Shown piece by piece: positions 1-64,000 of a stretch of DNA of 64,000 nucleotides (position 1 is its first letter; every line of letters starts with the position of its first letter). This DNA comes from Variovorax paradoxus (GTDB lineage Bacteria > Pseudomonadota > Gammaproteobacteria > Burkholderiales > Burkholderiaceae_C), in the NCBI GenBank assembly GCA_016806145.1, contig CP063166.1, positions 1,984,001 to 2,048,000 on the forward strand, written 5' to 3'. The notes below the pieces were generated by a model. That model searched no databases and was not told the DNA's origin. It saw only the letters and a list, made by a program, of their open reading frames with translations. The translations under genes were made by a program, and so were the position numbers.

Positions 1-61
1 GTACCCCATCGGCGTGAGCCTGGACACGGCGGTCGAACCGGCTGCATCACCGCTGCGCCCA

Positions 62-159
62 CGTGCACAGGGCAGTGGGTGCTTCCCGCAGCGAAATTAA
101 GGAGGAGCCCGAAGGGCGGGGGACATTCGCGGAGGGAAGTACCCGCTGTCCTGTGCACG
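62..159 (+). other. Long imperfect hairpin, structured leader RNA or palindromic repeat
   Basis: Positions 62-87 pair with 134-159 as 26 consecutive pairs. Three of these (72/149, 76/145, 81/140) are G-T in the + strand, so they are G-U wobbles only in + strand RNA. After two G/A mismatches flanking a C-G pair, 91-95 pairs with 126-130. The top holds a small GCCC-GAA-GGGC hairpin (107-117) and an exposed AAGGAGG (99-105). It lies 33 bp upstream of the thiolase-like gene, so it could be a cis-regulatory RNA. A palindromic mobile repeat is the main alternative. I do not recognise a named RNA family. Confidence 0.6.
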
Positions 160-191
160 CGCCCCAGCCCGAACAAAGTGGAACCAACGCA

Positions 192-1361
192 ATGACCCAC
201 CGCCAATCCTACGAAGGCGTAGCCGTAGCGGTCCCCGTCACGGTGCCCTACCAACGCTACTCCACGCTCACAGCGCACTGGTTCCTGGGCCAGGCGATCG
301 AGGCCCTCGTCAAAGACAGCGGCATCGAAAAAGACGCAATAGACGGCCTCTGCATCAGCAGCTTCTCGCTCGCCCCAGACACCGCAGTAGGCGTCACCCA
401 GCACCTGGGCCTCTCGCCACGCTGGCTCGACCACGTACCCACCGGCGGCGCCTCGGGCGTGATGTGCCTGCGCCGTGCCGCGCGCGCGGTGCAGAGCGGC
501 GATGCCGACGTCGTGGCCTGCGTGGCGGCCGACACCAACCATGTCGACTCCTTCCGCCAGACCCTCGGCAGCTTCAGCAACTTCGCGCGCGATGCCACCT
601 ATCCCTATGGATCGGGCGGGCCCAATTCGATCTTCGCGATGATCACCGCGCACTACATGCGCCGCTTCGGTGCCAAGCGCGAGGACTTCGGCCGCATCGC
701 GGTGGACCAGCGCGCCAATGCGTTGCGCAATCCCAACGCCATGTTCAAGAAGCCGCTCACGCTCGACGAATACATGGACGCGCGGCCGATCGCCGAGCCC
801 TTGCACCTGTTCGATTGCGTCATGCCCTGCGCGGGGGCCGAGGCCTTCCTCGTGATGAGCGAGGAGCGTGCGCGTGACCTGGGCCTTGCCCACGTCGCGA
901 TCCGTGGTGCCATCGAACGCCACAACGCCTATTCCGAAGACCCGGTGATGGTGCAGGGCGGCTGGCGCCGCGACCGCGACGACCTCTATGCCCAGGCCGG
1001 CGCCGCGCCCGCGCAGGTCGACTTCATCCAGACCTACGACGACTACCCCGTGATCGCCATGATGCAGTTCGAGGACCTGGGCTTCTGCGAGAAGGGCGAG
1101 GGCCCGGCCTTCGTGCGCTCGCACACCATGACCTGCGAAGGCAGCTTTCCCAACAACACCAGCGGCGGCCAGCTTTCCGCGGGCCAGGCCGGTGCCGCGG
1201 GCGGCTTCCTCGGCATGACCGAGACCATCCGCCAGCTCACCGACACCGCGGATGCGCGCCGCGTGCCCGACGCCAAGCTGGGCCTCGTGGCCGGCTTCGG
1301 CATGGTCACCTACGACCGCTGCCTGTGCACCGGCGCCGTCCTCCTGGGGAGAAGCCAATGA
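192..1361 (+). CDS. Thiolase-superfamily protein (SCP-2/lipid-transfer type), probable aldolase-like
   Basis: This 389-residue protein resembles thiolase-like lipid-transfer proteins that work with a DUF35 partner. The N-terminal thiolase core includes a Gly-rich stretch, GGASG, at residues 85-89, where classical thiolases carry the nucleophilic Cys; no Cys is seen there. The C-terminal thiolase core has NNTSGGQLSAGQAG near residues 320-335. A missing nucleophile next to a DUF35 gene is the pattern known for Ltp2-type retro-aldolases in side-chain degradation, so CoA-thioester aldol cleavage is more likely than thiolysis. That is inference. The ATG at 192 starts the conserved part; an upstream in-frame start would run through the hairpin at 62-159. 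The stop overlaps the next gene by ATGA, implying translational coupling. Confidence 0.8.
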   Translation: MTHRQSYEGVAVAVPVTVPYQRYSTLTAHWFLGQAIEALVKDSGIEKDAIDGLCISSFSLAPDTAVGVTQHLGLSPRWLDHVPTGGASGVMCLRRAARAVQSGDADVVACVAADTNHVDSFRQTLGSFSNFARDATYPYGSGGPNSIFAMITAHYMRRFGAKREDFGRIAVDQRANALRNPNAMFKKPLTLDEYMDARPIAEPLHLFDCVMPCAGAEAFLVMSEERARDLGLAHVAIRGAIERHNAYSEDPVMVQGGWRRDRDDLYAQAGAAPAQVDFIQTYDDYPVIAMMQFEDLGFCEKGEGPAFVRSHTMTCEGSFPNNTSGGQLSAGQAGAAGGFLGMTETIRQLTDTADARRVPDAKLGLVAGFGMVTYDRCLCTGAVLLGRSQ

Positions 1362-2614
1362 CCATGCCCCTCATGCGCCCCCCGCGCAAGAACCCCGTGC
1401 TGCGCACGCGGCAGATGAACCTGCCGCCCTGGCAGCGCGGCCGCATCGCGCTGGGCATCACCGCCGCCGCGGCCGAGGGCCGCTTCGAGCTGCAGACCTG
1501 CGAGGACTGCGGCACCGTGCAGTACCCGCCGCGCGCGGCCTGCCACAAGTGCCTGTCGCCGCACCTCGCCTGGCGCGAGCAGGACGGCGAGGGCGAGCTG
1601 CTGAGCAGCACCACGCTGCATCACAGCAACGACCTGTTCTTCCGCGAACGCCTGCCCTGGCGGCTGGGCCTGGTGCACCTCGATGCCGGCCCGACGCTGA
1701 TGGTGCACCTGCACGGCGAGGTCGGCGAGGCGCCCTCGCGCGTCAAGGTGGGCGCGCGGCTCGATCGCGCGGGACAGGCGGTACTGATCGGATTCCCGAA
1801 CCAAGGAAGTGCACACATGGCCGACGACAGGATGCTCAGAGAAATGACCAGCGACCCCAAGTTCCGCAAGGTGCTGGTGACCGACGGCAAGACCGAGGTC
1901 GGGCAGGCGATCGTGCGCGCCCTCGTGAAGGCCGGCGCCGACATCGTCTGGGTCGGCCATGCCGAACCCTGGAAGAAGCTCGGCGACGGCCTCGACGACA
2001 TCGGCGCGCTGCCGCAGGTCACGCTGGTGCCGCTCGACCTCACCAACGGCCGGCAGGTGACCGAGCTCGCGGGCTCCATCGGTGGCAAGGTCGACATCGT
2101 CATCAACAACGCCGAGGTGCACCGCACCTTCGGCATCGCCTCGCGGCGCGGCACCGACGTGGCCAAGGCCGAGATGGACATCAACTACTTCGGCGCGCTG
2201 CGGCTGGCGCAGGAGTTCGGTCCCGCGCTCAAGGGCCGCTCGGCCGACGGCGCCACCGGTGCCACCGCCTGGGTCAACCTGCTGTCGATCTACGCGCTGA
2301 GCAACTACCCGGCGCACGGCACCTTCAGCGCCTCGAAGGCCGCCGCCTATTCGCTCGCCCAGTGCCTGCGCGCCGAGATGCGGCCAGCCGGCATCCGGGT
2401 CGTCAACGTGTTCCCGGGCCCGATCGACGACGAGTGGAACCAGCACATGCCGCCGCCCAAGCTCGGCGCCCCGGCACTTGCCAGTGCGATCGTGAAGGCG
2501 CTGCGCGACGGCGTGGAAGACGTCTACCCCGGCGACGTGGCGCAGGAGTGGCTCGAGCGCTGGCGCGACAACCCCAAGGTGCTGGAACGCGAACTCGCGG
2601 CCGGCGGCAGCTGA
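1358..2614 (+). CDS. DUF35 OB-fold/zinc-ribbon protein fused to a degenerate short-chain dehydrogenase
   Basis: The first ~140 residues are a DUF35 protein: a four-Cys zinc ribbon (C48, C51, C62, C65) and then an OB-fold. From about residue 154 there is a Rossmann short-chain dehydrogenase of about 265 residues. The SDR half looks inactive: the usual TGxxxGxG is TDGKTEVG, NNAG is NNAE, and catalytic YxxxK is FSASK (F323, K327). DUF35 proteins normally partner thiolase-like enzymes, which fits the coupled upstream gene. An internal ATG at 1817, preceded by AAGGAA at good spacing, could start the SDR separately. Either a true fusion, or two genes joined by loss of a stop, would explain the ORF. 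A one-base shift near 1787 would bring TGA into frame just after the DUF35 domain. Confidence 0.75.
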   Translation: MTMPLMRPPRKNPVLRTRQMNLPPWQRGRIALGITAAAAEGRFELQTCEDCGTVQYPPRAACHKCLSPHLAWREQDGEGELLSSTTLHHSNDLFFRERLPWRLGLVHLDAGPTLMVHLHGEVGEAPSRVKVGARLDRAGQAVLIGFPNQGSAHMADDRMLREMTSDPKFRKVLVTDGKTEVGQAIVRALVKAGADIVWVGHAEPWKKLGDGLDDIGALPQVTLVPLDLTNGRQVTELAGSIGGKVDIVINNAEVHRTFGIASRRGTDVAKAEMDINYFGALRLAQEFGPALKGRSADGATGATAWVNLLSIYALSNYPAHGTFSASKAAAYSLAQCLRAEMRPAGIRVVNVFPGPIDDEWNQHMPPPKLGAPALASAIVKALRDGVEDVYPGDVAQEWLERWRDNPKVLERELAAGGS

Positions 2615-2642
2615 AGACAGACAGAGACAGGAGCGCTCCCCG

Positions 2643-3455
2643 ATGACCACCAGCAACCCCACGCTCACCCCGGCGCAGATCCTCGCGGGCCTGGCCGGCG
2701 CCCTGGCCGGCGGCGGCATCCGCGTGATCGACCTCACCCAGACCCTGACGCCCGAGTTCCCGCAGATCGCGCTGCCGCCCGAGATGGGCCAGTGCTGGCC
2801 GTTCCGCATCGAGGAGGTCTCGAAGTACGACGAGCGCGGGCCGGGCTGGTACTGGAACAACTTCTCCTGCGGCGAACACACCGGCACCCACTTCGATGCG
2901 CCGATCCACTGGATCTCGGGCCGCGACCTGCCGAACAACTCGGTCGACACCATCCCCGTGCAGCACTTCGTGGCGCCGGCCTGCGTCATCGACTGCTCGC
3001 CGCAGGTCAAGGACGATCCCGACTACCTGCTCACGCCCGCGGACATCGAGGACTACGAGGCGAAGCACGGCCGCATCCCGGCCGGCGCCTGGGTGCTGAT
3101 GCGCACCGACTGGTCGAAGCGCCACGACCCCGAGGCCTACCAGAACTTCGACGAGACCGGCCAGCACACCCCGGGCCCGAGCACCGAGGCCGTGCGCTTT
3201 CTGGTCGAGCAGCGCGACGTGCTGGGCTTCGGCTCCGAGGCCATCGGCACCGATGCCGGCCAGGGCTACCACCTGCGCCCGCCGTACCCCTGCCACTACT
3301 ACATGCACGGCGCGGGTCGCTACGGCCTGCAGTGCCTGAGCAACCTCGACCTGCTGCCGCCCGCGGGCGCGATGCTGATCTGCCCGCCGCTGAAGATCGA
3401 GAAGGGCAGTGGCAGCCCGCTGCGCGTGCTCGCGCTGGTGGGAGCCTCGTCATGA
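2643..3455 (+). CDS. Cyclase family protein (kynurenine formamidase-like metal-dependent hydrolase)
   Basis: This 270-residue member of the cyclase/formamidase family carries the metal-binding signature HTGTHFDAPIHW at residues 79-90. Its His and Asp residues are expected to hold a divalent metal. Family members hydrolyse amides, lactones or cyclic intermediates; kynurenine formamidase and isatin hydrolase are the best known. No tryptophan genes lie nearby, so a role in opening a ring or lactone made by this pathway is more plausible. No signal peptide is seen, so it is cytoplasmic. It sits 28 bp after the DUF35-SDR gene in the same direction and is probably in the same operon. The substrate is unknown. 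Confidence 0.82.
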   Translation: MTTSNPTLTPAQILAGLAGALAGGGIRVIDLTQTLTPEFPQIALPPEMGQCWPFRIEEVSKYDERGPGWYWNNFSCGEHTGTHFDAPIHWISGRDLPNNSVDTIPVQHFVAPACVIDCSPQVKDDPDYLLTPADIEDYEAKHGRIPAGAWVLMRTDWSKRHDPEAYQNFDETGQHTPGPSTEAVRFLVEQRDVLGFGSEAIGTDAGQGYHLRPPYPCHYYMHGAGRYGLQCLSNLDLLPPAGAMLICPPLKIEKGSGSPLRVLALVGASS

Positions 3456-3465
3456 GGGCCCATGT

Positions 3466-3490
3466 CTCCCTCCCCCGCTGGGGGAGGGAG
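3466..3490. repeat. Perfect 11-bp inverted repeat in an intergenic gap
   Basis: Arms CTCCCTCCCCC and GGGGGAGGGAG flank the trinucleotide GCT. There is no T-run, so it is not a convincing terminator. It fills most of the gap between the cyclase and the SDR gene and looks like the short C/G palindromes common between Comamonadaceae genes. Confidence 0.7.
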
Positions 3491-3509
3491 CAAGAAAGGG
3501 AGCGAGCGC

Positions 3510-4241
3510 ATGAGCGATGCACCGAAGACCGCCGTCGTCACCGGCGGCAGCGCCGGCATCGGCAAGGCCATCTGCCTCGACCTGCTCGCGCAGGGCTACG
3601 AGGTCGTCTCGCTCGCGCGCCGCAAGGCCGAGATCGACCATCCGAAGCTGCACAGCATCGAGGTCGACCTGGCCGACCGCGCGGCCACGGCCGAGGCCGC
3701 GAAGGAACTCGTGTCGCGCTTCGAGGTGACCACCGTGGTCCACAACGCCGGCGTGATCCGCGCCGCGCTGCTGCCCGAGGTGAAGCTCGCCGACCTCGAC
3801 GCGCTGGTCGACCTGCACCTGGGCTGCGCGATCCAGCTCGTGCAGGCCGCGCTGCCCGCGATGCGCGCGCGCCGCTTCGGCCGCGTGGTGCTGCTGTCGT
3901 CGCGCGCCGCGCTGGGCCTGGCCACGCGCACCAGCTATTCGGCGACCAAGGCCGGCATGCTGGGCATGGCGCGCACCTGGGCGCTCGAGCTCGCGCCCGA
4001 GGGCATCACCGTCAACGTGGTCGCGCCCGGGCCGATACGCACCGACATGTTCTACGACGTGGTCGAGGCCGGCAGCGAGAAGGAACGCGCGCTGGCCGCC
4101 AGCGTGCCGGTGCGCCGCCTCGGCGAATCGGCCGACGTGGCGCGCGCCGTGCGCTTCTTCGCCGACCCCGCCAACAGCTTCGTCACCGGCCAGGTGCTCT
4201 ACGTCTGCGGCGGCACCAGCGTCGGCAGCCTCGCGCTCTGA
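3510..4241 (+). CDS. SDR family NAD(P)-dependent oxidoreductase
   Basis: This 243-residue classical short-chain dehydrogenase has an intact cofactor loop TGGSAGIG, an HNAG motif and an active-site YSATK, so unlike the SDR domain at 1817-2614 it should be catalytic. It probably oxidises or reduces a hydroxyl or keto group on a pathway intermediate; the exact substrate is not readable. The ATG at 3510 was chosen because the N-terminus then begins just before the first Rossmann strand. A longer in-frame start at 3462 would translate the intergenic palindrome. It lies between the cyclase and the first binding protein and is probably part of the same long operon. Confidence 0.85.
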   Translation: MSDAPKTAVVTGGSAGIGKAICLDLLAQGYEVVSLARRKAEIDHPKLHSIEVDLADRAATAEAAKELVSRFEVTTVVHNAGVIRAALLPEVKLADLDALVDLHLGCAIQLVQAALPAMRARRFGRVVLLSSRAALGLATRTSYSATKAGMLGMARTWALELAPEGITVNVVAPGPIRTDMFYDVVEAGSEKERALAASVPVRRLGESADVARAVRFFADPANSFVTGQVLYVCGGTSVGSLAL

Positions 4242-4294
4242 ATCCCCACCACCGAGTTCCCGTCACCCACCCCCATCACTCCAGGAGAAGAAGC

Positions 4295-5533
4295 ATGACA
4301 GTCATGACCCGAATCCGTGCCCTCGCGGGCCTCGCCGTGGCCGCGGGTGCGCTCGCGGTATCGAACGCCTGGGCGGCAGACCTCAAGGTCGGTTTCATCA
4401 CCTCGCTGTCGGGGCCGGTGTCCTCGCTCGGCATTCCCTACGACAAGGGCATCAAGGCCGCGCAGGCCTACAAGGCCGAGGTCGGCGGGCGCAAGGTGCA
4501 GCTGATCGCGCTCGACGACGCCTCCGATCCCTCGACCGCCGCGCGCAACGCGCGCAAGCTGATCGAGGAGGACAAGGTCGACGTCATCATCGGCACCGCC
4601 GGCGCGCCGGGCTCGCTGGCCATCGCCGGCGTGGCGCGCGAGACCAGGACCCCGCTAATCTCCATCGCCAATGCCGACCTGCCGGGCGAGGAGGGCGCGT
4701 GGATGGTGACGCTGCCGCAGCCCGCGCCGCTGATGATGGGCGCGATGGTCGAGAAGATGAAGCAGGCGGGCGTGAAGAGCGTGGCCTACATCGGCTACTC
4801 CGACGCCTGGGGCGACCTGGTCTACGACGCGCTCAACAAGGCCGCGCCCGCGGCCGGCATCAAGGTGGTGAGCAACGAGCGCTATGCGCGCAGCGACTCC
4901 TCGGTCGCCGGCCAGGTGCTGAAGATCGTCGCGCTGCGCCCCGACGCCGTCATCACCGGCGCCTCCGGCACGCCCGGCGCGCTGCCCTACCTCGCGCTGA
5001 CCGAGCGCGGCTACAAGGGAAAGATCTACGGCATGCACTCGCTGATCAACCCCGACTTCATCCGCGTCGGCGGCCCGTCGGTCGATGGCCTGCTCGCGCC
5101 CACGGGCCCGGTGGTGGTGGCCGAGCAGCTGCCCGACACCAACCCGATGAAGAAGATCGCGCTCGATTTCCGCGCCGCCTTCCAGAAGGCCAACGGCGCG
5201 CCGCCGACCGACACCTTCTCGGCCTACAGCTTCGATGCCTGGCTGATCTACCTCGACGCCGCGCAGCGCGTGTTGTCGGCCCCCGAGACGCCTTCGGCGT
5301 CGGCCCCCCAAGGGGGCGCTGCCGCCTCGGGAGCGGCCCAGCGGCGGCCCACCAAGGCCGAGCCCGGCACGCCGCAGTTCCGCCTCGCGCTGCGCGACGC
5401 CATCGTGAGCACCAAGGAGCTGGTGGGCACGCACTCGGTCTACAACTTCAAGCCCGACAACCGCTACGGCTCCGACGACCGCTCGCGCGTGGTGGTGCGG
5501 CTCGACAAGGGCCAGTGGAAGCTGGTGCCCTGA
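4295..5533 (+). CDS. Liv-type ABC transporter substrate-binding protein (paralogue 1)
   Basis: A 412-residue periplasmic binding protein of the branched-chain amino acid/amide type (type I fold). It has a Sec signal peptide ending near NAWA and the family start DLKVGFITSLSGP. AGGAG at 4283 sets the ATG. It is about 25 residues longer than its two neighbours at 5589 and 8591. The whole excess is an Ala/Ser/Pro/Gly segment at residues 328-352, encoded by a palindromic 75-bp insertion (5276-5350). The segment falls between two conserved stretches near the C-terminal lobe, so the fold may tolerate it as a surface loop. The ligand is likely an aromatic or related acid, judging by the neighbouring enzymes. 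Confidence 0.9.
   Translation: MTVMTRIRALAGLAVAAGALAVSNAWAADLKVGFITSLSGPVSSLGIPYDKGIKAAQAYKAEVGGRKVQLIALDDASDPSTAARNARKLIEEDKVDVIIGTAGAPGSLAIAGVARETRTPLISIANADLPGEEGAWMVTLPQPAPLMMGAMVEKMKQAGVKSVAYIGYSDAWGDLVYDALNKAAPAAGIKVVSNERYARSDSSVAGQVLKIVALRPDAVITGASGTPGALPYLALTERGYKGKIYGMHSLINPDFIRVGGPSVDGLLAPTGPVVVAEQLPDTNPMKKIALDFRAAFQKANGAPPTDTFSAYSFDAWLIYLDAAQRVLSAPETPSASAPQGGAAASGAAQRRPTKAEPGTPQFRLALRDAIVSTKELVGTHSVYNFKPDNRYGSDDRSRVVVRLDKGQWKLVP
5276..5350. repeat. 75-bp palindromic element inserted in frame in a binding-protein gene
   Basis: Compared with the paralogue at 8591, exactly 75 bp (25 codons) are extra here. The DNA is a nested palindrome: outer CCCGAG/CTCGGG (5282-5287, 5326-5331), then GACGCC/GGCGTC around TTC (5287-5301), then a C-run/G-run around AA (5305-5316). 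This is the architecture of REP-like intergenic elements, yet it is read through in the coding frame with no stop. Confidence 0.75.
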
Positions 5534-5588
5534 GCACGGCCCTTCGCGCGGCGCATCCCTTCCTTTCTCCCCAAGACACCACCCACCC

Positions 5589-6728
5589 ATGAAACTCGCT
5601 CGCATCGCCGCGCTCGCGGCCGTCTCGCTCGCCGCGGCCCAGGCCTTCGCCGCCGACCTCAAGGTCGGCGTCATCAGCTCGCTCTCGGGCCCGGTCTCGG
5701 CGCTCGGCATTCCCTACGAGAAGGGCATCCGTGCCGCGCTCGCGCAGCAGCCGACTATCGCCGGCCACAAGGTCGAGCTGATCGTGCTCGACGACGCCTC
5801 CGATCCCACCACCGCCGGGCGCAACGCGCGCAAGCTGGTGACCGAGGACAAGGTCGACGTGCTGATCGGCACCTCGGGCGTGCCCGGCGCGATGGCGATC
5901 GCGGCGGTGGCGCGCGAGCTCGGCACGCCGCTGATCTCCCCCACGCCGGTGTCGCTGCCGGGGCCGGAGAACATCTGGACGGTGTCGGTCTCGCAGCCCT
6001 TCGAGCTGATGGTGGCGGCGGTGGTCAAGCGCATGCAGCAGGCCGGCGTGAAGTCGGTGGCCTTCATCGGCTTCTCCGACGCGCTCGGCGATCTCGCCTA
6101 CGACTCGCTGATGAAGAGCGCGGCCGCGGCCGGCATCAAGGTGGTGGCGAACGAGCGCTATGCGCGCAGCGACTCCTCGGTGGCCGGGCAGGTGCTGAAG
6201 ATCGTGGCGGCCAAGCCCGATGCGGTGTTCGCGGGCAACTCCGGCACGCCCGGCGCGCTGCCCTACCTGGCACTGGCCGAGCGCGGCTACAAGGGTCAGA
6301 TCTACGGCACGCACGGCCTGATCAACGCCGACTTCGTGCGCGTGGGCGGCAAGTCCATCGAGGGCCTGCAGGTGCCCAGCGGCCCGGTGCTGGTGGCCGA
6401 GCAGCTCGATGCGGCCAACCCGATCCGCAGGGTGTCGATGGACTTCCGCGCGGCCTACCAGAAGGCGCACGGCGCGGCGCCGGTCGATGCCTTCTCGTCG
6501 TACACCTACGACGCCTACCTGCTGCTGGCCAACGCCGCGGCGCGCGCCAAGGGCGAGCCGGGCACGCCGGCCTACCGCACGTCGCTGCGCGATGCCATCG
6601 ACAGCACCAAGGAGCTGGTCGGCACGCACGGCATCTACAACTTCAAGCCCGACAACCGCTACGGCTCGGACGAGCGCGCGGTGGTGATCGTGCGCATGGA
6701 AAAGGGCCAGTGGAAGCTGGTGCCCTGA
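5589..6728 (+). CDS. Liv-type ABC transporter substrate-binding protein (paralogue 2)
   Basis: A 379-residue homologue of the proteins at 4295 and 8591, with a signal peptide ending near AQAFA and mature start DLKVGVISSLSGP. Shared landmarks are LDDASDPTTAGRNARKLV, NERYARSDSSVAGQVLKIV and the C-terminal EKGQWKLVP. It lacks the palindromic insertion of paralogue 1. It lies 55 bp after paralogue 1 and just before the Rieske dioxygenase genes. Sequence divergence among the three suggests either distinct ligands served by a single permease set or recent duplications drifting apart. It should be exported to the periplasm. Confidence 0.9.
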   Translation: MKLARIAALAAVSLAAAQAFAADLKVGVISSLSGPVSALGIPYEKGIRAALAQQPTIAGHKVELIVLDDASDPTTAGRNARKLVTEDKVDVLIGTSGVPGAMAIAAVARELGTPLISPTPVSLPGPENIWTVSVSQPFELMVAAVVKRMQQAGVKSVAFIGFSDALGDLAYDSLMKSAAAAGIKVVANERYARSDSSVAGQVLKIVAAKPDAVFAGNSGTPGALPYLALAERGYKGQIYGTHGLINADFVRVGGKSIEGLQVPSGPVLVAEQLDAANPIRRVSMDFRAAYQKAHGAAPVDAFSSYTYDAYLLLANAAARAKGEPGTPAYRTSLRDAIDSTKELVGTHGIYNFKPDNRYGSDERAVVIVRMEKGQWKLVP

Positions 6729-6750
6729 GCGCCCGCACCTGACGCACGCC

Positions 6751-8082
6751 ATGAGCCGCTACCGCGAACACCCCGAGGCGATCCGCGCGCTGGTCGAGGA
6801 CCGGCGCGTGCACCGCGACGTCTACCTGAGCGAGGAGCTGTTTTCGCTCGAGCAGGAGCGCTTCTTCGCGCGAACCTGGCTGTTCGCGGGCCATGCGAGC
6901 GAGGTGCCCAAGGCCGGCGACTACCGCACGCTCGAACTCGCGGGCCGGCCGCTGGTGATGGTGCGGCAGGCCGATGGCGCGCTGCGGGTGTTCTACAACC
7001 GCTGCGCCCACAAGGGCAGCCAGCTCGTGAGCGACGAGCGCGGCAACGCCGGCAAGTTCTTTCGCTGCCCCTACCACGCCTGGACCTACAAGCTCGACGG
7101 CGCGCCGCTCGCGCTGCCGCTGAAGTCGGGCTACGAGAACACCGGCCTGGCGCAATGCGAGTCGGGGCGCGGGCTGTCGCCGGTGGCGGGCCTCGCGGTC
7201 TACCGCGACTTCGTGTTCGTGCGCCTGTCGCCGCAAGGCCCGAGCTTCGAGGACTATTTCGGCGGCGTGCTGCATGCCATCGACAACATGGTCGACCGCT
7301 CGCCCGAGGGCCGGCTCACGGTGGCCGGCGGCGTGCTGCGCAACATCGTCCACTGCAACTGGAAGATGTACCTCGAGAACATCAACGACACGGTGCATCC
7401 GATGTCGACGCACGAATCGGCCACCGCCGCTGCCGAGGGCCTGTGGGCCGGTATCACGGCGGCCGAGCCCGATGCGGCCAAGCCGATGGCGATGGAGCAG
7501 ATCCTGCCCTTCGGCGCGGGCTACGACTTCTTCGACCGCATGGGCGGTCGCGTCTATCCCAACGGCCACAGCGTGCTGGGCATCCACTTCAGCATCCATT
7601 CGAACTACGCCCAGCTGCCGGGCTACGAGGCCGCGATGCGCGCCGCGCACGGCGAGGAGCGCGCCACCGAGATCCTGCAGCGCTCGCCGCAGAACTCGGT
7701 GCTGTTCCCGAGCCTCTCGGTCAAGGGCTCGCCGCAGGCGATCCGCGTGATCCGTCCGCTCGCGGCCGACCGCACGCTGATCGAGGCCTGGAGCTTCCGC
7801 GCCGAGGGCGCGCCCGAGTTGCTGCTGGAGCGCTCGATGAACTACAACCGGCTCGTGTTCTCGCCAATGTCGGTGGTGGCGCACGACGACGTGCACCTGT
7901 TCGAGAGCATGCAGAAGGGCCTGCGCGGCGAGGGCAACGAGTGGGTGAGCCTGCACCGCGACTTCGATCCGGCCGAACTCGGGCAGGGAACGACCGAGAC
8001 CAACGGCACCAACGAGCTGCTGATGCGCAACCAGTTCCGCGCCTGGGCGAAGTTCATGGGCGAGCAGGGGGAGGGTGCATGA
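6751..8082 (+). CDS. Aromatic ring-hydroxylating dioxygenase, large (alpha) subunit
   Basis: This 443-residue protein has an N-terminal Rieske [2Fe-2S] domain with ligands C85/H87 (CAHKG) and C106/H109 (CPYH). The C-terminal catalytic domain has the mononuclear iron motif NDTVHPMSTH, with H216 and H221 as candidate iron ligands. It should form a hetero-oligomer with the small subunit encoded immediately downstream (ATGA overlap) and insert O2 into an aromatic ring. No ferredoxin or reductase gene is present in the window, so the electron donor must be encoded elsewhere. The substrate is undetermined; the context suggests an aromatic carboxylate or its CoA ester. Confidence 0.9.
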   Translation: MSRYREHPEAIRALVEDRRVHRDVYLSEELFSLEQERFFARTWLFAGHASEVPKAGDYRTLELAGRPLVMVRQADGALRVFYNRCAHKGSQLVSDERGNAGKFFRCPYHAWTYKLDGAPLALPLKSGYENTGLAQCESGRGLSPVAGLAVYRDFVFVRLSPQGPSFEDYFGGVLHAIDNMVDRSPEGRLTVAGGVLRNIVHCNWKMYLENINDTVHPMSTHESATAAAEGLWAGITAAEPDAAKPMAMEQILPFGAGYDFFDRMGGRVYPNGHSVLGIHFSIHSNYAQLPGYEAAMRAAHGEERATEILQRSPQNSVLFPSLSVKGSPQAIRVIRPLAADRTLIEAWSFRAEGAPELLLERSMNYNRLVFSPMSVVAHDDVHLFESMQKGLRGEGNEWVSLHRDFDPAELGQGTTETNGTNELLMRNQFRAWAKFMGEQGEGA

Positions 8083-8543
8083 ACGACGCGATCGACCTCG
8101 TGGTGCGGGAGGCCGCGCTGCTCGACGCGCGCCGCTTCGACGACTGGCTCGCGCTCTACGACACCGAATGCCTCTACTGGGTGCCGCTGCTCGGCGCGGC
8201 GCAGGCCGATTCGCGCAGCCACAACGCCATTGCTTGCGAGGACCGGCTGCTGCTGCAGCTGCGCGTCGACCGGCTGAAGAACCCGCGCGCGCATTCGCAG
8301 CATCCCGCGAGCCATTGCCAGCATGTGCTGCAGCGTTCGGTGCCGGAGGCCGACGACGGCGGCGAGGCCGTGCTGCGGACCCCTTTCATCTACATCGAGG
8401 CACGCGGCGAGTCGCAGGTGCTGCTCGCCGGCAGCTACCGCCATCGACTGGTTCGCATCGAAGACGGCTGGCGCATCCGCGAGAAGCGCGTCGACCTGCT
8501 CAACCCGGGCCAGGCATTGCCGGCCATCCAGCTTTTCATCTAG
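8079..8543 (+). CDS. Aromatic ring-hydroxylating dioxygenase, small (beta) subunit
   Basis: This 154-residue protein of the NTF2-like beta-subunit family has the typical N-terminal helix with RFDDWLALYDTECLYWVPL and ends in the strand-rich RIREKRVDLLNPGQALPAIQLFI region. It has no redox cofactor; its known role is to stabilise the alpha3beta3 assembly. The ATG at 8079 overlaps the alpha-subunit stop, so the two are translationally coupled. Longer ORFs in this frame upstream are shadows of the alpha gene. Confidence 0.88.
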   Translation: MNDAIDLVVREAALLDARRFDDWLALYDTECLYWVPLLGAAQADSRSHNAIACEDRLLLQLRVDRLKNPRAHSQHPASHCQHVLQRSVPEADDGGEAVLRTPFIYIEARGESQVLLAGSYRHRLVRIEDGWRIREKRVDLLNPGQALPAIQLFI

Positions 8544-8590
8544 TTCCCTCCCTCGTTCCACTCCCCACCCTTTCCTCCAGGAGCTTCGAC

Positions 8591-9751
8591 ATGACCCGCT
8601 TGATGCAGTCCCTTCGCCACGCCGCCGTGCTCGCGCTGGCAGCCGGCCTCGGCGCCGCCGCCTTCGCGGCCGACCTCAAGGTCGGCCTGAGCGTGTCGCT
8701 GTCGGGCCCGAACTCCTCGCTGGGCGTGCCCTATGCCAAGGGCATGCAGGCCGCGCTGGCCTACAAGGGCGAGATCAACGGCCGCAAGGTGCAGCTGATC
8801 GTGCTCGACGACGGTTCCGACCCGACCACCGCGGGCCGCAATGCGCGCAAGCTGGTGGACGAGGAGAAGGTCGACGTGCTGATGGGCACCTCGGGCGTGC
8901 CGGCCGCGATCGCGATGGCGCAGGTCGGGCGCGATGCCAAGGTGCCGATGATCGGGCTCACGCCGATCCTGCTCGACCCGGCCGAGAACGGCTGGGTGAT
9001 GACGGTGGCGCAGCCCACGCAGCTGATGATCGACGCGGTGGTCGAGCGCATGAAGAAGGACGGCGTGAAGTCGGTCGGCTACATCGGCTTCTCCGACGCC
9101 TGGGGCGACCTGGTCTACAACGCGCTGATGAAGGCCGCGCCGGCCGCCGGCATCCAGGTGCTGGGCAACGAGCGCTATGCGCGCGCCGACGCCTCGGTCA
9201 CGGGCCAGGTGCTGAAGCTGCTCGCGATGAAGCCCGAGGCCGTGATGACCGGCGGCGCCGGCACGCCGGGCGCGCTGCCCTTTCTCGCGCTGCAGGAGCG
9301 CGGCTTCAAGGGCAAGGTGTACGGCCAGCACGGGTTGATCAACCCCGACTTCGTGCGGGTGGTCGGTGCCGCCGGCCAGGACGCGCTGATGCCCACCGGC
9401 CCGATCATCGTCGCCGAGCAGCTGCCGGCCGACCATCCCACGCGCAAGATCGGCCTGGAGTTCCGCAGCGTCTTCCAGAAGGTCAACAACGCGCCCACCA
9501 GCGACGCCTTCTCGGCCTATTCCTTCGACGGCTACCTGGTGTTCGCCGACGCGGCCGCGCGCGCGCTCACGAAGGCCGAGGCCGGCACGCCCGAGTTCCG
9601 CGTCGCGCTGCGCGACGCGATCTTCAGCACCAGGGAGGTCGTGGGCACGCACGGCGTCTACAACTTCAAGCCCGGCGATCTCTACGGCGTGGACCAGCGC
9701 GCGCGCGTGATCGTGAAGCTCGACAAGGGCCAGTGGAAGCTGGCGCCTTGA
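8591..9751 (+). CDS. Liv-type ABC transporter substrate-binding protein (paralogue 3)
   Basis: A 386-residue periplasmic binding protein with a signal peptide ending near AAFA and a mature start like paralogues 1 and 2. Conserved blocks include LDDGSDPTTAGRNARKLV and NERYARADASVTGQVLKLL. This copy is the cleanest reference for the insertion in paralogue 1, because it reads RALTKAEAGTP where paralogue 1 has 25 extra residues between L and T. It lies immediately upstream of the permease genes, so it is the most likely dedicated partner of that transporter. Confidence 0.9.
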   Translation: MTRLMQSLRHAAVLALAAGLGAAAFAADLKVGLSVSLSGPNSSLGVPYAKGMQAALAYKGEINGRKVQLIVLDDGSDPTTAGRNARKLVDEEKVDVLMGTSGVPAAIAMAQVGRDAKVPMIGLTPILLDPAENGWVMTVAQPTQLMIDAVVERMKKDGVKSVGYIGFSDAWGDLVYNALMKAAPAAGIQVLGNERYARADASVTGQVLKLLAMKPEAVMTGGAGTPGALPFLALQERGFKGKVYGQHGLINPDFVRVVGAAGQDALMPTGPIIVAEQLPADHPTRKIGLEFRSVFQKVNNAPTSDAFSAYSFDGYLVFADAAARALTKAEAGTPEFRVALRDAIFSTREVVGTHGVYNFKPGDLYGVDQRARVIVKLDKGQWKLAP

Positions 9752-9826
9752 GCGCGGCGTCCTCCATCCTCCATCCACCCAAAGCAAGCGAGAAGCGAGA
9801 GCGATGACGAAGCGAAGGACTGTGCA

Positions 9827-10882
9827 ATGACCTGGGACGTGGCCCTCATCCTGGGCATCGACGGGCTGGCCAACGGGGCCATCTACCTGCTGGCCGGGCT
9901 CGGCCTGGTGTTGATCTTCTCGGTGACCCGGGTGGTCTTCGTGCCCTTCGGCGACATCGCGGCCTTCGCCGCGCTGACGCTGGCGGCCTTCGAGACCGGC
10001 AAGCTGCCGCCGACCATCGGCCTGGTGGCCGTGCTCGCGGCGCTGGCCGTGCTGACCGAGGTCGGCAGCCTGGTGCGGCGCGGCGAGGCGCGGCGCATTC
10101 CGAAGGCCGTGCTGGCCTGGGGCGTGCTGCCGTTGGTGCCCTGCGCCATCGCCTGGGCCGCGGCGAGCGCCGGCGTGCCGGCGCCGGTGCAGCTCGCGGT
10201 GTCGGTGCTGCTGGTGGTGCCGGTGGCGCCGCTGCTGGCGCGCGTGGTGTTCCAGCCGATCGCCGATGCCTCGGTGCTGGTGCTGCTGATCGTCTCGCTC
10301 GCGCTGCACTTCCTGCTGTCGGGCCTGGGGCTGCTGTTCTTCGGGCCGGAAGGCTCGCGCACCAGCCCGCTGGCCTCGGGCACGCTCACGCTGGGCGACG
10401 GCTTCACCGTCAGCGGCCAGGTGATCCTGATGGTGAGCTCGGCGATCGTGCTCAGCGGCCTGTTCTTCCTGGTGTTCGAACGCACCGTGATGGGCAAGGC
10501 GCTGCGCGCCACGGCCGTCAACCGCGTCGGCGCGCGGCTGGTCGGCATCCGGCCCGCGCGCACCGCGCTGCTGGCCTACGGCTGCGCCTCGCTGCTGGCG
10601 GGGCTGATCGGCGTGCTGATCGCGCCGGTGACCACCATGTACTACGACTCGGGCTTCATCATCGGCCTCAAGGCCTTCGTGGCCGCCATCATCGGCGGGC
10701 TCGTGAGCTACCCGATGACCGCCATCGGCGCGCTGGCCGTCGGCGTGGTCGAGAGCTTCGCCTCGTTCTGGAGCGGCGCGCTCAAGGACGTGATCGTGTT
10801 CAGCCTGCTGATCCCGGTGCTGATGCTGCGCTCGTTCATGGCGCGGCACGTGGAAGAGGAAGAAGAGGAGGTGGACCAATGA
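9827..10882 (+). CDS. Branched-chain-type ABC transporter permease, LivH family
   Basis: A 351-residue polytopic inner-membrane protein. It begins with the LivH-like [21 protein letters not shown] helix and contains the family loop near [17 protein letters not shown], which contacts the ATPase. At ~350 residues it is longer than a typical LivH; the extra sequence lies between the first helices (~residues 75-130) and includes several hydrophobic segments. It ends in an acidic tail, EEEEEEVDQ. The stop overlaps the LivM start by ATGA. Together with LivM, LivG and LivF it should import the ligands of the three upstream binding proteins. Confidence 0.88.
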
Positions 10883-11973
10883 GCCGCCGCCCACTGATCC
10901 TCTGCGCCGTGGTGATCGCCGCGCTGGCCGTGGTGCCGGCGCTGTTCGGCAGCTTCACGGTCTCGCTGCTCAACGACATCGGCATCGGCGCGCTGGTCGC
11001 GCTCGGGCTGGTGCTGCTCACGGGCGTGGGCGGCGCCACCTCCTTCGGGCAGGCGGCCTTCGTCGGCATCGCGGCCTACGCCACGGCCTGGCTCAGCACC
11101 ACGCAGGGCTATTCGCCGTGGATCGGCCTCCTGTTCGCGCTGCTGCTGACCGGCCTCTCGGCGCTGGCCATCGGGCTGCTCACGCTGCGCCTGGGCGGGC
11201 ATTTCCTGCCGCTGTCGACCATCGCCTGGGGGCTGTCGATCGCGATGCTGTTCGGCAACGTCGATGCGCTGGGTCGCCACACCGGGCTGTCGAACATCCC
11301 GCCGCTGTTCATCGGCGGCTGGTCGCTGGCCGATCCGCGCGCCATGTACTACCTGATCTGGGCGATCGTCGGGCTGGCATTCCTGTTCAGCCACAACCTG
11401 CTGCGCTCGCGCCCGGGCCGTGCGATCCGCAGCCTGCGCGGCGGCGCGACCCTGCTGGCGAGCGTGGGCGCCGATGCCTACCGCGTGCGGCTGTCGCTGT
11501 TCGTGACGGCGGCGCTGTTCGCCGGGCTCGCGGGCTGGCTCTATGCGCACATGAACCGCTTCGTGAGCCCCTCGCCCTTCGACGTGCGCGCGAGCATCGA
11601 GTACCTGCTGATGGCGGTGGCCGGCGGGCTCGGCAGCCTGGTCGGCGCGCTGGTGGGCGCGGGCCTGGTGCTGGTGCTCAAGAACGGGCTGCAGGACGTG
11701 CTACCGCTGATCACCCAGCGCGCCGGCCAGCTCGAGGCGGTGGCCTTCGCGGTGCTGTTCATCGCGCTGCTGCACTTCGCGCGCGGCGGGCTGATGGGCT
11801 TCGTGCGGCGGCTGCGCGGGCGCAAGGGCCGGGCGCGGCACGCGCACCCGCGGCGCCGCTGGCGGCCGTCGAGCCGCTGCCGCACCGTGCGCTGCCGGCG
11901 CGCGGCGCGCCGATCCTCTCGGTGCAGGGCGCGGTCAAGCGCTTCGGCGGGCTGGTGGCGGTCAACGACGTGA
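10879..11973 (+). CDS. LivM-family ABC permease with frameshifted C-terminus
   Basis: Residues 1 to about 312 form a normal LivM permease with many hydrophobic helices and the [20 protein letters not shown] segment. After [15 protein letters not shown] the frame turns into Arg/Ser-rich nonsense until the stop at 11973, about 50 residues later. In the -1 frame the sequence continues as a Pro/Ala linker and then a complete LivG ATPase that has no ATG of its own. This is what a LivM-LivG fusion with one base lost around 11815-11860 would look like. A sequencing error, a real mutation and recoding are all possible. Confidence 0.75.
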
Positions 11974-12662
11974 GCTTCGACGTGGCGGCCGGCGAGATCG
12001 TGGGCCTGATCGGGCCCAACGGCGCCGGCAAGTCGACCATGTTCAACCTGCTGACCTGCACCCTGCCGATGAGCTCGGGCAGCGTGCGCTTCCTGGGCCA
12101 GGACATCGCCGGCATGCCGCAGCGCGAGGTGGCGCGGCTCGGGCTGGCGCGCACCTTCCAGCACGTGAAGCTGCGCCCGCAGATGAGCCTGCTCGACAAC
12201 GTGGCGCTGGGCGCGCATTCGCGCACGCGCTCGGGCGTGCTGCGCGCGGGGCTGCGGCTCGATCGCGCGGAGGAGCGGCAGATCCTGCAGGAGGCGCAGC
12301 GCCAGCTCGAGCGCATCGGCCTGGGCGATCGCGCGCACGAGCTCGCGGGCAGCCTGCCGCTGGGCACGCAGCGCATCCTCGAGATCGCGCGTGCGCTCGC
12401 GGCCGACCCGGTGCTGCTGGTGCTCGACGAGCCCGCGGCCGGCCTGCGCCGCAAGGAGAAGATGGCCCTGGGCGAGCTGCTGCGCAAGCTGCGCGACGAG
12501 GGCGTGACCATTCTGATCGTCGAACACGACATGGACTTCGTGATGAAACTCGTGGACCGCCTGGTGGTGATGAACTTCGGCGCCAAGCTGGTGGAGGGCG
12601 CGCCGGCCGCGGTGCGTGCCGACGAGCGGGTGCAGGCGGCCTATCTCGGGAGCGTGGCATGA
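11922..12662 (+). CDS. LivG-family ABC ATPase, start uncertain
   Basis: ATP-binding protein with Walker A GPNGAGKS, the Liv-specific region around [10 protein letters not shown], an ABC signature-like [17 protein letters not shown] and Walker [13 protein letters not shown]. It should energise the LivH/LivM permease pair. No ATG is available: GTG at 11922 would begin just inside the first beta strand. The preceding in-frame sequence (residues like [21 protein letters not shown]) resembles a linker. It was therefore probably the C-terminal half of a LivM-LivG fusion. The stop overlaps the LivF start by ATGA. Confidence 0.75.
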
Positions 12663-13399
12663 GCACGACGACCCCGATGCTGGAGATCGGCGACCTGCAC
12701 GTTTCCTATGGGCAGGTCGATGCGGTGCGCGGCGTGTCGCTTGCGATGCGCCCGGGGCAGATCGTCTCGGTGATCGGCCCCAATGGCGCCGGCAAGACCA
12801 CGCTGCTCGCGGCCGCGATGGGCCTGCTGCCGTCGAAGGGCGTGCTGCGCTTCGAGGGCGAGGACCTGCATGGCCTCGACGTGGAGGCGCGCGTGGAGCG
12901 CGGCCTGTGCCTGGTGCCCGAGAAGCGCGAGCTGTTCGGCGAGCTCTCGGTGCTCGACAACCTGCAGCTCGGCGCCTTCTCGCGCCGGCTGCGCGGCAGC
13001 GTGCTCAAGAGCCGGCTGCAGGGCGTGTACGACCGCTTCCCGCGGCTGGCCGAGCGCCGCGCGCAGCGCGCCGACACGCTCTCGGGCGGCGAGCGCCAGA
13101 TGCTGGCCGTCGGGCGCGCGCTGATGTCCTCGCCGCGCCTGTTGATGCTCGACGAGCCCAGCCTCGGGCTCGCGCCGCTGATCGTGCGCGACATTCTCGC
13201 GATCGTGCGCAAGCTGCGCGAGGACGGCGTGTCGATCCTGCTGGTGGAGCAGAACGCGCGCGCGGCGCTCGAATCCTCCGACCACGGCTACGTGCTCGAA
13301 ACGGGCGAGATCGCGCTCGATGGCGCCTCGCAGGACCTGGCCTGCGATCCGCGCGTGCAGGCCACCTACCTCGGCGGGGGCACGCACGATGACGACTGA
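12659..13399 (+). CDS. LivF-family ABC transporter ATPase
   Basis: A 246-residue ATPase with Walker [10 protein letters not shown], the LivF hallmark [18 protein letters not shown], an [15 protein letters not shown] signature and Walker [15 protein letters not shown]. It pairs with the LivG-type ATPase to drive import. It overlaps the LivG stop by ATGA and the acyl-CoA synthetase start by 11 bp, so transporter and activating enzyme are encoded as one translationally linked block. Confidence 0.9.
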
Positions 13400-14969
13400 G
13401 CCGCACGCGCTGCCGCCCGCGCGCCGCACCTTGCCGGCGATGCTCGAGCGGCAGGCGGCGCTGTTCGGCGACAAGCCGCTGCTCGCGATCGCGGGGCGGC
13501 AATGGGTGCATGCCGATGCGCGCGCGGCCGCCGCATCGCGCGCCGGCGCGCTGGCAGCGGCGGGCGTGGCGCGCGGCGATCGCGTGGCGCTGATGAGCGG
13601 CAACCGCCTCGAGGTGCTCGAGACGCTCGGCGGCTGCGGCTGGCTGGGTGCTGCGATGGTGCCGATCAACACCGCTTCGATGGCGCCGCAGATTGAGTAC
13701 TTCCTGGCCGACAGCGCGGCGCGGCTGCTGGTGATCGAGAGTGCCTTCCTCGACCGGCTGGCCGGCGTCGACCTCGCGCGCACCGCGCTGCGCACGGTGT
13801 GGGTGATCGGCGAGGGCGAGATCGCGCTCGAGGGCGTGGCGGTGAAGGCCTGGCCGGCCGATGGCGAGGCGATCGCCGCGGCCGAGGTGCAGCCGGGCGA
13901 CACGCTCGCGATCCTCTACACCTCGGGCACCACCGGCCCGGCCAAGGGCGTGACCTGCCCGCATGCGCAGTACTACTGGTGGGGCGTGAACAGCGCAGCC
14001 GTGCTCGGCGTGGGCGCCGACGACGTGCTGTGCACCACCTTGCCGCTGTTCCACATCAATGCGCTCAACACCTTCGCGCAGGCCGCGATCACCGGCTGCC
14101 GGGTGGTGTTCGAGGCGCGCTTCTCGGCCTCGGGCTTCTGGGAGGCGATGCGCGCCCACGAGGCCACCGTGGTCTACCTGCTGGGCGCGATGGTGCCGAT
14201 CTTGCTGGCCCAGCCCGAGGGACCGGGCGAGCGCGCGCACCGGGTGCGCGTGGGCCTGGGCCCGGGGGTGCCGGCGCATGCGATGCAGAGCTTCCTGGAG
14301 CGCACGGGCGTGCGGCTGCTCGAGGGCTACGGCTCGACCGAGACCAACTTCGTCATCAGCACCGCGCCGGATTCCCCGCGCGGCGGCGTGATGGGCTGGG
14401 TGCGCCCGGGCTTCGAGGCGCGCGTGGCCGACGCGCACGACGTGGAACTGCCCGACGGCGAGGCCGGCGAGCTGCTGCTGCGCGCGAGCGAGCCGCATGC
14501 CTTCGCGAGCGGCTACTTCAACCTGCCGGCCAAGACCGTCGAGGCCTGGCGCAACCTGTGGTTCCACACCGGCGACCGCGTGGTGCGCGATGCCGACGGC
14601 GCCTTCCGCTTCGTCGACCGGCTCAAGGACGCGATCCGCCGGCGCGGCGAGAACATCTCCTCCTTCGAGGTCGAGCAGGTGCTGCTGAGCCATCCGGGCG
14701 TGGCGGCGGTGGCGGTCTACCCGGTGCGCTCGGAGCTGGCCGAGGACGAGGTGATGGCGGCGCTGATCGCGCGACCCGGCACGGCGGTGGCGCCCGCCGA
14801 GCTCGCGACCTTCTGCGAGGCGCGGCTGCCGTACTTCGCGGTGCCGCGCTACATCGACATCCTCGAGGACCTGCCGCGCACCGAGAACGGCAAGGTCCAG
14901 AAGTACAAGCTGCGCGAGCGCGGCGTGACGCCCGGCACCTGGGACCGGCAGCCGGCGCGGCGCACCTAG
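13389..14969 (+). CDS. AMP-binding acyl/aryl-CoA synthetase
   Basis: This 526-residue adenylate-forming enzyme has a P-loop LYTSGTTGPAKGV near residue 177, the A5-type YGSTETN motif, FHTGDRVVRDADGAFRFVDR with the hinge Asp, and a C-terminal catalytic Lys in TENGKVQKYKLR. It should convert a carboxylic acid, ATP and CoA to the acyl-CoA, AMP and PPi. Its position directly after the transporter suggests that it traps the imported acid as a CoA thioester. The ATG at 13389 was preferred over an upstream in-frame start inside livF. The acid cannot be deduced; bile-acid, crotonobetaine and aryl-acid ligases share this architecture. Confidence 0.88.
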   Translation: MTTEPHALPPARRTLPAMLERQAALFGDKPLLAIAGRQWVHADARAAAASRAGALAAAGVARGDRVALMSGNRLEVLETLGGCGWLGAAMVPINTASMAPQIEYFLADSAARLLVIESAFLDRLAGVDLARTALRTVWVIGEGEIALEGVAVKAWPADGEAIAAAEVQPGDTLAILYTSGTTGPAKGVTCPHAQYYWWGVNSAAVLGVGADDVLCTTLPLFHINALNTFAQAAITGCRVVFEARFSASGFWEAMRAHEATVVYLLGAMVPILLAQPEGPGERAHRVRVGLGPGVPAHAMQSFLERTGVRLLEGYGSTETNFVISTAPDSPRGGVMGWVRPGFEARVADAHDVELPDGEAGELLLRASEPHAFASGYFNLPAKTVEAWRNLWFHTGDRVVRDADGAFRFVDRLKDAIRRRGENISSFEVEQVLLSHPGVAAVAVYPVRSELAEDEVMAALIARPGTAVAPAELATFCEARLPYFAVPRYIDILEDLPRTENGKVQKYKLRERGVTPGTWDRQPARRT

Positions 14970-15001
14970 GCCGGCGGCGGGTGTCCAGGGCCGCGAAACG
15001 C

Positions 15002-15021
15002 TAGAATGGTTTAGGACTAAA
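15002..15021 (+). promoter_or_regulatory. AT-rich promoter with candidate MarR operator
   Basis: In an otherwise G+C-rich stretch, TAGAAT (15002-15007) is a good -10 hexamer. It is followed by the dyad TTTAG-GA-CTAAA (15010-15021), which would cover the transcription start. The SDR at 15032 and the marR-like gene at 15808 lie directly downstream, so autorepression by that MarR protein is the simplest reading. The -35 is poor. Confidence 0.45.
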
Positions 15022-15031
15022 TATTATTGCC

Positions 15032-15811
15032 ATGCAAGCAAATTCTCTTTCCGGCCGCCATGCCCTGGTCACCGGTGCCGCGCGCGGCATCGGCGCCGAG
15101 ATCGCGCGCACCCTCGCGGCCGAGGGCGCGGTGCTCACGCTGCTGGGGCGCGATCGCGAGGCGCTGCAGCGCGTGGCCGACACGCTGCCCGCTTCCGCCT
15201 CGCACCGCGTGGTGGCGGCCGACGTGGCCGACCCGGCGGCGGTGCAGCAGGCCTTCGCGCAGGCGCGCGCCGCGCTCGGGCCGCTCGCGATCCTGGTCAA
15301 CAACGCCGGCGCGGCCGAGAGCGCGCCCTTCCTCAAGACCTCGGTCGAGCTCTGGCAGCGCATGCTGTCGGTCAACCTCACGGGCAGCTTCCTGTGCACC
15401 CAGGCGGCGCTGCCCGACATGCTCGAGGCCGGCTGGGGCCGCATCGTCAACATCGCGAGCACCGCGGGGCAGAAGGGCTATGCCTACGTCGCCGCCTACA
15501 CCGCGGCCAAGCACGGCGTGATCGGGCTGACGCGCTCGCTGGCGCTCGAGGTGGCGCGCAAGGGCGTGACGGTGAACGCGGTCTGCCCGGGCTACACCGA
15601 CACCGACATCCTGCGCAACAGCGTCGCCAACGTGGTCGGCAAGACCGGCCGCAGCGAGGCCGACGCGCTGGCGGAGTTCTCGAGCGTGAATCCGCAGCGC
15701 CGCATCGTGCAGCCCTCCGAGGTGGCCGACGCGGTGCGCTGGCTGTGCGGCGAGGGCGCCGCCTCGGTCAACGGGCAGTCGATCTCGGTCTCGGGTGGGG
15801 AGGTCACATGA
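15032..15811 (+). CDS. SDR family oxidoreductase (3-hydroxyacyl-CoA dehydrogenase-like)
   Basis: This 259-residue classical SDR has [12 protein letters not shown], a catalytic Ser in NIASTAG and YTAAK. It resembles 3-oxoacyl-ACP reductases and the hydroxyacyl-CoA dehydrogenases of alicyclic or aromatic CoA pathways. In this setting a dehydrogenase acting on a CoA-bound beta-hydroxy intermediate is plausible, but that is inferred. The gene has its own AT-rich promoter and operator-like dyad, so it starts a transcription unit with the MarR and thioesterase genes. The ATG at 15032 has no clear Shine-Dalgarno sequence. Confidence 0.87.
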
Positions 15812-16338
15812 AGCACAACGACGCCTCGCATGCCGCGCTGAGCGACGCCGAGGAACTGGGCCACGAGGCGCGCGCGCGCACCGAGGACCATGCGGCCCTC
15901 AAGCTGTGGCTGCGCATGCTGGCCAGCACCACCCAGATCGAGGCCGAGATCCGGCGCCGGCTGCGCGAGCGCTTCGGCATCTCGCTGGCGCGCTTCGACT
16001 ACATGGCGCAGCTCTACCGCCACAGGGAAGGGCTGAAGATGCGCGTGCTCTCGCGCTACCTGATGGTGACCGGCGGCAACGTCACCGGCCTCACCGACGA
16101 GCTGGAGCGCGAGGGCGTGGTGGCGCGCGCCCCCAGCCCCGAGGACCGCCGGGCCTGGATCGTGAGCCTCACGCCCAAGGGCCGGGCCAGCTTCGAGGCG
16201 ATGGCGAGCGAGCACGAACAGTGGATCCTCGAGATGTTCTCGGGCCTGGACATGAAGACCATCAAGCAGATGCATGCTCAGCTAGGCGAACTGCGCGTGC
16301 ACGTGATGCGCAGCGAGCCCGCGGGCGAGGAGGGCTGA
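15808..16338 (+). CDS. MarR family transcriptional regulator
   Basis: A 176-residue winged-helix regulator. The MarR recognition helix region lies around [30 protein letters not shown] and the wing around [16 protein letters not shown]. MarR proteins bind short palindromes as dimers and are released by aromatic acids or their CoA thioesters. It is coupled by ATGA overlap to the SDR and shares that gene's promoter, where a TTTAG/CTAAA dyad sits at 15010-15021. It is therefore likely to control its own operon and perhaps the upstream catabolic genes. Confidence 0.88.
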
Positions 16339-16341
16339 GCC

Positions 16342-16785
16342 ATGGCCGAGACGCCCGCGCGCTTCGCCGAATTCAGCCGGCCGCGGCTGATCCGCTTCTC
16401 GGACTGCGACCCGGCCGGCATCGTCTTCTACCCGCAGTACTTCGTGATGCTCAACGGGCTGGTCGAGGACTGGGTCAACGAGGAACTCGGCATCGGCTAC
16501 GACGCGCTGGTCACCGGCCGCCGCGTCGGGCTGCCGACCGTGAAGCTCGAGGCCGATTTCCGCGCCGTGAGCCGCATGGGCGACCGGGTGGCGCTGGGGC
16601 TCGCGGTCGAGCGGCTCGGTTCGCGCTCCCTGAGCTTGCGGCTGCGCTGCTTCGAGCCGGTGTCGGGCGAAGTGCGCATGCAGGTCAGCCAGGTGCTGGT
16701 GACCACTTCGCTGCAAACCCACAAGGCGATCGAGATTCCGGCCGACCTGCGCGCGGCGATCCTGAAGGGCGCGCTGCCTTCCTAA
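16342..16785 (+). CDS. Acyl-CoA thioesterase, 4-hydroxybenzoyl-CoA thioesterase type
   Basis: This 147-residue hot-dog fold protein has the signature FSDCDPAGIVFYPQYF near residues 19-34, with the catalytic Asp in the DCDPAG loop. It hydrolyses an acyl- or aroyl-CoA to the free acid and CoA. It follows the MarR gene by 3 bp and closes the catabolic block, where it could release a pathway product or recycle CoA from dead-end thioesters. No export signal is seen. A YbgC/FcbC-type family assignment is safe; the substrate is not. Confidence 0.87.
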   Translation: MAETPARFAEFSRPRLIRFSDCDPAGIVFYPQYFVMLNGLVEDWVNEELGIGYDALVTGRRVGLPTVKLEADFRAVSRMGDRVALGLAVERLGSRSLSLRLRCFEPVSGEVRMQVSQVLVTTSLQTHKAIEIPADLRAAILKGALPS

Positions 16786-16901
16786 GCCCCGGGGAATGTC
16801 GATCCCTCCAAAGGAGGAGTTCCCCCGGCTTGTACTACCAGCGTACTGCTCCCACAATTCCGGGCCTGGGAAAATAAGGCGGAGTTGAATGGGAACGGTT
16901 G

Positions 16902-17546
16902 ATGAGAATCCTGCTGGTTGACGATCACGGCCTCGTGCGCGAGGGCGTGGCACTTCTTTTGCGCTCGCTCGATCCCAAGATCGGCGTGCACCAGACCGCC
17001 GACATCCACGATGCCATCGCGGCGATGCGCACGCACGGCCCGTTCGACATCGTGCTGCTCGACCTCGAGATGCCCGGCATGCGCGAGCTCGATACGCTGC
17101 ACCTGTTCCGCGGCCAGTTCCCCGAGCAGGCGGTGGTCGTGCTGTCGGCCAACGAAGACCCCAACACGGTACGCCGCGCGATCGACGACGGCGCCATGGG
17201 CTATGTCAAGAAGTCGCTCGATCCGGCGACCATGATGCAGGCGCTGCGCGTGGTGCTCGACGACGGCATCTACGTGCCGCCGGTGTGCCTCGAGCCGCCG
17301 CGCACCGACGAGCCCTCGCCGGCCGACCGGCTCGCGAGCCTGCGGCTGTCGCCGCGCCAGGAAGAGGTGCTGCTGCGCCTGGCCCACGGCAAGTCGAACA
17401 AGGCGATCGCGCGCGAGCTCAACATCTCCGACACCACCGTGAAGTCGCACCTGAAGGTGGTGTTCGAGATCCTCGACGTCCACAGCCGCACCCAGGCCAT
17501 GTACGAGCTCTCCCGCCTCGGCTGGCGCGCGATGGAAGCCGGATGA
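16902..17546 (+). CDS. NarL/LuxR-type two-component response regulator
   Basis: This 214-residue regulator has an N-terminal receiver with acidic pair D7/D8, phospho-acceptor D54 (LLDLEMPG) and a conserved Lys in GYVKKSLDP. A C-terminal LuxR helix-turn-helix follows (LSPRQEEVLLRLAHGKSNKAIARE). A TTG two codons upstream is also possible; ATG at 16902 is preferred. The stop overlaps the hybrid kinase start, so the pair is co-translated. The leader upstream contains CCTCC-AAA-GGAGG and two GTAC-containing blocks (about 16808-16850) that could be binding sites. The likely partner is the adjacent kinase. Confidence 0.9.
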   Translation: MRILLVDDHGLVREGVALLLRSLDPKIGVHQTADIHDAIAAMRTHGPFDIVLLDLEMPGMRELDTLHLFRGQFPEQAVVVLSANEDPNTVRRAIDDGAMGYVKKSLDPATMMQALRVVLDDGIYVPPVCLEPPRTDEPSPADRLASLRLSPRQEEVLLRLAHGKSNKAIARELNISDTTVKSHLKVVFEILDVHSRTQAMYELSRLGWRAMEAG

Positions 17547-19300
17547 GGAACCGGGCCGCGGCGCTGGTCGCCGAGCAGGTCGGGTTGCTCGCGACCCAGT
17601 CGCGCAACGCCGTCCTCGGCTTGCTGGTCGGCTGCTCCTTCGTTTCCGCGATCCTCGCGCGGCATGTGTCGTGGGTGCTGATCGGCGCCTGGCTCGCGCT
17701 GTTCATCGGCGCCAATGCCTACCGCATGCGGCTGGGCGCGCGCCTGCTCAGCGACCGCGAGCCGCGCGACGCCGCGGCGCTGAGCAAGTTCTTCTACATC
17801 GCGCTGGTCAACGGCATCTGGATCGGCCTGCTGCCCGTGATGTTCTTCGGCGTGCTGCCCGACGAGTCGCGGCTCGCGCTCACCATCATCGTGCTGCTCG
17901 CGGCGGCCGGCGGCGCCGCCACCTATGCCTCGTTCGCGCGCGGCTACCTGTGCTTCCTGCTGGTCGGGGTGCCGCTGGTGGCGCTGGGCTGGGGGCTGCA
18001 TGGCGGCCCGCGCGCCTGGGCGGTGGTGCTGTCTCTGCTGATGTACGCGGTGGTGATGGCGCGCTTCTCGACCTATCTGGCGAGCGTGTTCGAGCGCTCG
18101 GTGCTGATCCGCTTCGAGGCCGACGCGCAGCGCGAGCAGGCCGAGCGGATGCGCGTGATCGCCGAGGAGGAGCGCGGCAAGGCCGAGGAGGCGCGCCACG
18201 CGGCGGAAGAAGCGAGCGTTTCGAAGTCGCGCTTCCTGGCCAATGCCAGCCACGACCTGCGCCAGCCGGCGCAGGCGCTCGCGCTCTACACGGCGGTGCT
18301 CACGCACAACGCCGAGACCGACGAGCAGCGCCAGATCGCGCGCAGCATCGCCGAGGCCAGCCGCGTGCTCGGCGACCTGCTCGACAACCTGCTCGACATG
18401 TCGCGCCTCGATGCCGGCGCGGTCCAGCCGCGCGCCCAGGCGGTCGACATCGGCCAGATGCTGGCGCGCCAGGGCACCGAGGCGCGCGCCATGCTGGCCG
18501 GGCGCAACGTGCGGGTGGAAGTGGAGGGCGGCGCCTTCGTGGCCCAGACCGACCCGGTGCTGCTCGAGCGCGCGCTGCGCAACATCGTCGGCAACGCGGT
18601 GAAGTTCACCACCTCGGGACTGATCGCGATCCGCGCCCACATCGTCGGCCCGGTGATCCGCTTCGAGGTGGAAGACACCGGCCAGGGCATCGCGACCGAG
18701 CACCAGACGCTGATCTTCGAGGAGTTCTTCCAGGTCGACAACAAGGAGCGCGACCGGGCCCGCGGCCTCGGCCTCGGGCTGTCGATCGTGCGCCGGCTGA
18801 TCCACATGCTCGGCGGCGGGGTGAAGGTGGAGTCCGAGGCCGGCAAGGGCTCGAAGTTCACGCTGACCATTCCCGCGCTGTTCACGCGCGCGCCCGACGA
18901 ATCCGACCTGCGGCCGCGTCCCTCGGTGCCGATGCCCGACCTGCGCGGCCGGCGCGTGCTGGTGATCGACGACGAGCAGATGGTGAGCAACAGCCTGAGC
19001 GCGCTGCTCCAGACCTGGGGTGCCGACGTCGACACCGCCGACGGCCTGCATGCCGCGCTCGCGCTCGGGCCGCCCGGCAACTGGCAGCTGTGCCTGTGCG
19101 ACCTGCGCCTGCGCGGCGGCGAGGACGGCATCTCCACGGCGGCGCGGCTCAACCGCGACGCGCCCGACCTGCCGATCGTCTTCATCACGGGCGACACCGC
19201 CCCCGCGCGCATCGAGCAGGCGACCCGCACCGGCCGGCCGCTGATGCACAAGCCGGTGGACGAACTCCAGCTCGCAAGGCAGGTGCGCGCCTTGCTCTGA
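17543..19300 (+). CDS. Membrane hybrid histidine kinase with C-terminal receiver
   Basis: A 585-residue sensor. The first ~190 residues hold several hydrophobic helices, with no obvious periplasmic domain, then a short coiled coil rich in Glu/Arg. The H-box is NASHDLRQP with phospho-acceptor H237. The ATPase has N-box NIVGNAVKFT, G1 VEDTGQGI and G2 GLGLGLSIV. The C-terminal receiver carries D520 in LCDLRLRGG. It overlaps the response regulator by ATGA, and the giant oxidoreductase-hydrolase-phosphatase gene follows 66 bp later. The signal is unknown; a membrane-embedded sensor suggests a lipid, redox or membrane cue. Confidence 0.9.
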   Translation: MRNRAAALVAEQVGLLATQSRNAVLGLLVGCSFVSAILARHVSWVLIGAWLALFIGANAYRMRLGARLLSDREPRDAAALSKFFYIALVNGIWIGLLPVMFFGVLPDESRLALTIIVLLAAAGGAATYASFARGYLCFLLVGVPLVALGWGLHGGPRAWAVVLSLLMYAVVMARFSTYLASVFERSVLIRFEADAQREQAERMRVIAEEERGKAEEARHAAEEASVSKSRFLANASHDLRQPAQALALYTAVLTHNAETDEQRQIARSIAEASRVLGDLLDNLLDMSRLDAGAVQPRAQAVDIGQMLARQGTEARAMLAGRNVRVEVEGGAFVAQTDPVLLERALRNIVGNAVKFTTSGLIAIRAHIVGPVIRFEVEDTGQGIATEHQTLIFEEFFQVDNKERDRARGLGLGLSIVRRLIHMLGGGVKVESEAGKGSKFTLTIPALFTRAPDESDLRPRPSVPMPDLRGRRVLVIDDEQMVSNSLSALLQTWGADVDTADGLHAALALGPPGNWQLCLCDLRLRGGEDGISTAARLNRDAPDLPIVFITGDTAPARIEQATRTGRPLMHKPVDELQLARQVRALL

Positions 19301-19366
19301 GTCCGGATCCGCCCCAGGTCCACCGTCGGCGGGCCACGATTTCCTCTCTCCCGTTCCCGCCGTCCC

Positions 19367-22300
19367 ATGTCCTCGCCCACCGCGCAGCCGCTGTCCATTC
19401 CCTTCGACGAATGGAAGCCTCCCGAGCCGCTGCAGCTCGATGCCGTCGTGATCGGTTCGGGCTATGGCGGCAGCGTGGCCGCGCTGCGGCTCGCGCAGGC
19501 AGGGCGGCGCGTGGTGCTGCTCGAGCGCGGCTCGGAGTTCCTGCCGGGCGAGTTCGCCAACGACGTGGGCCAGCTGCCCAAGTACCTGCGCTTCCAAGGG
19601 CCGCAGGGGCCGATGGGCAGCCCCTGCGGGTTGTTCGAATGGCGCCTCGGGCCGGGCATGGCTTCGATGGTGGCCAACGGCTTCGGCGGCGGCAGCCTGA
19701 TCAATGCCGGCGTGCTGGTGCAGCCCGACGACGACGTCTTCGCCCAGCCCGCGTGGCCGGCCCAGATCCGCCATGCGCTCGACGACGACAGGCCCGGCCT
19801 GCGCCTGCCGTCGGCCTTCGCGCGCGCCCGCGAGGAGCTGCAGGGCACGCGCTTCTCGATCCGCGCCGCGGACGGCACCGAGGCCGGCCCGCTGCCCAAG
19901 TCGCGCGCGCTCGCGAAGCTCGGCGAGGCGCTGCAGCGCGACGAGACATTGCGCAAGCACGCGCCGCGGGTGCAGGCGGCGGTGCTCACCATCGACCCGG
20001 CGCGCTGCAGCCACTGCGGCGACTGCTTCACCGGCTGCAACACGCCCGGCGCCAAGCACACCCTGCCCACCACCTACCTGAAGCAGGCGGGCGAGCGGGG
20101 CGTGCAGTTCGTGAGCCGCTGCACGGTCTACGCCCTCGAGCCGCAGCGCGAGACCGGCCGCTGGCGCTTCACCGCGGTGGAGACCGAACGCAGCCGCGAC
20201 TTGCGCAACATGGGCGACCTGGTGACGCAGCACGGCCGCAGCTTCGAGGCGGCGCTGGTGGTGGTCGCGGCCGGCACCTTCGGCAGCACCGAGCTGCTGA
20301 TGCGTTCGCAGAAGGTGCACGAGCATTTCACGCTGTCGCCCACGCTGGGCACGCGCGTGAGCGCGAACGGCGACAGCGTGAGCGTGATCGCCGACCTCGA
20401 GACGCCGGTGGACAACGTGGGCCGCGGCGCGCTTCCCGAGGCCAAGGCCGGCCAGCCCGTGGGACCGACGATCACGACCCTGCTCGACCTGCGCGGCAGC
20501 GGCGACGACCGGCCGCCGCTGCAGGACCGCGTGATGCTGCAGGACGGCGCCGTGCCCGGCCCGCTGTCGCGTCTGTACGAGGAGATGCTGGCCATCGCCT
20601 GGACCCTGCGCCACATCGGCGCGCGGGCGCCGTCGCCGCGCGCGCACGGCCGCGGCATCGACCCGCTGGCCGCTTCGCCCGAACTCGCCGCCCACAGCCA
20701 GCTGCTGCTGGCGATGGGCCACGACAACTCGCAGGGGCGGGCGGTCTGGGTGCCCGAGATGGACGGCATCGCCCCCTACTGGCCGCGGCCGCAGGAGGCG
20801 CCCACCTACGCCGCGCAGCAGCGCATCTTCGACGCGGGCACGAAGCGCGACGGCGTGCACATGCACCTGCCGACCTGGCAGGCGCTGCCGCCGGGCGCAG
20901 CCACCTTGCTGTCGGGACCGAAGCCCGACGCGCTCGCGATGACGGTGCATCCGCTCGGCGGCTGCCCGATGGGCGACAACCACGACGCGGGCGTGGTCGA
21001 CCACCTGGGTCGGGTCTGGCGCGGCGACAACGAGCTCTGGCACGGCCTCTACGTGCTCGACGGCTCGATCGTCCCGACCTCGCTGGGCTGCAATCCGCTG
21101 TGGACCATCACCGCGCTGGCGGAACGCGCGATGGCGCACCTGGCGCCCGGGCTGCGCGTGGCCGGCCCGACCGCCACGCCGACGCCCGTGCCGCAGCGCG
21201 GCCTGCCGCGCTCCACCGCGGGCTGGTCGCGGCCCGGACCGATGCGGGTGGAAGCACGCGCGCGCGAGCGGCTGGAGTGCCGCGCGCTGCCGCTGCGGGG
21301 GCCGCTGCGCCGCATGCTGGGCACGCCGACCGCCGACTGCGACATGGTGGTCAGCATGCACACCTTCGACTGGCAGCAGCTGTGGAACGACGCGCGGCAT
21401 CGCTTCACGGGCGTGCGCGGGCTGCTGCGCTTCGAACCCCTGGCCGAAGGCGCGGCGCCCGATGCCAGGCCCGCCGGCGAGCGCTTCGTCAACTACAGGA
21501 TCCGCGGCGGCGAGGTCTCCATCCTCGCGGTGGAGCCCGGCGGGCCGCTCGCGACCCTGCGGCGCATCGCCAGCATGCCGCGCACCGTGCTGACATGGTT
21601 CACCCTGCGCGGCTACCTCGACTGGCAGCGCGGCGACACCGAGATCACCTTCGAGCGCAGCCGCAACATGTTCTGGGCCTGGTGGGCCGCCACCGAGATC
21701 CGGCACGTGGAGTACGACCTCAGGCTGACGCTGCGCCCGGGCGGCATGCCGACGCCCGATCCGGTGCGGCGGCTGCGGCTGCGCGGCACCAAGGAGGTCG
21801 TCTATGCCGCGAGCTGGGCGCAGCTCGCGGGGCACGGGCTGCGGCGGCTGCGGCAGTGGAACTGGCCCGCCGATCGTCCGGGCAAGGTCGTGCCGGCCGA
21901 CCTGCGGCCCGACCTGTTCACCCAGCTCACCTGCCCGGTCATCACGCTCGATGCCGACGACCGGCCCGCGCCGTGGTGGTCGCCGTGGCGCAACCGTGCC
22001 GCGAAAGCGCGCTTCGCGTTCGACGTGGCGCGCGCGGTGCGCGACACCCCGATCGAACTGCTCGGCGGCGCCGACGCCAGCTCGGCGATGGGCACGCTGG
22101 TGGCCTATCCGGCGCTGCTGGCGCGCTTCGCGCTGCAGACACGCATGCTCGATTTCCGCCTGCCCGACTACGGCGGCAGCCCGCTGGTCGACATGGCCAG
22201 CCCCGAGGACCTCAAGCTGCGCGGCGAGGCCTGCGGCGGCACGCAGGGCGACGTCCATCCGCAGGCGCATTCGCTGTGGGTGCGGCGCGGCCGCTCGTCG

Positions 22301-25300
22301 AGCGACGACGGCACCGAGGCGGTGGAGAACGTGCAGCTGCGGCTGTGGCGCTACCGGCGGCCCGCTGCCGACGGGCTGCCCGAGGTCCTCGGCGGCCAGT
22401 GGTGCGGCGTGCCCGTGCGGCGCGTGCGCTCGGTGCTGCTGACCCATGCCTTCGGCATGTCGGGCCACACCTTCAGCTTCAAGGGCACGAGGCAGAACTT
22501 CGCCGAGCATCTGTACGGCCTGGGCTGGGAGGTCTGGGTGCTCGACACCCGCCTGAGCCCGCGCTCGCGGGCCTCGCAGGAGCCGGGCACCGCCGACCAG
22601 GTCGCGATGGTCGACATTCCGGAGGCGGTCGATTTCGTGCTCGACCTGCTGCGCGCCGAGCGCGACCGGGTCGTCGGACCCGAGGCCGGACTGCCGCTGC
22701 AGCTCTATGCCTTCGGCCAGTGCCTCGGCGCGGCGGCCTTCCAGATGGCGCTGCTGGCGGGGCGGCTGTCCTATCCGATCGAGAGCGCCGGCTACGTGTC
22801 GGCCACCGGTGTGCGGCCGCTGCTGCCGAAGCTCGCGGGCCTGGTGAGCGCGCAGACGCACCTGTTCACGGTCGGTTCGCGCTCTTCTCAGGGCAAGACC
22901 TGGCTGCCGGCCTTCATCCGCAACCTGGCCGGCCGCACCACGGTGCCGCTGGCGGTGCGCGGGCCGGTGGAGTCGCTGGTCGAGTCGCTGGTCGATCGCC
23001 TGTTCGCCGCGCTGCCGGTGCCGCCCGGCGAGCACTGCCCGGGCGAGGGCACGCTGGGCCGGCCGCACGACGACGACTGCGCGACCTGCCGGCGCGTGCG
23101 CTTCCTCGACGCCGAGCTGTTCAAGCACCGCAACCTCAACGCCCGAACCCACCGCGAACTGCCCAAGCTGTTCGGCAACGCCTCGGTGCGCGTGTTCGCG
23201 CACGCGGCGCGCTTCGTCGAGTACGAGCGACTGGTCAGCGAGGACGGCTTCAACGTCTACGCCAACGACAGCGCGATCGCGCGCCACATGGCGCTGCCGA
23301 TCCGTTTCGTGCACGGCTGCGAGAACGAGCTGTTCGACAAGGAAGGGGCGCTGCGTTCGTCGCTGCAGTTCGCGCAGATCCATCCCGAGTGGGTGCCGCT
23401 GTTCGGCAAGGCGGCCGAGGGGCAGCCGCCGCACATGTGCGACCTGATCGCGGGCTATGGCCACCTCGATCCGCTGATCGGCCAGGCGGCGATGGATCGC
23501 GTCGACGGCGAGGCCAGCCCCTACGAGCGGCTGGCCGCCTTGCTGAACCAGGCCTGGGGGGCCGAGGAACATGGTCCGGCCCTCTCTCCATCGGAAGCTG
23601 GCGAGGCGCTCCCGCCGGCGAGCCCGCATCCGAACCACGAGGTGCGCTTTCCGCGCGCCGGCCCATGGGTCGGGCCGATGGAGCCGATGGAGGTCGACCC
23701 GCAACTGGCCCTGTACTGCGCCATGCCGCCGGGCCCGGCGCGCAGCGTGCGCGTGGCCTTCGTGGTCGACGACACCGCCGCCGACGCGCTGCTGAGCCGC
23801 GGACTGGCGGCCAGCGCCATCGTGCACCTGGGGCCGCGCGTCTACCGCGTGCCGCTGGAGATCGTCGACTTTCCCGCGCCGATGGTGGCGCGCGACGGCT
23901 TCCTGCTGCCGCCGCCGCGGCGGCCGTGGGTGCTCGGCAGCGCCCAGGGCCGCACCGACGGCAGCAGCGCGATCCGCGTGGCCTGCGGCAGCATTCCGCT
24001 GCCCGAGGGCGGGGCGTGGGAGCGCGCGCGCATCGAGTGCGTGTCGCATGCGCCCGCGCTCGACGCGCGGACCGCCAGCCGGCCGCTGCAGCGGCTGCCG
24101 GATGAGGTGGTGGAAGGGCCGCCGGTGGCGTTCTCGGCGGCCGTTGAGGCGGCGGAGCTGCTGGCGCTGCAGGGCTCGATCCGCTTCGCGGCCGAAGCGG
24201 CGCTGCGCGAGCGCGAGGTGGGGCGCGGGCCCTTTCCCGCCTCGCTGTCGCACCAGCGCCGCAATGCGCCGCTGGCCGAGCACCGCTGGATCCGGCTGCG
24301 GTCACGCATGCTGGCCGCGCGCGACGGCGCGCTGTGCGTCGCCCTCGGCAGCTGCAGCTATCCGGGCTTCTCCTTCGACAGCGAGCCGGCCTCGGCCTCG
24401 TTCGAGCGGCTGCTGAAGACGGTGCGCAGGCTCGGGGCGGACGGGCCCGAGATGCTGTTCATGCTCGGCGACCAGATCTATGCCGACGCGACCGGCGGCA
24501 TCATCGATTCGACCAACCCCGTCGAGCGCTACACCGACCGCCACCAGCGGGCCTTCGCGCGGCCCGCGCTGCAGAAGCTGCTGGCGCGGGTGCCGTCGGT
24601 GTGCACGGTCGACGACCACGAGTTCACCGACAACTATCCGCTGGCCCGCCCGCTGTTCAAGCCGCATCTGGCGCGCCGAGGCTACAGCCGCCTGCGCGAG
24701 GCGCATGCGCTGCAGGCCGCGCAGAACGCGCTGACCGCCTACCAGCTCATGCATGGCAGCGAGAGCATGCGCCGCTTCGGCTTCGCGCGCTACGAGCGCG
24801 GCGGCGTGCGCTTCTTCGTGGCCGACACGCGGCGCTGGCGCAAGGCGGCGGCGCACAGCGAGCCGGGCAGGCCGGTCGCGGCGCGCACGCTGTCGGACGA
24901 GGCGCGCGCGGCCTTCCATGCCTGGGTGGAGGAGGGCCGCGATGGCGACGACTTCCATTGCCTGCTCACGGGCAGCGTGCTGCTGCCGGGCTTGGTGCCG
25001 GGCTGCGATCCCGCGAACCCCGGTCCGCCGGATTCGATGCAGGCCGCGCCCACCGAACGCGCCGAATTGCTGGGCCAACTGGCCGATGCGGTGCCGGGGC
25101 GCTTCGCCTGCATCTCGGGCGACTACCACCTGAGCTTCTCGGGCGCGGTCACGGTGGATGGCGTTCGCGTCGGCGCGGTGATGCTCGCGCCGGCCTTCTA
25201 CGCGCCCCTGCCGTATGCCAACTGCTCGCCCGGCGATCTGTGGCTCGACGAGGCCTTGACGCTGCCCGGCGGCCGCACGCTGCGCCTCGAGGCGATCGAC

Positions 25301-25453
25301 GGCGAACTGCCGCAGCGCGGATCGGGCTACGGGCTGCTGCGCTTCGAGCGGCGCGCCGAGGGCTGGTCGACCGCGCTGTCGACCGACCTGCTGGTGCTCG
25401 AGGAGGGCGCGACCAGGAAGCGCTTCGACTGGCCCAGCGTCGACCTGCGGTAG
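19367..25453 (+). CDS. Giant fusion: GMC oxidoreductase, alpha/beta hydrolase, PhoD-like phosphatase
   Basis: One uninterrupted 2028-residue protein. Residues ~20-600 are a GMC flavoprotein of the cholesterol-oxidase type: FAD loop GSGYGG at 30-35, a four-Cys motif C214/C217/C220/C224 and active-site H528 (HPLGGCP) and N576. Residues ~620-1000 are a less clear region. Residues ~1015-1380 form an alpha/beta hydrolase whose elbow is GQCLG, with nucleophile C1119 and candidate His H1366. Residues ~1655-2028 match PhoD-type metallophosphatases: GSCSYPG, MLGDQIYAD, VDDHEFTDNY and SGDYH near 1916-1921. No signal peptide is evident. GMC-hydrolase fusions are known in sterol- and lipid-related proteins; a third PhoD module is unusual. 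Oxidation, ester or thioester cleavage and phosphate release on one lipid-like substrate is inference. Confidence 0.85.
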   Translation: MSSPTAQPLSIPFDEWKPPEPLQLDAVVIGSGYGGSVAALRLAQAGRRVVLLERGSEFLPGEFANDVGQLPKYLRFQGPQGPMGSPCGLFEWRLGPGMASMVANGFGGGSLINAGVLVQPDDDVFAQPAWPAQIRHALDDDRPGLRLPSAFARAREELQGTRFSIRAADGTEAGPLPKSRALAKLGEALQRDETLRKHAPRVQAAVLTIDPARCSHCGDCFTGCNTPGAKHTLPTTYLKQAGERGVQFVSRCTVYALEPQRETGRWRFTAVETERSRDLRNMGDLVTQHGRSFEAALVVVAAGTFGSTELLMRSQKVHEHFTLSPTLGTRVSANGDSVSVIADLETPVDNVGRGALPEAKAGQPVGPTITTLLDLRGSGDDRPPLQDRVMLQDGAVPGPLSRLYEEMLAIAWTLRHIGARAPSPRAHGRGIDPLAASPELAAHSQLLLAMGHDNSQGRAVWVPEMDGIAPYWPRPQEAPTYAAQQRIFDAGTKRDGVHMHLPTWQALPPGAATLLSGPKPDALAMTVHPLGGCPMGDNHDAGVVDHLGRVWRGDNELWHGLYVLDGSIVPTSLGCNPLWTITALAERAMAHLAPGLRVAGPTATPTPVPQRGLPRSTAGWSRPGPMRVEARARERLECRALPLRGPLRRMLGTPTADCDMVVSMHTFDWQQLWNDARHRFTGVRGLLRFEPLAEGAAPDARPAGERFVNYRIRGGEVSILAVEPGGPLATLRRIASMPRTVLTWFTLRGYLDWQRGDTEITFERSRNMFWAWWAATEIRHVEYDLRLTLRPGGMPTPDPVRRLRLRGTKEVVYAASWAQLAGHGLRRLRQWNWPADRPGKVVPADLRPDLFTQLTCPVITLDADDRPAPWWSPWRNRAAKARFAFDVARAVRDTPIELLGGADASSAMGTLVAYPALLARFALQTRMLDFRLPDYGGSPLVDMASPEDLKLRGEACGGTQGDVHPQAHSLWVRRGRSSSDDGTEAVENVQLRLWRYRRPAADGLPEVLGGQWCGVPVRRVRSVLLTHAFGMSGHTFSFKGTRQNFAEHLYGLGWEVWVLDTRLSPRSRASQEPGTADQVAMVDIPEAVDFVLDLLRAERDRVVGPEAGLPLQLYAFGQCLGAAAFQMALLAGRLSYPIESAGYVSATGVRPLLPKLAGLVSAQTHLFTVGSRSSQGKTWLPAFIRNLAGRTTVPLAVRGPVESLVESLVDRLFAALPVPPGEHCPGEGTLGRPHDDDCATCRRVRFLDAELFKHRNLNARTHRELPKLFGNASVRVFAHAARFVEYERLVSEDGFNVYANDSAIARHMALPIRFVHGCENELFDKEGALRSSLQFAQIHPEWVPLFGKAAEGQPPHMCDLIAGYGHLDPLIGQAAMDRVDGEASPYERLAALLNQAWGAEEHGPALSPSEAGEALPPASPHPNHEVRFPRAGPWVGPMEPMEVDPQLALYCAMPPGPARSVRVAFVVDDTAADALLSRGLAASAIVHLGPRVYRVPLEIVDFPAPMVARDGFLLPPPRRPWVLGSAQGRTDGSSAIRVACGSIPLPEGGAWERARIECVSHAPALDARTASRPLQRLPDEVVEGPPVAFSAAVEAAELLALQGSIRFAAEAALREREVGRGPFPASLSHQRRNAPLAEHRWIRLRSRMLAARDGALCVALGSCSYPGFSFDSEPASASFERLLKTVRRLGADGPEMLFMLGDQIYADATGGIIDSTNPVERYTDRHQRAFARPALQKLLARVPSVCTVDDHEFTDNYPLARPLFKPHLARRGYSRLREAHALQAAQNALTAYQLMHGSESMRRFGFARYERGGVRFFVADTRRWRKAAAHSEPGRPVAARTLSDEARAAFHAWVEEGRDGDDFHCLLTGSVLLPGLVPGCDPANPGPPDSMQAAPTERAELLGQLADAVPGRFACISGDYHLSFSGAVTVDGVRVGAVMLAPAFYAPLPYANCSPGDLWLDEALTLPGGRTLRLEAIDGELPQRGSGYGLLRFERRAEGWSTALSTDLLVLEEGATRKRFDWPSVDLR

Positions 25454-25581
25454 CGCCGCGCGGCGTTCTCCTCCAATTGGGGCATGCGCGCGGCACGACG
25501 ATGAACTCCAATCCCCGCATGCCGTGACAGGGCCGCGTGGGCCCCGCGTGCGGCGCATTGCAGTCTTCAACGAAAGCGCTC

Positions 25582-26319
25582 ATGCCGGGACGGTTGGTTT
25601 CGATCGATGTGCCCTCGATCTACAAGGTGGCGGGTCAGTGGCTCGCGCTGCCGCGGCCCATGGCCTGGTGCACGCCCGACACGCGGCGCGCGCTCGCCGG
25701 CATCCGCCAGGAGGTCGAGCGCCGCGGCGGGCGCCTGCTGTTGTCGGACCTGTTCCATGGCCGGAGTTCCGGCACCACCCGGTCGTCGTCCTTCGGCGCC
25801 TGCACGGGCGACGGCATGCACGAGGCCGGTCGCGCCTTCGACGTCGACCTCGGCGCGCTGCGCATGCCGCTGGCCGAGTTCTGGACGCTGGCGCGCGGCT
25901 TCGGCGTGGTGCCGATCCACCGCACGCCCGATCCGGCGCTCAGCGAGGCCTGGCACTTCGAATGCCGCGGCAGCCACCAGCGCGTGTACGAGCAGCATGC
26001 GTCGAGGCCCGCGGGCCTGTTCAGGACGCCGTACCTCGCGATGGCCGCCAGCGCCATCCTCGCGGCCGGCCTGCCGCACGACCTGTTCGTCCGCAACGCC
26101 GACGAGGCGCGCCTGCAGAGCGGCCTGATCCGCCTGGGGTACGACATCGGCGGCATCGATGGCCTGATCGGCTTCCGCTCGATGCGCGCGCTGCGCGCCC
26201 TGGCCCTCGACGGCCTGTCGCTCGAAGCGCAACTCAGTGGCGTCGAATGGTGGCTGCGGGGGATGTACCCGTCGGAGTACGGGGACGAGGTGGCGGTGGA
26301 GACGGCGCTTGCGGCCTAG
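25582..26319 (+). CDS. M15-type peptidase with peptidoglycan-binding domain
   Basis: A 245-residue protein. The N-terminal half has the zinc-peptidase pattern of D-Ala-D-Ala carboxypeptidases/L,D-endopeptidases: HEAGRAFD (H80, D87) and WHFE (H125, E127). Residues ~174-205 (LQSGLIRLGYDIGGIDGLIG) are a peptidoglycan-binding repeat. It should cut peptide bonds in cell-wall peptides. No Sec signal is seen from ATG 25582, nor from an alternative GTG at 25537, so export is unexplained. A phage-like endolysin role is possible. It precedes the HTH-like gene convergently with a 13-bp gap. Confidence 0.75.
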   Translation: MPGRLVSIDVPSIYKVAGQWLALPRPMAWCTPDTRRALAGIRQEVERRGGRLLLSDLFHGRSSGTTRSSSFGACTGDGMHEAGRAFDVDLGALRMPLAEFWTLARGFGVVPIHRTPDPALSEAWHFECRGSHQRVYEQHASRPAGLFRTPYLAMAASAILAAGLPHDLFVRNADEARLQSGLIRLGYDIGGIDGLIGFRSMRALRALALDGLSLEAQLSGVEWWLRGMYPSEYGDEVAVETALAA

Positions 26320-26332
26320 GCTCGGGGCGCTG

Positions 26333-26728
26333 CTACTTGTCGCTCGCGACGGGCGCCGCGGCTTCCGCGATCTTCTTCTTGAGCCAGCCACCCAGTTCGC
26401 GCTTGCCCTTGGCATTGGCGGCGCGCCAGGCCTCGCGCGCCAGCGCGACGAAGCGTTCCTCGGCCTCGTCGGGCACCTCCGAGGGGCGGTCTTCCTCATC
26501 GAGCCAGCCGGCCTCGACCTCGCAGTGCCGCTCGATCTGCCGCGCGAGGTTGTCGCCGATCGGCCGCGCGCTCTTGATCTGGCTCCACATGCTCGGCGAC
26601 ACCTCGATCTTCCGGGCGAAGGCCTGGTCGAGTCCCTTGGCGGGCAGGCCGGCGGCCACGGACGCTTCGAGGAAGCGGCGGTGCAGCGCGAGCACATTGC
26701 GGCGGCGTGCGACGGTGAGATTGGGCAC
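26333..26728 (-). CDS. Small helix-turn-helix-like protein
   Basis: This 131-residue basic protein has a Cro/CI-like stretch around residues 30-75: FARKIEVSPSMWSQIKSARP, then IGDNLARQIERHCEVEAGWL. That is the usual arrangement of a lambda-repressor-type HTH. The C-terminal half is Ala/Lys-rich, with no recognised domain. The start is GTG at 26728 with no good Shine-Dalgarno sequence. It is transcribed away from a promoter region containing a perfect dyad (26783-26797) shared with a small ORF on the other strand. A locally acting repressor is plausible. It resembles stand-alone regulators often linked to phage remnants. Confidence 0.65.
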   Translation of the reverse strand: MPNLTVARRRNVLALHRRFLEASVAAGLPAKGLDQAFARKIEVSPSMWSQIKSARPIGDNLARQIERHCEVEAGWLDEEDRPSEVPDEAEERFVALAREAWRAANAKGKRELGGWLKKKIAEAAAPVASDK

Positions 26729-26771
26729 TGTTCAAAAACAACAACAAGACAAAAAAAGATTGTCCCGGTTG

Positions 26772-26800
26772 TTGACGCCCTCGTAAAGACTCTTTACAGT
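26772..26800 (+). promoter_or_regulatory. Sigma-70 promoter with operator dyad in the spacer
   Basis: TTGACG (26772-26777), a 17-bp spacer and TACAGT (26795-26800) make a good + strand promoter. The perfect dyad GTAAAG-ACT-CTTTAC (26783-26797) sits across the spacer and -10. On the opposite strand TTTACG, 17 bp and GACAAT could serve the HTH-like gene. A repressor bound to the dyad would block both. Confidence 0.55.
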
Positions 26801-26885
26801 GCAAGGCAATCGCAGGCCCAGGCCGCGAGAGGCCAGATCCCTCCACCCCTTTTCAAAGCGCGACAGCTTCAACCAAGGTCCCATC

Positions 26886-27086
26886 GTGAACACCGCACGC
26901 CAACTCTCCAGCATTCGACCCGTCTCGGGCCGGGCGCTCGTGCGCGCGGGTTTCAGCAACGGATTCGACCTGCCATCGCCCGCTGCGAAGCTGGGTCGCT
27001 CGTACGCCATGCATTCGCCGAACCACGCGAAAGCGCGCGTTGATGCATTCGAGGATCGACTGCCACCGGGTGGAGGTTGCGCTTAG
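26886..27086 (+). CDS. Small hypothetical ORF in a promoter-terminator unit
   Basis: A possible 66-residue basic product starting at GTG 26886, with AAGG about 10 bp upstream. No domain is recognised and composition is not strongly gene-like. Support comes mainly from context: a good promoter at 26772-26800 and a strong terminator at 27116-27154 frame the stretch. The transcript of roughly 340 nt may therefore encode this protein or act as a small RNA. Confidence 0.35.
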   Translation: MNTARQLSSIRPVSGRALVRAGFSNGFDLPSPAAKLGRSYAMHSPNHAKARVDAFEDRLPPGGGCA

Positions 27087-27115
27087 GCGCTTGCCCTCCC
27101 CAGCTCTCTCACCAG

Positions 27116-27154
27116 AGGCCCGGACACCGAAAGGTTCCGGGCCTTTTTGTTTTT
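27116..27154 (+). terminator. Rho-independent terminator
   Basis: Stem AGGCCCGGA (27116-27124) pairs with TCCGGGCCT (27136-27144), followed by a T-rich tail broken by one G. It ends the unit started at the 26772 promoter. Confidence 0.85.
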
Positions 27155-27433
27155 CGCGGCCATCGCGCCGCGGCGGTGGCATCCACGGATGCCGCCGGTG
27201 TTCTTCCACAACGTGCCGCGAGGCGCAGCCGTCACTGGAGCGGCGCGCAGCTTCGCCATTTCGGGTGTGCCTTCACCACACCGCCAGGATCAACCGCGTG
27301 GACGGTCTGGCGGGATGTGCAGGAGCGTGGACCACTCCTGTGCGGCGATGTCGCACGGGGCCTCGAGCGAGAGCGCGGGGCCTGTCGCGTGAGGACACAA
27401 CCGAAATGGAAAGCGCCTTTTTCCCACGATCAC
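27155..27433. other. Non-coding stretch without a recognisable gene
   Basis: No convincing ORF, tRNA or promoter was found here. There is a hairpin GGCATCC-AC-GGATGCC (27178-27193) and a weaker GGTGTG/CACACC hairpin near 27270. Codon-position bias of real genes is absent. Confidence 0.5.
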
Positions 27434-27509
27434 GTTCCGCTAACTCAGCGGCCAGAGTGCCTCCCTGTCCAGGAGGAAGCCAGGGGTTCGAGTCCCCTGC
27501 GGAACGCCA
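27434..27509 (+). tRNA. tRNA-Asp (anticodon GTC), atypical body
   Basis: A 76-nt cloverleaf: acceptor GTTCCGC/GCGGAAC with no mismatch, D-stem ACTC/GAGT, anticodon stem CCTCC/GGAGG with loop CTGTCCA (anticodon 27467-27469), T-arm AGGGG/CCCCT with TTCGAGT, discriminator G and encoded CCA. The anticodon and G73 fit aspartate. The acceptor and D-stem differ from the usual bacterial tRNA-Asp (which starts GGAGCGG), so this may be an extra, divergent gene. Confidence 0.85.
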
Positions 27510-27554
27510 ATGCTGTCACCACATCGCTCAACCCATACAACAAGGAGTCATCGC

Positions 27555-27752
27555 ATGCGCAAGCGCAACAGCCCCATCCGCATGATCGCCGTGCATCCCG
27601 CACCGGCGCGCAAGCCGTTCGTGTCCGCGCTGGCGCGGCGCCTGGGCTTCGGCCGCAAGACCGACGTGCTGCGCGAGTCGGGCTCGCGGCGCGAGCTGCG
27701 GCTCGACCAACTCGACCTCGACCAGCGCGTGCGCGAAGTCGGGGAGTGGTAG
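27555..27752 (+). CDS. Small basic hypothetical protein between two tRNA genes
   Basis: A 65-residue Arg-rich product, with AAGGAG at 27543 correctly spaced from ATG 27555. G/C-ending codons and the Shine-Dalgarno sequence support real translation. No domain is recognised; the sequence is short, positively charged and lacks a membrane segment. It lies between tRNA-Asp and tRNA-His on the same strand, so it may share their transcript. Confidence 0.55.
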   Translation: MRKRNSPIRMIAVHPAPARKPFVSALARRLGFGRKTDVLRESGSRRELRLDQLDLDQRVREVGEW

Positions 27753-27774
27753 CGGGTCTCTCTCTTTTTTCCAT

Positions 27775-27849
27775 GGTGCGCGTAGCTCAATGGCAGAGCC
27801 GCGGGTTGTGATCCCGCTGACGACGGTTCGATTCCGTTCGTGTACCCCA
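27775..27849 (+). tRNA. tRNA-His (anticodon GTG)
   Basis: The extra 5' G (27775) pairs with discriminator C (27846), the hallmark of tRNA-His. Acceptor 27776-27782 pairs with 27839-27845 including two G-U pairs. D-stem GCTC/GAGC, anticodon stem GCGGG/CCCGC with loop TTGTGAT, T-stem GACGG/CCGTT with TTCGATT, and CCA encoded at 27847-27849. Confidence 0.9.
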
Positions 27850-27896
27850 GACTTTTCTTGACCGTCGTTCGACATCGCCGCGAAGGGAGGCGAGCC

Positions 27897-28460
27897 ATGC
27901 ATTCACACGTCCTGCAACTCGACATCCAGGGCACGCCGCAAGCCTGGGTCTCGCTGGAGCAGGCGGTGCTGCACTACGCCTGCGACGACGTGGCCTGGGA
28001 AGACGGCGGCGCGCCGCTGGCCACCCTGCGCGGCGGCTTCAACGTGGCGCGCGGTGTGCAGTCGCGCATCGAGGTCGCGCCGATCATCGCGCTGCGTGGT
28101 GCCTCGAAGATCAATCTCTTCGACGTCGTGCCCGGTCTCACCAAGCGCAAGCTGCTGCGCCGCGACCGCCACACCTGTGCCTACTGCGCGGGCGTGTTCC
28201 CGGAACAGGTGCTGCAGTGCGAGCACGTGCTGCCCGCATCGCGCGGCGGCGCCTGGAGCTGGACCAACCTCGTGACCGCCTGCGCCGCGTGCAATGGCCG
28301 CAAGGCCGCGCGCACGCCCGAGGAGGCCGGCATGCCGCTCCTGTACCTGCCGTACGTGCCGAGCCGCTTCGAGAGCTTCCTGCTCGAGGGCCGCCACATC
28401 CGCGCCGACGTGCACGAATGGCTGGCCAGCCGGCTGCCGAAGGGATCGCGGCTGCAATGA
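27897..28460 (+). CDS. HNH endonuclease family protein
   Basis: This 187-residue protein has a C-terminal HNH module: zinc-binding CAYC, CEHVLPASRGG with the catalytic His, the Asn in TNLVTACAACNGRKA, and a second CxxC pair. The N-terminal ~95 residues are not a known domain and end in LTKRKLLRRDRHT leading into the nuclease. AAGGGAGG at 27883-27890 sets ATG 27897. It follows tRNA-His by 47 bp and ends at a strong terminator. Stand-alone HNH proteins of this form occur in many proteobacterial chromosomes; DNA nicking or cleavage is expected, the target unknown. Confidence 0.85.
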   Translation: MHSHVLQLDIQGTPQAWVSLEQAVLHYACDDVAWEDGGAPLATLRGGFNVARGVQSRIEVAPIIALRGASKINLFDVVPGLTKRKLLRRDRHTCAYCAGVFPEQVLQCEHVLPASRGGAWSWTNLVTACAACNGRKAARTPEEAGMPLLYLPYVPSRFESFLLEGRHIRADVHEWLASRLPKGSRLQ

Positions 28461-28474
28461 AGCGGCGCCAATGC

Positions 28475-28510
28475 AAAGGCCCGCTGTCCTCGCGGACAGC
28501 GGGCCTTTTT
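28475..28510 (+). terminator. Strong rho-independent terminator
   Basis: A perfect 15-bp stem (28475-28489 with 28494-28508) with a TCGC loop, running into TTTTT. It ends the HNH gene and lies between convergent genes, so it may also slow transcription from the small gene at 28523-28699. Confidence 0.92.
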
Positions 28511-28522
28511 CATGCGCGCCGC

Positions 28523-28699
28523 TCAGCGGCCGAGTCCGAAGTAGCGGTAGGCGATCGCACCGGCCGCCGCGAGGCCGCCAACGATCGCGAAGAGGACCCT
28601 GGCGGTGCGCCCGTTGCGGCGCCTGGAGCGCTGCCAGTGCTCCGGCCCGATCAGGTCGATGGGCACGGTGGGTTTGCCGATGTCGGGAGCCTTTTCCAT
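28523..28699 (-). CDS. Small single-pass membrane protein
   Basis: A 58-residue protein with a basic, Arg-rich middle (HWQRSRRRNGR) followed by one hydrophobic helix, VLFAIVGGLAAAGAIAYRYF. This gives a probable inner-membrane protein with its N-terminus in the cytoplasm. No function is recognised. ATG 28699 begins the part with ordinary composition. The frame stays open upstream for more than 100 codons but crosses a terminator hairpin, so the longer form is unlikely. A Cys-codon-rich leader candidate lies about 190 bp upstream. Confidence 0.65.
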   Translation of the reverse strand: MEKAPDIGKPTVPIDLIGPEHWQRSRRRNGRTARVLFAIVGGLAAAGAIAYRYFGLGR

Positions 28700-28780
28700 G
28701 GGGCGGGAATATAGCGTAGGCCCCGAAGGCCGCCCTCGCGGCGGCCCATCGGACGGCGTTTCGCCGGCGCGTGCGCGGAC

Positions 28781-28804
28781 AAAAAAATGCCCGCCGAGGC
28801 GGGT
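28781..28804 (-). terminator. Terminator or attenuator hairpin on the minus strand
   Basis: Read on the minus strand, ACCCGC-CTCG-GCGGGC is followed by seven T after one A. It lies upstream, not downstream, of the minus-strand gene at 28523-28699, and about 80 nt after the ATG of a Cys-run reading frame. This arrangement suggests attenuation. Confidence 0.7.
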
Positions 28805-28861
28805 GTGCAACGAGCTTTCTGGCTTCGATTTCTGGTCCCTGTGGTCATTGTTATCGGGCGC

Positions 28862-28888
28862 TGTGTGACAGCAACAGCAAGATGCCAT
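28862..28888 (-). promoter_or_regulatory. Candidate Cys-rich leader peptide start (MASCCCCHT)
   Basis: On the minus strand an ATG at 28888 is followed by Ala, Ser, four Cys codons, His and Thr. The same Cys-Cys-Cys-His-Thr run occurs on the plus strand at 29463-29477. The frame does not stop before the hairpin at 28781-28804, and there is no Shine-Dalgarno sequence, so support rests on the repeated motif and the following terminator. Confidence 0.35.
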
Positions 28889-28963
28889 GCGGTGCGCGAA
28901 CCGCCACTGCAGGGGCAGGATCGGCGACGCAGCCGTCCTTCGAAAATGTGAAATAGTGCGGAA

Positions 28964-29374
28964 ATGAACAAGGAAATCCTCCTCAAGGCGCTGAAGGCCG
29001 CGATGCAGAACTGGATCCGCAGCGCCTCGCCGGCGCAGCTGTGGCGGCTGCATCAGGTGGGTGGACTCGGGGCAATCGTCGAGGTCGACGGCGAGGATGT
29101 GCGCGTGCGCATCGCGCTCGATGGTCCGCGCAGCATGTTGTCGGAGATTGGCATGACGGGCGGGCGGCTGCCCATCACCGAAGCCTTCCGCGGCGCGGGC
29201 AGTCCGACATGGGGCACGCCACCGCCGCTGGGAAGCGTCGAGCGTGAGCGCTGGTTCCTCGAGAGCGAGGTGGCGCAGGCGCACGCGCGGCAGTACCTGG
29301 AGTCCGAGGTGGCCGACGGGCCGTTGCTCGCGGCCTATGCGTCCGACTGGCTGGAGCGGCGATCGGTGGCGTGA
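28964..29374 (+). CDS. Hypothetical protein
   Basis: A 136-residue soluble protein with no domain I recognise. It begins MNKEILLKALKAAM; a hydrophobic and basic first 30 residues are followed by a strand-like VEVDGEDVRVRIALDGP and a helical C-terminus rich in Glu and Ala. Strong G/C third-position bias supports a real gene. The promoter region is the only A+T-rich part of the gap (28937-28965). It is separated by 79 bp from a Cys-leader/lipoprotein unit in the same direction. Confidence 0.65.
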   Translation: MNKEILLKALKAAMQNWIRSASPAQLWRLHQVGGLGAIVEVDGEDVRVRIALDGPRSMLSEIGMTGGRLPITEAFRGAGSPTWGTPPPLGSVERERWFLESEVAQAHARQYLESEVADGPLLAAYASDWLERRSVA

Positions 29375-29453
29375 GGCTTCGCGTCGCGCTCCTCCCTTGG
29401 GAGGTGCTCATTCTCATGCGCTGTATGTATTCTTTCGTGACAGCTGCAACACC

Positions 29454-29492
29454 ATGCGCGGCTGTTGTTGTCACACGAGGGAGAAGTCATGA
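29454..29492 (+). CDS. 12-codon Cys-Cys-Cys-His leader ORF coupled to the lipoprotein gene
   Basis: The ORF ATG CGC GGC TGT TGT TGT encodes MRGCCCHTREKS. Its TGA (29490-29492) overlaps the ATG of the lipoprotein gene (29489), which makes translational coupling likely. The three consecutive Cys codons sit within the 3' half of a hairpin whose base pairs GTGACA (29437-29442) with TGTCAC (29469-29474). A ribosome slowed at the Cys codons would change exposure of the downstream Shine-Dalgarno sequence GAGGGAG (29477-29483). Cys-codon leaders that sense sulfur supply are known in other bacteria; the signal here is inferred and could also be a metal. Confidence 0.6.
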   Translation: MRGCCCHTREKS

Positions 29493-30382
29493 GAAACGCA
29501 GATTTCAGCAGGATGCCGCGTGCACGCCTGCTTTCCATTGCAGCCGCGGCTGCGGCAATTTCGGCCTGTGGGGGCGGAGGAGGCGGCGGCGGCGGAGGCT
29601 TTCCGTTGCTGCCCGTGGCGCAGACACCGGCACCGGCACCGGCGCCCGCGCCCGAACCGGACCCACAGGCCCAGAGCTCCGCACCTTGCTTCAATGAAGC
29701 CGATTTCCGGGAAGGCACGCTGCTCGAGTTCGAGGCGATCGCACCTGGCAAGGATCCCGCGACCGATTCCTTCCGCCGGAAGAGCGTGACCGAAGGGCGC
29801 GAGGCGTTCGCGGGCGCGACGCCGGTGGCCTTCAATGTCGGCACCGAGGCCAATGCCTATCCGGGCTTCGAGCAGCGCATCGTCAAGAAGGAATACAAGG
29901 ACTTGGTCGGCGGCCACCTCTTCCTCTACGGAAAGTCGACGTCGTACTACGGCAAGATCAACGACAAGTTCGCCGACGACATGAAGCTTCCCGCCATCGT
30001 GCCCCGGGAGTACACGAGCTATGCGTCGCAGGTGTTCGAACCCCCGTTCTCGTTCCCGATCGACATGAAGCCCGGGCAGGTGGTGAGCAAGGAGTCCTCG
30101 GTGACCAAGACCGAAACCTCCAATGGCAGCGTCGTCTCGACGCGCTCGCTGCCGGCGAAGGGCGAGCTCAGCTACGGCGGCCGCGAAAAACTCGAGACGC
30201 CGCTGGGCACGTTCAGCACCTGCAAGTTCACGCTGAAGCTGACCCTGGGTGCGCTGGTCGGTCCGTCGGCCACCAAGGAGTTCTGGCTGGCGGCCGAAGG
30301 ACCTTATCGCGGCCAGTTGCTCAAGGGCGTCGATCCGAAGTCGCCGATGGTCGCGACGAAGATGAGCTACTCGCCCAAGTGA
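29489..30382 (+). CDS. Poly-glycine lipoprotein of unknown function
   Basis: A 297-residue lipoprotein. The signal peptide ends in a lipobox, AAISAC, followed by a run of ten Gly and then an Ala/Pro-repeat linker. This is a typical flexible tether for an outer-membrane-anchored domain in this bacterial group. The globular part (from ~residue 60) has no recognised domain but contains two further Cys that could form a disulfide. Its start is coupled to the Cys-leader ORF. The gene is followed by a 13-bp-stem terminator shared with tRNA-Lys. Function is unknown. Confidence 0.82.
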   Translation: MRNADFSRMPRARLLSIAAAAAAISACGGGGGGGGGGFPLLPVAQTPAPAPAPAPEPDPQAQSSAPCFNEADFREGTLLEFEAIAPGKDPATDSFRRKSVTEGREAFAGATPVAFNVGTEANAYPGFEQRIVKKEYKDLVGGHLFLYGKSTSYYGKINDKFADDMKLPAIVPREYTSYASQVFEPPFSFPIDMKPGQVVSKESSVTKTETSNGSVVSTRSLPAKGELSYGGREKLETPLGTFSTCKFTLKLTLGALVGPSATKEFWLAAEGPYRGQLLKGVDPKSPMVATKMSYSPK

Positions 30383-30464
30383 CGCCGGTGGGTTGAGCCG
30401 CGATCGTGACGGGCCCGGTGGGCCTGTCATTCGCGCCGAGGCAATCGATACGGACGCGCAAAGA

Positions 30465-30500
30465 AAAACGGTCGAAACCCAGAAGGATTTCGACCGTTTT
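30465..30500. terminator. Bidirectional terminator
   Basis: A perfect 13-bp stem (30465-30477 with 30488-30500) begins with AAAA and ends with TTTT, so it can act in both directions. It serves the lipoprotein gene on + and tRNA-Lys on -. Confidence 0.9.
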
Positions 30501-30509
30501 CAGTGTTGG

Positions 30510-30585
30510 TGGTGGGCCCTGAGTGACTCGAACACTCGACCTACGGATTAAGAGTCCGCTGCTCTACCAACTGAGCTAAGAGCCC
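30510..30585 (-). tRNA. tRNA-Lys (anticodon CTT)
   Basis: A 76-nt cloverleaf on the minus strand: acceptor GGGCTCT/AGGGCCC with one wobble pair, anticodon loop CTCTTAA giving CTT, standard T-arm with TTCGAGT, and encoded CCA (TGG at 30510-30512 on +). Confidence 0.95.
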
Positions 30586-30623
30586 TTGCGTTGAAAACAT
30601 ATTCGTTTTCAGGCAAGTCTGCG

Positions 30624-30652
30624 AGTATAGCGTAGAAATTTGGCTTTCTCAA
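30624..30652 (-). promoter_or_regulatory. tRNA-Lys promoter
   Basis: On the minus strand TTGAGA (30652-30647), a 17-bp spacer and TATACT (30629-30624) form a near-consensus sigma-70 promoter about 40 bp before the mature tRNA 5' end. The leader between carries TGAAAAC/GTTTTCA, a hairpin likely removed by RNase P processing. Confidence 0.75.
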
Positions 30653-30741
30653 AATTTTTGTGTGCGGCGTGTGTGGCGGATTAGCATTCGGCACCAACGA
30701 AGGGGCTGTGCCCCTCTCTTTTCCCATTCAGGAGAACTTCC

Positions 30742-31446
30742 ATGAGCGATGCCAACACCGCGCCGCATGTCGTGATCACCGGCGCCGCGGGCGCACTCGG
30801 GCGCGCCGTTGCACAACACTTCCTCGCGCAGGGCGCGCGCGCCGCGCTGATCGACCACCACGCCGGGCGCCTGTCCGAGGTGTTCCCGGGCCTCGACAAC
30901 TCGCAGCACCTGCTGCTGGCCGGCGATGTCACCTCGGCCGCCTCGATGGCCGGCCTGTCCGAACAGATCCTCAAGGCCTTCGGCCGCGTCGACGTGCTGG
31001 TGCACATCGCCGGCGGCTTCGAGATGGGCGAGGCGACGCACGCGCTCACGCGCGAGAGCTGGGACCGGATGATGAACCTCAACGCATGGTCCTTCGTGGC
31101 CGTGACGCAGGCATTGCTGCCCTCGATGATCGAGCGCCGCGCCGGCCGCATCGTCGCGGTGACGGCGAAGGTCGCGGCGCGCGGCCTGCCCGCGATGGCG
31201 TCGTACATCGCCTCGAAGAGCGCGCTGCAGCGGCTGGTGGAGGCGATGGCGGCCGAGGCGGCGCCGCATGGCGTCAACATCAACAGCGTGGCGCCCAGCG
31301 TGCTCGACACGCCCGCCAACCGGCAGGCGATGCCCGATGCGAATCCGGCCGAATGGGTGTCGACCGCGGTCGCCGCGCAGACCATCGGCTTTCTCGCGTC
31401 GCCCGGCGCGGCGGCGCTGCACGGCCAGCACCTGGCGCTCGACTGA
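30742..31446 (+). CDS. SDR family NAD(P)-dependent oxidoreductase
   Basis: A 234-residue short-chain dehydrogenase with TGAAGALG as cofactor loop, then HIAGGFEMGE in place of the usual NNAG. The active-site motif is YIASK (SYIASKSAL), preceded by AVTAKVA where most SDRs carry the catalytic Ser; the apparent Thr there is a possible substitute. It stands alone between tRNA-Lys and tRNA-Ala and ends at a shared terminator. It is likely a cytoplasmic oxidoreductase of unknown substrate. AGGAG at 30730 supports ATG 30742. Confidence 0.85.
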   Translation: MSDANTAPHVVITGAAGALGRAVAQHFLAQGARAALIDHHAGRLSEVFPGLDNSQHLLLAGDVTSAASMAGLSEQILKAFGRVDVLVHIAGGFEMGEATHALTRESWDRMMNLNAWSFVAVTQALLPSMIERRAGRIVAVTAKVAARGLPAMASYIASKSALQRLVEAMAAEAAPHGVNINSVAPSVLDTPANRQAMPDANPAEWVSTAVAAQTIGFLASPGAAALHGQHLALD

Positions 31447-31465
31447 GCTTCGGCGCTTCCAAAGC

Positions 31466-31499
31466 AAAAGGGCCTTGGCGGATGCCAAGGCCCTTTTTT
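31466..31499. terminator. Bidirectional terminator
   Basis: Stem AAAAGGGCCTTGGC (31466-31479) pairs with its complement (31484-31497) around GGAT and runs into T on + and T (AAAA on +) on -. It ends the SDR gene and tRNA-Ala. Confidence 0.92.
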
Positions 31500-31505
31500 G
31501 TCGGT

Positions 31506-31581
<76 letters not shown>

Positions 31582-31677
31582 AACGCAAGGCGAATTTTAG
31601 CCGGAACTCGCTGCAGCGTGCTCGCCTCGTGCCAAGATGCGCGCCTTCCAGAAACAGCACCGGACCCCGGCCATCCC

Positions 31678-32547
31678 ATGACTCCCACGCGCGATCCCGC
31701 CTGGCTCGAAGGCATGTACAACAACCTCGCGCGCGTGAAGGAGCATCCGGCGTACTTTGCGCGCTGGGCGCGCGAATCCGCCGCGGCGCGCGATGCGCTG
31801 CCGAGCCGGATCGACCTGCGCTACGGCGACGGCGTCAACGAAACGCTCGACGTCTTCCCGGCGCCCGTGCCCGACGCGCCCGTGCTGGTCTTCATCCACG
31901 GCGGCTACTGGCGCGCGATGGACAAGAAGGACCATTCCTTCATCGCGCCCGCCTTCAACGACCGTGGCATCTGCGTGGTGCAGCCCAACTACGCGCTGTG
32001 CCCGGGCACGCCCGAGCAACCCGTGACGGTGCCGGGCATCCTGCTGCAGATGGTTCGTGCGCTCGCATGGACCTGGCGCAACGTGGCGGCGCATGGCGGC
32101 GATCCGGCGCGGATCACGGTGGCGGGGCATTCGGCCGGCGGCCACATGGCGGCGGCGCTGCTGGCCTGCGACTGGAAGGCGGTGGCGCCGGACCTGCCCG
32201 AACACCTGGTGCGCAATGCGCTGTCGATCTCGGGCCTGTACGACCTCGCGCCGCTGCAGCGCACGCCGTTCCTCGAACAGGTGCTGCGACTCAGCGACGA
32301 CGACGTGCGCCGCGCGAGCCCCGCATACTGGCCGGCGCCAAAGCGCGGACTGCTCTACGCGGTGGCGGGCGGCAACGAGAGCGAGGAGTTCATCCGCCAC
32401 AACGCGATGATCCGCGAGGCCTGGGGCTCGCGGGCGGTGCCGGTGTGCGAGGTGCTGCCCGGCCTCGACCACTTCGGCGTGGTCGACGCGCTGTCCGATT
32501 CCTCGCACCGATTGCACCGGCTCGCGGTGCAACTGCTGGAAGCCTGA
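31678..32547 (+). CDS. Alpha/beta hydrolase (esterase/kynurenine formamidase-like)
   Basis: This 289-residue hydrolase has an oxyanion-hole motif HGGYWR, the nucleophile elbow GHSAGG and a C-terminal catalytic His in LDHFGVV. HGGYWR is typical of kynurenine-formamidase-like and short-chain carboxylesterases. No signal peptide is seen. No tryptophan-catabolic genes are adjacent, so general esterase activity is the safe call. The ATG at 31678 begins the conserved N-terminus; the in-frame extension upstream crosses tRNA-Ala and is not real. It converges with guaC 5 bp away. Confidence 0.85.
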   Translation: MTPTRDPAWLEGMYNNLARVKEHPAYFARWARESAAARDALPSRIDLRYGDGVNETLDVFPAPVPDAPVLVFIHGGYWRAMDKKDHSFIAPAFNDRGICVVQPNYALCPGTPEQPVTVPGILLQMVRALAWTWRNVAAHGGDPARITVAGHSAGGHMAAALLACDWKAVAPDLPEHLVRNALSISGLYDLAPLQRTPFLEQVLRLSDDDVRRASPAYWPAPKRGLLYAVAGGNESEEFIRHNAMIREAWGSRAVPVCEVLPGLDHFGVVDALSDSSHRLHRLAVQLLEA

Positions 32548-32551
32548 AGCT

Positions 32552-33529
32552 TCACATCAGCAGGTGTTCGCCTGCGTTGTCGCCGCCGAGCGTCACGTAG
32601 TTGACCTTGCGGATGTCCATCAGCGTGCGGCCGCCCGCATAGCTGATCGAGCTCTGCACGTCCTGCTCCATCTCGACCAGCGTGTCGGCCAGCTTGCCCT
32701 TGATGGGTTCGAGGATGCGCTTGCCCTCGACGTGCTTGTACTCGCCCTTGTTGAAGTCGCTGGCCGAGCCGTAGTACTCCTTGAACAGCGCGCCGTCGAC
32801 CTCGACCGTCTGGCCCGGCGACTCCTCGTGGCCCGCGAACAGCGAGCCGATCATCACCATCGAGGCGCCGAAGCGCACGCTCTTGGCGATGTCGCCGTGG
32901 TCGCGGATGCCGCCGTCGGCAATGATCGGCTTGGTCGCCACGCGCGAGCACCACTTGAGCGCGCTGAGCTGCCAGCCGCCGGTGCCGAAGCCGGTCTTGA
33001 GCTTGGTGATGCAGACCTTGCCCGGGCCGATGCCGACCTTGGTCGCGTCCGCGCCCCAGTTCTCGAGATCGATCACGGCCTCGGGCGTGCCGACGTTGCC
33101 GGCGATCACGAAGGTCGCGGGCAGCTTCTGCTTGAGGTAGCCGATCATGTTCTTCACGCTGTCGGCATGGCCGTGCGCGATGTCGATCGTCACGTACTCG
33201 GGCACCAGGCCCTGCGCGACGAGCTGGTCGACCGTGTCGTAGTCGGCCTTCTTCACGCCCAGCGAGATCGAGGCGAACACGCCATGGCCCTGCATGCGCT
33301 TGACGAGCGCGACGTTGTCGAGGTCGAAGCGGTGCATGACGTAGAAGTAGCCGTTCTGCGCCAGCCACAGGCAGATGGACTCGTCCACCACCGTCTTCAT
33401 GTTGGCGGGCACCACCGGCAGGCGGAAGCTGCGGCCGCCGAGCGTGACGCTGGTGTCGCACTCGGAGCGGCTCTCCACGCGGCACTTGCGCGGCAGCAGC
33501 AGGATGTTGTCGTAATCGAAGATTTGCAT
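32552..33529 (-). CDS. guaC: GMP reductase
   Basis: A 325-residue IMPDH/GMPR-family TIM barrel without CBS domains, the length of bacterial GMP reductase. It begins [22 protein letters not shown], has the catalytic loop [17 protein letters not shown] with the nucleophilic Cys, and the phosphate-binding loop near [14 protein letters not shown]. It converts GMP to IMP with NADPH in purine salvage. ATG 33529 matches the family start; the frame extends upstream to 33634 but that part is leader. The leader contains a terminator-like hairpin (33634-33665), suggesting regulation by attenuation. Confidence 0.93.
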
Positions 33530-33633
33530 GAAACCAAGCTCCTGGAGGAAGTCGTTGAAAACGAGTGAGCGCTTGGTCTGGCCGGCTTCGGCGGCGTCGC
33601 TGCGAAAGCCCCTGCGGGGGCGGGCGACGCGCA

Positions 33634-33665
33634 CAAAAAACCGGGCACAAAAACTTGGGCCCGGT
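33634..33665 (-). terminator. Terminator-like hairpin in the guaC leader (candidate attenuator)
   Basis: On the minus strand ACCGGGC (33665-33659) pairs with GCCCGGT (33646-33640) and is followed by an uninterrupted T-run. It lies 105 bp upstream of the guaC start and less than 90 bp from the divergent uvrD start. No other minus-strand gene could end here, so premature termination of guaC transcripts is the likely role. Confidence 0.65.
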
Positions 33666-33748
33666 GATTGATTCTACGCAGCCTCCCGTGGGGAGGTCTT
33701 CCGGAACTTCATATAACCCGCATACGCCGTGGTTTCTACAATCGACGG

Positions 33749-36178
<2,430 letters not shown>

Positions 36179-36196
36179 GCCGCGGCGCGGCCCGGC

Positions 36197-37027
36197 TCAG
36201 TTCGGGTCGAAGCTGTCGCGAAAGGTGAACCAGGTCGAGGCCAGCGACATCGCCGCCAGCACCAGCGCCGTGCCCACGATCAGCACGGTGCCGATCGCGG
36301 TGGCGCCCGAGCCCGCGCCCACGGCGCCGACGCCCACCAGCACGGTGGCGATCAGGCCGACCGCGATGCCGGCCAAAAGGAACACGCCGAACCAGGCGAT
36401 GCCGAACAGCGCATAGGCGCCGAAGTTTCGGAACAGCGCCACGATGCTGAAGAAGATGCTCTTCACCGGCTCCACGCGGTGCCAGTGCACCAGCGCGGGC
36501 GCATGCCACATCGCGAGCGACAGCGGCAGGTTCAGGCACAGGTGGACCATGCGCGCGACCTGGAACTCGCTGCTGGCCAGCACCTCGGGCGAGAGCGCCT
36601 CGTCGAGCAGGTAGGCGCGCGCGAGCTGGCCGCCGTCGACCAGCGCGGTGGCCAGCACCGCGAGCACGAAGTACACGGCCGAGATCAGGCCCAGCACCAC
36701 CAGCGGACGCCATTCGGCGCGCAGCGCGGCGAAGACCTCGACGAACATCGCCGAGCCGGTGGGCCGGCGCGTGCCGGCCAGGCCGTCGTTGCCGGCCTGC
36801 TCGTCGGTGTAGGCCACCGAGGTGGCGACCATCAGCCCCAGCGTCATGAACGGCAGCAGCACCGGCGCCAGCACGCTGCCCAGCAGCGGCACCACCGACA
36901 AGGTCGAGATCAGCGCCATCAGCAGGAAGAACAGCGACACGAAGGCCAGCGGCTGCCGCCAGAAGGTCTTGAGTCCGAGGCGGACCCATTGGGCGCCGGT
37001 CTTGGCCGGCACGAGATGGAGTTTCAT
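36197..37027 (-). CDS. BPSS1780-type multi-pass membrane protein
   Basis: A 276-residue inner-membrane protein with about six hydrophobic helices and the conserved N-terminus MKLHLVPAKTGAQWVRLGLK found in the betaproteobacterial BPSS1780 family. No enzymatic motif is seen and the family function is unknown. It lies 10 bp after thrB in the same direction and converges with uvrD. The gene neighbourhood thrB-BPSS1780 helps place the organism in Burkholderiales. Confidence 0.85.
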   Translation of the reverse strand: MKLHLVPAKTGAQWVRLGLKTFWRQPLAFVSLFFLLMALISTLSVVPLLGSVLAPVLLPFMTLGLMVATSVAYTDEQAGNDGLAGTRRPTGSAMFVEVFAALRAEWRPLVVLGLISAVYFVLAVLATALVDGGQLARAYLLDEALSPEVLASSEFQVARMVHLCLNLPLSLAMWHAPALVHWHRVEPVKSIFFSIVALFRNFGAYALFGIAWFGVFLLAGIAVGLIATVLVGVGAVGAGSGATAIGTVLIVGTALVLAAMSLASTWFTFRDSFDPN

Positions 37028-37037
37028 GGGGTACGGG

Positions 37038-38093
37038 TCAGGCGGCCACGGGCTCGAGGGCGCGGGCCATGACGTGCGGGTGCCGCACCCGCTCGCGCAG
37101 CACGCGCTCGAAGTGCGTCGGATCGTGGGGCTTGAGCATGCTGGCCTCGCGCGGCAGGTGGAAGTCCCAGAGGCGGGAGATCCAGAAGCGCAGCGCCGCG
37201 GCGCGCAGCATCGCGGGCAGCAGGGCGCGTTCCGAGGCGTTGAGCGCGCGCACGCTCTCGTAGGCGGCGAGCAGCGCCTCGGCGCGCTCCTCGTCGTGGC
37301 GGCCGGTCGGCAGGTCGATGGCCCAGTCGTTGAGGCACACGGCCAGGTCGAACAGCCAGGTGTCGGTGCCGGCGAAGTAGAAGTCGAACACGCCGGTCAG
37401 GCGCGGCGCCGCGCCTTCTTCATGGCCGGTCTCGAACATCGCGTTGTCGCGGAACAGGTCGGCATGCACCGGCCCGCGCGGCAGGGCGGCATAGGCCGAG
37501 GACTCGGCCACGTGGTTCTGGTAGGCGAGCTCGCCGCGCAGCAGGGCGGATTGGGCCTCGTCGATGTGGGGCAGCACCACCGGCACGGTGTCGTTCCACC
37601 ACGGCAGGCCGCGCAGGTTGGGCTGGATGCGTGGAAAGTCGCGCCCCGCCAGGTGCATGCGCGCCAACAGCGCGCCGAGTTCGGCGCAGTGCGCGGCGCC
37701 CGGCGCGAGCTCGCTGCGGCCCGCGAGCTTGCGCACCACCGCGGCCGGCTTGCCCGCCACCTCGAGCAGCAGCTCGCAGGGCGCATTGGCCGGCACCGAC
37801 AGCGGATGCGCGCCCTGGGCGTCGATCGGCTGCACGGCCGGGTCGGCCACCGGCTCGGGCACCGGCAGGCCGCGCGCGGCCAGGTGCTTCATCAGGCACA
37901 GGTAGTAGGGGAGCTGCTCGGCGCTCAGGCGCTCGAACAGCGTGAGAACGTACTCGCCCGACTCGGTGGTGGCGAAGTAGTTGGTGTTCTCGATGCCGCC
38001 CTCGATGCCGCGCAGCTCGCGCAGGGGGCCCAGGCCGAGGCGCTGCACGAGCGCGTCGGCCTCGCCGAATTCGACTTCGGTAAAGACTGCCAT
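37038..38093 (-). CDS. thrB: Homoserine kinase, APH-type
   Basis: A 351-residue kinase of the aminoglycoside-phosphotransferase fold, as used for homoserine kinase in beta- and gammaproteobacteria instead of the GHMP type. The N-lobe has [12 protein letters not shown]. The catalytic loop carries the HADL-type motif [11 protein letters not shown], and the metal-binding Asp is in [18 protein letters not shown]. It phosphorylates L-homoserine for threonine synthesis. It is followed by the BPSS1780 gene, and a DUF2782 gene lies 55 bp upstream. Confidence 0.92.
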
Positions 38094-38148
38094 GGAAAGC
38101 GCCCTCAGCGCGGTTGGGATGCGGCTGCCGCTGCGATGCGTCGCACGG

Positions 38149-38520
38149 TCAGAACTTCATGACGTTCCAGACCCGGGGCGAGGTGCCCGCGGGGCCGTCG
38201 GCCGCGTTGGGACGCGCGCCGGACGGATCGTTCGGCAGCACCTGGTAGCCGGGCATGTTGGCCTTGGGCGTCACGTTGATGCTCTGCGTGCGGCCGCCGT
38301 AGCGGACCTCGTCGACCGAGGCGCCGTTGTCCTCGGTGTGCAGGTGCTCGATCTTCTGGTTGCGCCGACCGTCGGCCTGCTGCTCCTGATTCTGTAGCGA
38401 GGGATCCGCTGCAGCCGGTGCCGGCGCGGGCGCGTTCTGCGCTTGCACGGCGGCAAAGGGGGTGGCGAGGGCCAGCGCCAGCAGGAGGCGGCGGGCAACC
38501 AGGAGTGTGGAGTCGGGCAT
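38149..38520 (-). CDS. DUF2782 secreted protein
   Basis: A 123-residue exported protein with a Sec signal peptide ([16 protein letters not shown]). The short domain [18 protein letters not shown] resembles DUF2782, a proteobacterial family of unknown function often found near polA and thrB. An Ala/Pro linker separates signal and domain. It is transcribed divergently from polA, with 107 bp between the two starts, and is probably cotranscribed with thrB. Confidence 0.8.
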
Positions 38521-38627
38521 GCATGGATTGTAGGCGGCGCGCCGTGCCGGGGTTGTCGTCGCAGGGCCCGTGGCGGCGTGGTCCGCAAGGACATTCGGGG
38601 GCGCCTGGAGGCAGGCAAAATGCCCCG

Positions 38628-41453
38628 ATGACCGACAAGAAAACGCTGCTGCTCGTCGATGGATCGAGCTACCTCTATCGCGCCTTCCACGCCATGCCCG
38701 ACCTGCGGGCCGTGCCCGGCGATCCGAAGAGCCCGGCCACGGGCGCGATCCGGGGCATGATCAACATGATGACGGCGCTGCGGCGCGAGGTGCGCGCCGA
38801 CTACGCGGCCTGCATCTTCGACGCCCCCGGCAAGACCTTCCGCGACGACTGGTATCCCGAGTACAAGGCCAACCGCTCGCCGATGCCCGACGACCTGCGC
38901 AGCCAGATCGATCCCATCCACGAGGTGGTCAAGCTGCTGGGCTGGCCGGTGCTCAGCGTGCCCGACGTGGAGGCCGACGACGTGATCGGCACGCTCGCCA
39001 AGCTGGCGGCCGCGCAGGGCATCGAGGTGATCGTCTCCAGCGGCGACAAGGACCTGAGCCAGCTGGTCGACGAGCACATCACCATCATCGACACGATGAA
39101 CGGCAAGAAGCGCGACGTGGCCGGCGTCACGGCCGAGTTCGGCGTGCCGCCGAACCTGATGGTCGACTACCAGACGCTGGTGGGCGACTCGGTCGACAAC
39201 GTGCCCGGCGTCGAGAAGGTCGGCCCCAAGACGGCTGCCAAGTGGCTGCTCGAATACGGCTCGCTCGACGCGCTGGTCGAGCGCGCGGCCGAGGTCAAGG
39301 GCGCGGCCGGCGAGAACCTGCGCAAGGCGCTCGACAAGCTGCCGCTGAGCCGCCGGCTCGTGACCATCCGCACCGACTGCGACCTGGCCGGCCACGTCGA
39401 TGGCCTGCCCTCGCTCGAAGGCCTGCCGGTCGGCGCGCCGCAGACCGACGCGCTCAAGCCCTTCTACGAGCAGTTCGGCTTCAAGAGCCTGGTCAAGTCG
39501 CTCGAGGCGCAGGCGGTTCCGCCCGAGCTGATCGAGGAGAACCTCAAGAAGAAGGCCTCGAAGTCGGCCAAGGCCAACGACGACCAGAGCGGCCTGTTCG
39601 ACGAGCCGTCGGAGGAGGGCGCCGCCATGGAGGCCGCCGCGCCCGCGAGCAACCTCCAGTACGACACGATCTTCACCTGGGAGCAGTTCGACGGCTGGCT
39701 CGCGCGCCTCGAGGCCGCCGAGCTCGCGGCGATCGACACCGAGACCACCTCGCTCGACGAGATGGTGGCGCAGATCGTCGGCATCAGCTTCAGCGTGAAG
39801 CCCGGCGAGGCGGCCTACATCCCGCTCACGCACAACTATCCCGACGCGCCCGCGCAGCTGCCGATCGACGAGGTGCTCGCCAAGCTCAAGCCCTGGCTCG
39901 AGAACGGCGCGAAGAAGAAGCTGGGCCAGCACATCAAGTACGACCGCCACGTGTTCGCCAACCACGGCATCGAGGTGCAGGGCTACGCGCACGACACCAT
40001 GCTGCAGAGCTACGTGCTCGAGGTGCACCGGCCGCACGGATTGGCCAGCCTGGCCGAGCGCCACCTGGGCCGCAGCGGCATCTCGTACGAGGACCTCTGC
40101 GGCAAGGGCGCGCACCAGATCCCGTTCAGCCAGGTCGACATCGCCAAGGCCGCCGAGTATTCGTGCGAGGACAGCGACCAGACGCTCGACGTGCACGGCA
40201 CGCTGTGGCCGCAGCTCGAAACGAACGAGCAGCTGCGCTTCATCTACCAGCTCGAGATGGATTCGAGCGAGGCGCTCTACCGCGTCGAGCGCAACGGCGT
40301 GCTGATCGACAGCGCCACGCTGGCCGCGCAGAGCCACGAGCTGGGCACGCGCATCATGGCGCTCGAGCAGGAGGCCTACGAGATCGCGGGCCAGCCGTTC
40401 AACCTCGGTTCGCCCAAGCAGATCGGCGAGATCTTCTTCACCAAGCTCGGCCTGCCGGTGGTCAAGAAGACGCCGAGCGGCGCGCCCAGCACCGACGAGG
40501 AAGTGCTCGAGAAGCTGGCGGAAGACTACCCGCTGCCCGCCAAGATCCTCGAGCACCGCGGCCTGTCGAAGCTCAAGGGCACCTACACCGACAAGCTCGG
40601 CCAGCTCGCCAATCCGCGCACCGGCCGCGTGCACACGCACTACGCGCAGGCCGTGGCCGTCACCGGGCGCCTGTCGAGCAACGATCCCAACCTGCAGAAC
40701 ATCCCGATCCGCACGCCCGAAGGCCGGCGCGTGCGCGAGGCCTTCGTGGCTCCGGCGGGCAGCGTGATCGCGAGCGCCGACTACTCGCAGATCGAGCTGC
40801 GCATCATGGCCCACATCAGCGGCGACGAATCGCTGCTGCGCGCCTTCACCGAAGGCATCGACGTGCACCGCGCCACCGCGGCCGAGGTCTTCGGCTCCAC
40901 GCCCGACCAGGTGTCGAGCGAGCAGCGCCGCTATGCCAAGGTCATCAACTTCGGCCTGATCTACGGCATGAGCAGCTTCGGCCTGGCGAAGAACCTCGGC
41001 ATCGAGACCAAGGCCGCGGCCTCCTACATCGAGCGCTACTTCGCGCGCTACCCGGGCGTGAAGGCCTACATGGACGAGACCAAGGCCTCGGCCAAGGAGC
41101 AGGGCTATGTCGAGACCGTGTTCGGCCGGCGCCTGTACCTGCCCGAGATCAACTCGCCCAATGGCCCGCGCCGCGGCGGCGCCGAGCGCGCGGCCATCAA
41201 CGCGCCGATGCAGGGCACGGCGGCCGACCTCATCAAGCTCAGCATGGTCAAGGTGCAGGACGTGCTCGATGCCGAGAAGCGCGGCACGAAGATGATCATG
41301 CAGGTGCACGACGAACTGGTGTTCGAGGTGCCCGAGGCCGAGGTCGAATGGGTGCGCACCGAGATCCCGCGCATCATGGCCAGCGTGGCCGATCTCAAGG
41401 TGCCGCTGCTGGCCGAGATCGGCGTGGGGCCGAACTGGGACAAGGCGCATTGA
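38628..41453 (+). CDS. polA: DNA polymerase I
   Basis: A full-length 941-residue family A polymerase. Residues ~1-300 are the 5'-3' flap exonuclease (LLLVDGSSYLYRAFHA, GDKDLSQLV). Residues ~345-530 are the 3'-5' proofreading domain with AAIDTETTSLDEM intact. The polymerase has motif A SADYSQIELRIMAHIS, motif B RRYAKVINFGLIYGMS and motif C MQVHDELVFEVP. It fills gaps in repair and matures Okazaki fragments. ATG 38628 begins the family N-terminus. The stop overlaps or abuts the next gene. Confidence 0.96.
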   Translation: MTDKKTLLLVDGSSYLYRAFHAMPDLRAVPGDPKSPATGAIRGMINMMTALRREVRADYAACIFDAPGKTFRDDWYPEYKANRSPMPDDLRSQIDPIHEVVKLLGWPVLSVPDVEADDVIGTLAKLAAAQGIEVIVSSGDKDLSQLVDEHITIIDTMNGKKRDVAGVTAEFGVPPNLMVDYQTLVGDSVDNVPGVEKVGPKTAAKWLLEYGSLDALVERAAEVKGAAGENLRKALDKLPLSRRLVTIRTDCDLAGHVDGLPSLEGLPVGAPQTDALKPFYEQFGFKSLVKSLEAQAVPPELIEENLKKKASKSAKANDDQSGLFDEPSEEGAAMEAAAPASNLQYDTIFTWEQFDGWLARLEAAELAAIDTETTSLDEMVAQIVGISFSVKPGEAAYIPLTHNYPDAPAQLPIDEVLAKLKPWLENGAKKKLGQHIKYDRHVFANHGIEVQGYAHDTMLQSYVLEVHRPHGLASLAERHLGRSGISYEDLCGKGAHQIPFSQVDIAKAAEYSCEDSDQTLDVHGTLWPQLETNEQLRFIYQLEMDSSEALYRVERNGVLIDSATLAAQSHELGTRIMALEQEAYEIAGQPFNLGSPKQIGEIFFTKLGLPVVKKTPSGAPSTDEEVLEKLAEDYPLPAKILEHRGLSKLKGTYTDKLGQLANPRTGRVHTHYAQAVAVTGRLSSNDPNLQNIPIRTPEGRRVREAFVAPAGSVIASADYSQIELRIMAHISGDESLLRAFTEGIDVHRATAAEVFGSTPDQVSSEQRRYAKVINFGLIYGMSSFGLAKNLGIETKAAASYIERYFARYPGVKAYMDETKASAKEQGYVETVFGRRLYLPEINSPNGPRRGGAERAAINAPMQGTAADLIKLSMVKVQDVLDAEKRGTKMIMQVHDELVFEVPEAEVEWVRTEIPRIMASVADLKVPLLAEIGVGPNWDKAH

Positions 41454-41458
41454 GCCTG

Positions 41459-42550
41459 GTGCGGGCCTTCGTCGCGGCGGCCGTTCTCATCGCGTGCATC
41501 GCGTCGCCCGCGGCCGCGCAGCCCGTGCCGGCCAAGGTGCCGCCCACCGGCGTGCGCATCTGCCTGGGCTTGACGAAGGAGGGCTGGCCCACGCCCCAAG
41601 CCTGCGCCGATGCGGGGCCGCTGGCCCTGGTTCCCAAGCAGGACGGCCGGCAGGGCGCGGGTCCGCTGGCCTACGAGCCCGTGCCGGGCCAGCCGAGAAC
41701 AGCCTGCGTGCGCGACCGCGTGTCGGGCCTGGTCTGGGAGGGCAAGCGCGACAACGGCCGGCCCGCCGATGCCGTGGCCTACGTGGCGCAGGTCAACGCG
41801 AGCCGGCTGTGCGGTTTCGCCGACTGGCGCCTGCCCAGCGTGGCCGAGCTGCACGGCCTGGTCGACCTGGGCAAGGAACGCGTGCCCGAGGTGCGCCCCG
41901 ACCGGCCGCTGGCCGAGCAGTCGGTCATCGACGCGCGCTGGTTTCCGAACACCGTGCCGGCCCTCTACCTGACCGCCGACATGCGCGATCCCACGAGTCC
42001 GTGGTGCGTGAACTTCGCGAACGGCTTCGTCTACGACTGCGACCCCGACATGTCGCGCGAGCCGCCGCTCTTCGTGCGCCTGGTGCGCGGCCCCGAGGCG
42101 CCGAAGGCCGGACGCTGGCGTGAACTGCCCGACGAGCGCGGCGTGCCCGGCGGCGCGGTCGAGGATCGCCACACCGGCCTGGTGTGGCGCCGCTGCGAGG
42201 AGCCGCAGACCTGGAACGGCAAGCGCTGCACCTGGAGCGCGAAGCGCTACGACTACGTGCAGGCGCTGCAGCGCGCCGGCGAGCAGGCCGGCTGGCGCCT
42301 GCCCACCATCAAGGAAGTCAACAGCCTCGCGCGGCGAGAGGCCGATCGCTTCGAGCTGCCCCCGTCGGACTTTCCGGCACAGGGCAAGGAGGCGTTGCGC
42401 GCGGGCCAGTGGTCTTCCACCGTCTGCAACTCGAGCCCGGAGACGTCGACGGCCCGCGCCTCGATCAGCGCCTGGGTGCTGAGCCGCGAGGGCGCCATCT
42501 ACTGCGAGGCACGCATCATGCATCTCGGCGTGCGGCTCGTGCGCGAATGA
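41459..42550 (+). CDS. Secreted DUF1566 (Lcl C-terminal) domain protein
   Basis: About 363 residues with a signal peptide (FVAAAVLIACIASPAAA) and two DUF1566-like repeats, each with a tryptophan-rich DWRLPSVAEL or GWRLPTIKEV core. Paired Cys suggest disulfides, fitting the periplasm or surface. The domain is a C-type-lectin-like fold of unknown function. There is no ATG: GTG at 41459 gives a clean signal peptide, while a TTG at 41450 would overlap the polA stop and has a closer Shine-Dalgarno sequence. It is probably cotranscribed with polA. Confidence 0.75.
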   Translation: MRAFVAAAVLIACIASPAAAQPVPAKVPPTGVRICLGLTKEGWPTPQACADAGPLALVPKQDGRQGAGPLAYEPVPGQPRTACVRDRVSGLVWEGKRDNGRPADAVAYVAQVNASRLCGFADWRLPSVAELHGLVDLGKERVPEVRPDRPLAEQSVIDARWFPNTVPALYLTADMRDPTSPWCVNFANGFVYDCDPDMSREPPLFVRLVRGPEAPKAGRWRELPDERGVPGGAVEDRHTGLVWRRCEEPQTWNGKRCTWSAKRYDYVQALQRAGEQAGWRLPTIKEVNSLARREADRFELPPSDFPAQGKEALRAGQWSSTVCNSSPETSTARASISAWVLSREGAIYCEARIMHLGVRLVRE

Positions 42551-42622
42551 GAGGGTCGCGTCGCGACCGCGCCCGTGCTTGAATCCGGCGTTCGAACGCC
42601 ATCATCGTCAGGAGACCAGAAC

Positions 42623-43918
42623 ATGCATTTCCACCCCTCCCGTTTCTTCGCGCGCGCACTGCTGCCGATGCTGCTGGCCGGTGCCGCCGCCACGGCCGCC
42701 GCGCCCGACGCTCGCATCGCCGAACTGGCCGCCGCACAGAAGCAGCCGCTGCTCGATTCGCTTTCGCAACTGGTGGCCATCGAGTCCGGCAGCCGCGACC
42801 TCGAGGGCCTGGAGAAGATCTCCGACCTGATCGCCGCCAAGCTCAAGGCGCTCGGCGGCGAGGTCGAGCTGATCGACCCGAGCGCCGAGGCCTACCGCAT
42901 GGAGGACACGCCCGAGAAGATCGGCCGCGTGGTGCGCGCCACCTTCAAGGGCACGGGCACGAAGAAGATCATGCTGATCGCCCACATGGACACGGTCTAC
43001 ACCATCGGCATGCTCAACAAGCAGCCGTTCCGCGTCGAGGGCGACAAGGCCTACGGCCTGGGCATCGCCGACGACAAGCAGGGCGTGGCCGTCATCCTCC
43101 ATGCGGTGGCGATGCTGCAGGCGCTCAAGTTCAAGGAGTTCGGCACGCTCACGGTGCTGATCAACGGCGACGAGGAGATCAGCTCGCCCGGCTCTCGCGC
43201 GCTGCTCACGCGCCTGGGCGGCGAGCACGACGCGGTGCTGTCTTTCGAGGGCGCCTCGGTCAAGGACGACAAGCTCTCGCTGGCCACTGCCGGCATCGCC
43301 TCGGTCACGCTCAACGTGAGCGGCAAGGCCTCGCACGCCGGTTCGGCGCCCGAGCTCGGCGTGAACGCGCTCTACGAGCTGTCGCACCAGATCCTGCAGA
43401 TGCGCGACCTGTCCGACCCGGCCACCGGCCTCAAGATGAACTGGACCATCTCGAAGTCGGGCAGCAACCGCAACGTGATCCCGGCCTCGGCCACCGCGGG
43501 CGCCGACGTGCGCGTGCTCAAGGTCGCCGACTACGACCGCATCGAGCAGCAGGTCAACGAGCGCGTGAAGAAGCAGCTGATCCCCGAAGCCAAGGTCGAG
43601 CTCAAGTTCGAGCGCCGCCGTCCGCCGCTCGAGGCCACCGATGCCTCGCGCGCGCTCGCCCAGCATGCGCAGGCGATCTACAAGGACGAGCTCGGCCGCC
43701 CGCTGGGCGCCGACGACAAGGCCGCCGGCGGCGGCACCGACGCGGCCTTCGCCTCGCTCAAGACCAAGGCGCCGGTGATCGAGCGCTTCGGCCTGCAGGG
43801 CTTCGGCGCGCACTCGGCCGATGCCGAGTACGTGCTGATCGATTCCATCGAGCCGCGGCTGTACCTGGCCACGCGCATGGTGATGGACATCGCGCGCGGC
43901 AAGACCAGCGTGCGCTGA
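42623..43918 (+). CDS. M20 family metallopeptidase (glutamate carboxypeptidase type)
   Basis: A 431-residue exported peptidase with a signal peptide ending near AAATAAA. The zinc-ligand pattern is H in AHMDTV, D in GIADDKQG, the catalytic Glu pair in NGDEEISS and the last His in GFGAHSADAEYV. The M20 dimerisation domain lies around residues 230-330. It resembles carboxypeptidase G2, which releases C-terminal glutamate from folates and gamma-glutamyl compounds in the periplasm. AGGAGA upstream sets the ATG. It is followed 7 bp later by a LysR regulator, and glutamate-related genes follow. Confidence 0.88.
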   Translation: MHFHPSRFFARALLPMLLAGAAATAAAPDARIAELAAAQKQPLLDSLSQLVAIESGSRDLEGLEKISDLIAAKLKALGGEVELIDPSAEAYRMEDTPEKIGRVVRATFKGTGTKKIMLIAHMDTVYTIGMLNKQPFRVEGDKAYGLGIADDKQGVAVILHAVAMLQALKFKEFGTLTVLINGDEEISSPGSRALLTRLGGEHDAVLSFEGASVKDDKLSLATAGIASVTLNVSGKASHAGSAPELGVNALYELSHQILQMRDLSDPATGLKMNWTISKSGSNRNVIPASATAGADVRVLKVADYDRIEQQVNERVKKQLIPEAKVELKFERRRPPLEATDASRALAQHAQAIYKDELGRPLGADDKAAGGGTDAAFASLKTKAPVIERFGLQGFGAHSADAEYVLIDSIEPRLYLATRMVMDIARGKTSVR

Positions 43919-43925
43919 CCCCGCC

Positions 43926-44831
43926 ATGCGGCTGCGCCACATCGAGGTCTTCAACGCCATCATGCTCACGGGCAGCGTGAGCGCGGCGGCGCGGCTCATC
44001 AACATCACGCAGCCGGCCGTCAGCCGCACGCTGCAGCATGCCGAGCTGCAGCTGGGCTTTCCGTTGTTCCAGCGCGCCAAGGGGCGGCTCACGCCGACCA
44101 CCGAGGCGCTCACGCTGTACCCGCACATCGAGCGGCTGTTCGCGCAGCTCGACGAGGTGCAGCGGCTCGCGGCCAACCTGCGCGCGGGCGCCGACACCGG
44201 CGAGCTGCGCATCCTCAGCGTGCTGGCGCTGAGCTACGAGATCCTGCCGCGCGCCCTCAAGGCCTTCCGCGAGAAGCATCCGGGCTACGCGATCAGCGTG
44301 GAGTCGCTGCATTCGCCGCAGATCATGTCGGCGCTGCTGCTGCAGGAGGCCGACGTCGGCTTCGCGTTCAGCCCGGCCGTGCATCCCTCGCTCACGCAGG
44401 ACACGGTGGCCGACAGCCGCATGGTCTGCATCGCGCCCAAGGGCATGCTGCCGCGCATGCTGGTGCGCAACGGCTCGGTGGCGCTGCACGACCTGGCCGA
44501 GCGGCCGGTGATCGGCCTCGACAGCCGCGACCCCGTGGGCACTAGCCTGAGCCAGGCCTGCCGCCAGGCCGGCGTGGGCTTCCAGCAGGCGGTGGTCACG
44601 GTGCAGACCTACCACGCGGCGCTGGCGATGGCGCACCACGGCCTGGGCGTGGCGCTGGTCGACGGCTGCACCGCGCGCTCGGCCGACACCTCCAAGGTCG
44701 ACGTGCTCACGCTCGAGCCACACATCCCGGTGCCGATCCGCGCGCTGCGCTTCACGGGCCGGCCCGATTCGGTGGCCGTGCGCGGCATCACGCGCTGCAT
44801 GCAGCAGGCGATCGTGGAGGCGGGGGTTTAG
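43926..44831 (+). CDS. LysR family transcriptional regulator
   Basis: A 301-residue LTTR with an N-terminal winged HTH (FNAIMLTGSVSAAARLINIT, then QPAVSRTLQHAELQLG) and a C-terminal periplasmic-binding-like effector domain. It follows the M20 peptidase and converges on dadA. Two matching LTTR-type dyads at 46150-46208, between dadA and the binding-protein gene, are the obvious candidate targets. That would make it the regulator of the D-amino-acid cluster. The effector is likely an amino acid; this is inference. Confidence 0.9.
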   Translation: MRLRHIEVFNAIMLTGSVSAAARLINITQPAVSRTLQHAELQLGFPLFQRAKGRLTPTTEALTLYPHIERLFAQLDEVQRLAANLRAGADTGELRILSVLALSYEILPRALKAFREKHPGYAISVESLHSPQIMSALLLQEADVGFAFSPAVHPSLTQDTVADSRMVCIAPKGMLPRMLVRNGSVALHDLAERPVIGLDSRDPVGTSLSQACRQAGVGFQQAVVTVQTYHAALAMAHHGLGVALVDGCTARSADTSKVDVLTLEPHIPVPIRALRFTGRPDSVAVRGITRCMQQAIVEAGV

Positions 44832-44834
44832 CTC

Positions 44835-46046
44835 TCAGGCAGCCAGCGCGGCCGCGACGCGCCGCGCCGACCCGAAGGCCAGCGTGAAGCCCAACGCGCC
44901 GTGGCCGGTGTTGAACAGCATGTTCGAGGGCGCGCCATCGAGCCGCCCGACGATCGGCAGGCCCGTGGGCGTGGCCGGGCGCATGCCGGTCCAGGGATGC
45001 AGCTCGGCCAGCCGGCTCGCGCGCGGGAACACGGCGCGCGTGGCCTCGGCCAGGGTCTGGATGCGGGTGGCGGGAATGCGCGCGTCGTGCCCCACGAGCT
45101 CGGCCATGCCCGCCACGCGCAGGCGCGAGCCGATGCGCGCGAACACCACCTTGCGCGCGCTGTCGGTCACGTTCACGGTCGGCGCCGCGCCCGGTGTCGG
45201 ATCGACGTCGAGCGTGATGCTGTAGCCCTTGAGCGGATAGACCGGAAGGTAGGCGCCGAGCGCGCGACCGAGCTTGTGCGAGGCGGTGCCGAGCGCCATC
45301 ACGAAGGCATCGGCCTCGATGTCGCCCGCGGCCGTGCGCACCGCGGCGATGCGCCCGCCGCTCTTCGCGAAGCCCCGGGCCTCGGTGCCGAGCTCGAAGC
45401 GCACGCCGCGCGCGCGCAGCACCCGCATCAGCTCGGCGCAGACCTTGAGGCAGTCGGCCGCGCATTCGCTGGGCGTGTAGACCGCGCCCGCGATGCCGCG
45501 CGCATAGTCGGCGAGCGCGGGCTCGATCGCCACGCATTCGTCGGGGCGCACGATGCGCTGTTCGCTGCCCATGGTGCGTTGCAACTCGAGCTGGGCACGC
45601 GCGCCGGCCAGCGCGGCCTCGCTCGAATACAGCACGAGCTTGCCGGTGGCCGAGAAGTCGCAGTCGGGCGCGGCATCGGCCTGCATGGCCTCGAAGCCGG
45701 CGCGGCTTTCGGCGGCGAGTGCCAGCAGCTTCTCGGTGGTGTCGCGCGAGGTGCGTGCATTGCAGGCCGCGAGGAAGGCCAGGCCCCAGCGCCATTGCAG
45801 CGGATCGAGCTGCGGGCGCAGCTTGAGCGGCGAATTCGGCGCGAGCAGCAGCTTCGGCAACTGCCGCCAGATCGCGGGATCGGCCAGCGGCTGCACGTAC
45901 GAGTAGCTGAGCTGCGCGCCGTTGCCGCCGCTCGCCCCCGCGCCGGGGGCGGCGCGATCGACGACGCTGACCTGGTGGCCCAGGCGTTCGAGTTGCCAGG
46001 CGGTGGCCAGGCCCACGATGCCGGCGCCGAGCACGCACACATGCAT
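44835..46046 (-). CDS. dadA: D-amino-acid dehydrogenase (DadA-like FAD oxidoreductase)
   Basis: A 403-residue FAD-dependent DAO-family enzyme with dinucleotide loop VLGAGIVGLATAW and the DadA-typical GASGGNGAQLSYSYVQPLADP. It deaminates D-amino acids to 2-oxo acids at the membrane, passing electrons to the respiratory chain. ATG 46046 gives the canonical short N-terminus (MHVCVLGAGIVG); the longer frame upstream crosses the operator region. It is divergent from the glutamate-type binding protein and the Asp/Glu racemase, and convergent with the LysR gene. Confidence 0.88.
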   Translation of the reverse strand: MHVCVLGAGIVGLATAWQLERLGHQVSVVDRAAPGAGASGGNGAQLSYSYVQPLADPAIWRQLPKLLLAPNSPLKLRPQLDPLQWRWGLAFLAACNARTSRDTTEKLLALAAESRAGFEAMQADAAPDCDFSATGKLVLYSSEAALAGARAQLELQRTMGSEQRIVRPDECVAIEPALADYARGIAGAVYTPSECAADCLKVCAELMRVLRARGVRFELGTEARGFAKSGGRIAAVRTAAGDIEADAFVMALGTASHKLGRALGAYLPVYPLKGYSITLDVDPTPGAAPTVNVTDSARKVVFARIGSRLRVAGMAELVGHDARIPATRIQTLAEATRAVFPRASRLAELHPWTGMRPATPTGLPIVGRLDGAPSNMLFNTGHGALGFTLAFGSARRVAAALAA

Positions 46047-46149
46047 GAGAGGCAACTTTCGGGAACGGGAGAGGGAAGGGGAGGGAAGGGGTGAGCCTCG
46101 ACTGTAGGCGCGCCGCCGCCGGCGCGGAAATGCAAAAAGAGGCGTGGCC

Positions 46150-46208
46150 CATAGCCAAAGGGCATGCCCCGCCGCACGGGTTTTCCCTGCCCATAACCTT
46201 TGGGTATG
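46150..46208. promoter_or_regulatory. Two LysR-type operator dyads, 42 bp apart
   Basis: CATAGCCAAAGGGCATG (46150-46166) and CATAACCTTTGGGTATG (46192-46208) share the pattern CATAxCC-N3-GGxxATG. Each is a dyad and they are inverted copies of one another. Their centres are 42 bp apart, about four helical turns, so both face the same side of the DNA. They lie between divergent dadA and the binding-protein gene. Confidence 0.6.
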
Positions 46209-46227
46209 GCCCAGCCCGCTATTGGAA

Positions 46228-46257
46228 TTGCCGTCCTGAGTCACTCTTTCTTACACT
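46228..46257 (+). promoter_or_regulatory. Sigma-70-like promoter of the binding-protein gene
   Basis: TTGCCG (46228-46233), an 18-bp spacer and TACACT (46252-46257). The second operator dyad ends 20 bp upstream, in an activator position. The start codon is 37 bp downstream. Confidence 0.55.
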
Positions 46258-46293
46258 GGTCCTCCTGTTCAACCTCCCTCGAAGAAGGCTCGC

Positions 46294-47181
46294 ATGAAAC
46301 TCTCCGCATTGATGGCCGCCGCCGCCACGGTCCTGCTCGCTGCCACCGGCGCCCAGGCCGCCGACACGCTGGCCAAGATCGCCGAGTCCGGCAAGATCAC
46401 GCTGGCCTACCGCGAGTCGTCGGTGCCGTTCAGCTACCTCGACGGCCCCAACAAGCCGATCGGCTTCGCGGTCGAGATGTCGAACGCGGTGGTCGAGGCG
46501 GTGAAGAAGAAGCTCAACAAGCCGAACCTGCAGGTGCAGCTGATGGCCGTGACCTCGCAGAACCGCATCCCGCTGATCACCAACGGCACCATCGACCTCG
46601 AGTGCGGCTCCACCACCAACAACACCGCGCGCGGCAAGGACGTGTCCTTCGCGGTCAACCACTTCTACACGGGCACGCGCCTGCTGGTGAAGAAGTCCTC
46701 GAAGATCAAGGACTACGCCGACCTCGCGAAGAAGACCGTGGCCAGCACCACCGGCACCACCAACGCGCTGGTCATGCGCAAGTACAACACCGAGAAGAAC
46801 CTCGACATGAACATCGTGCTCGGCAAGGACCACGCCGACGCGTTCCTGCTGGTGGAGAGCGACCGCGCCGTCGCCTTCGCGATGGACGACATCCTGCTGT
46901 TCGGCCTGATCGCCAACTCGAAGAACCCGGCCGACTACGAGGTGGTGGGCGAGTCGCTGCAGGTCGAGCCCTACGCCTGCATGCTGCCCAAGGATGACCC
47001 GGCCTTCAAGAAGCTGGTCGACGACACCTTCATCGGCATGATGAAGAGCGGCGAGTTCGAGAAGCTCTACACCAAGTGGTTCATGTCGCCGATCCCGCCG
47101 AAGAACCTGCCGCTGAACCTGCCGATGAGCCCGCAGCTCAAGGACAACCTCAAGGAATTCAGCGACAAGCCGGCGACCTGA
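46294..47181 (+). CDS. Amino-acid ABC transporter substrate-binding protein (glutamate/aspartate type)
   Basis: A 295-residue periplasmic binding protein (type II fold) with signal peptide ending ATGAQA and the GltI/BztA-like core ITLAYRESSVPFSYLD, then GTIDLECGSTTNNTARGKDV. The ligand is probably glutamate, aspartate or their D-forms, given the racemase downstream. No permease or ATPase gene is nearby, so it must share a transporter encoded elsewhere. A promoter and two LTTR-type dyads precede it. Intergenic distance to the racemase gene is 26 bp. Confidence 0.9.
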   Translation: MKLSALMAAAATVLLAATGAQAADTLAKIAESGKITLAYRESSVPFSYLDGPNKPIGFAVEMSNAVVEAVKKKLNKPNLQVQLMAVTSQNRIPLITNGTIDLECGSTTNNTARGKDVSFAVNHFYTGTRLLVKKSSKIKDYADLAKKTVASTTGTTNALVMRKYNTEKNLDMNIVLGKDHADAFLLVESDRAVAFAMDDILLFGLIANSKNPADYEVVGESLQVEPYACMLPKDDPAFKKLVDDTFIGMMKSGEFEKLYTKWFMSPIPPKNLPLNLPMSPQLKDNLKEFSDKPAT

Positions 47182-47207
47182 GCCGCTCGCCGATCGGACA
47201 CGAGGAC

Positions 47208-47951
47208 ATGGTCTCCACGCAGGTCGTAGGCATCCTGGGCGGCATGGGCCCGGCCGCGGGCGCCGACTTCGTGCGCCTGTTCGTGCAGGCCTGCGCGCAG
47301 CAGATGCGTGCGCGCGGCGAACCGGTGCGCGACCAGTCCTTTCCCGAGCACTGGCTCGCGCAGGTGCCGGTGCCCGACCGCACCGGCGCGCTGCTGTCGA
47401 CCACCGAGAGCGGCGCGCACCAGCCGCTCGAGCCGATGCTGCAGGCGCTGGGCCGGCTGGCGGCGCTCGGCAGCCGCACGGTGGCGATCGCCTGCAACAC
47501 CGCCCATGCCTGGCATGCGCGGCTGCAGGAGCGCTTTCCGCAGGTCGAACTGCTGCACATGGCGCGCGAGACCGCGCAGCAGCTGGCGGCGCAGGGCGCG
47601 GGCGAGGTGGCGCTGATGGCCACCGAGGGCACCTACCGCATCGGCCTCTACGAGCAGGCGCTGGCCGAGGCCGGCCTGGGCTGCCACGTGCCCAGCGAGG
47701 ACGAGCGCCGCACCATCGCGCGCGGCATCTTCGAGGGCGTGAAGGCCGGCGACATGGCGCTGGCCGAGCGCTGCTTCTCCGAGGTCGCGCTGCGGCTGGC
47801 CGAACGCCACGGGCCGGTCACCATCATCATGGGCTGTACCGAGGTGCCGCTGGGGCTTGCGGGCTCGAGCGCGGTGGCGGGGCTGCGGCTGGTCGATCCG
47901 GCGCAGGTGCTGGCGGCGGCGCTGGCGCGCAGGGCCTACGAACCGCGCTGA
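47208..47951 (+). CDS. Aspartate/glutamate racemase family protein
   Basis: A 247-residue PLP-independent racemase with the two catalytic Cys of the family, C96 (ACNTAHAW) and C210 (MGCTEVPL), and the N-terminal GILGGMGPAAGADF. It should interconvert L- and D-aspartate or glutamate. It is co-directional with the glutamate-type binding protein, and dadA is divergent, so the trio can import, racemise and oxidise acidic amino acids. It is less likely to be the essential MurI, whose sequence differs. It ends before a GC-rich hairpin at 47970-47990. Confidence 0.88.
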   Translation: MVSTQVVGILGGMGPAAGADFVRLFVQACAQQMRARGEPVRDQSFPEHWLAQVPVPDRTGALLSTTESGAHQPLEPMLQALGRLAALGSRTVAIACNTAHAWHARLQERFPQVELLHMARETAQQLAAQGAGEVALMATEGTYRIGLYEQALAEAGLGCHVPSEDERRTIARGIFEGVKAGDMALAERCFSEVALRLAERHGPVTIIMGCTEVPLGLAGSSAVAGLRLVDPAQVLAAALARRAYEPR

Positions 47952-47969
47952 GCGGCGAAAGGGCGTCCG

Positions 47970-47990
47970 CGCGGGGTCATCAACCCCGCG
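47970..47990 (+). terminator. GC-rich hairpin after the racemase gene
   Basis: CGCGGGGT and ACCCCGCG form an 8-bp perfect stem around CATCA. No T-run follows, so it is a weak or rho-assisted terminator candidate. Confidence 0.4.
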
Positions 47991-48092
47991 AACAGGGAGG
48001 ACGGGCCGTTATCGCCTACATTGCGGCGTGCGTTTTTTCGCATCTTCCCGCACTGCCCCTTGTCCGACGATCCCTCACCTGGAGCCCTCTTC

Positions 48093-49004
48093 ATGCCCCA
48101 ATTCGACGACCGCCGTTCCGACCTGCAATCCGACTTCGACTCGCTGCGCCCCGGCGACAGCACCGAGCAGGGCGCGACGCGGCGCACCGCGCTCAAGGCC
48201 GCCATCGGCGTGGGCTACGCCGCCGCCGTCATGCCGGTGATGGCGCAGACCGCCATCAGCACCCCGGCCGACGGCCTCAAGGCCGGCCCGATCAAGTACA
48301 CGGTCAACGGCTTCGAGGTGCCGGCCTATGCCGCGGCGCCGGCCAACAAGACCGGCCTGCCGGTGATCCTGGTGGTGCAGGAGATCTTCGGCGTGCACGA
48401 ATACATCGCCGACACCTGCCGCCGCTTCGCCAAGCTCGGCTACCTCGCCATCGCGCCCGAACTCTATGCGCGCCAGGGCGATCCGCGCGGCTACACCGAC
48501 ATTCCCAAGCTGCAGGCCGACATCGTGAGCAAGGTGCCCGACGCGCAGGTGCTGGCCGACCTCGACGGCGCGCTGCAGTACGCCGCGGCCAACGGCGGCG
48601 ACACCTCCAAGGCCGGCATCACCGGCTTCTGCTGGGGCGGCCGCATCACCTGGCTCTACGCCGCCACCGGCAAGGTCAAGGCCGGCGTCGCCTGGTACGG
48701 TCGGCTGGTCGGCCAGGCCAGCGACCTGACGCCGAAGCACCCGGTCGACATCGCCGCCAGCCTGCAGGCGCCGGTGCTCGGCCTGTACGGCGGAAAAGAT
48801 CAAGGTATCCCCCTTGACACCGTTGATAAGATGAAATCGGCCCTGGCAAATGGCTCTCCGGCTGCCAAGGCTTCGAGCTTCGTCGTGTATCCCGAAGCAG
48901 GCCATGCGTTCCATGCCGACTACCGTCCCAGCTACGTCAAGAGCGCGGCCGACGACGGATGGCAGCGAGCCACCGTCTGGTTCAAAGCCAACGGTGTCGC
49001 CTGA
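48093..49004 (+). CDS. Dienelactone hydrolase family protein, exported
   Basis: A 303-residue alpha/beta hydrolase. A twin-arginine-like N-terminus (ATRRTALKAAIGVGYAAAV) precedes the domain, so it may be exported folded. The catalytic triad is Cys in GFCWGG, Asp in GGKDQGIP and His in EAGHAFHADY. Family members open lactones from chlorocatechol degradation or act as general carboxymethylenebutenolidases. GGAG at 48080 sets ATG 48093. It ends at a strong terminator. The position of the RR about 30 residues into the protein is late for a Tat signal but not excluded. Confidence 0.85.
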   Translation: MPQFDDRRSDLQSDFDSLRPGDSTEQGATRRTALKAAIGVGYAAAVMPVMAQTAISTPADGLKAGPIKYTVNGFEVPAYAAAPANKTGLPVILVVQEIFGVHEYIADTCRRFAKLGYLAIAPELYARQGDPRGYTDIPKLQADIVSKVPDAQVLADLDGALQYAAANGGDTSKAGITGFCWGGRITWLYAATGKVKAGVAWYGRLVGQASDLTPKHPVDIAASLQAPVLGLYGGKDQGIPLDTVDKMKSALANGSPAAKASSFVVYPEAGHAFHADYRPSYVKSAADDGWQRATVWFKANGVA

Positions 49005-49045
49005 GCGATCAGCGCCCAGGACGACCCCAGAGCCAGCTCCCGCCG

Positions 49046-49075
49046 AAGGCCGTCCCCGCAAGGGGCGGCCTTTTT
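49046..49075 (+). terminator. Rho-independent terminator
   Basis: AAGGCCG-T-CCCC pairs with GGGG-CGGCCTT around GCAA with one bulged T, followed by TTTTT. It ends the dienelactone hydrolase gene. Confidence 0.88.
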
Positions 49076-49128
49076 GCTTTTAATGAATGGAACTGGGCGC
49101 ATCGGGCGTCCTTATTGCGTAAGCAGCT

Positions 49129-50100
49129 ATGAACTTGATAGTGATCATCTTGGCGACCCTGGTCGCCGGCATCGGCAGCGTGTGGCTCGCGGCGCTGCTG
49201 CTGCGCGTGGGCGTGCGCAGCGGCTCGGGCGGCGTGAATCCGCAGCACCTGCTGAGCCTGGCGGCGGGCGCGCTGCTCGCCACTGCCTTCATGCACCTGT
49301 TGCCCGAGGCCTTCGAAAGCCGCATCGAGCCCGCGCTGCTGTTCGCGGTGCTGCTGTTCGGCGTGGTGTTCTTCTTCCTGCTCGACAAGGCCGAGCTGTG
49401 GCATCACGGGCATGAGCACCACCATGGCGGCGACACGCCCGAGCACCAGGCGCAGCTCGGCCCCATCTACGACAACCACGGCCATCACGACCACGCGCAC
49501 GGCCACAACCATGCGCACCACGGTCACAACCACGGCCCGCGCGCCGGCGGCTGGGCCGTGCTCACCGGCGACAGCGTGCACTGCTTCGGCGACGGCATCC
49601 TGATCGCCTCGGCCTTCATCGCCGACCTGCGCCTGGGCCTGGTCGCCGCCCTCGCCGTGCTCGCGCACGAGGTGCCGCACCACATCGGCGACCTCGTGGT
49701 GCTGCGCCAGAGTTCGGCCAACCAGCGCGCCGCGCTCGTGAAGGTGTCGCTGGCCGGCACCATGACCATGCTCGGCGGCATCGCCGGCTGGTGGCTGGTC
49801 GACCAGCTGCATGGCTGGCTGCCGTACTTCCTCGTGCTCGCCGGCAGCAGCTTCGTCTACGTCGCGCTGGCCGACCTGATCCCGCAACTGCAGAAGCGCC
49901 TGCCGATGCGCCAGACCCTCGGGCAGATCGCCTGGCTGATCGCGGGCATCGCGCTGGTCACGGGCGTGAGCCGCCTCGCGCACAGCGGTGAGCATGGCCA
50001 CGACCACGGGCACAACCACGCCGCGCATGCGCACGAGGAAGGGCATGACCACGACCATGCGCACGAAGGCGAGGCCAAGCCCGAGGCGAACAAGAACTGA
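49129..50100 (+). CDS. ZIP family metal transporter with His-rich loops
   Basis: This 323-residue membrane protein has the ZIP signature: helices with GALLATAFMHLLPEAFE and HCFGDGILIASAF, and AHEVPHHIGDLVVL holding the HE/H metal site. A cytoplasmic loop (~residues 94-140) and the C-terminal tail (~residues 287-318) are packed with His and Asp, likely binding Zn or a related ion. It should import divalent metal into the cytoplasm. The gene begins just after the upstream terminator with no strong Shine-Dalgarno sequence. Confidence 0.9.
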   Translation: MNLIVIILATLVAGIGSVWLAALLLRVGVRSGSGGVNPQHLLSLAAGALLATAFMHLLPEAFESRIEPALLFAVLLFGVVFFFLLDKAELWHHGHEHHHGGDTPEHQAQLGPIYDNHGHHDHAHGHNHAHHGHNHGPRAGGWAVLTGDSVHCFGDGILIASAFIADLRLGLVAALAVLAHEVPHHIGDLVVLRQSSANQRAALVKVSLAGTMTMLGGIAGWWLVDQLHGWLPYFLVLAGSSFVYVALADLIPQLQKRLPMRQTLGQIAWLIAGIALVTGVSRLAHSGEHGHDHGHNHAAHAHEEGHDHDHAHEGEAKPEANKN

Positions 50101-50217
50101 TCGTTTGAACAGGTGCGGGCGGGCGATACGTCCCGTCACCCGCACCGTCTTCCGGATGACGCGAAATCGGCGCAACATAGGGGCCTGCTTCGCCCAGCCA
50201 TCCGTGAGGAAAAGACC

Positions 50218-50451
50218 ATGACCACCCGAGCCGCCGTCACCAGCGCGCGCCCCGCGCCGATCCCCGAGGAAGTCGACGAGGACCTCGATGCCGACGGCCT
50301 GCCCGAGGACGACTTCGATGCCGTCGACGCGGAGGCCGCCGATTCCCTGTCCGAGGAAACCGGCATCGACCTCACCGATGCCAGCGAGCTCGATGCCGAC
50401 AACGTGCCGGCCGACGAGGAGTTCGACCGGGTGATGAACGCGCCCGACTGA
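50218..50451 (+). CDS. Small acidic hypothetical protein
   Basis: A 77-residue, very acidic protein (long Asp/Glu-rich stretches such as EEVDEDLDADGLPEDDFD), probably disordered. TGAGGAAA just upstream of ATG 50218 is a good ribosome-binding site, and codon use is normal. No domain is recognised. It stands between the ZIP gene and a convergent amidase gene. A metal- or protein-binding role is possible but unproven. Confidence 0.65.
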   Translation: MTTRAAVTSARPAPIPEEVDEDLDADGLPEDDFDAVDAEAADSLSEETGIDLTDASELDADNVPADEEFDRVMNAPD

Positions 50452-50463
50452 ACCGGGCCGCGG

Positions 50464-51849
50464 TCAGGCCGGCTCCGGCCAGGCCGCCTGCTGCGGGCGC
50501 ACCGACTCGTAGAAGCGCGCCATCTGCAGCACCCCCAGATCGTCGAAGCGCCGCCCCGCGATCTGCAGGCCGATCGGCAGGCCGCTCTTCGAATGACCGC
50601 AGTTGATCGACGCGGCCGGTTGTTCCGACTGGTTGAACACCGACGTGAAGTGCGAATCCTTGAGCAGGTTCTGCGAGCCGCTGTTGATGGCCTCGGCCGC
50701 GAACGGCAGCCCGGGCGACACCGGCGACAGCACGAAATCGAAGGGCTGCGTGGCCACCACGGTGGCCGCGCGCAGCGCCTGCAGGCGCGTGAAGGACACG
50801 AACACCTCCTCGGGCGTGAGCGAGGCCGCGAACTCGGCGGCATGGTGGATGTAGTCGGCCGCCAGCTTCGCGCGCTCGGGTGCCATCGCGGCCAGGTCGA
50901 CGCGGCAGCGCATGGTGAAGAAATGCGCCATACCCAGGCGCAGCTCGGGCGTGGTCCAGTCGGACAGCGGCTCGACGATGGCACCGGCCTGCTCGAACAG
51001 CCGCGCGGCCGCCAGCACGGCCGCCTTCACTTCCGCATCGATCGGCCAGCCGCCCGTGGTTTCGGTCCACAGGCCGATGCGCAGGCCCTTCACGCTGCGC
51101 TCGAGCTGGTGCCACGCGATGTCGTTCGGCGGCAGGCTCATGTAGTCGCGCGCGTCGGGCTGCGACACCACCTGCATCAGCAGCGCGGCATCGGCCACGG
51201 TGCGCGTCATCGGACCGATCACGCGCGCGGCCGCGGGTGGATCGACCGGAATGCGGCCATGGCTGGGCTTGAGGCCGAACACGCCGCAGAAGCTCGCGGG
51301 AATGCGTACCGAGCCGCCAATGTCGGTGCCCAGGTGCAGCGGGCCGTAGCCGGCGGCCGCCGCGGCACCGGCGCCCGAACTCGAGCCGCCCGTGTTGTGC
51401 GCCAGGTTCCATGGATTGCGCGTGAGCGCATGGAAACTCGATGGCGCCGCGCCCAGGAAACCGAAGTCGGGCATCGTGGTCTTGGTGACGATGACCGCGC
51501 CCGCTTCGCGCACGCGCGCGGCTGCTGGGGCGTCGGAGGTCTCGGGCGCGAGCACGGTCGCGGCGCTGCCTACCGGTTTGGGCGTGCCGCGCGTGCCGAT
51601 GTTCTCCTTCAGCGTGATCGGCACGCCGTCGAGCGCGCCCTGCGGCCGGCCCTGGGCCCAGCGCGCCTCGGAAGCGCGGGCCGCCGCGAGCGCGGCTTCG
51701 GCGTCGAGCGCGTAGGTGGCGCGGATGCTCGGCTCCCAGCGCTCGATGCGTGCGAGCACGGCCTGGGTCACTTCGACGGGCGACAGCACGCGGTCGCGGT
51801 AGTGCTCGAGCAACTGGACGGCGCTCATCTCGTGCAGCGGTGTGGTCAT
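50464..51849 (-). CDS. Amidase signature family protein
   Basis: A 461-residue amidase with the Lys-cisSer-Ser triad visible: Lys in VPITLKENIG, cis-Ser in TGGSSSGAGAAAAAG and nucleophile Ser in GTDIGGSVRIPA. It hydrolyses an amide to an acid and ammonia. AAGGAG upstream supports ATG 51849; an in-frame start at 51894 is less likely. It is the last gene of a peptide ABC transporter operon, so its substrate is probably an imported amide or acylated peptide. GatA is unlikely, as no gatB or gatC is present. Confidence 0.88.
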   Translation of the reverse strand: MTTPLHEMSAVQLLEHYRDRVLSPVEVTQAVLARIERWEPSIRATYALDAEAALAAARASEARWAQGRPQGALDGVPITLKENIGTRGTPKPVGSAATVLAPETSDAPAAARVREAGAVIVTKTTMPDFGFLGAAPSSFHALTRNPWNLAHNTGGSSSGAGAAAAAGYGPLHLGTDIGGSVRIPASFCGVFGLKPSHGRIPVDPPAAARVIGPMTRTVADAALLMQVVSQPDARDYMSLPPNDIAWHQLERSVKGLRIGLWTETTGGWPIDAEVKAAVLAAARLFEQAGAIVEPLSDWTTPELRLGMAHFFTMRCRVDLAAMAPERAKLAADYIHHAAEFAASLTPEEVFVSFTRLQALRAATVVATQPFDFVLSPVSPGLPFAAEAINSGSQNLLKDSHFTSVFNQSEQPAASINCGHSKSGLPIGLQIAGRRFDDLGVLQMARFYESVRPQQAAWPEPA

Positions 51850-51906
51850 GTCTTCGGTCTCCTTGTGGATGGATGAATGGGGCGGGGTGGTCATGCGTGA
51901 CGGCGC

Positions 51907-53541
51907 TCAGCCGCGCCCGAAGGCGTAGCCCTGGCCCGGCGCGGCGGCCAGCAGCGTGCGCGTGTAGGCTTCCTGCGGCGACAGCAGCACCTCATGCGCC
52001 GTGCCCTGTTCGACGATGCGGCCCTTGTGCATCACGATCAGGCGGTCGCAGATCTGGCTGGCCACGCGCAGGTCGTGGGTGATGAACAGGATGCCGATCG
52101 ACAGCCGCTGCTGGATCTCGGCCAGCAGCTTGAGGATCTGGTCCTGCACCGACACGTCGAGCGCCGACACGGCCTCGTCGGCGATCAGCACGCGCGGCTC
52201 GCAGGCCAGCGCGCGCGCGATGCACAGGCGCTGGCGCTGGCCGCCCGAGAACTCGCTCGGATAGCGGTGCAGCACCTCGGGCCTGAGCCGCACCAGTGCC
52301 ATCAGCGCCTCGGCGCGTTGCCAGGCCTGGTCATGCGGCACGCCGAAATTCACCGGCCCCTCGACGATCGACTGGCCCACGGTGCGGCGCGGGTTGAGCG
52401 AGCGGTTCGGATCCTGGAACACCACCTGCACCAGGCGGCGGAAGGCCGAGCGCTCCGCACGGCCGCCGTGCTGCGCGATGCCGGGCACGCGGATGTCGCC
52501 GTCGGTGGGTTCGATCAGCCGTGCGATGCAGCGCGCCACGGTCGACTTGCCCGAGCCCGATTCGCCCACGATGCCCACGGTCTCGCCGGCATGCAGCCGC
52601 AGCGACACGTCGGCCGCCGCATGCACCGCGCGGCGCTTGCCGGGCCACGAGCCGCTGCGGTAGACCTTGCCGACGCCACGCGCATCGAGCAGCGGCGCCT
52701 GCCGGTCGACCGGCGGGCGCTGCACCGGCGCGAGCTGCGGCACCGCCGCGAGCAGCATGCGCGTATAGGCCTCCTTCGGGCGCCGCAGCACCTCGTCCTT
52801 CGGCCCGCTCTCGACCTGCCGGCCGAGCTGCAGCACCACCACGCGGTCGGCGATGTCCGCCACCACGCCGAAGTCGTGCGTGATGAACAGCACCGCGGTG
52901 CCGTTCTCCTGCTGCATCTCGCGGATCAGCGCGAGGATCTCGGCCTGCGTGGTCACGTCGAGCGCGGTGGTGGGTTCGTCGCAGATCAGCAGCGCCGGGC
53001 GCAGGATCAGCGCGATGGCGATCACGATGCGCTGGCGCTGCCCGCCCGAGAGCTGGTGCGGATAGGCGTCGTAGATGCGCTGGGGCTCGGGCAGCCGCAC
53101 GCGCTCGAAGATCTCGAGCACGCGCCGACGTCGCTCGCTGGCCTTCAGTGTCGTGTGCTCGGCCAGGATCTCGTCGACCTGCGCGCCGCAGCGCATCACC
53201 GGGTTGAGCGCGGTCATCGGCTCCTGGAACACCATCGCCATGCGGGCGCCGCGCAGCGCGCGCAGCCGCCTCGCGTCGGCCGCCAACACGTTCTCGCCCT
53301 GCACCTCGATGCAGCCGGCCGAGGGCCGCAGCGAGGCCGGCAGCAGGCCCATCGCGGCCTGCGCGATCACCGACTTGCCGGAGCCGGATTCGCCGAGCAG
53401 GCACACGACCTGGCCCGGCATCACGTCGAAGGAGATCCCGTGCACCGCATGCGCACGGTCGGCGCCGGCCGGCAGGTCGATGGCGAGGTCGCGCACCGAG
53501 AGGCAGGGCGCGATGGAAGAGGGAGTGACGCTGGATGTCAT
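51907..53541 (-). CDS. Dipeptide ABC transporter ATPase, fused DppD-DppF type
   Basis: A 544-residue protein with two complete ABC ATPase domains: Walker A GESGSGKS in each, signature [12 protein letters not shown] in the first and [12 protein letters not shown] in the second, and Walker [13 protein letters not shown] and [12 protein letters not shown]. It energises peptide import with the DppB and DppC permeases next to it. The second operon in this window has the two halves as separate genes (59422, 60414), so the two operons are not simple copies. The start overlaps the DppC stop by four bases. Confidence 0.9.
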
Positions 53542-54485
53542 GCCCGGCCTCCGCGCTGGTTGAACTTGGGATCGAGCGCATCGCGCAGGCCGTCGCCGAG
53601 CATGTTCACGGTCAGCACCGTGAGCGCGAGGAAGGCGCCCGGCAGCAGCACGGTCGAGGGATGCGAGGTGAAGTGCGTGCGGCCCTCGGACATGATGTTG
53701 CCCCAGGTCGGCACATCGGATGGCAGGCCGATGCCGAGGAAGGACATCACGGCCTCCACCAGCATCGCGGCCGCGCAGATGAAGGTGCCCTGAACGATCA
53801 GCGGCGCCACCGTGTTCGGCAGGATGTGGCGCAGCATCAGCTTCCAGGTCGGCGTGTCGAGCGCGACCGCGGCCTCGACATAGGGCTCCTCGCGTACCGA
53901 CAGCACCACCGAGCGCACCAGCCGCGCCACGCGCGGCGTCTCGGGCACCACGATAGCCAGGATCACGGTCAGCAGGCTGGGCCGCCACACGGCCACCAGC
54001 ACGATCGCGAACAGGATGCCGGGGATGGCCATCATCCCGTCCATCACGCGCATGATGAAACCGTCGAGTCGGCGGAAGTAGCCCGCGACCATGCCCACCA
54101 CCAGGCCGAACCCGACCGAGCCCAGCGCCACCGCCACGCCCACCGACAGCGAGATCCGCGCGCCGTAGGCCGTGCGGCTCCAGAGGTCGCGGCCCATGCT
54201 GTCGGTGCCCAGCGGGAAGAAGCGCACGAAGCTGTCGCCCGCGAGCGTCACGAACTCGGCGCGCGCGCCCGGCGGCAGGTGCGAGTTCGCGGGGTCCATC
54301 GCATTGGGATCGATGGTGTGCAGCCAGGGCGCGGCCACGGCCAGCAGCAGCATCGCGAGCAGCAGCGCGCCGCCGATGCGCACCGCGCCGTTGGCGAGCA
54401 GGCGGCGCGATGCGGAACGCGGGCGGGGCGGAGGCGCGGCGGTGTCGGGCCCGATGGCGTCGTCGGGCAGGGAGATCGAAGTCAT
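53538..54485 (-). CDS. Peptide ABC transporter permease, DppC type
   Basis: A 315-residue inner-membrane permease with about six helices. It has the DppC/OppC extracytoplasmic loop (HWFGTD-like FPLGTDSMGRDLWSR) and an ATPase-contacting EAA loop near PYVEAAVALDTPTWKLMLRHIL. It pairs with the DppB protein encoded upstream. It lacks the palindrome-encoded N-terminal insertion found in its counterpart at 61486-62553, so it serves as the reference for that insertion. Confidence 0.9.
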   Translation of the reverse strand: MTSISLPDDAIGPDTAAPPPRPRSASRRLLANGAVRIGGALLLAMLLLAVAAPWLHTIDPNAMDPANSHLPPGARAEFVTLAGDSFVRFFPLGTDSMGRDLWSRTAYGARISLSVGVAVALGSVGFGLVVGMVAGYFRRLDGFIMRVMDGMMAIPGILFAIVLVAVWRPSLLTVILAIVVPETPRVARLVRSVVLSVREEPYVEAAVALDTPTWKLMLRHILPNTVAPLIVQGTFICAAAMLVEAVMSFLGIGLPSDVPTWGNIMSEGRTHFTSHPSTVLLPGAFLALTVLTVNMLGDGLRDALDPKFNQRGGRA

Positions 54486-54514
54486 GGCGAAGCTTTCGAT
54501 GGGAGGTCGGGAGG

Positions 54515-55456
54515 TCAGTAGCGGATGCGCGGATCGAGCAGCAGGTAGCTCAGGTCCACCAGCAGGTTCACCACCACGTAGACCAGAGAGAAGAACAGCG
54601 TGATGCCCTGGATCAGCGGGTAGTCGCGCGAGAGCACGGCGTCGACCGTGAGCTGGCCCAGGCCGGGGATCGCGTAGATGGTCTCGGTGACTACCACGCC
54701 GCCGATCAGACCGGCCACGCTCAGGCCGATGACGGTGGCGATCGGCACCGCCGCGTTGGCGAGTGCGTGGCGCAGCAGCATGCTCCACTCGGCGATGCCC
54801 TTGGCGCGCGCGGTGCGCACGTAGTCCTCGGTCAGCGCTTCCGACACCGAGGCACGCGTGACCCGCGCGATCAGCGCCGCATACATCACGGCCAGCGTGA
54901 TGCAGGGCAGCACCAGGTTGCGCAGCCAGGGGCCGACGCCGTCGGCGATGCGGCTGTAGCCCTGCGAGGGCAGCCAGCCGAGCTGCATCGAGAACAGCCA
55001 GATCATCGCGTAGCCGGCCACGAACACCGGCACCGAGAAGCCGAGCACCGATGCGCCCATGATGAAGCGATCGAGCCGGCCGCCGCGCCGCGATGCGGCC
55101 AGCACGCCGAGCGGCAGCGCGATCAGCACGGTGAGCACCACCGTCACGGCCGCGATCGACAGCGTGGGCTCGAGCCGCTGGCCGATCAGGTCGGTCACGC
55201 TCATGCGGTAGAAGAAGGAATGGCCGAGGTCGCCGCGCAGCACCTGGCCGAGCCAGCGGGCGAACTGCACCAGGATCGATTCGTCGAGCCCGAGCTGCAT
55301 GCGGATGCGCGCGATGTCCTGCGCGCTGGCCGCGTCGCCCGCGATGGCGGCGGCCGGGTCGCCGGGCGTCATGCGCAGCAGCAGGAAGACGATGACGGCC
55401 ACGATCAGGAGCACGGGCGCGGTGGCCAGTCCGCGGCGCAGCAGGAAGTTGAGCAT
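54515..55456 (-). CDS. Peptide ABC transporter permease, DppB type
   Basis: A 313-residue permease beginning MLNFLLRRG, with the DppB-like RMTPGDPAAAIAGD periplasmic segment and the EAA loop EDYVRTARAKGIAEWSMLLRHAL region. ATG 55456 was chosen over an upstream in-frame ATG because it gives the canonical short N-terminus before the first helix. It forms the heterodimeric channel with DppC. It lies between the binding-protein gene and dppC in the usual order. Confidence 0.9.
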   Translation of the reverse strand: MLNFLLRRGLATAPVLLIVAVIVFLLLRMTPGDPAAAIAGDAASAQDIARIRMQLGLDESILVQFARWLGQVLRGDLGHSFFYRMSVTDLIGQRLEPTLSIAAVTVVLTVLIALPLGVLAASRRGGRLDRFIMGASVLGFSVPVFVAGYAMIWLFSMQLGWLPSQGYSRIADGVGPWLRNLVLPCITLAVMYAALIARVTRASVSEALTEDYVRTARAKGIAEWSMLLRHALANAAVPIATVIGLSVAGLIGGVVVTETIYAIPGLGQLTVDAVLSRDYPLIQGITLFFSLVYVVVNLLVDLSYLLLDPRIRY

Positions 55457-55568
55457 GGAGAGATCCCATGAATGAGCGCCGGGCACCCGGCGCGGGCGTG
55501 ACAGGGCCCGCCCGGCTGCCGCGGGGGCGCAGCCGGTCAGGAGCGACGAAGGGACGGGGGGGCGGCGC

Positions 55569-57164
55569 TTACTGCGGCGACTGCTTCTTCTGCACGTTCC
55601 AGTACAGCACCCCCGGCGAGGGCAGCAGGCCGGTGATCACACCGCGGCGCACGGCCGTGGGTGCCCTGACTTCGCCCAGCGGCGCGAGCACACCGTTGTC
55701 GAGCACCAGCTGCTGGATCCGCGTCGCGATCTCCTTGCGCTGCGCGAGGTCGGTGGTGGCGATGAACTTCGACTTCAGCGTCTCGAGCTCGGGCACGGTG
55801 GGCCAGCCGAAGTAGCCCTGGTCGCCGTTGCCGGTCAGCGGGCTGTAGCCGATCGGGCTGCTCGCATCCACGCCGCCCCAGAAGGTGATGAAGGCATTCC
55901 AGCCGCCGTTCTCGGGCAGGTCCTTCTTGGTGCGCCGGGTCACCAGCGTGGCCCAGTCGGTGGTCTGCACGTCGACGTTGAAGCCGACCTGCTTGAGCAA
56001 CTGGCCGTACACCGCCGGCAGCTTGTTCAGCGCGGGCGAGTCGCCCGGCAGCAGGATGACCACGGGCTTGCCGTCGTAGCCCGATTCCTTGAGCAGCTTG
56101 CGCGCTTCCTCGAACTGCGGCTTGCCGGTGTAGAAGCCGGTCTTGTCGCTCGCATAGGTCGAGCCGCAGAGGTAGATCGAGATGCAGGGCTTGTAGAAGT
56201 CGCGGAAGGTGGCCTGGGCGCGCAGCAGCGCCTCCTGGTTGATGGCGAGCATCGCGGCGCGCAGCGCCTTCGGGTTGTCGAAGGGCGGCACCTTGTGGTT
56301 GTAGACCACGGTGTAGGGGCCCGCGGGCATCACGTCGACCAGCTCGATCTTCTCGTTGGTACGCATGCCGGCATAACCCGAGCTGGGCACGGTCTCGAGC
56401 ATGTCGACCTCGCCGTTGAGCAGCGCGTTGGCCTGCGTCTGCGGGTCGCGCAGCAGCACCCACTCGACGCGGTCCACGTGCACCACCTTGCCGCCGGCCA
56501 GGCCCGAGGCCGGTTCCTTGCGCGGCACGTAGGCCGTGTTCTTTCGGTAGACGATGCGGTCGCCGGGGCGGAAGTCCTCCTTGGCGAGCGTGAAGGGACC
56601 CGAGCCGATCATCTCCTCGATCTGCCGGTCGGCCGGCGTGTCAGCCACGCGCTTGGGCATGATGAAGGGCACCAGCGGATTGGGCTTGCCGAGCGCGTCG
56701 AGCACCACGCCGAAGGGCTGCTTGAAGCTCATGCGAAAGCCGTTCGGGCCCTCGGCTGCGATGCTGTCCATGGCCTCGTACATCTTCTGGCCCAGCGTGT
56801 CGCGCTTGGCCCAGCGTGCGAGCGAGGCGATCACGTCCTGCGAGGTGACCGGCGCGCCGTCGTGGAACTTCAGGCCCGGGCGCAGCGTGAAGGTCCAGAC
56901 CTTGTTGTCGGCGCTCGCGCTGTACTTGTCGACCATCTGCGGCTTGATCGCACCCTTCTCGTCCATCGCGAACAGGGTGTCGTAGATCATCAGGCCGTGG
57001 TTGCGCGTGATGTTCGCCGTGGTCCAGATCGGGTCGAGGATCTTGAGGTCGGACGAGGGCACGGTGCGAAGCACCGTCTCGGCGCCGGCGCCGGCGCCGA
57101 AGGTCAGGGCCAGTGCCGACAGGGCGGCTGCCGCGGCGTGGCGCGGCGAGAGATGGAGTGCCAT
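55569..57164 (-). CDS. Peptide ABC transporter substrate-binding protein (family 5)
   Basis: A 531-residue periplasmic binding protein with a signal peptide ending near GAGAGA and the family 5 N-terminus SSDLKILDPIWTTANITRNH. Conserved cluster C regions include GLKFHDGAPVTSQDV. It delivers peptides, or other solutes handled by this family such as glutathione or nickel chelates, to the adjacent permease. It lies 6 bp after the MarR gene stop, so both may be on one transcript started at the palindromic operator (57733-57753). Confidence 0.9.
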   Translation of the reverse strand: MALHLSPRHAAAAALSALALTFGAGAGAETVLRTVPSSDLKILDPIWTTANITRNHGLMIYDTLFAMDEKGAIKPQMVDKYSASADNKVWTFTLRPGLKFHDGAPVTSQDVIASLARWAKRDTLGQKMYEAMDSIAAEGPNGFRMSFKQPFGVVLDALGKPNPLVPFIMPKRVADTPADRQIEEMIGSGPFTLAKEDFRPGDRIVYRKNTAYVPRKEPASGLAGGKVVHVDRVEWVLLRDPQTQANALLNGEVDMLETVPSSGYAGMRTNEKIELVDVMPAGPYTVVYNHKVPPFDNPKALRAAMLAINQEALLRAQATFRDFYKPCISIYLCGSTYASDKTGFYTGKPQFEEARKLLKESGYDGKPVVILLPGDSPALNKLPAVYGQLLKQVGFNVDVQTTDWATLVTRRTKKDLPENGGWNAFITFWGGVDASSPIGYSPLTGNGDQGYFGWPTVPELETLKSKFIATTDLAQRKEIATRIQQLVLDNGVLAPLGEVRAPTAVRRGVITGLLPSPGVLYWNVQKKQSPQ

Positions 57165-57170
57165 GGAGCC

Positions 57171-57710
57171 TTACTTCTTTCGGGAGGGAGCGGAGGACGG
57201 AGGAACGGGGGCAGGCGGCGATTCCTTGCTCTCGCGCAGTTGCTGCAGCAGGAATTCGAAGATGTCGCGCGTGCGCTCCTCGGAGTCGATGAGCTTGCGC
57301 AGGATGCGGTGCAGGCTGTCGACCTCCGCGGCGCTCAGCGTGTCGAGGAAGCGCAACTCCATCTCGTGGCCGAGGGGCTCGGCGCGCAGCACCATGTCGA
57401 GGCCGCTCTCGCTCAGGCACAGGCAGATCTGCCGCGCGTCCTCGGTGCCGACGTGGCGCTCGACCAGTTGGCGCTGCACCAGCGAGCTCACCAGCTTGGA
57501 GACCAGCGTCTTTTCGATGCCGCAGGTCTGCACCAACTGGCCGATGGTGATGCCGGGCGCGCCGCCGATCATGCGCAGCAGGCGCACGTCGCGGATCGAG
57601 ATGCCGAGCTCGATCTCGTAGACCCGCGAGCCGCGGTCGCGCGTGCGCTCCGAGGCGATGTCCATCAGGACGTTGAGGTAGTCGGTCTTGAGTTGCAGCG
57701 GGGCGTGCAT
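57171..57710 (-). CDS. MarR family transcriptional regulator
   Basis: About 179 residues. The winged HTH spans LGISIRDVRLLRMIGG to LVQRQLVERHVGTEDARQICLCLSESG. The C-terminus has a long helix and a Pro/Ser/Lys tail. The open frame extends to a TTG at 57749, but that codon is inside a perfect palindrome that looks like the operator, so ATG 57710 is preferred; neither has a good Shine-Dalgarno sequence. It probably represses its own operon, including the downstream peptide transporter and amidase. Confidence 0.82.
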   Translation of the reverse strand: MHAPLQLKTDYLNVLMDIASERTRDRGSRVYEIELGISIRDVRLLRMIGGAPGITIGQLVQTCGIEKTLVSKLVSSLVQRQLVERHVGTEDARQICLCLSESGLDMVLRAEPLGHEMELRFLDTLSAAEVDSLHRILRKLIDSEERTRDIFEFLLQQLRESKESPPAPVPPSSAPSRKK

Positions 57711-57732
57711 GAGCTTGTAGGAGAAATCTTCA

Positions 57733-57753
57733 ATAGTTGAAATATTCAACTAT
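57733..57753. promoter_or_regulatory. Perfect palindromic MarR-type operator
   Basis: Arms ATAGTTGAA (57733-57741) and TTCAACTAT (57745-57753) are perfect complements with a 3-bp spacer. It is strikingly A+T-rich against the background and lies 23 bp upstream of the MarR start, the expected place for autorepression. Confidence 0.7.
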
Positions 57754-57790
57754 CTTGGCGACCTATGCAAGCTCCGGGCCAGGTGGCGAG

Positions 57791-57816
57791 GGAAATCCCC
57801 TAGGACGGGGACTTCC
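57791..57816. promoter_or_regulatory. Second dyad upstream of the MarR gene
   Basis: GGAAATCCCC (57791-57800) and GGGGACTTCC (57807-57816) are complementary at 9 of 10 positions. GAGGGAAATCC also occurs as a direct repeat at 57789-57798 and 57818-57827 (one base differs at the first copy's flank). It is a candidate binding site for an unknown regulator. Confidence 0.4.
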
Positions 57817-57932
57817 GAGGGAAATCCGTGGAAAAGAGAGGCGGCGGACCTTCGAGCCCGCGCCCGGGCATCACCGATCCGGTGCGCCGGACGCACCGGC
57901 ACAGCGCCCGGTGCATCCGCGCGCGCATCCGG

Positions 57933-59387
57933 TCAGGCCGCGTCGCGCCGCACGATCACCTGCCCGTTGCGCGCACCGCTGTGCGCCCCATCGCGCCAGG
58001 TCAGCGCGCCATTCACGATCACCGCCTCGATGCCCTCGGCCGCCTGCGTCGGCTCCTGGTAGTTCGCGGTGTCGCGCACGGTCTTCGCATCGAACACCAC
58101 CACGTCCGCGTGGTGGCCGGGCTTGAGCGTGCCGCGCTCGTGCAGGCCGAAGTTGCGCGCCGTGAGGCCGGTCATCTTCCACACGGCGGTCTCGAGCGGG
58201 AACAGGCCGACGTCGCGGCTGTAGTGGCCCAGCACGCGCGGGAAGGTGCCCCACAGCCGCGGATGCGGCTTCTCGCCGAGCGGAATGCCGTCGGAGCCGA
58301 TCATGGTCTCGTCGAAGGCGAGGATGCGCTGCACGTCGTCCTCGTCCATCATGAAATAGATCGCGCTGCCGGGCTGCAGCCGCTTGGCCGCCTCCTCGCC
58401 CGACACGCCCCAGTCGGCCGCGATGTCCTTGAGGTCGCGGCCCGCGCATTCGGGATGCGGCACGCTCGAGGCGATCAGCACGCGGCCGTCCATCATGCCG
58501 CGGTCGGTGCGGATCATGGTCGAGCCGGCCGTGTAGGGATAGCAGTCGAGGCCGATGCACTGGTGCTTCATCGCCTCCTGGATGAAGGGCAGCGTGACCT
58601 TGGTCTTGCCGTGGTTCTGCACGTTCTGCACCTTGTGGTGCGACACCACCACCGGGATGTCGAGCGCGCGGCCGATGGCGAAGGTCTCCTCGAGCGATTC
58701 CATCACGCGGTCGGCCTCGTCGCGCATGTGCGTCACGTAGAGCGCCTTGCGCGACGTGAGCGGGCGACCGACCTCGATGATCTCCTCGGTCGTGGCCTTC
58801 ACCGCGGGCGGGTAGAAGGTGCCGGTCGACAGGCCGATGGCGCCGGCCTGCATCGCTTCCTCGACCAGCGCCTGCATGGCAGCGATCTCGCTCGCGGTGG
58901 CGGGGCGGTCGAGGTCGGCCATGGTCACGGCGCGCAGCGTCGAATGGCCCACCATCGCCGCCACGTTGACCGAGGAGGGCGTGGCGCGCAGCGCGTCGAG
59001 GTAGGCCGCGAAGGTGGTGAAGCGGCCCTCGACCGGCGAGTCGAGCAGGCTCAGCGGCATCGGCAGGTCCATGTCCTCGCGCAGCGGCGCGGCGCTGATG
59101 CCGCAGTTGCCCGCGATCACCGTGGTCACGCCCTGCGACACCTTGAACGGCATCTGCGCCTGCGACAGCACCGCCTGGTCGTCGTGCGTGTGCGAGTCGA
59201 TGAAGCCCGGCGCCACGATGCGGCCCGTGGCGTCGAGCACCTGGTCGGCCGTGTGGCCGTCGAGCTGGCCGATGGCGGCGATGCGTCCGCCCGAGATGGC
59301 CACGTCGGCCTCGAAGCGCGGCGCCTTGGTGCCGTCGATCACGGTGCCGCCGCGGATCAGCAGGTCGTGGTGGGTGGGGTTCGACAT
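57933..59387 (-). CDS. N-acyl-D-amino-acid deacylase (D-aminoacylase)
   Basis: A 484-residue amidohydrolase. Metal-site motifs in order: DSHTHDD, Cys in AGNCGIS, His in YVTHMRDEAD, His in VSHHKVQN and Asp in IGSDGIP, matching the D-aminoacylase family. It cleaves N-acyl-D-amino acids to the free D-amino acid. It is the last gene of the right-hand peptide transporter operon, so its substrates probably enter through that transporter. With dadA and the racemase elsewhere in the window it supports D-amino-acid use. Confidence 0.9.
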   Translation of the reverse strand: MSNPTHHDLLIRGGTVIDGTKAPRFEADVAISGGRIAAIGQLDGHTADQVLDATGRIVAPGFIDSHTHDDQAVLSQAQMPFKVSQGVTTVIAGNCGISAAPLREDMDLPMPLSLLDSPVEGRFTTFAAYLDALRATPSSVNVAAMVGHSTLRAVTMADLDRPATASEIAAMQALVEEAMQAGAIGLSTGTFYPPAVKATTEEIIEVGRPLTSRKALYVTHMRDEADRVMESLEETFAIGRALDIPVVVSHHKVQNVQNHGKTKVTLPFIQEAMKHQCIGLDCYPYTAGSTMIRTDRGMMDGRVLIASSVPHPECAGRDLKDIAADWGVSGEEAAKRLQPGSAIYFMMDEDDVQRILAFDETMIGSDGIPLGEKPHPRLWGTFPRVLGHYSRDVGLFPLETAVWKMTGLTARNFGLHERGTLKPGHHADVVVFDAKTVRDTANYQEPTQAAEGIEAVIVNGALTWRDGAHSGARNGQVIVRRDAA

Positions 59388-59421
59388 CGCGTTTTTTCCT
59401 TTGTCTGTTGTGAGTGCGTGT

Positions 59422-60413
59422 TCAGCGGAAATGGCAGGCCACCAGGTGGCCCTCGGCCTCGCGCGGCGTGAGCACGGGCTGCTGCTCCTTGCACACGGCC
59501 TGCGCCATCGGGCAGCGGGTGTGGAAGCGGCAGCCCGAGGGCGGATTCGCGGGGCTCGGCGGATCGCCCTGCAGCAGCATGCGTTTGGCGGGCGTGCGCG
59601 GGTTGGGCACGGGCACCGCCGACAGCAGGATCTCGGTGTACGGATGACGCGGCGCCGAGAACAGCGTGTCGCGGTCCGCGATCTCGACGATGTGGCCCAG
59701 GTACATCACGGCCACGCGGTGGCTGATGTGGCGCACCACCGCGAGGTCGTGCGCGACGAACAGGTAGGCGATGCCGAATTCGGCCTGCAGGTCCATCAGC
59801 AGGTTCACCACCTGCGCCTGCACCGACACGTCGAGCGCCGACACCGGCTCGTCGCAGACGATCAGCTTGGGCTGCAGTGCCAGTGCGCGCGCGATGCCCA
59901 GCCGCTGGCGCTGCCCGCCCGAGAACTCGTGCGGATATTTCTTCGCCGCCTCGGGCCGCAGGCCCACGCGCGAGAACAGCCAGCGCACGCGCTCCTCGCG
60001 CGCGGCCGCGTCGGCCCCGCCGAAGTTGCGCAGCGGCTCGGCCACGATTTCACCCGCGGTCAGGCGCGGATTGAGCGAGGCGTAGGGGTCCTGGAAGATG
60101 ATCTGCAGGTCGCGCCGCCGCTGGCGCATCTGCGAGGGCGACAGTCCCACCAGCTCCTCGCCGTCGAGCTGCACCGAGCCGGCGCTCGGCTCCACCAGCC
60201 GCAGCACCGACTTCGCGGTGGTCGTCTTGCCGCAGCCCGATTCGCCGACCAGCGCGAGCGTCTCGCCGCGGACCACCGAGAACGACACGCCATCGACCGC
60301 CTGGATCGGCGGCCGCGCCGGCCGCAGCCAGCGCTTGGGCGAAACATAGTGCTTGCGCAGCTCGTGCACGCGCAGCAGCGGCGTGGCATTGGTTGTCGTC
60401 GTCGTTGTCGTGC

Positions 60414-60417
<4 letters not shown>
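59422..60417 (-). CDS. Peptide ABC transporter ATPase, DppF type
   Basis: A 331-residue ATPase with Walker [10 protein letters not shown], signature [12 protein letters not shown], Walker [13 protein letters not shown] and the oligopeptide-specific C-terminal extension with CPMAQAVC. In this family that extension can hold an Fe-S cluster. A run of seven Thr follows the start Met, from an ACN-repeat at the 5' end. It overlaps the DppD stop by four bases. Confidence 0.9.
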
Positions 60418-61472
<1,055 letters not shown>

Positions 61473-61485
61473 GGGGCGTCGTCCC

Positions 61486-62553
61486 TCAGAGTTGGCGCGC
61501 CAGGCGCGGATCGAGCGCGTCGCGCAGCCCGTCGCCCACGAGGTTGATCGCGAGCACCGTGGCCGCGAGCAGCAGGCCCGGGTACAGGATGATGTGGAAG
61601 GCCACGGCGACGAAGTTGCGCCCCTCGGCCATCATGTTGCCCCAGCTCGGCGTCTGCGCGGGCACGCCCACGCCGAGGAAGGACAGCGCCGCCTCGGTCA
61701 GCACCGCGGCCGCCGCGACGAAGGTCGACTGCACGATCAGCGGCGCCACCATGTTGGGCAGCACGTGGCGCCACAGGATGGTCGGCAGCCGCGTGCCCAC
61801 CGCATGCGCGGCCTCCACGAACAGCTGTTCGCGCAAGGTGAGCGCCAGCGAGCGCACCAGCCGCACCACGCGCGGTATCTCGGGAATGGTGATGGCCACG
61901 ATCACGGTCGTGAGGCTGGCGCGCGTGACCGCCATCAGCGCGATCGCCAGCAGGATGCCGGGGATCGCCATCAGCCCGTCCATCACGCGCATCACGAAGC
62001 CGTCGATGCGGCGCACGAAGCCCGCCAGCAGCCCCAGCACGATGCCGAAGACGGTGGCCAGCACGGCGACCGAGGCGCCGACGATCATCGACACCTGGCC
62101 GCCCCACACCGCGCGGCTGAACACGTCGCGGCCCAGCGCGTCGGTGCCGAACCAGTGCTCGGCCGAGGGCGGCTGCATGCGCGCCAGCGGGTCGATGTCC
62201 TGCGGGTCGTGGGTGGCGATCCAGGGCGCGGCGATCGACAGCGCCGCCACCGCCAGCAGCAGCAGCAGGCCGACGATCAGCGTGGGGTGCTTGCGCAGCC
62301 AGCGGAAGCGCGGCGGGACGAAGGGCACGATGTCGGCCTCTGGCGGAGATGCTCCCCCGCCCGTTCGGGCTGAGCCCCCACCCGTTCGGGCTGAGCTTGT
62401 CGAAGCCTCGCGCCGCGCTTCGACAAGCTCAGCGTGAACGGTTGAGGGGGCCGCATGACCAATTGGGGGTACGTCGTGAACGGATGAAGGTTCATTCCGA
62501 GCCGGTTCTTCTCCGGAAGCGCTGGTCGATGCCAGATGCAATGCAGTGGACAT
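61486..62553 (-). CDS. Peptide ABC transporter permease, DppC type, with repeat-encoded N-terminal insert
   Basis: A 355-residue permease. From residue ~90 it is a normal DppC protein: first helix [17 protein letters not shown], loop [15 protein letters not shown] and a standard C-terminus. Before that, residues ~38-67 ([20 protein letters not shown] and a Gly/Ala/Arg repeat) are translated from a palindromic DNA element (62360-62441). The cytoplasmic N-terminal tail is therefore about 40 residues longer than in the paralogue at 53538. ATG 62553 lies 2 bp after the dppB stop, so translation from there is very likely. Confidence 0.87.
62360..62441. repeat. Palindromic repeat element inside the dppC coding sequence
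   Basis: A 25-bp arm (62382-62406, containing GAGCTTGTCGAAGC) pairs with 62417-62441 (containing GCTTCGACAAGCTC) with two mismatches around a 10-bp loop. The motif CCCGTTCGGGCTGAGC also occurs twice in tandem (62360-62375, 62381-62396). Elements with the GAGCTTGTCGAAG core are common intergenic repeats in proteobacteria; here it is translated. Confidence 0.85.
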
Positions 62554-62555
62554 GT

Positions 62556-63491
62556 TCAGTACTGGATGCGCGGATCGAAGAAGCGGTAGCTCAGGTCGAT
62601 CAGCAGGTTGATCAGCACGTACACGCCGGCCGACAGCAGCAGCACGCTCTGGATCACGGGATAGTCGTGGCGCTGCACCGAATCGATGACCAGCCGGCCC
62701 ACGCCGGGGATCGCGAACACCGTCTCGGTGACCACCACGCCGCCGATCAGCAGCGCGATGCCCACGCCCACCGTGGTGGCGATCGGAATGGCAGCGTTGC
62801 GCAGCGCATGGCCCAGCACCGGCAGCACGCCCAGGCCCTTGGCGCGCGCGGTGCGGATGTAGTCCTCGTGCAGCACCTCGAGCACGGTGGCGCGCGTCAT
62901 GCGCGTCACCAGCGCGATGTAGACCAGCGCCAGGTTCACGCACGGCAGCACCAGGCCGAGTAGCCAGTCGGCCGGGCTCTGGCCGAAGCGCACGTAGCCC
63001 TGCACCGGAAACCACGGCAGCTGGATCGCGAAGGCGTAGATCAGCAGGTAGCCGACCAGGAACACCGGCACCGAGAAGGCCAGCACCGCGAACAGCATCA
63101 CCAGCCGGTCGATCCAGGTGCCGGCGCGGTAGGCCGCGAGCGTGCCCAGCGGCACCGCCACCACCAGCGTGATCGCCATGGTGAGCACCGCGATCGACAA
63201 CGTGGGCTCGAGCCGCTGCCCGAGCAGCTGCGACACCGGCACCTGCGTGAAGATCGAGGTGCCGAGGTCGCCGGTGGCGAGCCGGCCGAGCCACAGCGCG
63301 AACTGCTGCCACAGCGGCAGGTTGAGGCCGAGCGCGGCGCGCAGCTTCTCGATGTCCTCGCCGGTGGCGAGGTCGCCCGCGATCAGCGCGGCCGGATCGC
63401 CGGGCGAGAGGTGGATCAGCAGGAACACCACCACGGCGACCACCGCCATGACCGGGAGCGTCGAGAGGAACCGACGGAGGATGTAGCCCAT
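62556..63491 (-). CDS. Peptide ABC transporter permease, DppB type
   Basis: A 311-residue permease with N-terminus MGYILRRFLSTLPVM, the periplasmic HLSPGDPAALIAGD segment and the EAA loop around EDYIRTARAKGLGVLPVLGHAL. It forms the channel with the DppC protein whose gene starts 2 bp downstream. The family 5 binding-protein gene lies 33 bp upstream in the same direction. Confidence 0.92.
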   Translation of the reverse strand: MGYILRRFLSTLPVMAVVAVVVFLLIHLSPGDPAALIAGDLATGEDIEKLRAALGLNLPLWQQFALWLGRLATGDLGTSIFTQVPVSQLLGQRLEPTLSIAVLTMAITLVVAVPLGTLAAYRAGTWIDRLVMLFAVLAFSVPVFLVGYLLIYAFAIQLPWFPVQGYVRFGQSPADWLLGLVLPCVNLALVYIALVTRMTRATVLEVLHEDYIRTARAKGLGVLPVLGHALRNAAIPIATTVGVGIALLIGGVVVTETVFAIPGVGRLVIDSVQRHDYPVIQSVLLLSAGVYVLINLLIDLSYRFFDPRIQY

Positions 63492-63524
63492 GGCTTCGAG
63501 GTTCTCGTGGCTGGGGAGGAGGGC

Positions 63525-64000
63525 TTACTTGTCGAGCATCCAGACCGTCGGCATGCCGGCCCAGAGCTTGTCCACGCCCTTGAGGCTGGAGCGCGCGGCG
63601 AACGCGGCCGAGTACTGGCCCGCGTTGATGTAGGGCACGGCCTCGTAGGCGCGCGACTGGAAGGCGTCGAGCAGTTCCTTGCGCTTGGCCGGCACCGTCT
63701 CCTTGAGCCAGGCCGTGCGCAGCTCGTCGAGCTTCTTGTCGCAGGGCCAGCCCGGCAGGCTGTTGCCGCAGGCCGCGCTCAGGTAGGCGTTGGCGATCGG
63801 CGAGTTGGCGTCGAACTCGCCGGCCACCGTCACGTACATGTTCCAGCCGCCGGCCTCGGGCGCATCGCGCTTGGCGCGGCGCGCGCCGATCGAGGCCCAG
63901 TCCATGGTCTGCGCGTCGACGTTCAGGCCGATGCTGCGCATGGTCTGCGCGGCCATCAGCGCCTCGGCGTTGAGGTAGGGCACGTCGCTGGGCACCAGCA
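63525..64000 (-). CDS. Peptide ABC transporter substrate-binding protein, C-terminal part
   Basis: The frame is open to the window edge and ends at 63525, giving the last ~157 residues of a family 5 periplasmic binding protein. It aligns in layout with the C-terminal lobe of the protein at 55569 (GLNVDAQTMDWASIGARRAK corresponds to its GFNVDVQTTDWATLVTRRTK). It is the first gene seen of the right-hand operon; its N-terminus and promoter lie outside the window. Confidence 0.88.
   Translation of the reverse strand, partial: LVPSDVPYLNAEALMAAQTMRSIGLNVDAQTMDWASIGARRAKRDAPEAGGWNMYVTVAGEFDANSPIANAYLSAACGNSLPGWPCDKKLDELRTAWLKETVPAKRKELLDAFQSRAYEAVPYINAGQYSAAFAARSSLKGVDKLWAGMPTVWMLDK

What the first reader, a model, noticed from the sequence alone, without database searches (positions are those of the whole stretch)
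19367..25453. Single 2028-residue protein joining flavin oxidoreductase, Cys hydrolase and PhoD-like phosphatase
One unbroken ORF carries motifs of three enzyme classes in order: GMC oxidoreductase (GSGYGG, HPLGGC, active-site Asn), alpha/beta hydrolase (GQCLG elbow) and PhoD metallophosphatase (GDQIYAD, DDHEFTDNY, SGDYH). GMC-hydrolase fusions exist, but I know of no described protein with the third PhoD module. A co-directional histidine kinase pair sits directly upstream. A multi-step enzyme for a phosphorylated or esterified lipid or sterol is an attractive but unproven idea.
Basis: partly seen in the sequence, partly recalled or inferred. Interest (0 to 1): 0.82.

Follow-up and report, generated by a model that had tools for sequence, protein, structure and literature searches.

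The report
Three-enzyme lipid-type fusion protein
One bacterial gene joins a flavin dehydrogenase, an unusual cysteine-type lipase relative and a phosphatase-like enzyme in a single 2028-residue protein; the joint protein is real, occurs in many proteobacteria, and relatives without the joint often keep the same kinds of enzyme as neighbouring genes, which suggests that the enzymes act together on one still unknown, probably lipid-like, compound.

The parts
19367..25453 (+). 2028-aa three-enzyme protein GMC-MID-hydrolase-PhoD
19367..21166 (+). GMC flavin oxidoreductase module (aa 1-600), cholesterol-oxidase-like; His528 57 of 57 and Asn576 55 of 57 aligned rows
20006..20038 (+). CxxCxxCxxxC motif (Cys214, 217, 220, 224), ferredoxin-like; 57, 56, 57, 57 of 57 rows
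   Evidence: weak ferredoxin-type matches; motif in 237 of 240 listed homologues
21167..22396 (+). MID module (aa 601-1010), no Pfam match; a stand-alone 221-aa gene in L100 and fused to a patatin-type lipase in L099
22397..23626 (+). alpha/beta hydrolase module with acid-lipase fold (aa 1011-1420)
22715..22729 (+). nucleophile elbow GQCLG, Cys1119 (62 of 62 rows)
23324..23326 (+). Asn1320 at the presumed acid position of the triad (58 of 62 rows; Ser in 4)
   Evidence: assignment as the acid position is inferred from motif spacing, not aligned by a tool
23462..23464 (+). presumed catalytic His1366 (62 of 62 rows), aligned by profile with the HLD motif of acid lipases (weak second stretch)
23627..24301 (+). 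region N-terminal to the phosphatase core (aa 1421-1645), beta-rich in the model
   Evidence: aligned with PhoD and plant purple acid phosphatases from residue 1 of the model
24302..25450 (+). PhoD-like metallophosphoesterase core (aa 1646-2028); Cys1663, Asp1702, Asp1707, Asp1749, Asp1750, His1751, His1921 in 61 of 61 rows
16899..17546 (+). NarL/LuxR-type response regulator (start uncertain, 16899 or 16959)
   Evidence: homologue within 5 kb in 30 of 46 fused loci
17543..19300 (+). hybrid histidine kinase with receiver domain, 66 bases upstream of the fusion gene
   Evidence: homologue within 1.2 kb in 35 of 46 fused loci

Best explanation
A cytoplasmic multienzyme that processes one lipid-type compound carrying an acyl (or thio)ester, a hydroxyl and a phosphate. 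Proposed work: the PhoD module cleaves a phospho(di)ester, the MID and acid-lipase-like module binds the lipid and removes or transfers an acyl group through a Cys-His-Asn triad, and the GMC module oxidises the alcohol, passing electrons from FAD to an Fe-S cluster and on to an unknown carrier rather than only to oxygen. A dedicated sensor (here a NarL-type two-component pair) controls the gene. Shown: single frame, module identity, conserved motifs, recurring gene partnership, fusions on one side of the tree. Inferred: substrate class, order of steps, cluster presence and type, electron route, cytoplasmic site, regulation.
Against: No substrate evidence of any kind. Pfam sees no hydrolase in the window protein. 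Asn1320 is Ser in 4 of 62 rows. The four-Cys motif gives only sub-threshold ferredoxin matches (16.9 of 25 bits; best E 0.0097). The phosphoesterase partners were found with queries taken from those same loci, six of the ten loci are one genus, L077's own match is just under Pfam's cut-off (19.5 of 21.5), and no random-gene control was run. L098 and L100 showed no phosphoesterase. The window's upstream cluster looks like ring-compound catabolism, not lipid metabolism. No electron-acceptor gene was recognised next to the window gene; one Fe-S oxidoreductase lies by a GMC gene in L083 only among the neighbours scanned. The L027 split could be a frameshift in a metagenome assembly.
Confidence: 0.5

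Rival explanations
1. The Cys module is an acyltransferase, working like PHA synthases with a covalent acyl-Cys intermediate, so the protein builds rather than degrades an ester or polyester.
Confidence: 0.25
2. Sterol-ester catabolism: steryl ester cleavage by the lipase module, sterol oxidation by GMC, phosphate removal by PhoD.
For: GMC resembles cholesterol oxidase and the hydrolase resembles lysosomal cholesteryl ester hydrolase; 'cholesterol oxidase' is a frequent source name among the listed two-module proteins; the upstream cluster holds a thiolase-like protein that matches lipid-transfer-protein models below cut-off.
Against: Cholesterol oxidase equivalog score 141 of 850 needed; the four Cys are absent from the two cholesterol oxidase alignments shown; no sterol-specific gene recognised in the neighbours scanned; a phosphate step has no place in sterol catabolism as I recall it.
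Confidence: 0.12
3. The enzyme makes or destroys a lipid-derived signal sensed by the partner sensor genes.
For: Different sensors recur beside the family: hybrid histidine kinase in 35 of 46 fused loci, homologues of a 7TM-GGDEF-EAL protein in L032, L038, L039 and of an adenylate-cyclase/AAA protein in L068, L071, L080, L085.
Against: Sensors beside catabolic genes are common; no receptor-ligand evidence.
Confidence: 0.15
4. The fusion is a sequencing or assembly artefact.
For: None found.
Against: Coding signal continuous; a 94%-identical full-length protein; fused in many separate assemblies.
Confidence: 0.01

Closest known systems
Two-module GMC-alpha/beta hydrolase proteins of about 1140 aa, given names such as 'cholesterol oxidase' or 'alpha/beta fold hydrolase' by sources
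   Same: Same GMC, MID and Cys hydrolase modules; of 120 listed, 119 have the four-Cys motif and 119 the letters C/N/H
   Different: No PhoD module in 120 of 120 listed; in the loci I examined a separate phosphoesterase gene is often near
Type I (GMC) cholesterol oxidase of Streptomyces type (1b4v, 4u2l)
   Same: GMC family and His/Asn pair; best PDB match
   Different: No four-Cys motif at the aligned place in the two alignments shown; single enzyme; equivalog score not reached
Burkholderia cepacia FAD glucose dehydrogenase alpha subunit (6a2u), 3Fe-4S by Cys212, Cys218, Cys222 (PMC6719666, passages read)
   Same: GMC flavoprotein with a Cys cluster in a similar part of the chain; profile match E 9.7e-23
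   Different: Cys spacing differs (ferredoxin-like four-Cys here); no hitchhiker or cytochrome gene recognised among the immediate neighbours of the window gene
Lysosomal and gastric acid lipases (6v7n, 1hlg, 1k8q)
   Different: Cys for Ser, mostly Asn at the presumed acid position; part of a fusion
Bacillus PhoD (2yeq)
   Different: No export signal seen; C-terminal module of a larger enzyme

Membership tests
GMC oxidoreductase (PF00732/PF05199) | Both Pfam domains above cut-off | tested here: met
   38.3 and 51.5 bits against 23 and 24.6
GMC oxidoreductase (PF00732/PF05199) | Dinucleotide motif and His/Asn active-site pair | tested here: met
   GSGYGG, His528 57 of 57, Asn576 55 of 57 rows
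Cholesterol oxidase (NF058674 equivalog) | Model score of at least 850 | tested here: not met
   141 bits
BcGDH-type Fe-S flavin dehydrogenase complex | Cys cluster binding Fe-S beside FAD | tested here: inconclusive
   Four conserved Cys with ferredoxin-like spacing; residue-level alignment with 6a2u was not obtained and no cluster was measured
BcGDH-type Fe-S flavin dehydrogenase complex | Hitchhiker and multihaem cytochrome subunit genes alongside | tested here: not met
   Immediate window neighbours are a response regulator, a histidine kinase and a downstream ORF without Pfam match; genes elsewhere were not sought
Acid lipase family | Acid-lipase fold | tested here: met
Acid lipase family | Ser nucleophile | tested here: not met
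   Cys in 62 of 62 rows, 237 of 238
PHA synthase | Cys nucleophile | tested here: met
PHA synthase | Closest fold and family model | tested here: inconclusive
PhoD (PF09423) | Pfam score above cut-off and PhoD fold | tested here: met
PhoD (PF09423) | Tat export signal of classical PhoD (recalled) | tested here: not met
   Module is internal to a protein whose N-terminus shows no signal by eye and by hydropathy; no signal predictor was available
PhoD (PF09423) | Phosphodiesterase activity and metal content | not testable with these tools
   Needs protein

The most novel reading that the evidence does not exclude
A large, cross-phylum and experimentally unexplored lipid-processing system often named 'cholesterol oxidase': an Fe-S flavin dehydrogenase coupled to a papain-like Cys-His-Asn enzyme on an acid-lipase fold, with a phosphoesterase as third partner that is either PhoD (fused or adjacent) or a calcineurin-type protein. 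The window protein is its complete single-chain form.
Probability: 0.4. Interest if true: 0.78.

Novelty: new variant of a known kind. Interest (0 to 1): 0.6.

Why it matters
A search with a two-module relative gave 5282 matches among 7991 scored candidates. In the 120 listed, 'cholesterol oxidase' is a frequent source name, yet 119 have Cys/Asn/His where an acid lipase would have its Ser triad and 119 have a ferredoxin-like Cys motif in the flavin module. The name therefore probably misleads for much of this family. The fused form points to a third step, phosphoester cleavage, and so gives a testable three-reaction pathway in one probably soluble protein. One expression and activity screen could help to assign the whole family.

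Tried and rejected
Shadow ORFs of 2144 and 2337 aa: no Pfam match and displaced GC pattern.

A four-way fusion with the histidine kinase in L021, L051 and L092 (ORFs of 2190 to 2565 aa) was suspected; Pfam shows no kinase in those three frames, and in L021 and L051, the two that I read, the upstream part looks like an out-of-frame shadow. The first kinase count (31 of 46) missed such cases and was replaced by 35 of 46.

Relation of MID to the acetoacetate-decarboxylase-like neighbour in L099 or to the P450 protein of L106: no profile match.

A PhoD search with alignment A3 returned only 4 proteins, so the nearest stand-alone PhoD family is not established. Residue-level alignment with 6a2u was not obtained. 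PDB searches with two unassigned neighbour proteins gave nothing at E<=0.1. Genus name of the host: not established; two same-genus fused genes (G029, G030) group with Variovorax sp. J22R193 on the tree, so Variovorax is a guess.

Rows left out: alignments A1, A2, A3, A4 have 36, 62, 61 and 57 rows (35 of 120 listed homologues plus query; 61 of 63, 60 of 63 and 56 of 76 available locus segments plus window). L002-L020 were not counted among the 77. The tree is a quick LG+G4 tree without mixture and with SH-aLRT only. In one search two of 240 listed proteins did not align at all three triad places.
Full report
What is there. ORF 19367-25453 on the + strand encodes 2028 residues without a stop. 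Third-position GC is 0.942 over the ORF and at least 0.88 in each 300-base step apart from the last. Its order is GMC oxidoreductase (aa 1-600), MID (601-1010), alpha/beta hydrolase (1011-1420), a beta-rich stretch and PhoD (1421-2028). The own genome shows one match, this gene.

Is it a family. A protein search gave 724 matches at E<=0.001 among 7990 scored candidates, of which 120 were listed; by module profiles 117 of those 120 hold GMC, hydrolase and PhoD. Of these 77, 52 are GMC-hydrolase-PhoD in one frame, 9 have GMC-hydrolase with an adjacent PhoD gene, 1 has GMC, hydrolase and PhoD as three neighbouring frames, 11 show GMC alone (4 of them cut by a contig end), 2 are hydrolase-PhoD cut by a contig end, and 2 are GMC-hydrolase without PhoD. 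Hosts of the 77 include Ramlibacter, Rubrivivax, Hydrogenophaga, Pseudacidovorax, Massilia, Hahella, Solimonas, Mesorhizobium and Chelatococcus. In the window's genus (own plus 36 genomes) the fused form is in the own genome, G029 and G030, and G021 has one 1711-aa frame with GMC, hydrolase and PhoD matches. Among 399 genomes sampled from the order, 6 (own included) have a hydrolase match in a frame of 1855 aa or more; own and four others (L113-L116) were checked with module profiles and are fused, G091 was not fetched. So the gene is sparse in the order.

History. On a tree of 93 GMC modules all 57 fused rows lie with five split-PhoD rows and four truncated rows on one side of a branch with 99% SH-aLRT support; the 27 rows on the other side include none fused but four with an adjacent PhoD gene, plus L081 with separate neighbouring frames. 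The simplest reading is one PhoD fusion and several later splits that kept the genes together; the counts cannot prove direction, and the split of L027 could be an assembly frameshift. The window gene groups with Ramlibacter pallidus, not with the fused genes of G029 and G030 from its own genus, which suggests transfer between lineages.

The flavin module. It matches cholesterol oxidase best but reaches 141 of the 850 bits that NCBI asks for that name. Cys214, 217, 220 and 224 are conserved in 57, 56, 57 and 57 of 57 rows. The stretch resembles ferredoxin-type sites, weakly by score (Fer4_6 at 16.9 of 25 bits; best E 0.0097). The two cholesterol oxidase alignments shown lack these Cys. In B. 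cepacia glucose dehydrogenase a 3Fe-4S cluster of Cys212, 218 and 222 lies about 12-13 A from the flavin and passes electrons on (PMC6719666, passages read). A similar role here is inferred.

The hydrolase module. The AlphaFold model of MID plus hydrolase has mean pLDDT 88.9. The best structures are human lysosomal acid lipase and gastric lipases. The profile alignment sets the Cys of the elbow on the lipase Ser and, in a weak second stretch, the His of the HLD motif on the lipase His. Cys and His are in 62 of 62 rows; Asn1320, at the presumed acid position, in 58 of 62, with Ser in 4. In listed homologues of both searches with all three positions aligned, the letters were CNH in 237 and DNH in 1 of 238. 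A Cys-His-Asn set is unusual on this fold as far as I recall.

The PhoD module. Model pLDDT 85.9; best structure Bacillus PhoD, then purple acid phosphatases. Ligand-type residues, including Cys1663, are in 61 of 61 rows. No strongly hydrophobic stretch is found and no signal is seen by eye at the N-terminus, so the protein is probably cytoplasmic.

The phosphoesterase partner. Ten two-module rows without PhoD were examined. Six from the window's genus (L106-L111) have homologous calcineurin-type genes directly beside GMC. L102 has one directly downstream, L077 one directly upstream that falls just short of the Pfam cut-off, and L075 a homologue of that one about 5.5 kb away. L103 showed none among four neighbours scanned nor with a home-made profile. 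With that profile the only fused locus that matched was L115, itself a seed. L052 and L096 have both PhoD and a calcineurin-type gene; L101 and L117 have one near a separate hydrolase gene; L098 and L100 showed none. This looks like replacement of one phosphoesterase by another, with the caveats that the seeds came from the same loci and that no random-gene control was run.

The regulator. Of 46 fused loci with at least 2 kb upstream, 35 have a homologue of the window's hybrid kinase within 1.2 kb, in 29 directly upstream on the same strand, and 30 have the NarL-type regulator within 5 kb. Of the 11 others, L032, L038 and L039 have homologues of a 7TM-GGDEF-EAL protein and L068, L071, L080, L085 of an adenylate-cyclase/AAA protein; L042, L049, L063 and L078 remain without a named sensor. 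The window's own run of genes at 462-16785 looks like a ring-compound (aromatic-acid type) catabolic cluster: Rieske dioxygenase subunits, thiolase-like protein, SDRs, ABC transporter, CoA ligase, MarR regulator, thioesterase (the leading NCBI models are below their cut-offs). It is probably a separate unit, but a link is not excluded.

MID. It occurs alone in L100 and behind a patatin-type lipase in L099, beside a Cys hydrolase of the same family. A lipid-binding or docking role is a guess.

What is known. Searches of the paper library for combinations of these module names listed no paper on this protein as far as titles and abstract starts show; the library lacks most subscription journals. 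Two-module proteins are plentiful: 5282 matches among 7991 scored candidates, with names such as cholesterol oxidase among the 120 listed. The finding is therefore a new variant of a family that I could trace only by sequence.

Noticed in passing
window 462-16785: Co-directional catabolic cluster, probably for an aromatic or other ring compound: thiolase-like and SDR proteins, ring-hydroxylating dioxygenase alpha and beta, branched-chain-type ABC transporter, CoA ligase, MarR regulator, thioesterase.
   Followed up: partly
L099:94-3741: Patatin-type lipase fused to the MID module, next to an acetoacetate-decarboxylase-like protein and a stand-alone Cys hydrolase of the same family.
   Followed up: partly
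L083:7747-11746: In a Myxococcales MAG the four-Cys GMC gene follows a 700-aa Fe-S oxidoreductase with CCG domains, a possible electron acceptor.
   Followed up: no
L106:3155-5311 and L108:3048-4550: Cytochrome P450 encoded divergently beside two-module genes of the window's genus; L109 matches only the first 212 residues of the L106 frame.
   Followed up: no
L106-L111: A large regulator (Trans_reg_C, AAA and TPR domains in L106) has homologues convergent to the two-module gene in all six loci.
   Followed up: no
window 17270-24283 (-) and 17671-24105 (+): Shadow ORFs of 2337 and 2144 aa created by the 94% GC third positions.
   Followed up: yes
L077:8068-9918 and L075:18852-20630: About 600-aa proteins with only borderline calcineurin-like match near two-module genes in Azospirillum and Mycobacterium; the rest of the chain is unassigned.
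   Followed up: partly
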